Shown in pieces: positions 1-64,000 of a stretch of 64,000 nt of DNA. The position numbers and the translations under genes are program-made. The stretch is from Artemia franciscana (Eukaryota; Arthropoda; Branchiopoda; Anostraca; Artemiidae). The notes below the pieces were generated by a model. It had not been told where the DNA came from, made no database searches, and was given only the letters and a program-made list of their open reading frames with translations. The DNA is taken from assembly GCF_032884065.1 (NCBI RefSeq), contig NW_027063379.1, positions 1,489,869 to 1,553,868 of the forward strand, read 5' to 3'. The number at the start of each line of letters is the position of its first letter. Position 1 is the stretch's first letter.

Positions 1-1204
1 ATTGATTATGAAGCTGTATGTAGAGATTTAGCATGTATTAACTGGAGTTTTACTGCAGATGATGATCTTGACCCTTCTTGACATATCTGCAAAACTTTAT
101 TACTTGGTGCTGAAATGAGACATACTAGCATCAGGACGATAAACAGCCTAAAACACTGCCATATCCAAATCCTTTTACTTGTAATCTCATCCAAAAAAAA
201 AAAAAAATCCAAAGCATGGAAAAAGTATTGCAAAGATAGGAACTCCTGTAACTTCAGAAGGTACCAGGAACACAGAAATCTTGTAACAAATGAAATAAAA
301 AAAAATTAAAACAAAATTATGAAAACAAACTGGCTCAACAAATCAAGGTAAATCCCAAACTCTTTTGGAGGCATGTTTTTTACTGAAAAACCAGACAGAC
401 AATCAGTTTCAAATTTGTGGGAAAATAGACATGTGATATCCACACCTGATAGAAAAGCAGAAGTCTTCAACAGACAATTTTCCTCAGTAATTCTTGGTGG
501 TCAGGATGTCCCAAACCCCTACATTCTTTTCTTACCCTATCACTGCTGCTATGCATGGTGAATAAGAAACTTGCTTCAATTAATGTAAATAAATCTAATA
601 TTCATCCTTGGCTTCTCAAACAGATATTATAGCTGCCCCATTAGCTATAATCTTCAAAAGTTCAATCTAGGCTACACAACTTCCAGTGAATTGGAAAAAA
701 GCATACATAACTCCAGTTTTCAAAAAGGGAAAAAGAAATTCTACAGCAAATTACAGGTCAATCAGTAATACCTCTTCTGTTGTCAACGTGATTGATGGAT
801 TACTAGATGATATTATTATTAAAAATCTTGAAAAGAATGGTATCCTTCAACATTCTCAACATGGTTTCCAAAGTGGTAGATCTGTTGACACAAATTTACT
901 GCAATCTTACAATCTGGTTACAGATCTAAGAGACAAGGGAGTCCCTGTTGATGTTTCCCTCTTTAATCTAGCAGAAACCTTTGATAGGGTCTGCCACAGG
1001 AGACTAATTTACAAGTTACATGCTGCAGAAATAAACAACCAACTTGTTGGCTGGATTAAGGCATTTCTTGCTGAAAGGACTCAACAGGTCAGAATATTCA
1101 CATATGGAATACTAATTCATTCCAATTCATTGCTAGTCATGAGTGGTGTGTTGCAAGGTCCTATCCTTGACCCTACCCTCTTCAATATTCTTATTAATGA
1201 ATAG
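1..1204 (+). mobile_element. LINE-a fragment (copy A): endonuclease-RT linker and first half of RT
   Basis: Reading frames in pieces show a basic linker followed by RT fingers and palm: an NYR-SISN block near 755, an HGFQSGRS block near 860, and motif A near 960-985. Motif B (VLQGPILDP) is near 1,150, and the frame ends at LFNILINE before any F/Y-A-D-D motif C. Motif A reads FNLAETFD, so the usual catalytic Asp is Asn. The same change is in the B copy, so this copy was dead before duplication. CR1/L2/Jockey-type non-LTR retrotransposon; exact clade uncertain. Confidence 0.8.
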
Positions 1205-3044
1205 CTCTTAAGACTTTTTGAGCTCTTAAAAATGACAAATTTTCAATTAAAGTATGAGTTATTGGTCATTTTTGACAAAATAATACTATATTTTCTCAGT
1301 GCCAAAATTATTCATAGTTAGGTTAGGTCAAAAAGTGCTTAAATTTGAATTTGCAATATAAGTAATATTAATAACTGCTTAAAAACTGCCTTTTCACCTA
1401 TATGTGAAAAAATATCAAAGCTGACAGAAGAAATATGGAGAACAGAAAAACAGAAGAAATTGTTTTCAATATTTTATACAACTTCATTGTGATAAAACAA
1501 TACATATGGATTATTTAAAAAATGGATTTGTAATCAAAAAGTAAATTTAAAATCCATGGTTTAAGCCTTTTTTATATGCAAAAACTAGAAAATTTTTGGT
1601 TAACTCCTAGAAATTTGTTGACTTGGTAAGTCTACAACTGTTGAAATTTTGACTAAAAAACATTTTACCTGTATTTTCAGTTATTAGTTTCTTTTCTCGT
1701 GCTTAGTTCTGAAAATTTAATTCCTGCTATTTTAGAAGAACTTTTAGCCATATCAATGGGCTTTTTTCAAAATTTGGGAAATGCATTTGCATATCCTTAA
1801 TACCTTATAAAATGGGATTGAGTAAAGTTGTGAAGCTGAAAGCAGTTTTGTTGTAGGCTAACTCATTAAAGCAGAATATCTATTTTGCAAGGTTTTACTT
1901 TATAATACAAAGGTTTTTAAAGTTCAGCAAAGGCTAGAACCCTCTAAGGGGAGAAGGAGTGGAGGAAGGTATTTTGGGTAAAATTCTAGTTAATTGAGAT
2001 CTTGCTATCTTTGAAAGGGTTTAGGTTAGGAAAATGAAACTTTCAGGAATGGGTCTATAGGCTAAAATATGTCCCAGGAAGATATTTTAAAGTAGGGTCT
2101 ACCCACCTCTACTCCTCCCTTTAAAGGGCTCTAAAATTTGCCTACATGACAGGTCTATACCTATTGAAATTTTGACAAATAAACATGTTACCTTAATTTT
2201 AAGTTACTAGGCCTAGTTGCTTTTTCTCTGCCTTTAGTTCTGAAAATGCAATTCCTGTTATTTGAGTAGAATTTTGAGGCATATCAATGGTTTTTTTTAT
2301 AATTTATGAAATGTATTTGCATATCTTTAAAACCTTATAAAATGGAATTGAGCAAAGTTATGAAGCTGAAAACAATTTTGTTGTGCTTTAATTAAGCAGA
2401 AGATCTATTTTGCAAGGTTTCACTTTTATAACACACATATTTTTAAAGGTCAGGGCCCCCTAGAGGGAGAAGGAGTGGAGGTGGTTACTTTAAAATAGCC
2501 TACCTTCCTGGGAGATACTTTAGCCTGTAGACCCATTTCTGAAAGTTTCATTTTCCCAACCTAAACCCTTTCTAAGATAGGCTAGCAAGAAATCAATTAG
2601 CAGTTTTGTTGTAGGCTAACTCATTAAAGCAGAATATCTATTTTGCATATCTATTTATTCTCTTATTTTTTAAATCATTCCTACTCCTACTGGAAACACA
2701 AATGATAGCCAACACACATATGTCAAACCCTGTTAATACAAACACTTAAATTGAATACTGACTCTTCGATTGGAACAATTGTTACTGGTTCTTCTTTTGT
2801 TGGTTTCATCTCCATTTTTCTTTTTCTTAACAAAATGCCAAAATTCCCTTTTTCTTCTTCTTTATTTCTATTCTACGCTTGGTCGACCACTTAAAACAGT
2901 GTTTCTAATTTTCACTTCAATTCATGATTTTTAATATAAAAACGATAAATTGGCCTCAGGTCTGGTAAAAAAAAATTTCGGTAAAACTGTTTTTCATTTT
3001 ATGTTCTGGCTTTGGAGATGTTTACTCAACTTACGAGTAATCAT
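1205..3044. repeat. Dispersed repeat family R1, two units, with an internal 758-bp insertion relative to copy B
   Basis: There is no gene here. Two diverged units of one non-coding repeat lie at about 1,590-1,890 and 2,130-2,650. Both contain the phrase around 'gttctgaaaat.caattcctg' and a block ending 'aaccttataaaatgg.attgag'. Related units occur at about 22,490-22,780, 47,770-48,270 and, inverted, 60,010-60,330. A 49-bp direct repeat at 1,841-1,889 and 2,599-2,647 brackets a segment absent from copy B. Confidence 0.75.
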
Positions 3045-3165
3045 TAAAATGCGATTCTTTTGATGTAGCTATTGGTACCAAAATTCCATTTTTTTAGAGT
3101 TTTGGTTACTATTGAGCTGGGTCGCTCCTTACTACAGTTTTTTACCACGAACTGTTTTATTCGTA
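3045..3165 (-). repeat. Fragment of dispersed repeat family X
   Basis: This stretch is the reverse complement of about 40,893-40,990. It shares phrases around 'gtagctattggtacca' and 'ggtcgctccttactacag'. It lies just upstream of LINE-b ORF1 and also occurs in copy B at about 23,215-23,335. Longer plus-oriented members are at 15,160-15,660 and 40,893-41,480. Confidence 0.7.
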
Positions 3166-3412
3166 TAAGAAAAACTGTGATTGTGGCAACAAATCAAGGC
3201 GAGCTAAACCCCAAAACCGTATTATTGCCACTCTTCCCTACCGAATCTATCTTCTTTATGCTTGCTCAGTCATTCACTAGCTATTGAAGAGTGAACTCCT
3301 ATAATCGGATTACTTTTTCAAGTTAAAAGGATTAAATTTGATATTGTTTTGGACTTTTTATTGCGTAATTTGATGCAATAATAGACTTCTACGTGCGGAT
3401 TATAGCAATTAT

Positions 3413-3921
3413 TATGGCGATCACTCAAGCAAAGTTTGATGAAGGAATGAAACGGCTTCAGGCGTCACTGGATAAAATATTAGCAGAACAGAAAAGTTTT
3501 TCGGTCTCAATAGTTGCTCTTCAAGACGAAGTTTCAAGACGTAATGTCTCTTCTTTCTGACAAATTGCAAGTTACCGAGGACATTTCTCTTACAAAGTGT
3601 TATCGCCTTAAGAGAAATAGCAGTTCAAACATTACTAGTAGGAAAACTAGTGTTCGACCGGCCCCTGTTTTTATATCGCTAGAGACGGATCGTAGCATTC
3701 AGTCGATTCTCAGTGAGGTAAATAAGTTGAAGGGTAGTGGAATTCGCATTTGCAGTGATCTCCCACCAAAGCTAAATTTTCTATGGAATGAGCTATTGTC
3801 TAAGGGAAAGGAGATGCGTGACTCAGGTTTGGTTCATCTTACGCGTATTAAACAAAACGGGAGCAAATTATCACTAGAATGTAAAAAGTCTCCGTCTTCA
3901 CAGTGGGTTAAGATTGACTAG
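3413..3921 (+). pseudogene. LINE-b ORF1, copy A
   Basis: The ATG at 3,413 opens a coiled-coil-like start (MAITQAKFDEGMKRLQ). The frame stops near 3,558, and the rest continues in another frame (3,514-3,921), so there is a frameshift around 3,520-3,555. The second part holds the L1/CR1 ORF1-type C-terminal pattern: VFISLETD, then GIRICSDLPP, then the 'KEMRDSG..HLTRIKQNGSKL' block, which in this family is the C-terminal RNA-binding domain. The protein would act as an RNA chaperone in the LINE RNP. The same frameshift is in copy B. Confidence 0.7.
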
Positions 3922-3926
3922 TTACG

Positions 3927-4335
3927 GTGATTAATAATGACATTTCATTTGGTGAGATTACTTTTATTATTTTACAATATGTAATGTTTCTCTGTTCATA
4001 CGATAGCTTTTTTTTCCTCTGTAGGGAAAAAATATTCTATTTTTTGTCCCTCTGTAGCTTATTATGTGTTTATTTTATGTCTTTTTCTTTCTTTTTTTGT
4101 GTGTGGTTCTATTTGTATGAAATAATTGAGTGCAATAATTTTTCAGTGTCCGCATTTCATCTTACAATGAATATGTTCCATTTCTCTCTCCTGTTTCTAT
4201 TTATTTTCAAGCAGTTTTTTCTTTCATTATTTTCGAGTTCTCACTGGTTCAGTTGTTTTTGCTACTTTAAGACTCAGATGGTATGCAATTCGCGAGAGTT
4301 TCTGCTAGTTCGGATCATAATTCTGATTTTGTACA
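3927..4335. other. T-rich spacer between LINE-b ORF1 and ORF2
   Basis: A long open frame here is Phe-rich only because the DNA is T-rich. It has no recognisable domain and is not conserved as a frame in copy B. I treat it as the inter-ORF spacer. Confidence 0.6.
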
Positions 4336-7300
4336 TTGGATGATAATTGTATTGGGGATAGACTGAGATACCTTGAGTCTAACCCTTTTGATTTTTCCAT
4401 ATTCCAGAGCCATGATAAATTTTCAGGAAATAAGATAATTGACGGTGGGTTAATTAACTTTCCAAATTGTAAATATAAATTACCTTCCGAAGTTTCTTAT
4501 CTTCCCAGTACCGGTGTTGTGAGAACAGGATTTTTAAATTGTAGGGTTTTTTTTAGTTCACAGGATGATCTTGTCGATGTAGTTCATAAACTATCTTGTC
4601 ATGTCGTTGAATTCTGTGAGACTTTTCTGACAGACCTGACTCCTCAGGTTGTTTTTCCTGGATATCAATTTATTTTTAAAAACCGATTGACTAGGCGCCA
4701 GGGTGGTTTAGCAGTACTAGTTAAAGAAGGTATCTCTTTTCGACGCATTGCAAATCTGGAAGGTTCTCACGAGGAAATGCTTTTTGAAGTAATGATGACT
4801 GAAATTAGTCTTGGAAAAAAAGATGTTTTTTTTGCGTAGTATACCGACCGCCTTCTTCTCCAGTCAAATCTTTCCTCTCTAAACTCTATGATTTTTGCAT
4901 CAACCCCATTTTCAAAATAAAGATGTAATCCTTTCTGGAGATTTCAATATTGACCTTCTAGAAGCTTCAAATGAATCCTCTGTTGAGTTATTGTCTTCTT
5001 GCTTTTCTGCGTGTCTGCTTCCTACTTGCCTGATACCTACAAGAATTTCACCTAGTTCTGCTTCTCTCATTGATAATATTTTTACATCTTTACCTATTCA
5101 AGCAAATTTTGCTGTTTTAAGTGATATATCGGATCATTTCCTACTGGTTTCAGACTTAGCTCTTACTTATAAAATACCACAGGTAAGTAAGGAACGTCAA
5201 GGACGGTTAATAAATAAAATAACATTAAAGCACCTGAATGAAAGCCTTGGACTATTGGATTGGCAAGAGGTAATATCCACGGAGGATAGAGATATGGCAA
5301 CTGATAATTTTCTAAGAAATTTCAATTGCTGCCTTGATTCTAGTTGCCCATTTGTTACGATTAAAATTTGCAGAGAAAAATTTCTTATAAGGCCATGGAT
5401 AACGTCTGGAATTTTGATATCAATTAAGAAAAAAATCAGTTATTTAAAAAGCAGTTAAAGAATCAAACTGATTATAATATTACAAATTTTAGAATTTTCA
5501 AAAATAAATTAATCACAATGATACGTTTGTCGAAACAATTGTATTATAAAAAGTCTTTCGAAGAAGCTAAAAATTCTCCTCGTAAAACGTGGTCTTTAAT
5601 TAATTATTTTATAAAAAAAAGTAAGTAAGTCGAATTTTCCTGAAGTTATTAGTTTAGAAGATGGTTCGACTACTAATAAATCGGAGAAAGTGGCTGATAT
5701 TTTGAATACTTATTTTGCTAAAGGAAAGAAAATTGTTTCATCAGTAATGAACCAGTTTGATTCACGTAGTAATAAACATTTTTCTTCATACCTTCCATCT
5801 CCTCAAAGTAATTCAATTTTTCTCGGGCCTATTTCTCATTCTGAAATAACAAAAATTGTGTGTGATCTAAATCCAGTTAATGCAGCGGGAATTGACGGGT
5901 CTAGTTCTAAAACTGTTAAAGAAATACCTTCTGCAATAATATTACCATTACAGCATATAATTAATCTTTCATTAAAAATTGGAGTTTTCCCATCTGCTTT
6001 TAAAGAAGCGCAGATAGTTCCGCTTCACAAAGGCGACTCTCCTGAAAATCCATCAAATTACCGCCCTATTTCTATTCTGTCAGCATTTTCTAAAATATTT
6101 GAGAAGGCAATTTATAAGAGGTTTTATGACTTTCTTAAATCGTCTAATTTCTTCACAAATTCCCAGTTTGGTTTCCGGTCTGGACACAACACTGAACATG
6201 CTATCGTTGCTCTCATCCAATATATTCATGAATGCTTAGATAGAGATGAAATTCCAGCAACAATATATTTAGATTTAAAAAAAGCATTCGATACAATATC
6301 CCATTGTATTCTTTTTAGTAAATTGGATAATTTTGGTGTTCGTGGACCGGCGTTGGATCTAGTTAAATCTTATCTTGATAAGAGAAGGCAACGATTAGAT
6401 GGAGGCAATTTCCTCTCTTCACCTGTACCTCAGTCTTCGAAGGTTGGGGTACCTCAGGGCTCTGTCCTAGGTCCTCTCCTTTTTTAATTTATATAAATGA
6501 TTTTCGCCGCGCTTTTACATCCCCGTGTCTCAACACAGATTTTGCTGATGATACGGCAGTATCAATTTCTGAAAAGAATGACGAGGAGCTGGAGGCAAAA
6601 CTGAATACTGCATTTTCTAATGTTCTTGATTGGTGTTCTTCAAATTTTATTGCTTTGAATGTATCAAAAACTAATTTCATAATTTACGGCAGAAAGTCAA
6701 ATATCTGCCCTCGTATTACTCGACTTACTTCTTCAAGTATCTATTATCAATATCTCGTGTGAAAATGATAAAGTACCTTGGACTTGTGATTGACGAAAGC
6801 TTATCTTTTAAAAAACACATTCAAAATCTACGATTAAAGATTTCTAGGTATGTTGGTTTAATGCGAAGGTTGAAGCTTTGTTTGCCCTACTCTGCTTTAC
6901 GAAGTATTTATTTTGCTCTGATTCAGACTAATATTAATTATTGTTCTCTAGTATATTTATCTACATTTAAAAGCCATATTAAACCAATACAGATTTTATA
7001 AAATAAAGCCCTAAGAATCCTGAAACTTTTTATTCCATCACCTATTGAACTTCCAAATAAGTCTTCTACTGCATCTTTATACACTTATCTAGATATACTT
7101 CCAGTCTCTCAACAATTTGCTTTTGGAGCAATTCTTTTCAAAATCAATTATGATATTAAGAAATTACCGCCATGTTATCTCCATCAAAGTTTGTTCTCCC
7201 AATCACAAGATTTATATAATTATAACACTCGACAAAAAAAGAATATCTACATTGACAAGTATAATACTGAGAGATCCAAATTCGCTCTGTTTGTGTCAAT

Positions 7301-7391
7301 AGCTCGGTGCTGGGATGCTCACAAGACTCTTATTGATAATTTTTCCTCTATCCATTTAATAAAAAGGAAACTTAAATTTCATTTAGTTTAG
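4336..7391 (+). pseudogene. LINE-b ORF2 (endonuclease-reverse transcriptase), copy A
   Basis: ORF2 starts at a TTG where copy B has ATG (24,462), so the start codon is mutated here. The endonuclease has a QGGLAVLVKEG block near 4,700, GDFNID near 4,940, and the active-site SDH near 5,130. RT has NYRPIS near 6,060, FGFRSGHNTE near 6,170, motif A YLDLKKAFD near 6,265, motif B VPQGSVLGP near 6,450 and motif C FADDT near 6,540. The thumb region runs to 7,391. Several frameshifts break it: near 4,835 (poly-T), 4,895, 5,630, 6,485 (T-run) and 6,735. An in-frame TAA lies near 7,001. Family function is target-primed reverse transcription. Confidence 0.85.
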
Positions 7392-7743
7392 GATTATTTT
7401 TAATTAAGTATCTTTTTAGTAAGGCAAAGTGTTTGTATGGTTCGTTGCTCTGGGTGATTATGAGCTTCTCAGCTATCTTCCAGTATTAATTTATATTTAA
7501 TAATATGGACATTTTTAATTTCTTCAATAGTATTGAATGATCCTGGGCTAGCTTCTACTTTCATATTATTGTTGTGTTATTGTATCTTTGCCGTCATGTT
7601 TATCTTTTTATTGTAGTGTGTTATTATTTTATCTTTGTCTAGGCCTAGATTTTTGAGCTTGTCTCCCCATGAGCCTATGTCATTTATATATACATGTATG
7701 TGCGATTAATAAATAAATGAACTTGAACTTGCTTTTATTTTAG

Positions 7744-7784
<41 letters not shown>

Positions 7785-7790
7785 TTCTTG
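7744..7790. repeat. CT microsatellite (copy A)
   Basis: This is an almost pure TC dinucleotide run directly after the LINE-b 3' end. The equivalents at 27,863-27,926 (B) and 37,267-37,344 (C) differ in length, as expected for replication slippage. Confidence 0.95.
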
Positions 7791-7842
7791 TTATAGCCAT
7801 ACTTATTACCAAATCAAGTAATTTATCGACCGAATTTTCTTG

Positions 7843-8146
7843 GTACATAATTACACAATCATAGTGGCCAAAGACGACAGCAAAGAATCTTTAGTTTTGA
7901 ATCTTCCAAAATGGCGCTATGTTCAAAGTTTTAGCATTTGACCTCCGTATCAAGTAACAGAACCGTTTACTGCATTCGAGAGAAGTTTAATTGAGAACTT
8001 CACAGTTGGATCTGAAGTTTGTCAAGGAGTAAAGGGGTATTGCAATGGTCCACTGAAACCTGGCACCGTCTATAGAATGAAAATCCGAGCTTTTACAACA
8101 AGAACAAAATTTACAGACACTGATTACAGTATCCCCATTAAAACAG
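7843..8146 (+). pseudogene. Dead copy of the receptor tyrosine phosphatase juxtamembrane exon (copy A)
   Basis: This is a 304-nt match to the intact exon at 37,398-37,701, with no net length change. The acceptor context reads TTCTTGG instead of TTCAAGG, so the AG is gone, and a conserved Trp codon (TTTGGCC in C) is TTTGACC, an in-frame TGA. The GT donor after ACAG is kept. Loss of the acceptor plus a stop means it cannot serve as a coding exon. The B copy shares both defects, so A and B descend from one already dead duplicate. Confidence 0.85.
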
Positions 8147-8718
8147 GTGAGTTTTACCATTATGATTAAATAAGTTCTAGGATCACTTTGGCAATACACA
8201 TAATGAAGGGACAAAACGAAGTAATAAAATACTGGTTAATAAATATAGTACGACCAACACTGCAATGCAGTTTAAAAACTGAAAACACAAAAAAATTGCA
8301 GGTCATCCATGGGTTAAAGTTTTTATTTTATTTACATTTGATTTTTTGATTATTTTCCTTTTTCTTATTAGGCTATAATTTAGTACTTTTGGTGTTGTCT
8401 TGCTTGTGTAAATGCTCTTTTATTTGGCATGTTTTGTTTTGTTTTTCATTTATGCTCCGTCTTTTTTATGTTTTCCAGACGAGTTCTAAGCTGATGAATT
8501 AAACAAAAAATGAAAGTTATAATTTGGTGAAATAAACAGGATAAAAAAAGTAGAGCATTTGCCAAGCTTTCGTCAGCATTCAATAGAAAAAAAAGACTAA
8601 CCGTTTGAAGTACCCAAGTTAAAAAAAAGTACATTTTTTAGGTTTTTTTTCCTTTACAAATTGAATTGAAGTATTATTCAAGAGTATATTTCTAATTATT
8701 TGCTTGAACCAAAAAGTA

Positions 8719-9290
8719 ATAAGATAAGATAATATTTATTTTCAAAAGCCTATCACAAGCTCTATAGAGTGGAATTCGCTTTATGTAAAAGCTAAGAAAA
8801 AAAATTCAAACAGTACATTAAGTCAAACAATTAAAATTAAAAAAAAATTAAAAGGCAAAATCATCAAAGATAAAGGGCAAATCAGTAAACATGACAATTA
8901 AATTACAAAAACATTACAGTAAATCAAAAATAAAATCGGCAATAGAAGAAAAGGGGGACTTGGCAAGTACATAATCACAAATTATTATTAAGGTGTTCAA
9001 GAATAAAGGGGATAAAACTTTTACGAAACCTCTCTATAACAGCATGGATCGGAGAGTAAGTTATTATTGCTAAGGAGGCTGACCGGGGGAGTCGGAGTCT
9101 AATGGGATAGTGAAAATCAGGGAGTAAGTCCTCAGTATGGGGATTGGAAATGACTGATTTAGCGAATATCAGGTAAATTTTGTCCCTCCTTTCTTTTAAA
9201 GTGGTAATGCGTGCAGCTTTAAGGAGGAAGGAGTATGGAATTTTGCCTTCTTTGTAAATTATCCTGTAAATGAATCTGATAAGTCATTGT
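8719..9290 (-). mobile_element. LINE-d 3' fragment, copy A: C-terminal end of an RT protein
   Basis: On the minus strand an open stretch from about 9,285 to 8,985 reads like the extreme C-terminus of a LINE ORF2: 'LKERRDKIYLIFAKS', then 'RLRLPRSAS', then 'RFRKSFIPFILEHLN' and a stop. The L..RR, R.R.SFIP and final LN pattern recurs in many LINE C-termini. The element ends in an ATCTT-type repeat tail at 8,719-8,735. Only the 3' end is present, i.e. a 5'-truncated insertion. Equivalents are at 28,866-29,442 and 38,101-38,682. Confidence 0.7.
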
Positions 9291-9359
9291 GTCATATCCT
9301 ACTTGGGTTTAGATCTTGTGTTGTATCTTGTACAATGTTTTCTTCAGGAATTGTATTTA

Positions 9360-9505
9360 TATGAAGATTAGATACTCGAGTCAATGAGTGCTATACATAT
9401 AGTGCTATTAAACCCCAAACTACAATAGTTGACTGCAGTCAAGTCAATCGTAGCTCTTTGTACTATTAAAGTTCTATTAGAGTCAATACTCGAGTCAATG
9501 AGTGA

Positions 9506-9604
<99 letters not shown>

Positions 9605-9665
9605 GTATTAGACCCCAAACTGCAATAGTTGACTGAAGACAAGTCCACCTTAGCTCTAACTGTAA
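9360..9665. repeat. Dimeric repeat with embedded TA microsatellite (copy A)
   Basis: Two related units of about 110-120 bp share 'ccccaaact.caatagttgact' (near 9,413 and 9,613) and 'tactcgagtcaatgag' (near 9,373 and 9,487). A pure TA run occupies 9,511-9,601 between the two halves. Copy C keeps this layout with a longer TA run (38,917-39,043). Copy B lacks the upstream unit, and its TA run (29,442-29,524) follows LINE-d directly. Confidence 0.85.
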
Positions 9666-10240
9666 CTCTGTTATGGTCTGAACGTCGATAGTTCTCTCCT
9701 TTCTATATAAGGCAAATTGTATTTGAATTATAAACATAACTTCATTGAAATCAATGCAATCGTTAAAAATAAAAAAACTCGTAAAAAAGTAATTCTGAAA
9801 ATTATCGAGAAGCTCAAATTATCCTTTTCCAATACTCAGACCTTTTCAAATATCCTTTTCAAAAATCGTAAAAAGCTAATTCCCAAAATTATCACGAAGC
9901 TCAAATTATCCTTTTCCTCATATACTCGGAGATGATCAGAGACACCATTTGTCAACATTTCCGAATGTTGTTAATGCCCAGGGTGTTTTTTCATTGTTGA
10001 AAAAAGTTTGGAAGAATAGGAAGGTAAATCTACGAACCAAAATTAGACTATTAGAAAATACAATATGAAGTAGTGTAAAGAGTGAGACTTTGAATAGATT
10101 GGGATGTGTGAGGGGAGCATGCGTAGCTATGTTGGATTCAGGCAGCATGGTGCTGCAGTGATTTGTTAGTAGTAGTAGTAGTAGTAGACATAGCTGGAAC
10201 TCCTTGTCCTCTGAATTACGAAAAGTCATCTATAGTTGAA
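9666..10240. repeat. Dispersed repeat with AGT trinucleotide run (copy A)
   Basis: Non-coding sequence with short internal direct repeats ('aagctcaaattatccttttcc' type, three times between 9,810 and 9,920) and a run of AGT near 10,167-10,189. The part around 10,090-10,190 is a diverged inverted relative of 44,120-44,230 (shared 'cactgcag.acca'), so it belongs to a dispersed family. Equivalent B sequence at 29,603-30,060 is also present inverted at 33,720-34,178. Confidence 0.65.
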
Positions 10241-10264
10241 AAAAAGTAAATTCAATTTAAAACA

Positions 10265-10738
10265 ATCAAAATGTAAATATTTAATATTATACAAAGTTAA
10301 TGAAAAACAATTACTAAAATTAAAATTGATTAAAAATAAAATCAGTATAAGTTAAAATCATAATGATTAAAATTATCCTTATTCTTTGGCGTGCATCTAG
10401 TTTCCTTTTCCTTTTCTGCTCTGTCTCTCTTTTACCTAGTCGAATTGGGATTTGATCACCACTTTAATCTCAGCTAGGTATATATTCAATCAGCTAGGTA
10501 AATAATCAAAGTTAAAATATTTAATATGATACAAAGCTAATGAAAAATAATAATACTAAAATTAAAATTGATTAAAAATAAAATCAGTACAAGTTAAAAT
10601 CATAATGATTAAAATTATCCTTATTCTCTGGGCTGCATATAGTTTCCTTTTCCTGTTTTGCTTTGCCCATCTTTTACCTAGTCGAATTGGGATTTGATAA
10701 GAGCTGTAATCTCAGCTAGGTGATTGAAGTAGAAACAA
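10265..10738. repeat. Two-unit direct repeat of about 242 bp (copy A)
   Basis: Two adjacent units start 'aaatatttaatat.atacaaag' near 10,274 and 10,516. Both end with 'acctagtcgaattggga' and 'ctcagctaggt'. They are also present as a pair in copies B (30,140-30,600) and C (39,735-40,202), so the duplication predates the segmental copies. Confidence 0.85.
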
Positions 10739-10741
10739 TCA

Positions 10742-12395
10742 CGTATCAAGGACATTTTTTATTCTATCCACCAAGTTTCATCGCGATTCCTACACTCCAA
10801 GTGTTTTTCCAAGATTTCCCCTTCCAACTCCCCCCAATGTCAAAAGATCTGGTCGGGATTTGAAATAAGAGCTCTGAGACATGAATTCCTTCTAAATATC
10901 AAATTTCATTACGATCCGATCACCTGTTCGTAAAATAAAAATACCCCAATTTTCACGTTTTCCAAGAATTCCTGTTTTCCCCTCCAACTCCCCCGAATGT
11001 CACAGGATATGATTGGTATTTAAAATTAGAGCTTTAAAGCGCAAGATACTTCTAAATATCAAATTTTATTAAGATCTGGTCACACTTTCGTAAGTCACAA
11101 ATGCCTCAATTTTCAAAATTACCCCCCCCCCCCCCCAACTCCACCAAAGAGAGCAGATCCGGTCCACTTACGTCAGGTTGTCAGTCACGTATCTAAGACA
11201 GGTTTTGATTCTTCCCATCCAGTTTCATCCTGATCTCACCTCTTAAGTATTTTCTAAGATTTCTGGTTCCCCTCAACTGCCCCCCCTCCAATTACGCTAG
11301 ATCCGGTTCTGATTAAAAATAAGAGATCTGAGTTAAAAAATCTTTCTAAATATGAAGTTTCATGAAGATCCGATCACTCCTTCGTAAGTTAAAAATACGT
11401 CATTTTTTCTTATTTTTCAGAATTACCCCCCCCCCGCAATTGAGCGGATCCGTTCCAATTATGTAAATCACGTATGCAAGACTTCTGCTTATTTTTCCAG
11501 AGATCCAATCACCCGTTCGTAAGTAAAAAATACCTCCTTTTTCTAATTTTTCAGAATTACCCCCCCCCCCCCAACTACCCTAAAGAGAGCGGATCCGTTC
11601 TGGTTATGTCAATCAAGTATCTAGGACTCGTTTTTTCCCACCAAGTTTCATCCCGATCCCTGCACTCTAAGTGTTTTCCAAGTTTTAGGTTTCCCCCTAC
11701 CACCCCACCACCCCCCCCCCCCCAATGTCACCAGATCCGGTTGGGTTTAAAATAAGAGCTCTGAGCCACGATATCGTTCTAAATATCAAATTTCATTGAG
11801 ATCCGATCACCCGTTCGTTAGTTAAAAATACCTCATTTTTTTAATTTTTCAGAAATACCCCCCAACTACCCCAAAGAGAGCGGATCCGTTCCGTTTATGT
11901 CAATCATCTATTTAGGACTTGTGTTAGTTTTTCCCACCATGTTTCATCCCGATCCCTCCACTCTAAGTGTTTTCCAAGTTTTAGGTTTCCCCCTCCCAAC
12001 TCCCCGCCCCCATCACCAGATCCGGTCGGGATTTAAAATAAAAGCTCTAAGACACGATATCCTTCTAAACATCAAATTTCATTGAGATCCGATCACCCGT
12101 TCGTAAGTTGACAATACCTCATTTTTATAATTTTTAAGAATTACTCCCCTCCCCCCCCCAACTACCCCAAAGAGAACGAATAAGTTCCGATTATGTCAAT
12201 CATGTATCTGGGACTTGCGCTTATTTTTCCCATCAAGTTTCATCCCGATCCCTCCACTCTAAGTTTTTTCCAAGATTTTAGGTTTCCCCCCTCCAACTCC
12301 CCCCAATGTCATCAGACTTGGTCGGGGTTTAGAATAAGAGCTCTGAGACACAATATCATTCCAATCATCAAATTTCATTAAGATCCAATCACAAA
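10742..12395. repeat. C-rich satellite array, period about 290 bp with truncated units (copy A)
   Basis: The phrase 'gatccgatcacccgttcgtaag' and variants recur near 10,914, 11,075, 11,365, 11,503, 11,799, 12,087 and 12,383. The spacings are about 140-300 bp, with full units near 290-296 bp. Each unit also carries 'aagtttcatcccgatccc', a poly-C run after 'cagaatta', and 'agagctctgagacac'. Open frames inside are Pro- and Ser-rich products of the repeat, not genes. Copy B has fewer units (30,600-31,808). Confidence 0.85.
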
Positions 12396-12486
12396 AACTT
12401 TTTTAGTTCATTCAAACTATCTGATCCATCTTCGTTCTATGGTAATTGTGTGAAACCATCTTCGTTCTTTGGGTAATTACGATAAA

Positions 12487-12583
12487 CTATCCTAGAATCA
12501 ACTCTAATAAGTCTTTGATCGGCGAGGCATCTCCCGAGAGCCTGGACAATGGCCTCACAGCATTCTGCTCAACAAACTCCGCA
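12487..12583 (-). other. Candidate short terminal exon of unknown gene (copy A)
   Basis: On the minus strand a typical acceptor (cttttctttgcag) is followed by 97 nt. One frame is open to a TAG in both A and B; it holds VRPLSRLSGDASPI and ends DLLELILG. The A/B differences in that frame are Gly/Glu and Lys/Arg. A second frame (EAIVQALGRC...) is open in B but stopped in A. I do not recognise either protein. This may be chance, or an exon of a gene on the other strand carried by the duplication. Confidence 0.2.
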
Positions 12584-12748
12584 CTGCAAAGAAAAGAAAT
12601 ATTTAACAATAATTTCTAAATAATAATCCCGTCCTAGATTTGAAACTGCCGTTTTTGAAAAAAGAAAAAATTTCGGTACTTGTATCATTTAGCACCGACC
12701 TAACATTCATCATGTAAGTAGAACGTGTTTCTCCGACGCTTAGTCAAT

Positions 12749-14400
12749 TATTATTATTAATAGAGAGAAGTTTATTAATATTAAATAGAAGACAATACAA
12801 AATACAATTAAAAATCAAATTACAATACACATAATTCCCCTCGAAAGGCTCCATGGCCAGGGATATAAGGGGGATAAAAAAAAATATTATACAAGCAATA
12901 AATTCAATATAGGTAGTCACATTTAGCAGTTTACAGGCAATACATTTATGGGGGATACAATATAAGCAACAACTAGAAGGAAAAAAAAAAAACAGAGAAC
13001 ATACCTGAGGCCTGGGAGCCAAGTGCAGAGAGGAAAACCACGCACCATTAACAAAACACAGAGGCCATCAACTCCTCAGAGAAAAAAAATAAATCTATTT
13101 GATTCTTTATTAAATGATCCTCAAAAATCCTTTTAAAAGTCCCAAACGAGTGACATTTCTGCACTGAAGAAGGTAGTAAATTCCAGACCTGTTGACAAGC
13201 AATGTGGGGATTGGAATCTGACGGAATAGTAGGGGTAGACGGAATGTGGATATTATTTGAAGAACGAAGACTATATGGAGCTGAATCAGAAATAAACATA
13301 GGAGTTTCCCGAAGAGATTTTGGAAGATTGCCGTGAACTTGATCAAAGACAAAATTAGCAAAAGAAATAATGTAAATAGACCGTAGACTTAAGAGCTGTG
13401 TTGGTACTATAACCTTAGCTCGCTTGAGAGATTCAGGAAAAATACCTTTCTCGAAAGACAGATTGACGAGCTTAGTCAGTGATGACAGGATAGCAGGCAG
13501 AATGGCACGGATAACCCTTGTAGGAATTTTTTCTGGTCCTGAAGAGGATGATCCTTTAAGAGCATTCACAATACTAGCTACCTCAAATTCAGAAACAGAA
13601 TTCAAGACCATCGACTTCAAACATGAGGGTCCAAGAAAGGCTCTGAAATCGCGACGAGAAGTTGCAGAGCTTGCAGAGGAAGCAGTTATCTTTCCTATAT
13701 TAGCAAAATAAAAGGTAAGCTCTAGCTGACGAAAAAATATTATCGATAAGAGACGCTTGTGTTTCTGTAACTTGGGTTGGTATGCAAACTGAAGGTAGAG
13801 TTCCCGAAGGGAGTATCATTGACAAAAAATCAATAGTTGAAGCAGAATTTTGATCCGGCAGGTTGAGGTTAAAATCACCCATAAGGATTAGTTCATAGGG
13901 ATGTTTCTGGACTGAGTCCAAAACTAATACTGGTTCGGATAGCTAAAAGTTTTTTTTCGAACTTCTCGAACAGACGGGGGAGAATCATCGGATAGAAAAA
14001 CATTGTGATTGCCCATGATAGTTTTTCTACGAAGATTTCGAGCCTGCTTTAGAACTGCCACTTTCAGCTCCCTGTTCCCCATGATAACCTTTATCCACAG
14101 AAATGTGGCTCTTCAAATCGTTGGTTTCTACCTCAAGGCTGATCACTTTAGGCTTAATACCTTCCACCTCCAATTTCGATTCCAATACAGATTCTTCGAT
14201 CTTAGAAATCCTTTAGTCAAATCCTTTCAAAGTAACATTCAGCTCATTTAACGTAGTTGAATTTTCTTTAACAGTCTGTAAAACTAGACTCAAACTATCA
14301 GCTAGTGATTTCAATGAGATTCCTTCCATAGGACTGGATGTGAGAAAAAACTCGTCAGATTTTTATTTCTTCCTCTTTCCTCCCATTATACAAAATAGTA
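12749..14400 (-). mobile_element. LINE-c, internally deleted (copy A)
   Basis: Read on the minus strand, the element starts near 14,388 with a lysine-rich, coiled-coil ORF1 start (MGGKRKK) with in-frame stops. Then come endonuclease remnants (GDFNLNLP near 13,880, SLIDNIFSS near 13,745) and an RT start (SSSGPEKIPTRVIRAILP, 13,500-13,560). The RT start jumps directly to the C-terminal thumb (VWNLLPSSVQKC...FKRIF near 13,130-13,200), so the RT core is deleted. A second deletion fuses endonuclease to linker at 13,730. The 3' end is AATAAACTTCTCTCTATT plus an AAT tail near 12,749. CR1/L2-like. Confidence 0.75.
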
Positions 14401-15160
14401 ATTGAACTCCAAGAAAAAATAGACTGTATAAATATACTACCACATAAAATGCCTTTAATTACTCACTTTGCGTAATATTGGCATCTGAATCTATCAGCAA
14501 ATTAACCTTGCTAAACACTAAATGAACGGTCCGACGCAACGTAGGAGTATTTACCTCGAATGCATTCTTGTTTTATCAAAACTTTGTGAGAGTAAATCCG
14601 GTTTAAGATGTTCACTGAGTGAATGCTATATGTGAAATGATGACAGAATGGCAGGCATGACAGAATGGCAATGGTGACAGAATGACACGTTTGATATAAT
14701 CTTGGAAAGGGCGATTCCGCCAGTTATTGGAAGAAAAATAAAGGTTCTACATCAAACTTTGAAGGACATTTTTATGGCCCTGGTTCTGATTTAGTGTCTA
14801 TTGGTTTTCTCAAATGTTTAATTTAATTAAATTTGTGTAGTGAGCATTTATTAAATATTACCCGAAATAATATTAGAATTGATTATTGTTAGTAATTTAG
14901 AATAGCAATATTAGAATTAAGAGATTTGGAGATATCGTCTTTATGCTGTTGTAAGCGTTTTTCTATATATATATATACAAAAAAAAAAAATCAGAGAGAA
15001 ATATTTGCTCACGCTAAAAGATTTGAACTAACGATGAATTAAGAAGTTCAAAATTTACAGCAAATCTATTATGTTAAGCAAACGTAAGCAATTCATTAAG
15101 TAAACAATTACTTACCCTTTCGTACCATTTCAATCCTGCTCTTCTTCGTGCTGTAGGACC
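14401..15160. other. Sequence without a recognised gene
   Basis: AT-rich sequence with no coding signal. A short segment at 14,518-14,549 recurs inverted, with one mismatch, at 33,431-33,462 beside the copy B breakpoint. It probably includes the LINE-c 5' untranslated region. Confidence 0.5.
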
Positions 15161-15660
15161 CGGCTCAATAGTAGCCGATTTTAAAAAAAATTGAATGTTG
15201 ATACCAATAGTTACATCAAAATAATCGCATTTTCATGCTGATTTTAAATATATAAGTTTCATCAAGATTAGTCTTACCCATCAAAAGTTACAAGCCTGAG
15301 AAAATTTGCCTCATTTTAGAACATAGCGGAAAACACCCCCTAAAAGTCATATGGTCTAAACGAAAATCACACCATCAGATTCAGCGTATCAGAGAGCCAT
15401 ATAGTTGAAGTTTCAAGCCTCTATCTACAAAAAAGTGGACATTTTTCCCGATTTTTCAAGACAAATCACGGATGCGTGTTTATTTATTTTTTTTGTTGTT
15501 GTTGTTTTTTCCCCAGGGGTGATCGTATCGACTCAGTGGTCCAAGAATGTCGCGAAAGGGCTTCTTCTAACGAAAATTAAAAGTTCTAGTGCCCTTTGTA
15601 ATTGACCAAAAAATTGGAGGACACCTAGGTCACCTTCCCCAGAGTCACCGGATCAAAATT
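15160..15660 (+). repeat. Dispersed repeat family X, long member
   Basis: It matches 40,893-41,410 in the same orientation. Shared landmarks in order are 'atataagtttcatcaag', 'ctgagaaaatttgc', 'gattcagcgtatcagag', 'ggatgcgtgtttattt', 'ggggtgatcgtatcgac' and 'tggagg.cacct'. The open frame inside (15,405-15,605) is not conserved in the other member. Part of it (15,289-15,320) is found inverted at 33,401-33,432. Confidence 0.8.
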
Positions 15661-16024
15661 CTGAGATAGCCATTTTATTCACCAAAATACTTTGATACAG
15701 ATTAAAAGTATTTAATTACATTTTGAACAAACATATGTTGCAGGTAAACTGACTTCAACCTTAATATTTGACTTCAACTCAATATTTCAGATAATTCTCA
15801 TTGCTATTGGCACAAAAGGTTCTATGGAAAAAATTGCAATGGTTTTTATTACTGCTGTTTTGAACTAAATTCATAGTAATGTTGATAGCGGGCAGGATAG
15901 CACTGCAATTGTGAAACATGCAACAGAGTTTCTTGAATCCAAGGCTATTAATGAAGCAAAAAAACTATTGTTTAAGAATTGCTTTCATATATATTCATTA
16001 TTTTAGCTAGGAGGTAACTAAAAC

Positions 16025-16290
16025 GACTTTCTTTTTTCAGTTTTAACTTTAAATTCACTATATGAAAAATTTTCTTTGACAGGGAATTGAACCCCAGTCT
16101 CCCACAAGAAAACCAGGTATACATACTATTGTACCATCAGATATTTATAGAATATAAGTTACACATAAGACATGATTATAAATTTGTTAATACACTAAAA
16201 TAATCATATAAGGAATAAGTCTGATTTATTATAAATGTGAATTATTTAAGTTTTATTGGTATCAATGCTGTAGGGATGGCTGAAAACTTT
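16025..16290. repeat. Direct repeat unit 1 with a tRNA-Glu-like head on the minus strand
   Basis: About 265 bp here match 17,160-17,425. Inside, on the minus strand at 16,079-16,141, is a tRNA-like stretch: an A-box-like TGGTACAATAGTA, a CCTGGTTTTCTT anticodon region as in tRNA-Glu(UUC), and an exact B box GGTTCAATTCC. The acceptor stem does not close, so it looks like a SINE head rather than a working tRNA gene. Confidence 0.6.
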
Positions 16291-16622
16291 CCTCACATAG
16301 CAGGGCACTGGAAGATTGTAGAGACCTGTTTAAAGGAAATTGATGCGCTCAAAGCTTTTTTGCAATTGGAAAATGATACTAAAGAACAACCTCTAATCCA
16401 TAGAGAGAAGACACTAATTTTTTTTTCAACAGGAGAATATAAAAGAAATATATTTTTAAATGTTGCTTCTCTCAGGTTAGGGGCCATACCTGGATTACAG
16501 TGAAGTCATGATATAGAATGAACTCTGGCCTATAACAACTGCATTACTAAGAGACTAAAAGTTTGTAATAAAACCTCACTTTCTTAGAAACCATAATCAG
16601 CCATTTGGAATTAATTTAAAAT

Positions 16623-16705
16623 TTTGCCCCTTGTGAGGCTTGAACTTACCACCTTAGAATTAAAAGACCTATGCTCAACCAATCAAACCACCAAGGCTTG
16701 TGCTT
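16623..16705 (-). repeat. tRNA-Lys-like SINE head or tRNA pseudogene
   Basis: On the minus strand the sequence runs GCCTTGG, a D-arm-like GTTTGATTGGTTGAGC, an anticodon loop CTTTTAA (TTT, Lys) on a five-pair stem with mismatches, and a T-arm with GTTCAAGCC. The 3' acceptor strand is only partly complementary. The fold is recognisable but degraded. SINE head or pseudogene; I cannot separate them. Confidence 0.5.
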
Positions 16706-16899
16706 CAGGAACAATTATATATTTTTTGACAGTACTGAAATCTAGTAAAAGACATAAAAAGGCAGCAATGTTTTTAGGGTTTTTCTGAGTTGCAGCAGTA
16801 GTTACATAAAGGATTGATATAGTTCATCATAAATACTGTCAGTCAAGCAGTTACTAATACTGGTTTTGTTTAGACTTTAAATTGACAAATGCATAAAAA

Positions 16900-16980
16900 T
16901 TGCCTACAGAAGGAATTGAAGCTGCAACCTATTGAGTAGAATTCCAACTAACTACCCACTGTGCCATTCAAGCTTTCAAG
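16900..16980 (-). repeat. Further tRNA-like SINE head
   Basis: On the minus strand, GCTTGAATGGCACAGTGGGTAG carries an A-box-like TGGCACAGTGG. About 40 nt later, GCTTCAATTCC is one base from a B box. Spacing fits a pol III internal promoter; the anticodon identity is unclear. It lies between the two direct repeat units of this cluster. Confidence 0.45.
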
Positions 16981-17159
16981 AACCTTTTAATATAGTTTAT
17001 GTTATATTATAATAAAGAACAAACTCTAGCCCATAGTAGATTCAATATCTTGTATAAAAATTTTATAGTAAAGAACAAACTCAAGCTCAAAGGAACTGAA
17101 GCCTGTGGTTCATTCATATTATCTTCATTACTTTAGCAAGGATTTACCTAAACCAAGTT

Positions 17160-17430
17160 TCTTTTTTTAAATTCAATTAAATTTTAAATTCAATTTTTCA
17201 TATGAAAAATTTACTGTGACAGGGGATTAAACCCCAGTCTCCCACATGATAAGCAGGTACACATACTATTGTACCATTGGAGATTTATAGAATATAATTT
17301 ACATAAAAGGCATGATTATAAATTTGTTAATACACTAAAATAATCATAGAAGGGATCAGTCTGATTAATTATAAATGGGAATTATTTAAGTTTTATTGGT
17401 ATCATGGCTGTAGAGATGACTGAAAACTAG
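17160..17430. repeat. Direct repeat unit 2 with a degraded tRNA-like head
   Basis: It matches unit 1 at 16,025-16,290. The tRNA-like part on the minus strand (17,219-17,281) keeps the GGAGACTGGGGTT block, but the B box is GGTTTAATCCC and the anticodon loop has changed. This is the older or faster-decaying member. Confidence 0.6.
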
Positions 17431-18270
17431 TAAGGAACAACCCATGGCAAATATTGGGCTTAATTTGATTCCTTATTCTCTGAATTATAAGGGTTGCAGA
17501 AGTAGCTAGCAACCTAGCAATAGGCAATCATGCCCCATGGTAAAAATGAAATAGCCCATAACTCATAAAACTAGAATCAGATCAAAAAACAAAGAACACA
17601 ATTAGAGTCACCTTGTCCAAGAACCCTATAGAGGAAACTTACTGTACCTTGGCATGAACAACAAGGGATATATACTGGCTCGAAAATCAAGAAAAGTGAC
17701 TAAAACCATAATTTTCTGCGTATAGTGTAAAGCATCTTTTTCCCTTTTGTTTCTTCTTCACATAACAACAATAGACCCACATGGCTGCATAAATTTGAAC
17801 CCTGGATAAATATCTAACAAACTATGAGACAAAACTATTTTTCTTTATTATTTGCATTATCCCTGATCTTGTGGTACCCCAAGTGTTAATTTAAGGGACC
17901 TACCATAGTGTTGGACTTTGCATATTTGAACTTCTAAGTCAAATAATCCCTTTTCAATTCCCATGAAATTTCCGCATTTTCTTTGTTTAACTGTTTTAAT
18001 TATATAATGTTGCTGATGCATATTTGCCAAATATTTGTTTTCTGAAAATCAACAGATTAAATACATTGAGTTGTTTATTTTCTATATTTGGAGAAACCTG
18101 TGCAGAAGAGAGCAATAATGAACAAGAAGAGCTGTATTGGTACCAGCTGGATATCCATCCTTAAACTACTGTGGATATGCAATTCAAGTAACTGCACTCC
18201 CCACAGGTCCAAAATCACACACTCCTCCCCCAAGTTCTGAAGACCCTGTTGCAAATTAGCATACCTTCTA
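17431..18270. other. Sequence without a recognised gene
   Basis: AT-rich sequence; no conserved frame, RNA fold or repeat with another part of this window was noticed. Confidence 0.5.
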
Positions 18271-18278
18271 AACAAGAT

Positions 18279-21200
18279 TGCAAATGGAGATTGTGTTGTC
18301 CAACCAAGTCCCTAGATTTGTGTACAGGCTGCAAAATAGATCTTGAACCAAAGTCTAAAGCTGATTTTTGTGATGGAGGTAAAAACTGGCTCTGCATTGA
18401 CTGCCTCAAAGGCAGTCTGCCTTAACTTTTTACAAAAATGTCAAGTGTTTGGAGATATTCAGTGGTACCGTCTATTCTGCAAGCACTCTATTTCCACAGC
18501 AAACCCCCCTTCATTGGCCAAAATTTCAAGTTTAATAACTTCCAGGGTCCCAAATGCCCTGGCTATTACAGAAATGGTGAAGGGCATGGTAGAGGAGCTG
18601 AAAAATGATATTGCTGTTGGGATAGACAAAGTCAAAGAGTGTGTTGATGACCTAGAAAAAACATGGGCTGATAGATGCACTGTTTCAGAGGTCAAAGAAC
18701 ATGTTAACAAAGCAATGCAGCAGGAAACATCAAAAATGAAATAGGCTATTGACTCCCACCTTGAAGATGAAATTTGCAGAATATTCAGACAATAAAAGGA
18801 CAGGGATAGGAGGAAATACAACATACTTGCATATGGTATCCTCTTGCAGTCAGGAATAGACAGCATAGCAATAAGGAGTTTCCAATAAAACATCTTATAG
18901 AGCAGTTCAGCATTACTGATGTAAGCAGAATAAATTTTAGATGGATTCTGCCTACCAATAAGCCCTTAACCACCCAGCAACCCATCAGACAGACAGGTAT
19001 AAGTCACCAATAATCTGCTCCAAGTCCCTCCTCCCATCCTATTCTCTGTCTAAAACTTAGACATAAAAAAATGTATCTAGCAAAGACTGTATGAACTCTG
19101 ACAAAAATTTCAATTTAGGGCAAATACATCTCAGGAAGGCCAGGAAAAAAGAAATTCCTTGGCTGCTGAACTCAGGTGCTGGATTCAGCTAGGTGAGCCA
19201 CACCTGGCTATCAACTGCAGAAACATTATTACAAAAACTTGATCTGTCCATTTGGAGGGCATTCCCACCAGGCTATGGACTTATAGATGCCCCTTCTACC
19301 AGCCCTGTAAGATGTGTAAATAGTAATATTACCTTAAATTGCAGCTTGGAGCAATATAAGGATTTTTCCTTGTAGCAACTCCAGAGTTGATAACACATGA
19401 CACATAGTTGAATACATACACTTGACTAGCTGTTTGATGTTGCTGATTTGAGTGCTTCCCAGTTATACTTCCATTCTTTTTTTACCATTCGTTGTCAAGA
19501 TGGTTCTTAAAGCTGTCTGTGGTTTGGACAGCAATGGTATCTGGCAGTAATTTGTTCCAGAGGTTGGCAACACGGTTGGTAAGAAAATGGGCGCATTGCC
19601 GCTTTGAGGAGAAATGCCTGGATAACTTCAAGTTATGTCCCCTTGTACAAGAATCCTGGGACGCCAGAGGAAGAAGACCAGGAACTGCCTTTGTATTAAT
19701 AAGTTTATGAACCAGAATGGCATCACCCCGTCTTCTTCTATAAACCAGAGTTGGGAGTTTCAGCTTGCAGAGCCTTGTAGGGTAAGGGAGCTCATGCAGT
19801 CCACTCATCATCTTAGTAGCTCTTCTCTGGACATCTTCAAGAGTTTTAGCATCTTTTTTGAAAAAGGGGGATGCAAGGACCATGCCTGTCTCAAGCCTTG
19901 GCCAAACAAGTCCTTTATACAAAAGGCTCAGAATTTCAGGTAGAATTTTAGGCTCAGAATATAGTAGATAGTAAAGAGCTGTTAAGTATTAATGAACTTT
20001 ATGAACCATCCTTTAAGTCCATCACAAATGGACGTCCTGTGTAATCCTTTGGCTCTTTCCACACACCTATAAATAGCTTCTCTGACTCTTTTTTTATCAA
20101 TATCACCACCACAAAATATTTTAAACTGTCACCTCAGCCAAATATCTTTAAACATTATAAGTACCAACACTGACAGTATTTCAAGTGAATGGAATGAAGC
20201 CACCTCTGTTCTTTTAAAAGAACAAGCTGATATACTTGTAATTGTGGAAGAGTGCCCCCAATTTAGCAATACCAAACATACAGAATTTTGCATCAGCATC
20301 AATGGTTAAAAACTTTTTTCAAATTTATTGGACTCTAATTGCAGGAGAGGTGTGGCTATTTTTGCAGATAGGTGTTATTATTCCCACAAACAATTATAGA
20401 CCTTGGATTGAAACAATGTGGTTAACTAAAACTATTGACAATAATATAATATGCTTTGGATGTGCTTATTGTAGCCCTACTTCCCCAAGCCATACTGTTA
20501 GCAAAAATGCCCTTTTGAAAATGTTATCTGATATCTTAAAATTCAAATCTTTTGAGACTATTATAGCTGGTAATTTCAGCCTGTCAGAAATTTTATGGAT
20601 CGCTGGATATGGGTCATCAAAAACACAAACTACAGGTTCTTCCTTTGCATCTTGTCTATCAAATAATTATCTGTACCAAACAGTGAATGAGCCTATAAGA
20701 ATTTGTAGTGGTCAGAATCAATCCCTTCTCGGCCTAGCTTGTTTCTAGTCCTGAGATATTGATAAGCAACAATTATCTGCCCTCCCCCCTCCCGGGAAAA
20801 AGCATCCATGTTCCACATGGATTCTTTTCACAATTCAACTCTCTCTACAATTAATATTCACACCAAAGAAACTACTAATATATATCGCTCATTTATTGAT
20901 TATGAAGCTGTATGTAGAGATTTAGCATGTATTAACTGGAGTTTTACTGCAGATGATGATCTTGACCCTTCTTGACATATCTGCAAAACTTTATTACTTG
21001 GAGCTGAAATAAGACATACTAGCATCAGGACGATTAAACAGCCTAAAACACTGCCATATCCAACTCCTTTTACTTGTAATCTCATCCAAAAAAAAAAATC
21101 CAAAGCATGGAAAATGTATTGCAAAGATAGGAACTCCTGTAACTTCAAAAGGTACCAGGAATACAGAAATCTTGTAACAAATGAAATAAAAAAATTAAAA

Positions 21201-22093
21201 CAAATTATGAAAACAAACTGGCTCAACAAATCAAGGTAAATCCCAAACTCTTTTGGAGGCATGTATCAACTGAAAAACCAGACAGACAATCAGTTCCAAA
21301 TTTGTGGGAAAATAGACGTGTGATATCCACACCTGAAAGAAAAGCAGAAGTCTTCAACAAACAATTTTCCTCAGTAATTCTTGGTGGTCAGGATGTCCCA
21401 AACCCCTACATTCTTTTCTTACCCTATCACTGCTGCTATGCATGGTGAATAAGAAACTTGCTTCAATTAATGTAAATAAATTTGGCTTCATCCTTGGCTT
21501 CTCAAACAGATATTATAGCTGCCCCATTAACTATAATCTTCAAAAGTTCAATCTAGGCTGCATAACTTCCAGTGAATTGGAAAAAAGCATACATGACTCC
21601 AGTTTTCAAAAAGGGAAAAAGAAATTCTACAGCAAATTACAGGTCAATCAGTAATACCTCTTCTGTTGTCAACATGATTGATGGATTACTCAATGATAGT
21701 ATTATTAAAAATCTTGAAAGGAATGGTACCCTTCAACATTCTCAACATGGTTTCCAAAGTGGTAGATCTGTTGACACAAATTTACTGCAATCTTACAATC
21801 TGGTTACAGATCTAAGAGACAAGGGAGTCCCTGTTGATGTTTCCCTCTTTAATCTAGCAAAAACCTTTGGTAGGGTCTGCCACAGGAGACTAATTTACAA
21901 GTCACATGCTGCAGAAATAAACAACCAACTTGTTGGCTGGATTAAGGCATTTGTTGCTGAAAGGACTCAACAGGTCAGAATATTCACATCTCATGGAATA
22001 CTAATTTATTCCAATTCATTGCTAGTCATGAGTGGTGTGTTGCAAGGTCCTATCCTTGACCCTACCCTCTTCAATATTCTTATTAATGAATAG
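18279..22093 (+). mobile_element. LINE-a, longer copy (ORF1, endonuclease, RT), interrupted by another LINE
   Basis: ORF1 (18,279-18,850) has a zinc-finger-like start: LCTGC, FCDGG..W and LCIDC with PHD-like cysteine spacing. It continues, after a frame change, as a helical segment (KGMVEELKNDIAVGIDKVKE) and RKYNILAYGI, the start of a CR1/L2-type RNA-binding region. LINE-e (19,482-19,922, opposite strand) interrupts it. The endonuclease resumes at about 20,125 (NIISTNTDSIS, ILVIVE) and reaches 20,748. RT blocks run 21,570-22,093. Motif A is FNLAKTFG, so catalytic Asp residues are lost. From 20,895 on it matches copy A. Confidence 0.75.
19482..19922 (-). mobile_element. LINE-e 3' fragment: RT thumb and C-terminus
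   Basis: A clean 146-residue minus-strand frame has the typical C-terminal layout of CR1/Jockey-group ORF2: WPRLETG, LEDVQRRATKMM near residue 30, LPYPTRLCKLKLPTLVYRR, RGDAILVHKL, the TRGHNLKL block, and NRVANLWNKLLPD before the stop. Catalytic motifs are absent, so this is a 5'-truncated insertion on the opposite strand to LINE-a. The lack of stops suggests it is younger than its host element. Confidence 0.8.
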
Positions 22094-23214
22094 CTCTTAA
22101 GACTTTTTGAGCTCTTAAAAATGACAAATTTTCAATTAAAGTATGAGCTATTGATCATTTTTGACAAAATAATACTATATTTTCTCAGTGCCAAAATTAT
22201 TCATAGTTAGGTTAGGTCAAAAAGTGCTTAAATTTTAATTTGCAATATAAGTAATATTTATAGCTGCTTAAAAACTGCCTTTTCACCTATATGTAAAAAA
22301 ATATCAAAGCTGACAGAAGAAATATGGAGAACAGAAAAACAGAAGAAATTGTTTTCAATATTTTATACAACTTCATTGTGATAAAACACTACATATGGAT
22401 TATTAAAAAAATGGACTTTTAATCAAAAGTAAGTTTAAAATCCATGGTCTAAGCCTTTTTTATATGCAAAAACTAGAAAATTTTGGGTTAACTCCTAGAA
22501 ATTTGTTGACTTGGTAAGTCTACAACTGTTGAAATTTTGACTAAAAAACATTTTACCTGTATTTTCAGTCATTAGTTTCTTTTCTCTTGCTTAGTTCTGA
22601 AAATTTAATTCCTGCTATTTTAGAAGAACTTTTAGCCATATAAATGGGCTTTTTTCAAAATTTGGGAAATGCATTTGCATATCCTTAATACCTTATAAAA
22701 TGGGATTGAGTAAAGTTGTGAAGCTTAAAGCAGTTTTGTTGTAGGCTAACTCATTAAAGCAGAATATCTATTTTGCATATCTATTTATTCTCTTATTTTT
22801 TAAATCATTCCTACTCCTACTGGAAACACAGATGATAGCCAACACACATATGTCAAACCCTGTTAATACAAACACTAAAATTGAATACTGACTCTTCGAT
22901 TGGAATAATTTCTGACTCTTCGATTGGAATAATTGTTATTGGTTCCTTTTTTATTGGTTCCATCTCCATAGTAAAGATTTTTTCTTTTTCTTAACAGAAG
23001 TAATTGCCAAAATTCCCTTTTTCTTCTTCTTCATTTCTATTCTACGCTTGTTTGACCACTTAAAACAGTGTTTCTAATTTTCACTTCAATTCATGATTTT
23101 TAATATAAAAACGATAAATCGGCCTCAGGTCTGGTAAAAAATTTTTCGGTATAACTGTTTTTCATTTTATGTTCTGGCTTTGGAGATGTTTACTCAACTT
23201 ACGAGTAATCATTA
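22094..23214. repeat. R1 repeat, single unit (copy B)
   Basis: Same as 1,205-3,044 but with one instead of two copies of the 49-bp repeat and no intervening 758 bp. There is a small local duplication ('tctgactcttcgattggaat' twice) at 22,890-22,935. No gene. Confidence 0.75.
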
Positions 23215-23580
23215 AAATGCGAGTCTTTTGATGTAGCTATTGGTACCAAAATTCCATTTTTTTTTAGTTTTGGTTACTATTGAGCTGGGTCGCTCCTTAC
23301 TACAGTTCTTTACCACGAACTGTTTTATTCGTATAAGAAAAACTGTGATTGTGGCAACAAATCAAGGCGAGCTAAACCCCAAAACCGTATTATTGCCACT
23401 CTTCCCTACCGAATCTATCTTCTTTATGCTTGCTCGGTCATTCACTAGCTATTGAAGAGTGTACTCCTATAATCGGATTACTTTTTCAAGTTAAAAGGAT
23501 TAAATTCGATATTGTTTTGGACTTTTTATTGCGTAATTTGATGCAATAATAGACTTCTACGTGCGGATTATAGCAATTAT

Positions 23581-26500
23581 TATGGCGATCACTCAAGCAA
23601 AGTTTGATGAAGGAATGAAACGGCTTCAGGCGTCACTGGATAAAATATTAGCAGAACAGAAAAGTTTTTTGGTCTCAATAGTTGCTCTTCAAGACGAAGT
23701 TTCAAGACGTAATGTCTCTTCTTTCTGACAAATTGCAAGTTACCGAGGACATTTATCTTACAAAGTGTTATCGCCTTAAGAGAAATAGCAGTTCAAACAT
23801 TACTAATAGGAAAACTAGTGTTCGACCAGCCCCTGTTTTTATATCGCTAGAGACGGATCGTAGCATTCAGTCGATTCTCAGTGAGGTAAATAAGTTGAAG
23901 GGTAGTGGAATTCGCATTTGCAGTGATCTCCCACCAAAGCTAAATTCTGGTTTGGTTCATCTTACGCGTATTAAACAAAAAGGGAGCAAATTATCACTAG
24001 AATGTAAAAAGTCTCCGTCTTCACAGTGGGTTAAGATTGACTAGTTACGGTGATTAATAATGACATTTCATTTGGTGAGATTACTTTTATTATTTTACAA
24101 TATGTAATGTTTCTCTGTTCATACGATAGCTTTTTTTTTTCCTCTGTAGGGAAAAATATTCTATTTTTTGTCCCTCTGTAGCTTATTATGTGTTTATTTT
24201 ATGTCTTTTTCTTTCTTTTTTTGGGTGTGTTTCTATTTGTATGAAGTAATTGAGTGCAATAATTTTTCAGTGTCCGCATTTCATCTTACAATGAATATGT
24301 TCCATTTCTCTCTCCTGTTTCTATTTATTTTCAAGCAGTTTTTTTTCTTTCATTATTTTCGAGTTCTCACTGGTTCAGTTGTTTTTGCTACTTTAAGACT
24401 CAGACGGTATGCATTTTGCGAGAGTTTCTGCTAGTTCGGATCATAATTCTGATTTTGTACAATGGATGATAATTGTATTGGGGATAGACTGAGATACCTT
24501 GAGTCTAACCCTTTTGATTTTTCCATATTCCAGAGCCATGATAAATTTTCAGGAAATAAGATAAATGACGGTGGGTTAATTTACTTTCCAAATTGTAAAT
24601 ATAAATTACCTTCCGAAGTTTCTGATCTTCCCAGTACCGGTGTTGTGAGAACAGGATTTTTAAATTGTAGGGTTTTTTTTTAGTTCACAGGATGAACTTG
24701 TCGATGTAGTTCATAAACTATCTTGTCATGTCGTTGGATTCTGTGAGACTTTTCTGACAGACCTGACTCCTCAGGTTGTTTTTCCTGGATATCAATTTAT
24801 TTTTAAAAACCGATTGACTAGGCGCCAGGGTGGTTTAGCAGTACTAGTTAAAGAAGGTATCTCTTTTCGACGCATTGCAAATCTGGAAGGTTCTCACGAG
24901 GAAATGGTTTTTGAAGTAATGGTGACTGAAACTAGTCTTGGAAAAAAAGATGTTTTTTTGCGTAGCATACCGACCGCCTTCTTCTCCAGTCAAATCTTTC
25001 CTCTCTAAACTCTATGATTTTTGCATCAACCCCATTTTCAAAATAAAGATGTAATCCTTTCTGGAGATTTCAATATTGACCTTCTAGAAGCTTCAAATGA
25101 ATCCTCTGTTGAGGTATTGTCTTCTTGCTTTTCTGCGTGTCTGCTTCCTACTTGCCTGATACCTACAAGAATTTCACCTAGTTCCGCTTCTCTCATTGAT
25201 AATATTTTTACATCTTTACCTATTCAAGCAAATTTTGCTGTTTTAAGTGATATATCGAATCATTTCCTGCTGGTTTCAGACTTAGCTCTTACTTATAAAA
25301 TACCACAGGTAAGTAAGGAACGTCAAGGACGGTTAATAAATAAAGTAACATTAAAGCACCTGAATGAAAGCCTTGGACTATCGGATCGGCAAGAGGTAAT
25401 ATCCACGGAGGATACAGATATGGCAACTGATAATTTTCTAAGAAATTTCAATTGCTGCCTTGATTCTAGTTGCCCATTTGTTACGATTAAAATTTGCAGA
25501 GAAAAATTTCCTATAAGGCCATGGCTAACGTCTGGAATGTTGATATCAGTTAAGAAAAAAATCAGTTATTTAAAAAGCAGTTAAAGAATCAAACTGATTA
25601 TAATATTAAAAATTTTAGAATTTTCAAAAATAAATTAATCACAATGATACGTTTATCGAAACAATTGTATTATAAAAAGTCTTTCGAAGAAGCTAAAAAT
25701 TCTCCTCGTAAAACGTGGTCTTTAATTAATTATTTTATAAAAAAAAGAAAGTAAGTCGAATTTTCCTGAAGTTATTAGTTTAGAAGATGGTTCGACTACT
25801 AATAAATCGGAGAAAGTGGCTGATATTTTGAATACTTATTTTGCTAAAGGAAAGAAAATTGTTTCATCAGTAATGAACCAGTTTGATTCACGTAGTAATA
25901 AACATTTTTCTTCATACCTTCCATCTCCTCAAAGTAATTCAATTTTTCTCGGGCCTATTTCTCATTCTGAAATAACAAAAATAGTGTGTGATCTAAATCC
26001 AGTTAATTCAGCGGGAATTGACGGGTCTAGTTCTAAAATTGTTAAAGAAATACCTTCTGCAATAATATTACCATTACAGCATATAATTAATCTTTCATTA
26101 AAAATTGGAGTTTTCCCATCTGCTTTTAAAGAAGCGCAGATATTTCCGCTTCACAAACGTGACTCTCCTGAAAATCCATCAAATTACCGCCCTATTTCTA
26201 TTCTGTCAGCATTTTCTAAAATATTTGAGAAGGCAATTTATAAGAGGTTTTATGACTTTCTTAAATCGTCTAATTTCTTCACAAATTCCCAGTTTGGTTT
26301 CCGGTCTGGACACAACACTGAATATGCTATCGTTGCTCTCATCCAATATATTCATGAATGCTTAGATAGAGATGAAATTCCAGCAACAGTATATTTAGAT
26401 TTAAAAAAAGCATTCGATACAATATCCCATTGTATTCTTTTTAGTAAATTGGATAATTGTGGTGTGCGTGGACCGGCATTGGATCTAGTTAAATCTTATC

Positions 26501-27850
26501 TTGATAAGAGAAAGCAACGATTAGATGGAGGCAATTTCTTCTCTTCACCTGTACCTCAGTCTTAGAAGGTTGGGGTACCTCAGGGCTCTGTCCTAGGTCC
26601 TCTCCTTTTTTTAATTCATATAAATGATTTTCGCTGCGCTTTTACATCCCCGTGTCTCAACACACATTTTGCTGATGATACGGCAGTATCAATTTCTGAA
26701 AAGAATGACGAGGAGCTGGAGGCAAAACTGAATACTGCATTTTCTAATGTTCTTGATTGGTGTTCTTCAAATTTTATTGCTTTGAATGTATCAAAAACTA
26801 ATTTCATAATTTACGGCAGAAAGTCAAATATCTGCCCTCGTATTACTCGACTTACTTCTTCAAAGTATCTATTATCAATATCTCGTGTGAAAATGATAAA
26901 GTACCTTGGACTTGTGATTAACGAAAGCTTATCTTTTAAAACACACATTCAAAATCTACGATTAAAGATTTCAAGGTATGTTGGTTTAATGCGAAGGTTG
27001 AAGCTTTGTTTGCCCTACTCTGCTTTACGAAGTATTTATTTTGCTCTGATTCAGACTAATATTAATTATTGTTCTCTAGTATATTTATCTACATTTAAAA
27101 GCCATATTAAACCAATACAGATTTTACAAAATAAAGCCCTAAGAATCCTGAAACTTTTTATTCCATCACCTATTGAACTTCCAAATAAGTCTTCTACTTA
27201 TATACTTATCTAGATATACTTCCAGTCTCTCAACAATTTGCTTTTGGAGCAATTCTTTTCAAAATCAATTATGATATTAAGAAATTACCGCCATATTATC
27301 TCCATCAAAGTTTGTTCTCCCAATCACAAGATTTACATAATTATAACACTCGACAAAAAAAGAATATCTACATTGACAAGTATAATACTGAGAGATCCAA
27401 ATTTGCTCTGTTTGTGTCAATAGCTCGGTGCTGGGATGCTCAAAGACTCTTATTGATAATTTTTCCTCTATCCATTTAATAAAAAGGAAACTTAAATTTC
27501 ATTTAGTTTAGGATTATTTTTAATTAAGTATCTTTTTAGTATGGCAAAGTGTTTGTATGGTTCGTTGCTCTGGGTGATTATGGGCTTCTCAGCTATCTTC
27601 CAGTATTAATTTATTTTAATAATATGGACATTTTTAATTTCTTCAATAGTATTGAATGCTCCTGGGCTAGCTGCTACTTTCATATTATTGTTGTGTTATT
27701 GTATCTTTGCCGTCATGTTTATCTTTTTATTGTAGTGTGTTATTATTTTATCTTTGTCTAGGCCTAGATTTTTGAGCTCGTCTCCCCATGAGCCTATGTC
27801 ATTTATATATACATGTATGTGCGATTAATAAATAAATGAACTTGAACTTG
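23581..27850 (+). mobile_element. LINE-b, copy B
   Basis: Layout is as in copy A. ORF1 is 23,581-24,044 with the same frameshift and an extra 45-bp in-frame deletion near 23,946. ORF2 starts with a true ATG (24,462) and runs in pieces to about 27,510. Endonuclease GDFNID is kept, but the SDH site reads SNH (near 25,257), which should abolish nicking. RT motifs A (YLDLKKAFD) and C (FADDT) are present. A TAG lies between motifs A and B near 26,563. Ends with TGAACTTGAACTTG. Confidence 0.85.
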
Positions 27851-27860
27851 CTTTTATTTT

Positions 27861-27928
<68 letters not shown>

Positions 27929-27981
27929 GTTATAGTTATGCTTATTACCAAATCAAGTAATTTATCGACCGAATTTTCTTG

Positions 27982-28285
27982 GTACATAATTACACAATCA
28001 TAGTGGCCAAAGACGACAGCAAAGAATCTTTAGTTTTGAATCTTCCAAAATGGTGCTATGTTCAAAGTTTTAGCATTTGACCTCCGTAGCAAGTAACAGA
28101 ACCGTTTCCTGTATTCGAGAGAAGTTCAATTGAGAACTTCACAGTTTGATCTGAAGTTTGTCAAGGAGTAACGGGGTATTGCAATGGTCCACTGAAACCT
28201 GGCACCGTCTATAGAATGAAAATTCGAGCTTTTACAACAAGAACAAAATTTACAGACACTGGTTACAGTATCCCCATTAGAACAG
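27982..28285 (+). pseudogene. Dead copy of the receptor tyrosine phosphatase juxtamembrane exon (copy B)
   Basis: Same 304-nt length as the intact exon in copy C. Like copy A it has TTCTTGG in place of the TTCAAGG acceptor and the TGA at the conserved Trp codon. It adds a second stop six bases later (CCGTAGCAAG where C has CCGTATCAAG). The GT donor is kept. Confidence 0.85.
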
Positions 28286-28865
28286 GTGAGTTTTACCATT
28301 ATGATCAAATAAGTTCTAGGATCACTTTGGCAATACACATAATGAAGGGACAAAACGAAGTAATAAAATACTGGTTAATAAATATTGTACGACCAACACT
28401 GCAATGCAGTTTAAAAACTGAAAACACAAAAAAAAATTGCAGGTCATCCATGGGTTAAAGTTTTTATTTGATTTACATTTGATTTTTTGATTATTTTCCT
28501 TTTTCTTATTAGGCTATAATTTAGTACTTTTGGTGTTGTCTTGCTTGTGTAAATGCTCTTTTATTTGGCATGTTTTGTTTTGTTTTTCATTTATACTCCG
28601 TCTTTTTTTATGTTTTCCAGACGAGTTCTAAGCTGATGAATTAAACAAAAAATGAAATTTATAATTTGGTGAAATAAACAGGATAAAAAAAGTAGAGCAT
28701 TTGACAAGCTTTCGTCAGCATTCAATAGAATATAAAAAAAAAGACTAACCGTTTGAATTACCCAAGTTAAAAAAAAGTACATTTTTTAGGTTTTTTTTCC
28801 TTTACAAATTGAATTGAAGTATTATTCAAGAGTATATTTCTAATTATTTGCTTGAACCAAAAAGT

Positions 28866-29439
28866 AATAAGATAAGATAATATTTATTTTCATAAGTCTA
28901 TCACTAGCTCTATAGAGTGGAATTCGCTTTATATGTCAGTAAAAGCTAAGAAAAAAAAAATCAAATCAGTACATTAAGTCAAACAATTAAAATTAAAAAA
29001 AAATTAAAAGGCAAAATCATCAAAGATAAAGGGCAAATCAGTAAACATGACAATTAAATTACAAAAACATTACAGTAAATCAAAAATAAAATCGGCAATA
29101 GAAGAAAAGGGGGATTTGGCAAGTACATAATCACAAATTATTATTAAGGTGTTCAAGAATAAAGGGGATAAAACTTTTACGAAACCTCTCTATAACAGCA
29201 TGGATCGGAGAGTAAGTTATTATTGCTAAGGAGGCTGACCGGGGGAGTCGGAGTCTAATGGGATTGTGAAAATCAGGGAGTAAGTCCTCAGTATGGGGAT
29301 TGGAAATGACTGATTTAGCGAAAATCAGGTAAATTTTGTCCCTCCTTTCTTTTAAAGTGGTAATGCGTGCAGCTTGAAGGAGGAAGGAGTATGGAATTTT
29401 GCCTTCTTTGTAAATGATCCTGTAAATGAATCTGATAAG

Positions 29440-29442
<3 letters not shown>
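28866..29442 (-). mobile_element. LINE-d 3' fragment, copy B
   Basis: Same element and endpoints as 8,719-9,290. The C-terminal frame (LKERRDKIYLIFAKS...SFIPFILEHLN) is still open. The upstream end runs straight into the TA microsatellite at 29,442, because the first half of the flanking dimeric repeat is missing here. Confidence 0.7.

Positions 29443-29524
<82 letters not shown>
29442..29524. repeat. TA microsatellite (copy B)
   Basis: About 83 bp of pure TA, the shortest of the three equivalents. Protein frames made of alternating Tyr and Ile across it are artefacts. Confidence 0.95.
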
Positions 29525-29525
<1 letters not shown>

Positions 29526-29602
29526 CGGTATTAGACCCCAAACTGCAATAGTTGACTTAAGACAAGTCCACCCTAGCTCTAACTGTAACTCTGTTAACAT
29601 AA

Positions 29603-30308
29603 CTTCATTGAAATCAATGCAATCGTTAAAAATAAAAAACTCGTAAAAAAGTAATTCTGAAAATTATCGAGAAGCTCAAATTATCCTTTTCCAATACTCA
29701 GACCTTTTCAAATATCCTTTTCAAAAATCGTAAAAAGCTAATTCCCAAAACTATCACGAAGCTCAAATTATCCTTTTCCTTATATACTCGGAGATGATCA
29801 GAGACACCATTTGTCAACATTTCCGAATGTTGTTAATGCCCAGGGTGTTTTTTCACTGTTGAAAAAAGTTTGGAAGAATAGGAAGGTAAGTCTACGAACC
29901 AAAATTAGACTATTAGAAAATACAATATGAAGCAGTGTAAAGAGTGAGACTTTGAATAGATTGGGATGTGTGAGGGGAGCATGCGTAGCTATGTTGGATT
30001 CAGGCAGCATGGTGCTGCAGTGATTTGTTAGTAGTAGTAGTAGTAGTAGTAGAGATAGCTGGAACTCCTTGTCCTATGAATTACGAAAAGTCATCTATAG
30101 TTGAAAAAAAGTAAATTCAATTTAAAACAATCAAAATGTAAATATTTAATATTATACAAAGTTAATGAAAAACAATTACTAAAATTAAAGTTGATTAAAA
30201 ATAAAATCAGTATAAGTTAAAATCATAATGATTAAAATTATCCCTATTCTCTGGCGTGCATCTAGTTTCCTTTTCCTTTTCTGCTCTGTCTCTCTTTTAC
30301 CTAGTCGA
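29603..30308 (+). repeat. Left arm of a 706-bp inverted repeat
   Basis: This is the reverse complement of 33,473-34,178, with identical length. At every diagnostic site I compared, including the AGT run length and B-specific bases, the two arms agree. It is the ordinary copy B sequence (dispersed repeat plus first 242-bp unit). Confidence 0.9.
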
Positions 30309-30599
30309 ATTGGGATTTTATCACCACTTTAATCTCAGCTAGGTATATAATCAATCAGCTAGGTAAATAATCAAAGTTAAAATATTTAATATGATACAAA
30401 GCTAATGAAAAATAATAATACTAAAATTAAAATTGATTAAAAATAAAATCAGTACAAGTTAAAATCATAAAGATTAAAGTTATCCTTATTCTCTGGGCTG
30501 CATGTAGTTTCCTTTTCCTGTTTTGCTTTGCCCATCTTTTACCTAGTCGAATTGGGATTTGATGAGAACTGTAATCTCAGCTAGGTGATTGAAGTAGAA

Positions 30600-31808
30600 A
30601 CAATCCCGTATCAAGGACATTTGTTTATTTTATCCACCAAGTTTCATCCCGATTCCTACACTCCAAGTGTTTTTCCAAGATTTCCCCTTCCAACTCCCCC
30701 CAATGTCAAAAGATCTGGTCGGGATTTTAAATAAGAGCTCTGAGACATGAATTCCTTCTAAATATCAAATTTCATTACGATCCGATCACCTGTTCGTAAA
30801 ATAAAAATACCCCAATTTTCACGTTTTCCAAGAATTCCTGTTTCCCCCTCCAACTCCTCCGAATGTCACAGGATATGATTGGTATTTAAAATTAGAGCTT
30901 TAAAGCGCAAGATCCTTCTAAATATCAAATTTGATTAAGATCTGGTCACACTTTCGTAAGTTACAAATGCCTCAATTTTCAAAATTACCCCCCCCCCCCA
31001 ACTCCACCAAAGAGAGCAGATCCGGTCCAGTTATGTCAGTCACGTATCTTAGACAGGTCTTGATTCTTCCCATCCAGTTTCATCCTGATCTCACCTCTTA
31101 AGTATTTTCTAAGATTTCTGGTTCCCCTCAACTGGCCCCCCTCCAATTACGCTAGATCCGGTTGAGATTAAAAATAAGAGATTTGAGTTAAAAGATCCTT
31201 CAAAATATGAAGTTACATGAAGATCCGATCACTCCTTCGCAAGTTAAAAATACGTCATTTTTTCTTATTTTTCAGAATTACCCCCCCCCCCCCGCAATTG
31301 AGCGGATCCGTTCCAATTATGTAAATCACGTATGCAAGACTTCTGCTTATTTTTCCAACCAAGTTTCATCCCAATCCCTCCAATCTAAGCGTTTTCCATC
31401 ATTTTAGGTTTCCCCAAACTTCCCCCAATGTCACCAGATCCGGTCGGGATTTAAAATAAAAGCTCTAAGACACGATATCGTTCTAAACATCAAATTTCAT
31501 TGAGATCCGATCACCCGTTCGTAAGTTGATAATACCTCATTTTTATAATTTTTAAGAATTACCCCCCCCCCAACTACCCCAAAGAGAACGAATCAGTTCC
31601 GATTATGTGAATCATGTATCTGGGACTTGCGCTTATTTTTCCCATCAAGTTTCTTCCCGATTCCTCCACTCTTAAGTGTTTTCCAAGATTTTAGGTTTCC
31701 CCCCTCCTACTCCCCCCAATGTCATCAGACTTGGTCGGGGTTTAGAATAAGAGCTCTGAGACACAATATCATTCCAATCATCAAATTTCATTAAGATCCA
31801 ATCACAAA
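30600..31808. repeat. C-rich satellite array (copy B, contracted)
   Basis: Same family as 10,742-12,395, but about 450 bp shorter. The unit boundaries differ: at 31,355 B continues into 'aaccaagtttcatccc' where A jumps to 'agatccaatcacccg'. This fits unequal exchange between units after the segmental duplication. Confidence 0.85.
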
Positions 31809-31895
31809 AACTTTCTTAGTTTATTCAAACTATCTGATCCATCTTCGTTCTGTGGTGTGTGAAACCATCTTCGTTCTTTGGGTAATTACGATAAA

Positions 31896-31992
31896 CTATC
31901 CTAGAATCAACTCTAATAAGTCTCTGATCGGCGAGGCATCTCCCGAGAGCCTGGACAATGGCCTCACAGCATTCTGCCCAACAAACTCCGCA
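31896..31992 (-). other. Candidate short terminal exon of unknown gene (copy B)
   Basis: Counterpart of 12,487-12,583, also 97 nt from the ctttgcag acceptor to the TAG. The frame holding VRPLSRLSGDASPI is open here too. Function unknown; may be chance. Confidence 0.2.
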
Positions 31993-32156
31993 CTGCAAAG
32001 AAAAGAAATATTTAACAATAATTTCTAAATAATAATCCCGTCCTAGATTTGAAACTGCCGTTTTTGAAAAAAGAAAAAATTCGGTACTTGTATCATTTAG
32101 CCCCGACCTAACATTCATCATGTAAGTAGAACGTGTTTCTCCGACGCTTAGTCAAT

Positions 32157-33400
32157 TATTATTATTAATAGAGAGAAGTTTATTAATATTAAATAGAAGA
32201 CAATACAAAATACAATTAAAAATCAAATTACAATACACATAATTCCCCTCGAAAGGCTCCATGGCCAGGGATATAAGGGGGATAAAAAAAATATTATACA
32301 AGCAATAAATTCAATATAGGTAGTCACATTTAGCAGTTTACAGGCAATATATTTATGGGGGATACAATATAAGCAACAACTAGAAGGAAAAAAAAACAGA
32401 GAACATACCTGAGGCCTGGGAGCCAAGTGCAGAGAGGAAAACCACACACCATTAACAAAACACAGAGGCCATCAACTCCTCAGAGAAAAAAAAATAAATC
32501 TATTTGATTCTTTATTAAGTGATCCTTAAAAATCCTTTTAAAAGTCCCAAACGAGTGACATTTCTGCACTGAAGAAGGTAGTAAATTCCAGACCTGTTGA
32601 CAAGCAATGTGGGGATTGGAATCTGACGGAATAATAGGGGTAGACGGAATGTGGATATTATTTGAAGAACGAAGACTATATGGAGCTGAATCAGAAATAA
32701 ACATAGGAGTTTTCCGAAGAGATTTTGGAAGATTGCCGTGAACTTGATCAAAGACAAAATTAGCAAAAGAAATAATGTAAATAGACCGTAGACTTAAGAG
32801 CTGTGTTGGCACTATAACCTTAGCTCGCTTGAGAGATTCAGGAAAAATACCTTTCTCGAAAGACAGATTGACGAGCTTAGTCAGTGGTGACAGGAAAGCA
32901 GGCAGAATGGCACGGATAACCCTTGTAGGAATTTTTTTCTGGTCCTGAAGAGGATTATCCTTTAAGAGCATTCACAATACTAGCTACCTCAAATTCAGAA
33001 ACAGAATTCAAGACCATCGACTTCAAACATGAGGGTCCAAGAAAGGCTCTGAATTCGCAACGAGAAGTTGCAGAGCTTGCAGAGGAAGCAGTTATCTTTC
33101 CTATATTAGCAAAATAAAAGGTAAGCTCTAGCTGAACATCTACATCTCCTTGGACGGTTTTACCATCGATTTTCAACATTGATGGAACTTAAGGCAGAGG
33201 GGGAGTAGGTCTAAGAACTGAATTAATTAAATACCATGTCTTCCTTACATCCTTCCCACATTCTGAAAATTTCTTATGATAATACTGAGACTTTGCCTTC
33301 CGACACAGAGAATTAATTATATTCCTATAGGCCTTGTATCGTTCGTGATGAGCTAAAGATGGTGAAGCCTTGTAAAGTTTCCACAAATAATTTTTCCTTT
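32157..33400 (-). mobile_element. LINE-c, 3' half (copy B)
   Basis: Minus strand. It keeps the endonuclease-RT linker missing in copy A (KASPSLAHHERYKAYRNIIN and SECGKDVRKTWYLINSVLR, 33,190-33,386), then LELTFYFANIG, the RT start and the same deletion to the thumb. It is cut off at 33,400 by a rearrangement, so endonuclease and ORF1 are absent. Confidence 0.75.
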
Positions 33401-33462
33401 TCTAAAATGAGGCAAATTTTCTCAGGCTTGTACTCCTACGTTGCGTCGGACAGTTCATTTAG
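33401..33462 (-). repeat. Two inverted scraps at the copy B breakpoint
   Basis: 33,401-33,432 is the reverse complement of 15,289-15,320 (repeat X). 33,431-33,462 is the reverse complement of 14,518-14,549 with one mismatch. In the spacer after copy A these two pieces are 740 bp apart; here they abut. Confidence 0.8.
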
Positions 33463-33472
33463 GAACTGTCTG

Positions 33473-34178
33473 TCGACTAGGTAAAAGAGAGACAGAGCAG
33501 AAAAGGAAAAGGAAACTAGATGCACGCCAGAGAATAGGGATAATTTTAATCATTATGATTTTAACTTATACTGATTTTATTTTTAATCAACTTTAATTTT
33601 AGTAATTGTTTTTCATTAACTTTGTATAATATTAAATATTTACATTTTGATTGTTTTAAATTGAATTTACTTTTTTTCAACTATAGATGACTTTTCGTAA
33701 TTCATAGGACAAGGAGTTCCAGCTATCTCTACTACTACTACTACTACTACTAACAAATCACTGCAGCACCATGCTGCCTGAATCCAACATAGCTACGCAT
33801 GCTCCCCTCACACATCCCAATCTATTCAAAGTCTCACTCTTTACACTGCTTCATATTGTATTTTCTAATAGTCTAATTTTGGTTCGTAGACTTACCTTCC
33901 TATTCTTCCAAACTTTTTTCAACAGTGAAAAAACACCCTGGGCATTAACAACATTCGGAAATGTTGACAAATGGTGTCTCTGATCATCTCCGAGTATATA
34001 AGGAAAAGGATAATTTGAGCTTCGTGATAGTTTTGGGAATTAGCTTTTTACGATTTTTGAAAAGGATATTTGAAAAGGTCTGAGTATTGGAAAAGGATAA
34101 TTTGAGCTTCTCGATAATTTTCAGAATTACTTTTTTACGAGTTTTTTATTTTTAACGATTGCATTGATTTCAATGAAG
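33473..34178 (-). repeat. Right arm of the 706-bp inverted repeat, ending at the scaffold gap
   Basis: Reverse complement of 29,603-30,308. It stops exactly at the first N. Confidence 0.9.
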
Positions 34179-34278
34179 NNNNNNNNNNNNNNNNNNNNNN
34201 NNNNNNNNNNNNNNNNNNNNNNNNNNNNNNNNNNNNNNNNNNNNNNNNNNNNNNNNNNNNNNNNNNNNNNNNNNNNNN
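34179..34278. other. Assembly gap (100 N)
   Basis: Exactly 100 N, a conventional placeholder for a gap of unknown length. It interrupts LINE-b of copy C and the inverted arm of copy B. Confidence 0.99.
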
Positions 34279-37254
34279 GTGGTTTAGCAGTACTAGTTAA
34301 AGAAGGTATCTCTTTTCGACGCATTGCAAATCTGGAAGGTTCTCAAGAGGAAATTTTTTGAAGTAATGGTGACTGAAATTAGTCTTGGAAAAAAAGATGT
34401 TTTTTTTGCGTAGTATACCGACCGCCTTCTTCTCCAGTCAAATCTTTCCTCTCTAAACTCCATGATTTTTTGCATCAACCCCATTTTCAAAATAAAGATG
34501 TAATCCTTTCCGGAGATTTCAATATTGACCTTCTAGAAGCTTCAAATGAATCCTTTGTTGCGTTATTGTCTTCTCGCTTTTCTGCGTGTCTGCTTCCTAC
34601 TTGCCTGATACCTACAAGAATTTCACCTGGATCTGCTTCTCTCATTGATAATATTTTTACATCTTTACCTATTCAAGCAAATTTTGCTGTTTTAAGTGAT
34701 ATATCGGATAATTTCCTGCTGGTTTCAGATTTAGCTCTTACTTATAAAATACCACAGGTAAGTAAGGAACGTCAAGGACGGTTAATAAATAAAATAACAT
34801 TAAAGCACCTGAATGAAAGCCTTGGACTATCGGATTGGCAGGAGGTAATATCCACGGGGGATACATATATGGCAACTAATAATTTTCTAAGAAATTTCAA
34901 TTGCTGCCTTGATTCTAGTTGCCCATTTGTTACGATTAAAATTTGCAGAGAAAAATTTCCTATAAGGCCATGGATAACGTCTGGAATTTTGATATCAGTT
35001 AAGAAAAAAAAAATCAGCTATTTAAAAAGCAGTTAAAGAATCCAACTGATTATAATATTAAAAATTTTAGAATTTTCAAAAATATATTAACCACAATGAT
35101 ACGTTTGTCGAAACAATTGTATTATAAAAAGTCTTTCGAAGAAGCTCAAAATTCTCCTCGCAAAACGTGGTCTTTAATTAATTATTTTATAAAAAAAGAA
35201 AGTCGAATTTTGCTGAAGTTATTAGTTTAGAAGATGGTTCGACTACTAATAAATCGGAGAAAGTGGCTGATATTTTGAATACTTATTTTGCTAAAATAGG
35301 AGAGAAAATTGTTTCATCAGTAATGAACCAGTTTGATTCACGTAGTAATAAACATTTTTCTTCATACCTTCCATCTCCTCAAAGTAATTCAATTTTTCTT
35401 GGGCCTATTTCTCATTCTGAAATACCAAAAATAGTGTGTGATCGAAATCCAGGTAATTCAGCGGGAATTGACGGGTCTAGTACTAAAATTGTTAAAGAAA
35501 TACTGTCTGCAATAATATTACCATTACAGCATATAATTAATCTTTCATTTAAAACTTGAATTTTCCCATCTGCTTTTAAAGAAGCGCGGATAGTTCCGCT
35601 TCACAAACGTGACTCTCCTGAAAATTCATCAAGTTACCGCCCTATTTCTATTCTGTCAGCATTTTCTAAAATATTTGAGAAGGCAATTTACAAGAGGTTT
35701 TATGACTTTCTTAAATCGTCTAATTTCTTCACAAATTCCCAGTTTGGTTTCCGGTCTGGACACAACACTGAACATGCTATCGTTGCTCTCATCCACTATG
35801 TTCATGAATGCTTAGATAGAGACGAAATTCCAGCAACAATATATTTAGATTTTAAAAAAGCATTCGATACAATATCCCATTGTATTCTTTTTAGTAAATT
35901 GGATAATTGTGGTGTGCGTGGACCGGCGGTGGATCTAGTTAAATCTTATCTTGATAAGAGAAAGCAACGATTAGATGGAGGCAATTTCCTCTCTTCACCT
36001 GTACCTCAGTCTTCGAAGGTTGGGGTACCTCAGGGCTCTGTCCTAGGTCCTCTCCTTTTTTTAATTTATATAAATGATTTTCGCCGCGCTTTTACATCCC
36101 CGTGTCTCAATACACATTTTGCTGATGATACGGCAGTTTCAATTTCTGAAAAGAATGACCAGGAGCTGGAGGCAAAACTGAATACTGCATTTTCTAATGT
36201 TCTTGATTGGTGTTCTTCAAATTTTATTGCTTTGAATGTATCAAAAACTAATTTCATAATTTACGGCAGAAAGTCAAATATCTGCCCTCGTATTACCCGA
36301 GTTACTTCTTCAAAGTATCTATTATCAATATCTCGTGTGAAAATGATAAAATACCTTGGACTTGTGATTGACGAAAGCTTATCTTTTAAAACACACATTC
36401 AAAATCTACGATCAAAGATTTCAAGGTATGTTGGTTTAATGCGAAGGTTGAAGCTTTGTTTGCCCTACTCTGCTTTACGAAGTATTTATTTTGCTCTGAT
36501 TCAGACTAATATTAATTATTGTTCTCTAGTATATTTATCTACATTTAAAAATTATATTAAACCAATACAGATTTTACAAAATAAAGCCCTAAGAATCCTT
36601 AAACTTTTTATTCCATCACCTATTGAACTTCCAAATAAGTCTTCTACTTATATACTTATCTAGATATACTTCCAGTCTCTCAACAATTTGCTTTTGGAGC
36701 AATTCTTTTCAAAATCAATTATGATATTAAGAAATTACCGCCATATTACCTCCATCAAAGTTTGTTCTCCCAATCACAAGATTTACATAATTATAACACT
36801 CGACAAAAAAAGAATATCTACATTGACAAGTATAATGCTGAGAGATCTAATTTCGCTCCGTTTGTGTCAATAGCTCGGTGCTGGGATGCTCACAAGACTC
36901 TTATTGATAATTTTTCTTTTTAAAGAAAAATAAAGTATCTTTTTAGTAAGGAAAGTTTTTGTATGGTTCGTTGCTCTGGGTGATTATGGGCCTCTCAGCT
37001 ATCTTCCAGTATTAATTTATATTTAATAATATGGACATTTTTAATTTCTTCAATAGTATTGAATGATCCTGGGCTAGCTGCTACTTTCATATTATTGTTG
37101 TGTTATTGTATCTTTGTCATGTTTATCTTTTTATTGTAGTGTGTTATTATTTTATCTTTGTCTTGGCCTAGTTTTTCGAGCTTGTCTCCCCATGGGCCTA
37201 TGTCATTTATATATACATGTATGTGCGATTAATAAATAAATGAACTTGAACTTG
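34279..37254 (+). mobile_element. LINE-b ORF2, copy C (best-preserved RT)
   Basis: Endonuclease frames run 34,279-35,036. GDFNID is kept, but the SDH site reads SDN (near 34,710). The N-terminal RT region is split (35,263-35,559 and onward). Motif A, YLDFKKAFD, is near 35,850. A long clean frame at 35,899-36,663 spans motif B (VPQGSVLGPLL), motif C (FADDTAVSIS) and the thumb (KYLGLVIDESLSF, LRSIYFALIQTNINYCSLVY, LQNKALRILK). Near 36,920 about 30 bp of the C-terminus are deleted. The 3' tail TGAACTTGAACTTG ends near 37,254. Confidence 0.85.
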
Positions 37255-37266
37255 CTTTTATTTTAG

Positions 37267-37343
<77 letters not shown>

Positions 37344-37344
37344 T
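37267..37344. repeat. CT microsatellite (copy C)
   Basis: Interrupted TC run upstream of the phosphatase exon; it doubles as pyrimidine-rich intron sequence. Length differs from A and B. Confidence 0.95.
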
Positions 37345-37397
37345 GTTATAGTTATACATATTACCAAATCAACTAATTTATCGACCGAATTTTCAAG

Positions 37398-37701
37398 GTA
37401 CATAATTACACAATCATAGTGGCGGAAGACGACAGCAAAGAATCTCTATTTTTGAATCTTCCAAAATGGCGCGATGTTCAAAGTTTTAGCATTTGGCCTC
37501 CGTATCAAGTAACAGAGCCGTTTCCTGCATTCGAGAGAAGTTCAATTGAGAACTTCACAGTTGGATCTGAAGTTTGTCAAGGAGTAACGGGGTATTGCAA
37601 TGGTCCGCTGAAACCCGGCACCGCCTATAGAATGAAAATTCGAGCTTTTACAACAAGAACGAAGTTTACAGACACTGGTTACAGTATCCCCATTAGAACA
37701 G
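37398..37701 (+). CDS. Receptor-type tyrosine phosphatase, R3/Ptp10D-like: last extracellular FNIII exon
   Basis: An acceptor (ccgaattttcaag) is followed by an open frame VHNYTIIVAEDDSKE, then LPKWRDVQSFSIWPPYQVTE, then YCNGPLKPGTAYRMKIRAFT, TKFTDTGYSIPIRT, and a consensus donor ACAG/GTGAGT after one base of the next codon. From memory of the family, fly Ptp10D/Ptp4E and vertebrate R3 receptors carry an FNIII-like segment with this CNGPLKPGT..RAFT pattern just before the membrane. The phase-1 donor joins exactly to the exon at 43,680. An N-glycosylation site (NFT) is visible. In a cell this is extracellular, membrane-proximal sequence. Other exons are outside or lost in the gap. Confidence 0.85.
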
Positions 37702-38100
37702 GTGAGTTTTACCATTATGATTAAATAAGTTCTAAGATCACTTTGGCAATACACATAATGAGGGGACAAAACGTAGTAATAAAATACTGCTTAATAAATA
37801 TAGTACGACCAACACTGCAATGCAGCTTAAAAACTGAAAACACAAAAAAAATTGCAGATCATCCATGGGTTAAAGTTTTTATTTGATTTACATTTGGTTT
37901 TTTGATTATTTTCCTTTCTCGTATTAGGCTATAATTTAGTATAATTTAGTGTCGTCAGCATTCAATAGAATAAAAAAAAGACTAACCGTTTGAAGTACCC
38001 AAGATAAAAAAAAGTACATTTTTTAGGTTTTTTTTCCTTTACAAATTGAATTGAAGTATTATTCAAGAATATATTTCTAATTATTTGCTTGAACCAAAAA

Positions 38101-38682
38101 GTAATAAGATAAGATAATATGTATTTTCAAAAGCCTATCACAAGCTCTATAGAGCGGAATTCGCTTTATATGTCCGTAAAAGCTAAGAAAAAAATTCAAA
38201 TCAGTACATTAAGTCAAACAATTAAAATTAAAAAAAAATTTAAAAGGCAAAATCATCAAAGATAAAGGGCAAATCAGTAAACATGACAATTGAATTACAA
38301 AAAACATTACAGTAAATCAAAAATAAAAACGGCAATAGAGGAAAAGGGGGATTTGGCAAGTACATAATCACAAATTATTATTAAGGTGTTCAAGAATAAA
38401 GGGGATAAAACTTTTACGAAACCTCTGTGTAACAGCATGGATCTTTGAGAGTAAGTTATTATTGCTGAGGAGGCTGACCGGGGGAGTCGGAGTCCAATGG
38501 GATTGTGAAAATCAGGGAGTAAGTCCTCAGTATGGGGATTGGAAATGACTGATTTATCGAAAATCAGGTAAATTTTGTCCCTCCTTTCTTTTAAAGTGGT
38601 AATGCGTGCAGCTTTAAGGAGGAAGGAGTATGGAATTTTGCCTTCTTTGTAAATGATCCTGTAAATGATTCTGATAAGTCAT
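38101..38682 (-). mobile_element. LINE-d 3' fragment, copy C
   Basis: Same 5'-truncated LINE 3' end as in A and B. A deletion just upstream (near 37,950) removes about 200 bp present in A (8,370-8,570). Confidence 0.65.
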
Positions 38683-38769
38683 TGTGTCATATCCTAGTCA
38701 TATCCTACTTGGGTTTAGATCTTGTGTTGTATCTTATACAATGTTTTCTTCAGGAATTGTATTTACATG

Positions 38770-39110
<341 letters not shown>

Positions 39111-39734
39111 TGTTATGGTCTGAACGTCAATAGTTCTCTCCTTTCTATGTAAGGCAAATTGTATTTGAATTATAAACATAACTTCATTGAAATCAATGCA
39201 ATCGTTAAAAATAAAAAACTCGTAAAAAAGTAATTCCGAAAATTATCGAGAAGCTCAAATTATCCTTTTCAAATACTCAGACCTTTTCAAATATCCTTTT
39301 CAAAAATCGTAAAAAGGTAATTCCGAAGATTATCACGAAACTAAAATTATCCTTTTCCTCATATACTCGGAGATAATCAGAGACACCATTTGTCAACATT
39401 TCCGAATGTTGTTAATGAGATTAATTATGCCCAGGGTGTTTTTTCACTGTTGAAAAAAGTTTGGAAGAATAGGAAGGTAAGTCTGCGAACCAAAATTAGA
39501 CTATTAGAAAATACAATATGAAGCAGTGTAAAGAGTGAGACTTTGAATAGATTGGGATGTGTGAGGGGAGCATGCGTAGCTATGTTGGATTCAGGCAGCA
39601 TGGTGCTGCAGTGATTTGTTAGTAGTAGTAGTAGTAGTAGTAGTAGTAGAGATAGCTGGAACTCCTTGTCTCCTATGAATTACGAAAAGTCATCTATAGT
39701 TGAAAAAAAGTAAATTCAATTTAAAACAATCAAA

Positions 39735-40202
39735 ATGTAAATATTTAATATTATACAAAGTTAATGAAAAACAATAATATTAAAATTAAAATTGATTAAA
39801 AATAAAATCAGTATAAGTTAAAATCATAATGATTAAAATTATCCTTATTCTCTGGCGTCCATCTAGCTTCCTTTTCCTTTTCTGCTCTGTCTCTCTTTTA
39901 CCTAGTCGAATTGGGATTTTATCACCACTTTAATCTCAGCTAGGTATATAATCAATCAGCTAGGTAAATAATCAAAGTTAAAATATTTAATATGATACAA
40001 AGCTAATGAAAAATAATAATACTAAAATTAAAATTGATTAAAAATAAAATCAGTATAAGTTAAAATCATAATGATTAAAATCATCCTTATTCTCTGGGCT
40101 GCATGTAGTTTCCTTTTCCTGTTTTGCTTTGCCCATCTTTTACCTAGTCGAATTGGATTTGATGAGAACTGTAATCTCAGCTAGGTGATTGAAGTAGAAA
40201 CA
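39735..40202. repeat. Two-unit direct repeat of about 242 bp (copy C)
   Basis: Same pair as 10,265-10,738; it forms the right end of copy C. Confidence 0.8.
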
Positions 40203-40559
40203 GAAATAACATTGCCACGAGACAGCAGTACTATTAGTTAGGAAACTACCAGCTCTTGAGTTCGAGTCTGACCAAATTTACATCGTATTCTGTAATCTCC
40301 GTTTTTTTTTCGGCATATGTAGAGAAATATTGAAGGGACTAGGAACGTCATGAAAGCAGGTAAGATGATTTTATTTTGAACAACAGGCAATGGCACAAAA
40401 TGGTAAATTAACACAAATGTCCCCTAAATGGCTTATGTGTTATCGGAAAAGAAAAGCCCACATTGTCGCTTTTTTGACCTTAAGGCAGTATCTGACATTT
40501 TCATTCTTCTGATGTAATAGCTAAAGACCAAATACAAAACATTTTTTTTCAAAAGAAAG

Positions 40560-40875
40560 ATCAACGGGGCTAGACATGTTCCATGAAATTTTGATCCTCC
40601 TCATTAATATTGCCCTGTTGATCCTCACTTTGAGATCAGTTTAGCACCTGTTTTTTGGCAATCATTTCAGAAAAAGGGCTAGTTATGGGCGATGAAATTT
40701 TGATCCTTCTGATCTATGTTGCCCTACTGATCCTCCCTTTGAGATCATTTTAGCAATTGATTTTTGGTAATAATCTCAGTAAAGGGGCTAGTTATGGTCG
40801 ATGAAATTTTGATCCTTCTGATCTATGTTGCCCTGTTGATCCTCCTTTTGAGATCAATTTGGCGACTGGTTTTTG
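40560..40875 (+). repeat. Tandem repeat, three units of 109 bp
   Basis: 'gaaattttgatcc' recurs at 40,585, 40,694 and 40,803, each followed by a 'ttgccct.ctgatcct' phrase, 'tttgagatca' and 'agggctagttatgg'. Single units of the same family sit at about 42,590-42,700 and 43,350-43,440, so the array is one expansion of a dispersed repeat inside the phosphatase intron. Confidence 0.9.
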
Positions 40876-40892
40876 ACAATAATCAAACAGTT

Positions 40893-41480
40893 CTTGGTAA
40901 CGAACTGTAGTAAGGAGCGCTCAATAGTAACCAAAACTCTAAAAAATGGAATATTGATACCAATAGCTACATCAAAAGAATCGCATTTTAATGCTGATGT
41001 TAGATATATAAGTTTCATCAAGTTTAGTCTTACCTATCAGAAGTTACGAGTCTGAGAAAATTTGCGCTATTTTAGAAAGTAGGGGGAAATACCCTCTTAA
41101 AATCATAGAATCTTACCGAAAATCACACCATGAGATTCAGCGTATCAGAGAACCGTATTGGAGAGATTTCAAGCTCTTATCTACAAAAATGTGGAATTTT
41201 GTTGTTTTTTTTTGCCAGAAGGCAGATCAAGGATGCGTGTTTATTTGTTTGTTTGTTTTTTTGTTGTTGTTTTCCCAGGGGTGATCGTATCGACCAAGTG
41301 GTCCTAGAAAGTTACAAAAGGGCTCATTCTAACGGAAATGAAAAGTCCTAGTGCCCTTTTTAAATGACCAAAAATATTGGAGGGCACCTTGGCCCCCTCC
41401 CACGCTAATTATTTTCCCAAAGTCAACGGATCAAAATTCTGAGATAGCCCTTTTATTCAGCGTAGTCGAAAAACCTTATA
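40893..41480 (+). repeat. Dispersed repeat family X, longest member
   Basis: It aligns with 15,160-15,660 and, inverted, with 3,045-3,165. It starts right after the 109-bp array ('gttcttggtaacgaactg'). Frames inside are not shared between members. Confidence 0.8.
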
Positions 41481-41749
41481 ACTATGTCTTTGGGGACGAC
41501 TTACTCCCCCACAGTCCCCTTGGGAGGGGCTACAAATTACAAACTTTGACCAGTTTCTTACCTATAGTAATGGTTACTTGGAAGTGTACAGACGTTTTCA
41601 GGGGATTTTTTTTGGTTGGGGGTAGGGGTTGAGAAATGGGGGATATGTTGGGGGAACTTTCCATCAAGGAATTTGTCATTGGGGAAGAAAATTTCCATGA
41701 AGGGAGCACAGGATTTTCTAGCATTATTTAAAAAAACAATGAAAAAATA

Positions 41750-42590
41750 AATATGAAAAAGTTTTTTCAACTGGAAGTAAGGAGCAGCATTAAAACTTAA
41801 AACGAACAGAAATTATTACGCATATGGGGGACTCACCTCCTCCTAATACCTCGCTCTTTACGTAAGTATTTTTAGTAATTTCAACTATTTATTCTACGGC
41901 TTTTGTGATTCAGGGGTCATTCTCAATGAATTGGGACAAAATTTAAGCTTTAGTGTAAAGAGCGAGGTACTGACAAGGGGGTGAACCCGCTCATATATGT
42001 AATAAAAACATGAGAATGCAAAAGTTCGTTACGTAAGCTAATTTATAAGTTATGTATATCTTTTACTAATAAAAACGTTCGTAAAAAAATTAAAAGTTCT
42101 AGTTGCCTTTTTAAGTAACCAAAAAATCGGAAGGCAATTAGGCTTCCTCCTCCGCTCCATTTTTCTCAAAATCATTCCATCAAAACTATGAGAAAGTCAT
42201 TTAGCAAAAAAAAAAATGCAAATTTCGTTTTAATTATTCCTCTGCGGAGAGCCAAAATCAAAACATGCATTGATTCAAAAACGTTCAGAAATTAAATAAA
42301 AAAACAAGTTTTTTTAACTGAAAGTAAGGAGCGACATTAAAACTTAAAACGAACAGAAATTACTTCGTATATATGAAAGGGGCTGCTTCCTCATCAACGC
42401 CCCGCTCTTCACGCTAAAGTTTTTTACTGTTTTAAAAAGAAGAGTTGAGAGAAAGAGTCATACTTTAGCGTACAGAGCGGGGCGTTGATGAGGAAGCAGC
42501 CCCTTTCATATACGAAGTAATATCTGTTCGTTTTAAGTTTTAATGTCGCTTCTTAATTTCAGTTAAAAAAATTGTTTTGATTTTTTAATA
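41750..42590. repeat. Composite palindromic repeat (MITE-like), copy 1
   Basis: The inner part, 42,297-42,580, is a large palindrome. The arms run from 'aactgaaagtaaggagcg' through 'ttaaaacttaaaacgaacag', 'ggggctgcttcctcatcaa' and 'cgctaaagt' and back. The loop contains 'agaagagttgagagaaag'. The outer part (41,750-42,140) repeats the same arm with a diverged inner sequence and matches 46,610-46,897 inverted. No coding capacity; a foldback or MITE-type non-autonomous element. Confidence 0.8.
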
Positions 42591-43679
42591 TCAGAAAAAG
42601 GACTAGTTATGGTCGATGAAATTTTGATCATTCTTATCTATATGGCCCTGCTGATCCTCCCTTTGAGATCAGTTTGGCAACTGGTTTTTGGCAATAATCA
42701 TAGGCAGCGTAATATCACTCCCTAAGTAAAGAGAAATGTGCGCACAATGTATTATTTATTTAGTTAATTTTTTGGTTTTAGGTGTTTTTTACTAGGGCAT
42801 TTTGTACCGAAGGAGCTGTCGTAGAAACTTTGAAAAGAGCTCATTTGTTTGGAAATTTAATTTAGCCGGGTCAAACTGAAAATGGGCGAAAATCAACACG
42901 AGTAAGGCTGATAACCGCCATGCCTTCTCAAGACTAGAACACAATTTGCGCTTTACTGAAGAAAAAAACAACAAAAACAAATGACCGTTGATTGTCAGTT
43001 TAATTGACATATATTGATATTCATCTCTTAATGTTTTGATAAAAAAATTAAGTAAGAAAAGTGAAAACATTTAAAATGTATTTTGTTTTCAGTAAAGCGC
43101 AAATTACCTTCTGGTCTTGAAAAAGCCTGTGGGTTTATCAGCCCTGCTATTGTTAATTTCTTTCGTTTTGAGTTTGACTCGGCTATTTATTGTAATTTCT
43201 GTTCGTTTTGAGTTTTATTTATTTATTGATATTGATTTGTGGTAGTTTTACGCTTGGAAGATTATTTTGTCTTTGTTTCTCCTCATTCTTGGCTTAACAG
43301 AGCTCTTTACTTTCCTTTGAAATACTCGTTTTGTGGGATATCTTTTTTAAATTATCTCAGAAAAAGGGCTAGTTATGGTCAATGAGATTTGTATCCTCCT
43401 GATCTATGTTGCCCTGCTGATCCTCCCTTTGAGATCAGGGTATATGGTAGTTATCTCAGAAGTGTGGAAACATCATATACGGTGCTTCTTTTAAATTTGT
43501 CAGCGATGATATGCATTTCTCATTAAAGCAAAATCAAACATTTTTATTTCGTACAGAGAAGAAAAACCCACATTTACTTATCTACAAATATAGCATCAAA
43601 TAGTTGGTCTAGGGAAGTGAAAAAGAAAAAAGTGGAAATAAACAAGGAAAAAAAAAGATTGAAATCAATTTTTTTGCAG

Positions 43680-43857
43680 ATTCTGATAACGCAGCTGTTG
43701 CGCTTGGCATTTTGATTCCGTTGATGCTTCTAATCATGCTGGTTGTATTTGTTGTGCTCATTCGCCAGAGGCAGTGCCCAGCTGGCTGTCTGAGTAAAAA
43801 CATGTCCGTGAGGCATGCCGATAGATTATCAATGGCAGATAGCATTATACCTTCATC
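43680..43857 (+). CDS. Receptor-type tyrosine phosphatase, R3/Ptp10D-like: transmembrane exon
   Basis: The acceptor tttttttgcag is followed by ATTCTGATAAC. With the single G left by the 37,701 donor the first codon is Asp (DSDNAAV). Then comes one membrane span (LGILIPLMLLIMLVVFVVLI) and a basic stop-transfer (RQRQ), then a cytoplasmic linker ending RLSMADSIIPSS at a GTAAGT donor (phase 2). The order DxDN, hydrophobic span, basic patch and S(M/L)xDS is what I recall for the fly Ptp10D juxtamembrane region. The intron from 37,702 is about 6 kb and full of repeats. The phosphatase-domain exons should lie downstream but are not seen up to 64 kb. Confidence 0.85.
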
Positions 43858-44099
43858 GTAAGTACTGTTCCACCAATCAAAGGCGTCGCAGTTGGTGATA
43901 GGGAGGAAACGTGCTAGTTTCAAGCTTACGACAACTTCTAGTAGACACTTATACTAACCATTTAGAATAATCGATAGGTAATAGGAAGTATTTCTGTCTA
44001 TCACTCTCTACAGATTACTCACTTATAACGTCATTATGATTATTCCAGGTTGCAGGCATTATTGAAGAGTTGCTACCCCTAAACTCCAATTAAAAACCA

Positions 44100-44670
44100 A
44101 TATCCTTAGACTACTCTTTAATACTACTACTACTAAAACTGACAACTCACTGCAGTACCAAGCCACCTTAGGCCAACACAGCTGCATACCCTCGTTCACC
44201 CCAATTTACTCAAAAAAAGCCTTCCTCTTACACCTCCCAAGAAATTCCTGTTTCTCTTCAATATTCGATTACGACCTCTTCTAGAGACTCATGTCTGTTT
44301 TTACTCTGGATTTTTTTAAGTTGAGTTTGAGTTGTTATGAGCAATTTTTTTGCTAAAAAAGGGGGGAATGTCGAGTCAATATTTTTGGGGAACAGAATTT
44401 GTGGGGAATAAAATAAGGGGAGAATTGAGTCAAAATTTTTGAGGGAACAAAAAAGGGGAATGTCGAGTCAAATTTTTGGGGAGCAAAAAAGGGGAATCTC
44501 TTACACCTCCCAAGAAATTCCCGTTTCTCTTCAATCTTCACTTACAGCCTCTTCTAGACACTTATGCCTTTTTGCAAGTTGAGTTTATGAGTTGTTGTGA
44601 GAAATTTTTGCTTGAAAAAAAAGGGGAATGCCAAGTCAAAATTTTCGGGAGAACAAAATACCGGGAGAGG
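44100..44670. repeat. Degenerate tandem repeats
   Basis: A block starting 'cttacacctcccaagaaattcc' occurs at about 44,228 and 44,501 (278-bp spacing). Both copies continue through 'cctcttctaga' and 'gttgagttt'. Between them, G-rich units of about 50-60 bp ('aaaaggggaatgtcgagtcaa') recur four times. 44,120-44,230 is related, inverted, to 10,090-10,190. Confidence 0.7.
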
Positions 44671-44671
44671 A

Positions 44672-44809
44672 AATAAGGTTAGCAGGTGGTTTTGCATTAA
44701 GTCAGGAGTTAAGCAGGGTTGTGTTCTATCCCCCTTTATATGGATCATTTTGATGGATCTTGTCTTAAGAAGCACAGGAAAGGCAATAGGAGACCACGGA
44801 ATCAAATAG
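44672..44809 (+). mobile_element. Short LINE RT fragment
   Basis: About 45 residues with SGVKQGCVLSPFIWIILMD followed by LVLRSTGKAIGDHGI. This matches the motif B region of RTE/I-like reverse transcriptases (GV.QGC.LSP.LF....D). It is truncated on both sides; no motif A or C. A relic. Confidence 0.65.
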
Positions 44810-44812
44810 GGA

Positions 44813-46310
44813 GGGAAAATGTTCCTTGACTTACTGCCTGTTCCAGGTGAAAAATCAAGTAACTTTAAAGTAACTAGAGAAGTTACTTAAATTTACATTC
44901 ACCAGGAACTCCTTTTGAAGTAACTAAGGTCTTATTCAGATAGAAAAAAACATAAATATTACGACCAAGATTTGATAACATTTGCTTTAGACTCATTTAG
45001 TCTGAATTTAGAATAACTTCCTGTGCATAAGTCCTTGTAAACATTTTAGCTAAAGCCACTGACCAGTAGAGGAAACTCTTAGAATTTCTTGGAACTGATG
45101 TGGAAATTAAGAAATTTAGATACAGCTTGGGTATAGTTTGAATAACATAACCTCTTGCCAAGATAGCAAAAAGTAGCTCTACTAGAATTTTACCACAATT
45201 ATTTTTTTTTGCATTGTTTCCTGATAGATTAAGCTAGCCTAACCTATATCTTAAATTTGACCCACTGAATAAAATTGACCTACATTGTTCACAAAAAGAA
45301 AAGCAGAATGTTGCATAAATAACTTAATGCCAAATTTATTATGGAAATGTATTAATTTTGCAATAAATCTGTGGGCATTAACCTAGATTTGGTTTAAATA
45401 TCCTGTTTCTATATTAATTTCAAAGCATTAGTGTCTGAGATAGCATACAGTAGAGTTGATTATTGAAACTCTTTGGAGTAGGCCTATCACTTTCTGACAT
45501 TCAGTTGAACTATTAAGGTTAGAATTTTAGACTAGGCTAGTTGAAATTTCCAAATGATGGCCTAATCACTCGGCTATCTTGAAAAGTAATTGACCTTACT
45601 AAATTATTTCTTAGTAATGGATCTGCATCAAATGAGAGGAAATTCCCCTAGATTTGAGAAAATACTTTGGGAATTTTCATTGAAATATATATATTTTGGT
45701 ACATCCATCAAGAAACCCCCCTCCGCAGATTTTCAAAACATATTCCCTTCCCCCTCCCATTTACAGTTCTATGAATTAGCATAGCAGAAAGACTTTTGTT
45801 TTGTCCTGGATTTTGTTTTATTTTATACTTGACTGATTTCAGCTTATTCATAGAAAATTGTAAGGGTTTCATGTCTTCATTTTTATGGAATTTGTGTTTT
45901 TTATTTGTTTGCAGAATTTTATAGTATTTGCTTATGAATAGGTTAAACTTGTATCAGATCAAAGGTATAAGCTATATAAAAAAATGCATAATGTTAATCA
46001 TCATCTTGTATACAATCGTTGTGAGTCTTTATTTTGATGTGCATATTTGAAGAAAAAGTTTACCATACATATAGACCAACTAACCCAATAGTAACATTTT
46101 GAATAAATACCTGACAGCCTGTACAACTAACAAGTCTCTCTTTGCTTCCTGGCTTTTGGCTATAACAGAAATATTCTTTATTTGACTATGTTTTTGACTT
46201 TGGGCTATTTTATTCTTTTCATTTAGTCATTATCTTTTTGCCGAGAAAGACTGTTGGTTAAATAGCGGAAATATTCATATAGACTACATCACCTATCACT
46301 GCCTTTGTAG
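44813..46310. other. Sequence without a recognised gene
   Basis: AT-rich intron or intergenic DNA. I found no frame with a known domain, no RNA fold and no repeat shared with the rest of the window. Confidence 0.5.
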
Positions 46311-46317
46311 AATATTA

Positions 46318-46897
46318 AATAAAAAAAAACAAGTTTTTTCAACTGAAAGTAAGGAGCAACATTAAAACTTAAAACGAACAGAAATTACTTCGTATATGAA
46401 AGGGGCTGCTTCCTCATTAACGCCCCGCTCTTTACGCTAAAGTTTGACTCTTTCTCTCAACTCTTCTTTTTAAAACAGTAAAAAACTTTAGCGTAAAGAG
46501 CGGGGCGTTGATGAGGAAGCAGCCCCTTTCATATACGAAGTAATTTCTGTTCGTTTTAAGTTTTAATGTCGCTCCATACTTTCAGTTGAAAAAACTTGTT
46601 TTTTAAATTTAATTTCTGAACGTTTTTGAATCAATGCATGTTTTGATTTTAGCTCTTTTTACGAATCTTTTTATTAGTAAAAGATATACGTAACTTGTAA
46701 ATTAGCTTACGTAAAGAATTTTTTATTCTCATGTTTTTATTACACATATGAGAGGGTTCGCCCCCTCGTCAATACCTCTCTCTTTACACTAAATCTTAAG
46801 TTTTGTCCCAATTCATTAAGAATTTCCCCTGAATCACAAAAGCCGTGAATAAATAGTTGACATTACTAAAAATACTTTAGCGTAATGAGCGAGGGAT
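46318..46897. repeat. Composite palindromic repeat, copy 2 (opposite orientation)
   Basis: 46,318-46,610 is the same palindrome as 42,297-42,580, but its loop reads 'tctttctctcaactcttctt', the reverse complement of copy 1, so the element is flipped. 46,610-46,897 matches the outer part of copy 1 in reverse. It stops where the PIF/Harbinger 5' end begins. Confidence 0.8.
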
Positions 46898-47030
46898 TAT
46901 GCCTCGTTTACACGGAGAGGAAAACTTGACGAGAATCCTGTCTCGGAGACAGGATTTATGTTTACACACAGAGGGAAAAGTGGGAAAAGATTCTTGTCCT
47001 TTTGGCAGAAAATTTAAAAATTTTTTAAGC
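46895..47030 (+). other. Probable left end of a PIF/Harbinger element
   Basis: TTA (46,895-46,897 region) is followed by TGCCTCGTTTACACGG, and a related subterminal motif (TTTACACACAGAGGGAAAA) comes 50 bp later. A 10-bp perfect palindrome (AATCCTGTCT...AGACAGGATT) sits at 46,934-46,956. TWA target sites and short TIRs with subterminal repeats are usual for PIF/Harbinger. No matching right end was found, so the boundary is an inference from the junction with the palindromic repeat. Confidence 0.4.
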
Positions 47031-50000
47031 ATGGATGAAACCAACAGGAATATTATGATAGCAGCCACATCATCATTATTGATTGCTGCTGCTTTTAAAA
47101 GCACCGAAGAAAAAAAAGAGACAGAGAAGAAAGAGGAGATTCTGGGTCAGGCCATCTTTTCAGGTAAAGTTAGGATTTTGCAGTCATTTGACCATCTCAC
47201 CTACACTGCAGGCAAGCTACAGGACTGCTATAGCCAGGTTACAGCTCCTGTTGCAGGCAAGGCCAGCAAACTTGTCTTATAATTATTGGTTGGGATTTTC
47301 AGGCGTAGATTTCAAAAATAAGAATTTGTAGGCTACGAATAAGCTTTTATAAAATAAGAATTATAAGCTGACAAATAGAATTCTAGCCACGCAAAAGTAA
47401 GCTTTGATTTTGTTTTTTTGTATTAGGGCTATTTGGATAAATGTTGGGTTATATCCTGCAATTTGATTCACATAGGCCTTACAACAGCAAGTCAAGAGTT
47501 TTAATTTTTGTCATGAACCTTTACACTGAGGCTTCAAGACTTGTATTGATGCTTGGAAATCTTTGTTTCATCCTTTTGATGCTCTAGGTTTGATCTTAGC
47601 TTGGTAATTTGGGGCCAGAGATAAAACCTTGATGAAGCAAGACCCTAATGGTCACAAAATATTGTTAATCCAATTACTATTTTTACTAGATGCTTCAAGA
47701 TGTGTTCTTCATCAGAACTCTTTACATTTCAGCCTTACCCTATAGGGCAATGGATTATTTTTCAGGTCAAACTCTAGTTTGGCTACTTTTTGCTACCTTG
47801 GAAATGGGTTAGGTCAGGAAAATGGAACTTTCAGTAATGACTCCAGGGCAAAAAATATGTAAAAATCTAGTTTAGCTACTTTTCACTATCTTGGAAAGGG
47901 AATAGGTTAGAATAATAGAACTCAGTAATTAATCCAGGGCCAAAAACATATTCTGGGAAGGTACTGCCAAGCTTCTATGTTAACCCTTTTCTGATTTCTA
48001 AGTCTTAGAAAATTGCTTACTCAACAGGTCTATACCTAATCTATTGAAATTTTGACAAAACAAGTTTTACCTTAATTTTATATTATCAGTTTCTTTATAC
48101 TGGCTTTAGGTCTTAAAATGCAATTCCTTTTATTTGAGTAGCATTTTCAGCCATATCAATGGTTTTTTTTTTTAATTCAGGAAGTGTATTTGCATATCTT
48201 TAAAACCTTATAAAGTGGGATTGAGGAAAGCTATGAAACTGAAACCAATTTCTTTGTATTTCATGTAAGCAGACCTTCGCAGGACATACTTTTAGCCTTT
48301 AGACCCATCCCTGAAAGTTTTTTCTAATCTAACCCCCTGGTGCTCTTTTACGCATTGTATAAATTGTGAAGAAATGCCTGGCCTCTTATTTAACAGAATT
48401 GGCTAAAAGTCTTAGAAGTATCTTATATCAAAATACATCTGATACAGTTTAATTTTTTTTAGAGATGACAAAGAACAGCATTAAAGCTGAGTATTTGCTT
48501 TGCAAGACATGTGTCCCTTCTGTTGTAAAGCATTTTAGATAGATCCTAACCATGGGCGTATTGCTGTTGCAAATGGTTTTGCTTAATTGAGTGTTTGGAA
48601 AACAAATAGCAAATGTAAATTTGTTTTTTTATTATTATTTTAAGACAAGAATATCTCAAAGCTAAGCATTCACCATGCTAGTTTGCATCTTAAGTAAATG
48701 CAATCCCTGCTGGAGCTTTGTAAAATATAGTGTGTATAGAAGATTAGTGAAAATGGCTGTAAATCCATCTTGGCTTTTTTTCAATATTTTCTTTTTTGAA
48801 ATAGTTGTTTTACTCTGGTCATAATGGTGTTCCTGGCTAAGTGGAAAGCACTCCCAGTTATAAATCCTTTGTCCATGGGGTACAGGTTTGATTCCTGGTA
48901 TTGCCAGTTTATTCGTTTTGAATGGGGGTCAGTGATGTTACTCAGTAATCTCAGACAGATTTAAACCAGCTCTAAATGGGCAAATGGAGAAATATGGGAA
49001 AGATAAGCAGGGAGGGTGTGCAAAAGCACAGGATTTATGGCCCCCAGCCCTTCATTGCAACTCTTGGCCAAAGGGTCACAAAGGGGAAATTAGCACTGCC
49101 AGTTTAGACCTTGACATGTCAGTGCTGCCATACTTACTTACTTGCATATTGGTGTTGAGTTTGCACACATTTTATCTCATTGATATCCAAAATCATTTAG
49201 ACAATCAGCTAGCAGTCTCAAAGCACAATTAATTTTGAGTAGTTTTTCAGGCCTAGCTGACTTTCCCTTTATAGCAAATGTTTATTGTTGTGTATAATGT
49301 AGATATTTTAAAATAATTGATCATTAAGAAGTCCCTTTTAGTTTTATCAAGTTTTTTGGGTAATAAATGAGTGTTGTCGCTTTTATCTCTTTAGAAACTG
49401 TCAAATCTCATTGCTCTCTAGTTTCTCAAGGCTCTCTAGTTTGAATTGAGGGTACTTGGTTGATAGTTTTTGTGTTTCCCATTTTCCCAACATAATTTTT
49501 GCATTGTGTTACTGCGTGTCCAGCTGGCAATCTCGCCAGCCTTTTTTAATGGTTAGTCTGGCCAATAGCTGATTTTATTTTTGTGATCTTAGTAGTGACA
49601 ACCAGCTTTGTCATATTAACCATCAGTGTAGGCAATGCAGTAATGTTGCCTCACAAAAAGATGGTATTAGGCTATACATTAATGTTTTTTGTTGTTTTTT
49701 AGATGCGAGAGAAGCATGGCATGTATGAGGCATTAACAAAAGAGATGGAAGCTTCCGACGATGAGCTCTTCTTTCAGACTTACAGAATGTCAAAAGAGCA
49801 GATGGACTTTATTGCGTCATGTGTCAGTTCACTAATAGAGAAAAATGACACTGTTATGAGGCCTGCTATTGTTGCCAAGTGTAGACTGGCAATGACTCTC
49901 AGGTAACAATTTCTGACTTTGACAAAGTTTTATCAATAATAAAAATTTTCAGAGCTATTTCAAGTGTGTTTGCAGCTATTATAGGTGTAAACACCTAAGT

Positions 50001-51448
50001 TTGATTATGATTCTGGTTCTTAGATGATCTCCTGTAAGCGTGCTTAGTATTGCCACTTTGTTAATATTTGTACCGCCATGTCTCCCATTCTGTAACGTTT
50101 GAGGGTTAAAAAAAAATTATAGTTTGTAAAAAAAACTCAAATTAGATGGCTAGCAAGTTCTTGTCTAATAAACCTTACTTACTACTTACTTAACTTCCTC
50201 GAGCTTGGGTGTATTTAATAATTACACTTTTGTGTAGCTTGTTCATAGCAGATTCCTCATTTATTTGGATAAGCCTATATTTTGTAAAAATTGACATTAT
50301 TTCTCACTGGTTGTCAGTACATTCTGCAGGTTTGGAACGTTTTCAGTTGAGGAAGTTAGGCTTTTCATATAGAATTTCCTTGATACAAGGTTTTTGAAAG
50401 CTGAAATGCTGCAGCAAATGTTACTTTAATCATAGCTTTCAACTACCATTTCGTAGTAGCCTAGGCCTGCTCCACTCTAGAGAATTAAGTTCTGGGTCTA
50501 ATTTTCTTTTTCTTTTTTAGATTCTTGGCTAGTGGAGATTCAATGTTCAGCTTTCCAATAGCCTTCAGAGTCTCGAGAGCTGCACTTAGTGGCATTATTA
50601 TGGAGACTTGTCAGGCATTATGGACTGTCCTTCAGCCTCTTTACATGAAGCCTCCAACTGAAGAAGATCTCAAGCTGGTTTCAAGGGAGTTCAATGATCT
50701 GTGGCAGTTTCCAAACTGCATAGGGGCAGTTGATGGAAAGCATTGTAGGATTCATAAGCCCCCCAATTCTGGCTCTGATTACCACAACTTTCACGACTTT
50801 GAAAGCATAGTGCTTATGGCTGTCGTCGATGCGCGATACCGCTTCTTATACATAGACGTTGGTGCAAAAGGTAAAGAAAACGACAGCACCGTTTTCAGAA
50901 GGTTCAGCTTTGGAAAGGCCCTGGAAGTGAACAGGCTTCCAGTACCAGGTGATAAAGAGTTGCCGAATACCTCCTGCCCTTTGCCGCACATCTTTATTGG
51001 CGACGAGGCATTCCCGTTGAAGACGAATTTCTTGAAACCATTTTCACGATATGGTGACCTAACCACAGACAAAAAAATCTTCAATTACAGACTGTCTAGA
51101 GCCCGTCGTGTCGTGGAAAACACTTTTGGAATCATCGCCTCTCGATTTCGGGTGCTTAAAAGTACCATGATGGGCAAACTCGAGACCATCGATCACATTG
51201 TGAAGGCCGTATGCGTTCTTCATAATTTCCTAATGGTGACGAATGCTCAGAATGGAAACAGTTATTTCACACCTGTCCTGGTTGACCGTGAAGCAAATGG
51301 ACAGATAATTCCAGGTTCGTGGCGGCGACAGAGCATACCTGTATTGCCAAGTGGTAACATTTCTGGAAACTTTTCAGGCAGAGATGCATTGAAAATTCGT
51401 GAGGCTTTTAAAGACTATTTTTGTGGAGTTGGTAGAGTGCCATGGTAA
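47031..51448 (+). CDS. PIF/Harbinger (HARBI1/ALP1-like) nuclease, three exons, last exon copy 1
   Basis: Exon 1 is 47,031-47,163 (CAG/GTAAAG), exon 2 is 49,703-49,902 (AG/GTAACA) and exon 3 is 50,521-51,448. Exon 1 starts MDETNRN, then a basic tract ending FWVRPSFQ, the family's usual N-terminus. An A-run near 47,115 puts the two halves in different frames. Exon 2 has MREKHGMYEALTKEM and the helical RMSKEQMDFI region. Exon 3 holds the DDE_Tnp_4 domain: AVDGKHCRIHKP, VVDARYRFLYIDVGAKG, FIGDEAFPLK, and NYRLSRARRVVENTFG with the Glu. About 420 residues, normal for the family. It stops at VPW-TAA, ten codons before the stop used by copy 2. Transposase or domesticated nuclease. Confidence 0.85.
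47770..49342 (+). repeat. R1 repeat plus tRNA-derived SINE-like unit in nuclease intron 1
   Basis: 47,991-49,245 is the left arm of a 1.25-kb inverted repeat (right arm 59,099-60,351). It joins an R1 unit to a tRNA-like head at 48,826-48,905 with a perfect A box (TGGCTAAGTGG, 48,834) and a near-perfect B box (GGTTTGATTCC, 48,885). The 82-residue frame at 48,984-49,232 also appears in the inverted copy, but it is inside the repeat and has no recognisable domain. Confidence 0.7.
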
Positions 51449-51610
51449 GACGAGGCTATTCTCCGTGGAAATTTCTGATTATTTTTCTTTAGTGGATGAA
51501 TCGCTTATTCATGTTTTAGTGTATGTTTGTGCCAATTTTTTAAGATTTACAATTATTTGTCTTGGTTAAAGTCTCAGGCCCACCTTTGGCATCCTGCAAA
51601 TTTAAAATAA

Positions 51611-51763
51611 TGCCCGGGCCCCTCTACGGACACACCTATCGCAATTCTGTTTTTAGATGTTTTTAAGGTGGGTTTTTACACGTTGAGAGGAGCGTCCTAA
51701 ACGTCTTAAAAACTTCTTAAATACCGAATTACGAACAGGTGTGTCCGTAGTGGGGCCCGGGCA
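51611..51763. mobile_element. Harbinger-type MITE (unit 1)
   Basis: 27-bp terminal inverted repeats start TGCCCGGGCCCC and end GGGGCCCGGGCA (one mismatch in this copy). They are flanked on both sides by TAA, the TWA target site typical of PIF/Harbinger. 153 bp, no coding capacity. Confidence 0.75.
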
Positions 51764-52235
51764 TAAAAGACGTTGGAACAGAGCTTTTGGGCCCCCCTCC
51801 CTGCAATTTAGGCCTAACTTAGCAATTGGGACACGGCATGTATAGCTCATTGTTTTCTGACGATATTTCTCATGTAGGTTTGCTTCATTATATCTATTAA
51901 GTGGGCCCCATATCACCTGGAGTTCAAAGCTATGTATGCCTCAGTGGGGCACCCCTAATTCTGGACTAGGAGCTCGAATCCTGAGATGTATTACAAACTC
52001 GTTATACTGAGAGAAAAGTAAAAAAAAACTAAGCTAAAAATGGAATTATTTATAATAGCAGACTAACTTAAATCTTCTCATCTGACGTTCAAAGTCACAT
52101 GAACATTACAAATGCACTCGAACCAAAGGAAGTTATAATGTCAACATAGCTTTCAAGTACCATTTTGTAGTAGCCTAGGCCTGCTCCACTCTAGAGAATT
52201 AAGTTCTGGGTCTAATTTTCTTCTTTTTTTTTTAG

Positions 52236-53193
52236 ATTCTTGGCTAGTGGAGATTCAATGTTCAGCTTATCAATAGCCTTCAGAGTCTCGAGAGCTGCAC
52301 TTAGTGGCATTATTATGGAGACTTGTCAGGCATTATGGACTGTCCTTCAGCCTCTTTACATGAAGCCTCCAACTGAAGAAGATCTCAAGCTGGTTTCAAG
52401 GGAGTTCAATGATCTGTGGCAGTTTCCAAACTGCATAGGGGCAGTTGATGGAAAGCATTGTAGGATTCATAAGCCCCCCAATTCTGGCTCTGATTACCAC
52501 AACTTTCACGACTTTGAAAGCATAGTGCTTATGGCTGTCGTCGATGCGCGATACCGCTTCTTATACATAGACGTTGGTGCAAAAGGTAAAGAAAACGACA
52601 GTACCGTTTTCAAAAGGTCCAGCTTTGGAAAGGCCCTGGAAGTGAACAGGCTTCCAGTACCAGGTGATAAAGAGTTGCCGAATACCTCCTGCCCTTTGCC
52701 GCACGTCTTTATTGGCAACGAGGCATTCCCGTTGAAGACGAATTTCTTGAAACCATTTTCACGATATGGTGACCTAACCACAGACAAAAAAATCTTCAAT
52801 TACAGACTGTCTAGAGCCCGTCGTGTCGTGGAAAACACTTTTGGAATCCTCGCCTCTCGATTTCGGGTGCTTAAAAGTACCATGATGGGCAAACTCGAGA
52901 CCATCGATCACATTGTGAAGGCCGTGTGCGTTCTTCATAATTTCCTAATGGTGACGAATGCTCAGAATGGAAACAGTTATTTCACACCTGTCTTGGTTGA
53001 CCGTGAAGCAAATGAACAGATAATTCCAGGTTCGTGGCGGCGACAGAGCATACCTGTATTGCCAAGTGGTAACATTTCTGGAAACTTTTCAGGCAGAGAT
53101 GCATTGAAAATTCGTGAGGCTTTTAAAGACTATTTTTGTGGAGTTGGTAGAGTGCCATGGCAAGACGAGGCTATTCTACGTGGAAATTTCTGA
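52236..53193 (+). CDS. PIF/Harbinger nuclease last exon, copy 2 (variant active site, longer tail)
   Basis: The tttag acceptor is followed by an exon in the same phase as copy 1, so it could be spliced to exon 2. The first Asp block (AVDGKH) and the Glu block (VVENTFG) are intact, but the FIGDEAFPL block reads FIGNEAFPL (GAC to AAC). By analogy with the GDSGYP block of HARBI1 this Asp is a likely catalytic acid, so the copy is probably nuclease-dead. The TAA used by copies 1 and 3 is CAA here, adding QDEAILRGNF. ALP1-like proteins often end in a VPWQ region, so this C-terminus may be ancestral. Confidence 0.85.
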
Positions 53194-53325
53194 TTATTTT
53201 TCTTTAGTGGATGAATCGCTTATTCATGTTTTAGTGTATGTTTGTGCCAATTTTTTAAGATTTACAATTATTTGTCCTGGTTAAAGTCTCAGGCCCACCT
53301 TTGGCATCCTGCAAATTTAAAATAA

Positions 53326-53478
53326 TGCCCGGGCCCCACTACGGACACACCTATCGCAATTCTGTTTTTAGATGTTTTTAAGGTGGGTTTTTACACGTTG
53401 AGAGGAGCGTCCTAAACGTCTTAAAAACTTCTTAAATACCGAATTACGAACAGGTGTGTCCGTAGTGGGGCCCGGGCA
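53326..53478. mobile_element. Harbinger-type MITE (unit 2)
   Basis: Same 153-bp element with fully complementary terminal repeats and TAA on both sides. It occupies the same place in each unit, so it inserted once, before the triplication. Confidence 0.75.
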
Positions 53479-53950
53479 TAAAAGACGTTGGAACAGAGCT
53501 TTTGGGCCCCCCTCCCTGCAATTTAGGCCTAACTTAGCAATTGGGACACGGCATGTATAGCTCATTGTTTTCTGACGATATTTCTCAGGTAGGTTTGCTT
53601 CATTATATCTATTAAGTGGGCCCCATATCACCTGGAGTTCAAAGCTATGTATGCCTCAGTGGGGCACCCCTAACTCTGGACTAGGAGCTCGAATCCTGAG
53701 ATGTATTACAAAATCGTTATACTGAGAGAAAAGTAAAAAAAAAAACTAAACTAAAAATGGAATTATTTATAATAGCAGACTAACTTAAATCTTCTCATCT
53801 GACGTTCAAAGTCACATGAACATTACAAATGCACTCGAACTAAAGGAAGTTATAATGTCAACATAGCTTTCAAGTACCATTTTGTAGTAGCCTAGGCCTG
53901 CTCCACTCTAGAGAATTAAGTTCTGGGTCTAATTTTCTTTTTTTTTTTAG

Positions 53951-54878
53951 ATTCTTGGCTAGTGGAGATTCAATGTTCAGCTTATCAATAGCCTTCAGAG
54001 TCTCGAGAGCTGCACTTAGTGGCATTATTATGGAGACTTGTCAGGCATTATGGACTGTCCTTCAGCCTCTTTACATGAAGCCTCCAACTGAAGAAGATCT
54101 CAAGCTGGTTTCAAGGGAGTTCAATGATCTGTGGCAGTTTCCAAACTGCATAGGGGCAGTTGATGGAAAGCATTGTAGGATTCATAAGCCCCCCAATTCT
54201 GGCTCTGATTACCACAACTTTCACGACTTTGAAAGCATAGTGCTTATGGCTGTCGTCGATGCGCGATACCGCTTCTTATACATAGACGTTGGTGCAAAAG
54301 GTAAAGAAAACGACAGTACCGTTTTCAAAAGGTCCAGCTTTGGAAAGGCCCTGGAAGTGAACAGGCTTCCAGTACCAGGTGATAAAGAGTTGCCGAATAC
54401 CTCCTGCCCTTTGCCGCACGTCTTTATTGGCGACGAGGCATTCCCGTTGAAGACGAATTTCTTGAAACCATTTTCACGATATGGTGACCTAACCACAGAC
54501 AAAAAAATCTTCAATTACAGACTGTCTAGAGCCCGTCGTGTCGTGGAAAACACTTTTGGAATCCTCGCCTCTCGATTTCGGGTGCTTAAAAGTACCATGA
54601 TGGGCAAACTCGAGGCCATCGATCACATTGTGAAGGCCGTGTGCGTTCTTCATAATTTCCTAATGGTGACGAATGCTCAGAATGGAAACAGTTATTTCAC
54701 ACCTGTCTTGGTTGACCGTGAAGCAAATGGACAGATAATTCCAGGTTCGTGGCGGCGACAGAGCATACCTGTATTGCCAAGTGGTAACATTTCTGGAAAC
54801 TTTTCAGGCAGAGATGCATTGAAAATTCGTGAGGCTTTTAAAGACTATTTTTGTGGAGTTGGTAGAGTGCCATGGTAA
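53951..54878 (+). CDS. PIF/Harbinger nuclease last exon, copy 3
   Basis: Same length and acceptor phase as copy 1. The DDE blocks (AVDGKH, FIGDEAFPL, VVENTFG) are intact. It shares with copy 2 the changes FSLSIAF, KRSSFG, PHVFIG and FGILAS, but shares with copy 1 the catalytic-type Asp and the early TAA after VPW. One private change is LEAIDHI. It could serve as an alternative terminal exon; no separate exon 1-2 copy exists for it in the window. Confidence 0.85.
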
Positions 54879-55040
54879 GACGAGGCTATTCTACGTGGAA
54901 ATTTCTGATTATTTTTCTTTAGTGGATGAATCGCTTATTCATGTTTTAGTGTATGTTTGTGCCAATTTTTTAAGATTTACAATTATTTGTCTTGGTTAAA
55001 GTCTCAGGCCCACCTTTGGCATCCTGCAAATTTAAAATAA

Positions 55041-55193
55041 TGTCCGGGCCCCACTACGGACACACCTATCGCAATTCTGTTTTTAGATGTTTTTAAGGTG
55101 GGTTTTTACACGTTGAGAGGAGCGTCCTAAACGTCTTAAAAACTTTTTAAATACCGAATTACGAACAGGTGTGTCCGTAGTGGGGCCCGGGCA
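55041..55193. mobile_element. Harbinger-type MITE (unit 3)
   Basis: Third copy, 153 bp, TAA on both sides; the left terminal repeat has a C-to-T change (TGTCCGGG). Confidence 0.75.
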
Positions 55194-55646
55194 TAAAAGA
55201 CGTTGGAACAGAGCTTTTGGGCCCCCCTCCCTGCAATTTAGGACTAACTTAGCAATTGGGACACGGCATGTATAGCTCATTGTTTTCTGACGATATTTCT
55301 CATGTAGGTTTGCTTCATTATATCTATTAAGTGGGCCCCATATCACCTGGAGTTCAAAGCTATGTATGCCTCAGTGGGGCACCCCTAACTCTAGACTAGG
55401 AGCTCAAATCCTGAGATGTATTACAAACTCGTTATACTGAGAGAAAAGTAAAAAAAAGACTAAACTAAAAATGGAATTATTTATAATAGCAGACTAACTT
55501 AAATCTTCTCATCTGACGTTCAAAGTCACATGAACATTACAAATGCACTCGAACTAAAGGAAGTTATAATGTCAACTAGAATCTTGAAAAAGCCAAATTC
55601 AAAATCTACCACTTCTCTAACCAAACACTTAATATTAGCAGGTCTT

Positions 55647-57972
55647 TTAATGTTTTTCAAGCTTTTCCATCTCTTCTAAAACGATTGAAGCAAACTTTGC
55701 TTTGATTCTTGCCTGCACAAGAGGTGTGAAGCTGTCTAACTGGGCAGCCAATGACTGGCAGTATCCAAAATTCGGCGACTGGTTTTGGTTCATTGGGGTC
55801 TCAACGATACTACGCAGGGCTTTTGCAGCCTCCTCAATAAGGGCATCTGCACTTGACTGTCCTTTAACTGGTTCTTTTTTGTCTTCTTGACTGGGGGCTC
55901 TCGTTCTGGTAAGGCTTTATTTCTAGTCTGCTCGGAACATCCGCCCGAGTCATCTGCCCCTTTGCCTCCTTGTACAAGAACATTGGGATTGGCATTGCCT
56001 TTGGAAACTCTCGGTGAGGCTTCACTTCTCTGCTGCGGCAAGTGCAAGGCCTCTGTCACTTTAAGGCCCTGTACTTGAATAGGGCTGACAAAGTCCTTCG
56101 AAGGTCTAGGAACGGGTGAGGCTTCACTTCTCTTCTGCTACAAGTTCTTGTGCAAGACCTCTATCGCTTTAATGCCTTGTACTTGAATAGGACTGGCAAA
56201 GCCCTTTGATGGCCCAGGTGAGGCTTCCCTTTTTGCTGTGGCAAGTTCTCTCTCCCTTTGAAACCCTCCACGTGAACAAAGCCTTTTGAAGTTGTGCAGT
56301 AAACTTCTTGCAGGTCATCATCGCTTTCTGGCTCCCTTTGAGCTCTTTTGAGGCCGTTCAAAGTTTTGAGCACTGGCAGATTCAATTTCTTGCCCTTTCC
56401 CTTGTCTGACAGTTTTACTCTTTCCACAGAGTCTCTTTCTTGTATGCTATAGACTGGAAGGAAGGCATCTCTTGATTCTTCTTCACTGTACTCACTGCTT
56501 TCCCCAGTTGCCGCCACAACCACAACTTCCTTGCTCATATCAGGAAGATTTCCGCTGGTCCTGAAAAAAGGGAACCTATTAATCACAAGTCTCCCCCCCC
56601 CAAACATCAGTGACGGGATGACTTCGTTAAGTTTTGTCCGACTGCTAGCACCACAACTCTCGAAAGGGTTGAAATATTTTGTTCAAACTTTGAGAGGATA
56701 CAAAAACAAGACCAAAGGTTACAATGGGATCCCAAAAATTCAATATTTGATCCAGACTCGACCTTACTCTTGACCCAAAGAATCCTCACACCAAGTTTCA
56801 TGAAAATATCTCATTCCCTTCGAGAGTTATCGTGCTTACAGACGGACGTACAGACGGACAACTTTTGCGATGTCAAAGGTATCCCTCCACTTACGTTTTG
56901 GGATCCCAAAAAGTCATATTTCACGATGCATGTAGCTGACGGAACACAGCTGACGTATCCGGTTTACAGCGTCAAATATGATTCATAATCAGCTAGGTCT
57001 GAAGGAATATTAAAAAAATAAATCCAAGCTGACGTGACAGTCGATTTACGGATAAGAAAAATATGAAGACGTGAACTTCCTATTCTCACCGGACAGGTAG
57101 TTTGCCCAGAAGCAAATCCCTGAAAAAGATTGTTTGCCCCGAATCCAGGCGAAGCCCAGGAAAATATTGTTTTATAAAAAAAAAATAATCAAAGAATACT
57201 ATTTGTTCTCGCCTCAGAGGGATAGTCCAACTGGAACCATGACAAAACAGGATGTGTATGGATGAACCAAAAAACTGCAAGGCACGACTTTCTGTATTAA
57301 CACGACTTCCTCTTGCTTATTCTGCCTTTTATAATTTAGTTTCCATATGGAATTACAAGCTTACTTCTTTTATACTTTATACTTCTTACTTCTTTTATTT
57401 GTAAGTTTTCCCACATTTTAACCACGGCTCGTTCAGTTTTTCAAATGTTTTGGGCCCAGCCACCGCGTCGGAGAGCAGGAAAGCTGGACATAGTCGACAA
57501 GCGCTAACAAGAAAATCGCTATTTTCTCGTGGACAGTAATGGTGTTTCCGAAACAAATTTCTACCCATTTCATATGTTAAAGATCATTTCTAGGCAAGAG
57601 TTGTGCTTTAAAAAAAGTCAAGAAAATCCACACAGAAGACAGAATAATTGTAGTCTGTATGATGTAATGCTGTAGTCTGTTTTTCTTAAAACAGTCGTTT
57701 TCTCAAGAAAAATAGTCAATAAAAATGACAACCCAGTCGGTAAATACCTTGACCCCCCAGACATTTTGGCTAGTATGGTAACACCTCTGCTCATGATACT
57801 TACTTCCTTGGGTTGTAGTATTTGATCAGGAACATCAAGTATCTGAACAACGGCCAATTAATATTCTCATCCTCTTCTCCATCTCCTCCACTGAGCCTTC
57901 CTTCTTTTCTCGCAGAGTAGCGCTTCATGAATTCTCCGCGAACATATGACCATGATTTTCTACACCAGTCCT
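55647..57972 (-). CDS. MADF-BESS DNA-binding protein, partial and damaged, convergent with the nuclease
   Basis: Minus strand. One exon, 57,972-57,804, follows a ctttcag acceptor and has the second half of a MADF domain: DWCRKSWSYVRGEFMKRY, then INWPLFRYLMFLIKYYNPR, and a GTAAGT donor in phase 2. The next exon, 56,560-55,647, opens in matching phase (TSGNLPDMSKEVVV). It has an acidic stretch, two diverged repeats of a REASPGPSKGFASPIQVQG type, and a C-terminal BESS-like helix (SLAAQLDSFTPLVQARIKAK). Two frame changes at A-runs (near 56,240 and 55,880) and one TAG (near 56,135) interrupt it. PIF elements and their domesticated derivatives (fly DPLG7/DPM7) pair a nuclease with a MADF protein. 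The first exon was not found. Confidence 0.7.
56630..57030 (+). repeat. Dispersed repeat with GACGGAC minisatellite, in the MADF gene intron
   Basis: 'accaagtttcatgaaaat', then 'gagttatcgtgcttacagac', then 'ggacgtacagacggac' near 56,840. This phrase pattern is common in invertebrate dispersed repeats (from memory). No gene. Confidence 0.5.
57031..57797. other. Intron sequence without a recognised feature
   Basis: Lies between the two MADF-BESS exons. I see no coding domain or repeat shared with other parts of the window. Confidence 0.5.
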
Positions 57973-58289
57973 CTGAAAGTAAGAATTTCACTATTAAGAA
58001 CCAGTAACATATTTCTTAAGTAAACTCAGGAATGTATATTTGAACAGTTTCTTAAATGTAAACAGTGCAGTTTCGGACTAAATGGTAGAATGAATATCCA
58101 AAATACAAATTCAGGTGTTTTCAGAGGCTCTTAATTACCAATCTAACTTCTTGTTAGTTTCATCACAACAAATGCTTGAAAATGCCAAAGTTTAAAGTCA
58201 ACAAACATTCAAATAAGCATACCTCTACTGCAGACTGACGGCAACACCCAAATATAGATGTTAACTAATCAGATATCACTAGACAGTCA

Positions 58290-58580
58290 ACCACAAACCC
58301 CTGATTTTTGGATACCCTATGCCAAACGCTAGATATATCTAACATTTGGCATAGCCTATGCCTAATGCTGGATACCTGTTGGTACTCTAACCTTGACCTA
58401 TCTTACTGCAGGTGAATTCTGATTGGTTGATTTCTGAGCTTCAGTAAAATCATCAATATTTTATTGAGAACAGGTATCTAACATTTGGCATAGGGTATCG
58501 AGCGTTAGGCATAGGCTATGCCAAATGCTAGATATATCCAGCGTTTGGCATAGGGTATCCAAAAATCAGGGGTTTGTGGT
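58290..58580. mobile_element. Palindromic MITE-like element with arms of about 90 bp
   Basis: The left arm, 'accacaaacccctgattttt', continues through 'ggataccctatgccaaacg', and the right arm returns the same sequence inverted. Inside, 'ttggcata' motifs recur about ten times on both strands. Relatives without the left arm are at about 61,667-61,860 and 62,340-62,475. Foldback element without coding capacity. Confidence 0.75.
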
Positions 58581-58743
58581 AGATTGTCACTAGTTGCATT
58601 TTGCAGATACCATGTTATCTGTTATCATGCTAAATGAATCTGCAGTTAGTTCTTTCTGCGGTTGTCCTTCAAAAATGACAATTGCCAAAATTGCATTTTG
58701 AATTCATCCCAAAACATAAACTGATATTCAGTCACATCACTTA

Positions 58744-59098
58744 GGTCCAAACTTCTTTACGGCCAATCTAATAAAATCATCGGCTCTTTTGTTGGTAATG
58801 ATGAAAGTGAGATGACTTTCTCAGATACCATGGTCAGTTACCCCAGTTGGACAGTGGTACCTGAATATCAGATACCCTGACAACTGCAAAAACACATTTT
58901 GAACCCCAAATATTATTTCATTAAAATCAGGAATCTGTTGTAGAATTTGTTACAGAACAATTTGTAGAAGTGTCAATTATCAAGGAGGTCTTGATATCCA
59001 CCAAAATAGTTTTATTATTATCTTTCTATTTATTAGTATAATGTGGGGTTTATTAATATAATGTGTGTTCAATGCAGGGTAGAGCAGAAGAGTTGAAC
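58744..59098 (+). repeat. Repeat S, copy 1
   Basis: It begins 'ggtccaaacttctttacgg' and runs through 'ataccatggtcagttacccc' and 'tatcaaggaggtcttgatat'. It recurs directly at 61,120-61,480 and inverted at about 60,417-60,660. Confidence 0.8.
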
Positions 59099-60351
59099 AA
59101 ACTACTCAAAATTAATTGTGCTTTGAGACTGCTAGCTGATTGTCTAAATGATTTTGGAAATCAATGAGATAAAATGTGTGCAAACTCAACACCAATATGC
59201 AAGTAAGTAAGTATGGCAGAACTGACATGTCAAGGTCTAAACTGGCAGTGCTAATTTCCACTTTGTGACCCTTTGGCCAAGATTTGCAATGAAGGGCTGG
59301 GGGCCAGAAATCCTGTGCTTTTGCACACCCTCCCTGCTTATCTTTCCCATATTTCTCCATTTGCCCATTTAGAGCTGGTTTAAATCTGTCTGAGATTACT
59401 GAGTAACATCACTGACCCCCATTCAAAACAAATAAACTGACAATACCAGGAATCAAACCTGTACCCCATGGACAAAGGATTTATAACTGGGAGTGCTTTC
59501 CACTTAGCCAGGAACACCATTATGACCAGAGTAAAACAACTATTTCAAAAAAGAAAATATTGAAAAAAAGCCAAGATGGATTTACAGCCATTTTCACTAA
59601 TCTTCTATACACACTATATTTTACAAAGCTCCAGCAGGGATTGCATTTACTTAAGATGCAAACTAGCGTGGTGAATTTTTAGCTTTGAGATATTCTTGTC
59701 TTAAAATAATAATAAAAAAACAAATTTACATTTGCTATTTGTTTTCCAAACACTCAATTAAGCAAAACCATTTGCAACAGCAATACGCCCATGGTTAGGA
59801 TCTATCTAAAATGCTTTACAACAGAAGGGACACATGTCTTGCAAAGCAAATACTCAGATTTAATGCTGTTCTTTGTCATCTCTAAAAAAAATTAAACTGT
59901 ATCAGATGTATTTTGATATAAGATACTTCTAAGACTTTTAGCCAATTCTGTTAAATAAGAGGCCAGGCATTTCTTCACAATTTATACAATGCGTAAAAGA
60001 GCACCAGGGGGTTAGATTAGAAAAATCTTTCAGGGATGGGTCTAAAGGCTAAAAGTATGTCCTGAGAAGGTCTGCTTACATGAAATACAAAGAAACTGGT
60101 TTCAGTTTCACAGCTTTCCTCAATCCCACTTTATAAGGTTTTAAAGATATGCAAATACACTTCCTGAATTAAAAAAAAACCATTGATATGGCTGAAAATG
60201 CTACTCAAATAAAAGGAATTGCATTTTAAGAGCTAAAGCCAGTATAAAGAAACTGATAATATAAAATTAAGGTAAAACTTGTTTTGTCAAAAATTCAATA
60301 GATTAGGTATAGACCTGTTGAGTAAGCAATTTTCTAAGACTTAGAAATCAG
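59099..60351 (-). repeat. Right arm of the 1.25-kb inverted repeat
   Basis: Reverse complement of 47,991-49,245 almost throughout, including the tRNA-like head (about 59,451-59,520) and R1. The two arms are separated by 9.85 kb that contains nuclease exons 2-3 and all recognised MADF-BESS exons, but not nuclease exon 1. Confidence 0.9.
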
Positions 60352-60416
60352 ACAATAAAATCATTCCAAAATCATTTAGACAATCAGCTAGCAGTCTCAA
60401 AGCACATTATATTAAT

Positions 60417-61480
60417 AAACCCCACATTATACTAATAAATAAAAAGATAATAATAAAACTATTCTGGTGGATATCAAGACCTCCTTGATAATTGACACTT
60501 CTACAAATTGTTCTGTAATAAATTCTGCAAAATATGCAACAAATTCCTGATTTTAATGAAATAATGTTTGGGGTTCAAAATGTGTTTTTGCAGTTGTCAG
60601 GGTATCTGATATTCAGGTACCAAAGTCCAACTGGGGTAACTGACCATGGTATCTGAGAAAGGGACTTCTTAATGATAAATTATTTTAAAATATCTACATT
60701 ATACACAACAATAAACATTTGCTATAAAGGGAAAGTCAGCTAGGCCTGAAAAACTACTCAAAATTAATTGTGCTTTGAGACTGCTAGCTGATTGTTTAAA
60801 TGATTTTGGAAATCAATGAGATAAAATGTTTGCAAACTCAACACCAATATGCAAGTAAGTAAGTATGGCAGCACTGACATGTCAAGGTCTAAACTGGCAG
60901 TGCTAATATCCACTTTGTGACCCTTTGGCCAAGAGTTACAATGAAGGGCTGGGGGCCAGAAATCCTATGCTTTTGCACACCCTCCCTGCTTATCTTTCCC
61001 ATATTTCTCCATTTGCCCATTTAGAGCTGGTTTAAATCTGTCTGAGATTACTGAGTAACATCACTGACCCCCATTCAAAACAAATAAACTGGCAATACCA
61101 GGAATCAAACCTGCTGTAAGGTCCAAACTTCTTTACGGTCAATCTAATAAAATCATTGGCTCTTTTGTTGGTAATGATGAAAGTGAGATGAATTTCTCAG
61201 ATACCATGGTCAGTTACCCCAGTTGGACTGTGGTACCTGAATATCAGATACCCTGACAACTGCAAAAACACATTTTGAACCCCAAACATTATTTCATTAA
61301 AATCAGGAATTTGTTGCAGAATTTGTTACAGAACAATTTGTAGAAGTGTCAATTATCAAGGAGGTCTTGATATCCACCAGAATAGTTTTATTTTTATCTT
61401 TTTATTTATTAGTATAATGTGGGGTTTATTAATATAATGTGTGTTCAGTGCAGGGTAGACCAGAAGAGTAGCACTTGAAC
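60417..61480. repeat. Mosaic of repeat fragments
   Basis: 60,417-60,660 is repeat S inverted. 60,660-61,113 is the reverse complement of 48,888-49,342, ending at the SINE B box. 61,120-61,480 is repeat S in direct orientation. No gene. Confidence 0.8.
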
Positions 61481-61718
61481 AAACTACTCAAAATTAATTG
61501 TGCTTTGAGACTGCACTTGAACAAACTGTTCATTGTCGATAACTGTTGTCCTTGTTAACAGCTAATGAAAATTAATACTCATACATGAATCGGCTTCATT
61601 AATTGCATAATTATAGGAGGGGTATGCAACCTCGAACTTGGCCTAAAAAGATTATAAGGAAATTGGATACCCTATGCTAAACGTTGGATACTGTTCCCAA
61701 CAAAATATTAATGATTTT

Positions 61719-62940
61719 ACTGCAGCTCAGAAATCAACCAATCAGTACCTGTAGTGAGATAGGTCAGGGTTAGAGTACCAACAGGTATCCAGTGTTTGGC
61801 ATAGGGTGTCCAGCATTAGGCATAGGGGTATCCAAAAATCAGAGATTTGTGATTGGCTGTGGTACCTGGTGGTACCCCCATTAAAATCTGTTTAAAAGGT
61901 TAATTTCCATTTCAGATCCTAGTTCTAACTGACAATATGGAAACCCGCAACGACCTGGGACCTCTTTCGGAATGCACAAAGTTTCCTTGTAAGATCTTCA
62001 GGCCAAGTTTGAGGTCATATAAATTTGTGGTTGGATACCCCTCCAGTAGAACAATTCCTTTTAAGTAAATAACCTAAACCCCTACCCCAGCCAAAAGTGT
62101 ACACGAGGGGCCTCCAACCTTAATTTATATAACCTTGAACTTAGCCTTAAAATCTTACGAGCAAATTTCTGTGCAGTTGTAAAGAGGTCTTAGGTTATGA
62201 TCTTGCAGGTTTTGATCTTGACAGTTTAAAAGCTTTCCTTATGTCCTTTTTAGGGCCGAGTAAAGGGGCCATGTAAGTTCAAAATTGCATACTCCTCCTT
62301 ATAGTTTTTTCAAAACACTAACGGGTCACACTACTGCAGCTCAGAAATCAACCAATCAGTACCTGTAGTGAGATAGGTCAGGGTTAGAGTACCAACAGGT
62401 ATCCAGTGTTTGGCATAGGGTGTCCAGCATTAGGCATAGGGGTATCCAAAAATCAGAGATTTGTGATTGGCTGTGGTACCTGGTGGTACCCCCATTAAAA
62501 TCTGTTTAAAAGGTTAATTTCCATTTCAGATCCTAGTTCTAACTGACAATATGGAAACCCGCAACGACCTGGGACCTCTTTCGGAATGCACAAAGTTTCC
62601 TTGTAAGATCTTCAGGCCAAGTTTGAGGTCATATAAATTTGTGGTTGGATACCCCTCCAGTAGAACAATTCCTTTTAAGTAAATAACCTAAACCCCTACC
62701 CCAGCCAAAAGTGTACACGAGGGGCCTCCAACCTTAATTTATATAACCTTGAACTTAGCCTTAAAATCTTACGAGCAAATTTCTGTGCAGTTGTAAAGAG
62801 GTCTTAGGTTATGATCTTGCAGGTTTTGATCTTGACAGTTTAAAAGCTTTCCTTATGTCCTTTTTAGGGCAGAGTAAAGGGGCCATGTAAGTTCAAAATT
62901 GCATACTCCTCCTTATAGTTTTTTCAAAACACTAACGGGT
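61719..62940 (+). repeat. 614-bp tandem duplication
   Basis: 61,719-62,326 and 62,333-62,940 are nearly identical at an offset of 614 bp. I saw one difference (agggccgag versus agggcagag). Each contains a partial palindromic element and non-coding sequence. The second copy ends exactly where LINE-f coding sequence begins. Confidence 0.95.
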
Positions 62941-63198
62941 TACGAGTCTTTTAAAATATCGGAATACAAAGAATTGCCCAGACGGTGTCTTAGATGCCAA
63001 AGTATCCATCATTCGTTAGCTCACTGCCCATGTGCCCCGAATGAGATGAAGTGCTCTAAATGTTCTGGATGCCATTCCAATACTAAAGACAATCCTTGCT
63101 TAGAGGCTCCGAAATGTGCCAACTGCGGCGAAGCTCATGTTTCCTATAGTATAAATTGCCCAGTGATAAAACGCGCTCTGAACTCTGCTCCAAAATGA
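62941..63198 (+). mobile_element. LINE-f ORF1, C-terminal zinc-knuckle part
   Basis: The open frame begins at the junction with the 614-bp duplication (YESFKISEYKELPRRC). It carries Gag-like CCHC knuckles typical of Jockey/I-group ORF1: CLRCQSIHHSLAHC, CSKCSGCHSNTKDNPC, CANCGEAHVSYSINC. The ORF stops with TGA at 63,196-63,198. The 5' part of ORF1 is missing (5'-truncated). In the family this protein binds LINE RNA in the cytoplasmic RNP. Confidence 0.8.
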
Positions 63199-64000
63199 AC
63201 CAAGCCACTATTTTAAGTTTTGCTTCTCTTAATATTAACGGCACAAAAGACAAAGACTTGTTAATTAATGAATTATTAGTCCATGACATAGTGTTCTTGC
63301 AAGAACATCTTTTGACCAAATCGAACGTTTCTAGCCTGAAGCGATCTTCTGTCCACCATTTCTTTTCGCAAGAGGCCAAGCAAACTAGAGGCCGCCCTTC
63401 CGGTGGCCTAGCAATTTTTTTCCATTCCCCATCAAAGCCCTCTGTGATTCATTGTGATGATAACATCTTAGCGATTCAATGTGACAGTACCGCCTTTATA
63501 AACGTTTACTTACCTTGCGATCGACGTTCTATAGCATCGTTCACATCTTTCGCTAAATGTTGCTCCAGTTTAAAGTCTCTACTCGAAAGTCTACGTTTGA
63601 AAGACCTAAATTGGGTTTTAGCTGGTGACCTTAACTGTGACATTCTTGGTACCTCCGATAGATCAATCCTCTTGCTAGAATCACTTCCTAGCATATATCA
63701 CGTCGCAGTTAAGAGCCTCCCATTCACGTATATTCATAACAGAGGCTGTTCAAAATCGAACCTGGATCACGTGATCTCTTCCAGTTCCAGCTTAATATCA
63801 TCGATTGTCAGGGTGGACGAAGAGAAGATTGACGACGATCACCTTATTCTTAGCTGTAATTTGTCCTGTGAGCTATCTGGCAAAATACTTTCGGCTCAGC
63901 CGAAGTGGCATACGAAGTTGAATTGGGATCGTGCTAATGTCCCACTATACCTTGCTACGCTAACTGCTTTACTCTCGACCATAAAAGTGCCATATCACCT
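63195..64000 (+). mobile_element. LINE-f ORF2, endonuclease domain, continues past the window edge
   Basis: ORF2's ATG at 63,195 overlaps the ORF1 stop (ATGA), a standard arrangement for translation by reinitiation in LINEs. The frame is open for 268 codons to the window end. APE-type endonuclease motifs run in order: SLNING (Asn), LQEHL (Glu), INVYLP, VLAGDLNCD (Asp, Asn), LDHVIS and DDHLIL (Asp-His). All catalytic positions look intact, unlike every LINE-b copy. Codon use is less AT-rich than its neighbours. RT must lie to the right. Clade uncertain. Confidence 0.85.

Follow-up and report, generated by a model that had tools for sequence, protein, structure and literature searches.

A PIF/Harbinger transposase gene in a transposon of Artemia franciscana has its catalytic last exon three times in tandem behind a single set of upstream exons, and this arrangement is very probably best explained by a neutral tandem duplication that is private to one decaying copy of the element. 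The data come from a window of 64,000 nucleotides, the whole stretch of DNA that was analysed (C793:1489869-1553868 of an assembly of 1.27 Gb), in which positions 50431-55576 are occupied by three head-to-tail units of about 1.7 kb, each harboring the DDE_Tnp_4 exon (Table 1). A sequence-only reading had proposed both the triplication behind one upstream exon set and the use of the three exons as alternative terminal exons: the former stands, while the latter is not borne out by the data presented below. The three direct copies, 1,715 bp apart, were confirmed by measurement of the units and of the exon spacing, which is exactly 1715 bp. The array is real in the assembly and, since 1.7 kb is repeated at 98-99% identity, chance repetition is excluded. 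Each unit opens with the last ~90 bp of the intron, followed by the acceptor and the exon.

Table 1. Positions of the array, the transposase exons and the host element in the window.
Feature	Position	Strand	Remarks
Left target-site duplication TTA	46897..46899		partner TTA ~66364-66366, past window end
PIF/Harbinger element	46900..64000 in window; whole, 46900 to ~66363	+	right end beyond window
Left terminal inverted repeat TGCCTCGTTTACACGGAGAGG	46900..46920	+	partner inverted, 1 mismatch
Transposase exon 1, predicted	47031..47163	+	frame shifted against exon 2 at A run; donor GTAAAG
Transposase exon 2	49703..49902	+	ATG at its start; donor GTAACA
Tandem unit 1	50431..52145	+	end of intron 2, exon 3a, 3' region
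Exon 3a, DDE_Tnp_4	50521..51448	+	TAA ten codons earlier than in relatives
Tandem unit 2	52146..53862	+	junction to junction
Exon 3b, DDE_Tnp_4	52236..53193	+	full length; D to N at presumed second catalytic position
Tandem unit 3	53863..55576	+	junction to junction
Exon 3c, DDE_Tnp_4	53951..54878	+	early TAA as in 3a
Imperfect foldback in 3' region of every unit	51610..51764, 53325-53479, 55040-55194		central deletion common to all three
Exon of presumed convergent second gene	57803..58015	-	partial MADF/Myb-SANT match below curated cut-off

The host element

The element in the window is a complete PIF/Harbinger copy with matching inverted repeats and a TTA target duplication, and it spans ~19.5 kb, nested repeats included. 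Its right inverted repeat ends at about window position 66363 (C793:1556231) and is followed by TTA; terminal inverted repeats, a feature of the superfamily, are thus present at both ends (TGCCTCGTTTACAC.GAGAGG, 1 mismatch). The 3-bp TTA duplication, likewise a PIF/Harbinger feature, flanks this copy and the copy L043 on both sides; a relative on C2 shows TTA at both of its ends. The start of the left end was read in six other copies, three of which start just as the window copy does and three of which start with TGCTGCG. A MADF-type second gene is expected in such elements (PMC9710019), and one of the four minus-strand frames tried gave a match to PF10545 (18.5 bits against a cut-off of 22, E 0.0026). 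The element also contains two inverted repeat copies (47987-49249 and 59094-60355) and, from ~62934, a nested sequence in which an endonuclease domain is accompanied by a weak match to a zinc knuckle.

The same element has a further tandem duplication, 612 bp long, whose sequence is present once in L042 and L043. In addition, large direct repeats, most of them at 94-97% identity, are found in the first 40 kb of the window. In the light of these two observations the neighbourhood seems prone to tandem duplication.

The two-gene PIF/Harbinger transposons described in PMC9179366 and PMC9710019 resemble the window copy in the TTA duplication, the inverted repeats and the DDE_Tnp_4 transposase, and in a MADF-resembling stretch in the opposite direction. 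The window copy differs from them by its three last exons, and it is larger because of the nested repeats. Internal tandem repeats are also known from another PIF/Harbinger-like element, MtPH-A6-4 of Medicago truncatula, whose proliferation is tied by its authors to abortive gap repair; the repeat there is subterminal, 60 bp long and present in 18 of 23 subfamily members (PMC2213677), whereas here a coding unit of 1.7 kb is repeated in one copy.

The array is private to one copy

A pattern spanning the fusion junction, with up to two mismatches allowed, was matched twice in the 1.27-Gb genome, both times within this array, and the reversed control pattern gave 0 matches. When the genome was searched with unit 1, 22 candidates yielded 37 matches: the three units themselves, single copies on C7, C17 and C13 (two places) and in part on C30, the tail alone on C2, and otherwise short or distant matches of 71-88% identity. 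The exon is single at all five other loci where it was found, none of which shares the array, so that the array is present at one of six loci. An active subfamily that spreads the array was rejected, because the junction was found solely at this locus. Among 150 scored DDE_Tnp_4 matches (of 263 candidates) no other two full-length matches lie within 5 kb of each other; nine closely spaced pairs each represent the two halves of one domain, and another four pairs are separated by 6.7-9.7 kb. A triplicated Harbinger catalytic exon is not mentioned in the literature searched, which consisted of titles and abstract openings and covered few subscription journals.

Divergence of the units and their age

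The units had been described as nearly identical and as the product of a recent or homogenised event. They differ from each other at 24, 24 and 14 sites (1.4, 1.4 and 0.8%) and are therefore similar rather than nearly identical; the differences from L039 and L041 amount to 0.9-1.7% and those from L040 to 1.1-2.0%. Two deletions are common to all three units, one of 76-78 bp in the middle of the foldback and one of 5 bp near 51928. The longer stretch is present in L039, L040 and L041 (L042 has other sequence there) and the 5 bp are present in L039-L042; the units therefore descend from one ancestral unit. Contrastingly, not a single substitution in 1707 columns unites the three units against the majority of L039-L041. 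The flanks of the same copy accumulated 25 private substitutions in 5191 columns (~0.48%, and 0.47-0.49% in three regions), a rate obtained with a set of comparison copies that varies between regions. At this rate ~8 common substitutions are expected (P ~0.0003 for none). The initial 369 bp of the element, in which 356 columns contain 4 private changes, do not enter the rate, and their inclusion would raise the expected count. A recent or homogenised triplication is thus rejected. Since the units lack common substitutions and differ among themselves about as much as from their relatives, the array would be approximately as old as the spread of these element copies.

A simple history of duplication and drift does not explain everything. 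Compared with the majority of L039-L041, units 1, 2 and 3 have 17, 5 and 7 unique substitutions, respectively, and 18 substitutions in unit 1 but 5 each in units 2 and 3 are absent from L039-L041 altogether. Such an excess of own changes in unit 1 has P ~0.002 against the flank rate. The sole substitution common to just two units, by comparison with the same majority, is the early stop of 3a and 3c, and neither this nor the excess in unit 1 fits the simple history. Moreover, three variants of unit 3 inside 65 bp match L040, a hint that elements have exchanged sequence. It is likely that copies have undergone some exchange. One could argue that the units came from different elements by ectopic recombination or gene conversion and not by simple duplication in place, and the agreement of unit 3 with L040, the surplus in unit 1 and a divergence among units as large as that from L039 or L041 speak in favor of it. 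However, the two deletions found only in the units, together with the identity of the two junctions, indicate that a single duplication at this locus founded the array, and we consider a separate origin of the units very unlikely; later conversion may have affected parts of them.

It is equally improbable that the array is an assembly artefact, in which one exon 3, or two haplotypes, had been placed three times. The array lies on a contig of 1.68 Mb, whereas the contigs that carry its relatives L039-L045 measure 45-67 Mb, and this difference would fit such an error. On the other hand, each unit has substitutions of its own, and such variants are not expected from mechanical repetition of one assembled piece. 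The junction unites ends with one base in common, as overlap-based misassembly would not do, and the two deletions common to the units occur in none of the copies compared.

Coding capacity and the question of alternative terminal exons

Each last exon was said to have its own polypyrimidine tract, an acceptor in the same phase and a complete open frame. This was confirmed: the acceptors TTAG/ATTCTTGG (slash at the exon boundary) follow T-rich tracts, all three are in phase with the exon-2 donor after 49902, and the frames run to the stop for 309 (3a), 319 (3b) and 309 (3c) codons. With the acceptors in phase, splicing of exon 2 to any one of them is possible in principle, as had been suggested. 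The full profile of DDE_Tnp_4 (PF13359), as is typical for PIF/Harbinger, is matched in each unit with 105-107 bits (cut-off 24.8); no relative of known structure was found for exon 3c at E 1 or better.

The residues taken to be the catalytic triad were assigned from general knowledge of the family. At these positions the three exons align with the acidic residues of all five readable distant proteins of the same genome (eight were tried), except that 3b has Asn where 3a, 3c and these five proteins have the presumed second Asp. In rice Ping transposase the change of a DDE-domain Asp, not necessarily the same one, to Ala lowered excision ~150-fold (PMC2836001). Exons 3a and 3c are ten residues shorter at the C-terminal end, and the stop responsible is absent from L039, L040, L041 and L042.

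All three splice forms that start from the predicted exon-1 ATG reach a stop at codon 53, since exons 1 and 2 differ in frame in this predicted exon model, a point that the sequence-only reading had not raised. The intact transposase frame of an autonomous PIF/Harbinger element is accordingly not present under the predicted model. In seven copies the exon-1 A run varies in length from 8 to 10; among the six others read, the frame is likewise lost in L040, L041, L042 and L044 and kept in L043 and L045. As A runs are error-prone in assemblies, the frameshift could possibly be an assembly error. A start at the exon-2 ATG would yield 375, 385 and 375 residues with 3a, 3b and 3c, respectively.

The changes in the three exons look neutral: 11 are nonsynonymous and 4 synonymous, against a neutral ratio of 2.99:1, although the numbers are small and the common stop is counted twice. 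With the same reservation, the ratio gives no sign that selection preserves each exon.

The idea that 3a, 3b and 3c work as alternative terminal exons on one N-terminal part, and so provide nuclease variants, of which 3a and 3c would be shortened and 3b catalytically dead and possibly inhibitory, draws its support from the acceptor, T-rich tract, phase and frame that are kept in all three. Read-through past 3a is also conceivable, since between the stop and the end of each unit only AGTAAA and CATAAA were found of six poly(A)-type hexamers sought, AATAAA and ATTAAA being absent from all units. Furthermore, some fly genes, Drosophila pip among them, have tandem arrays of homologous terminal exons, of which one at a time is reported to be chosen (PMC9013439); however, pip is a host gene, and the array in the window is without sign of expression or selection. 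The open frames and acceptors are the only findings in favor of a choice among terminal exons. Against it stand the restriction of the array to a single locus, the broken frame of exon 1, the D to N change in 3b and the neutral ratio of changes; in addition, 3a comes first in order and its acceptor is equally T-rich. Thus the use of the three as alternative exons is highly improbable, judging from these features. Still less credible is a scheme in which the array would be expressed from the exon-2 ATG, yield several nucleases by choice of the terminal exon and, through the D to N form of 3b, inhibit related Harbinger copies.

Origin of the array

The neutral tandem duplication in one decaying copy could have proceeded as follows. 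A PIF/Harbinger transposon would have entered a TTA site and, at an early stage of the history peculiar to this copy, an internal segment of 1.7 kb would have been duplicated head to tail. This segment takes in the final 90 bp of intron 2, all of exon 3 and the interval that precedes the convergent second gene. By exact match, the sequence runs on without a break across the left breakpoint in L039, L040, L041 and L042, and across the right one in L039, L040 and L041; in the window the end of one unit is fused to the start of the next with one C in common. Joining via 1 bp of common sequence would be in line with end-joining, template switching or faulty gap repair. The third unit may have resulted from unequal exchange between the two copies or from a second joining. 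Subsequently the units have drifted without detectable selection, and the element probably no longer produces a full-length transposase; if it is transcribed, exon 2 would most likely be joined to 3a, which has the nearest acceptor. The array, its breakpoints, its restriction to this copy, the drift and the lesions are read directly from the sequence; the way of joining, the succession of steps, the loss of function and the preferred splice are inferred. Besides the possible error in the A run, the alternative start in exon 2 and the uneven changes among the units described above, what counts against the neutral duplication is that all three exon-3 frames and acceptors are still open, yet at a divergence of 0.8-1.4% open frames are often expected by chance.

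If the alternative exons were used after all, the transposon would have acquired both active and inactive nucleases of its own from one promoter, which would open a way to regulate itself and to give rise to new host genes. On the present evidence, the locus clearly illustrates how a tandem array can be started from within a transposon by one-base joining, an early step of the kind discussed for satellites derived from transposons (PMC12628747).

Repeats and relatives of the Harbinger element

Our comparison of the window with itself revealed that the exon-3 array is not the only tandem duplication of the Harbinger copy: a 612-bp segment is also present as an adjacent pair, the halves of which are 99.7% identical, and comparison of element copies showed that this segment is unduplicated in the genomic relatives L042 and L043. 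The window sequence diverges from both relatives at ~62934, inside a LINE-like stretch, and the right arm restarts at ~65991, past the window end; between these points ~1.2 kb of L043's right arm is missing from the window copy. The shorter relative on contig C2 (L043 with L052) lacks the exon-3 region and is a deletion derivative.

The two copies of the nested repeat are 98% identical, and the adjoining 49250-49367 was by itself the source of 32 of the 40 genome matches scored. Large direct repeats with identities of ~88-98%, mostly 94-97%, extend over the window's first 40 kb, which is a neighbourhood rich in duplications.

Positions of the features (window coordinates unless a contig is named)
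Feature	Position	Remarks
612-bp tandem duplication	61718-62329; 62332-62943	In the Harbinger copy
LINE-like sequence	62878-64000	Exo_endo_phos above cut-off; zinc knuckle below
Shorter relative	C2:39005943-39014067	Both ends and TTA duplications present
Nested repeat, opposite orientations	47987-49249; 59094-60355	Inside the Harbinger element
Large direct repeats	1-13729; 20895-33135; 34279-40202	Window self-comparison
Split DDE_Tnp_4 loci	C5:49880259-49880754; C17:35365399-35365894; C14:37109871-37110366; C15:21263815-21264308; C16:11957047-11957549	Genome profile search

Elsewhere in the genome, five loci among the 150 matches scored, of 263 candidates, have the DDE_Tnp_4 domain interrupted by 62-66 bp near the same profile position, which is perhaps a short intron of another Harbinger family.
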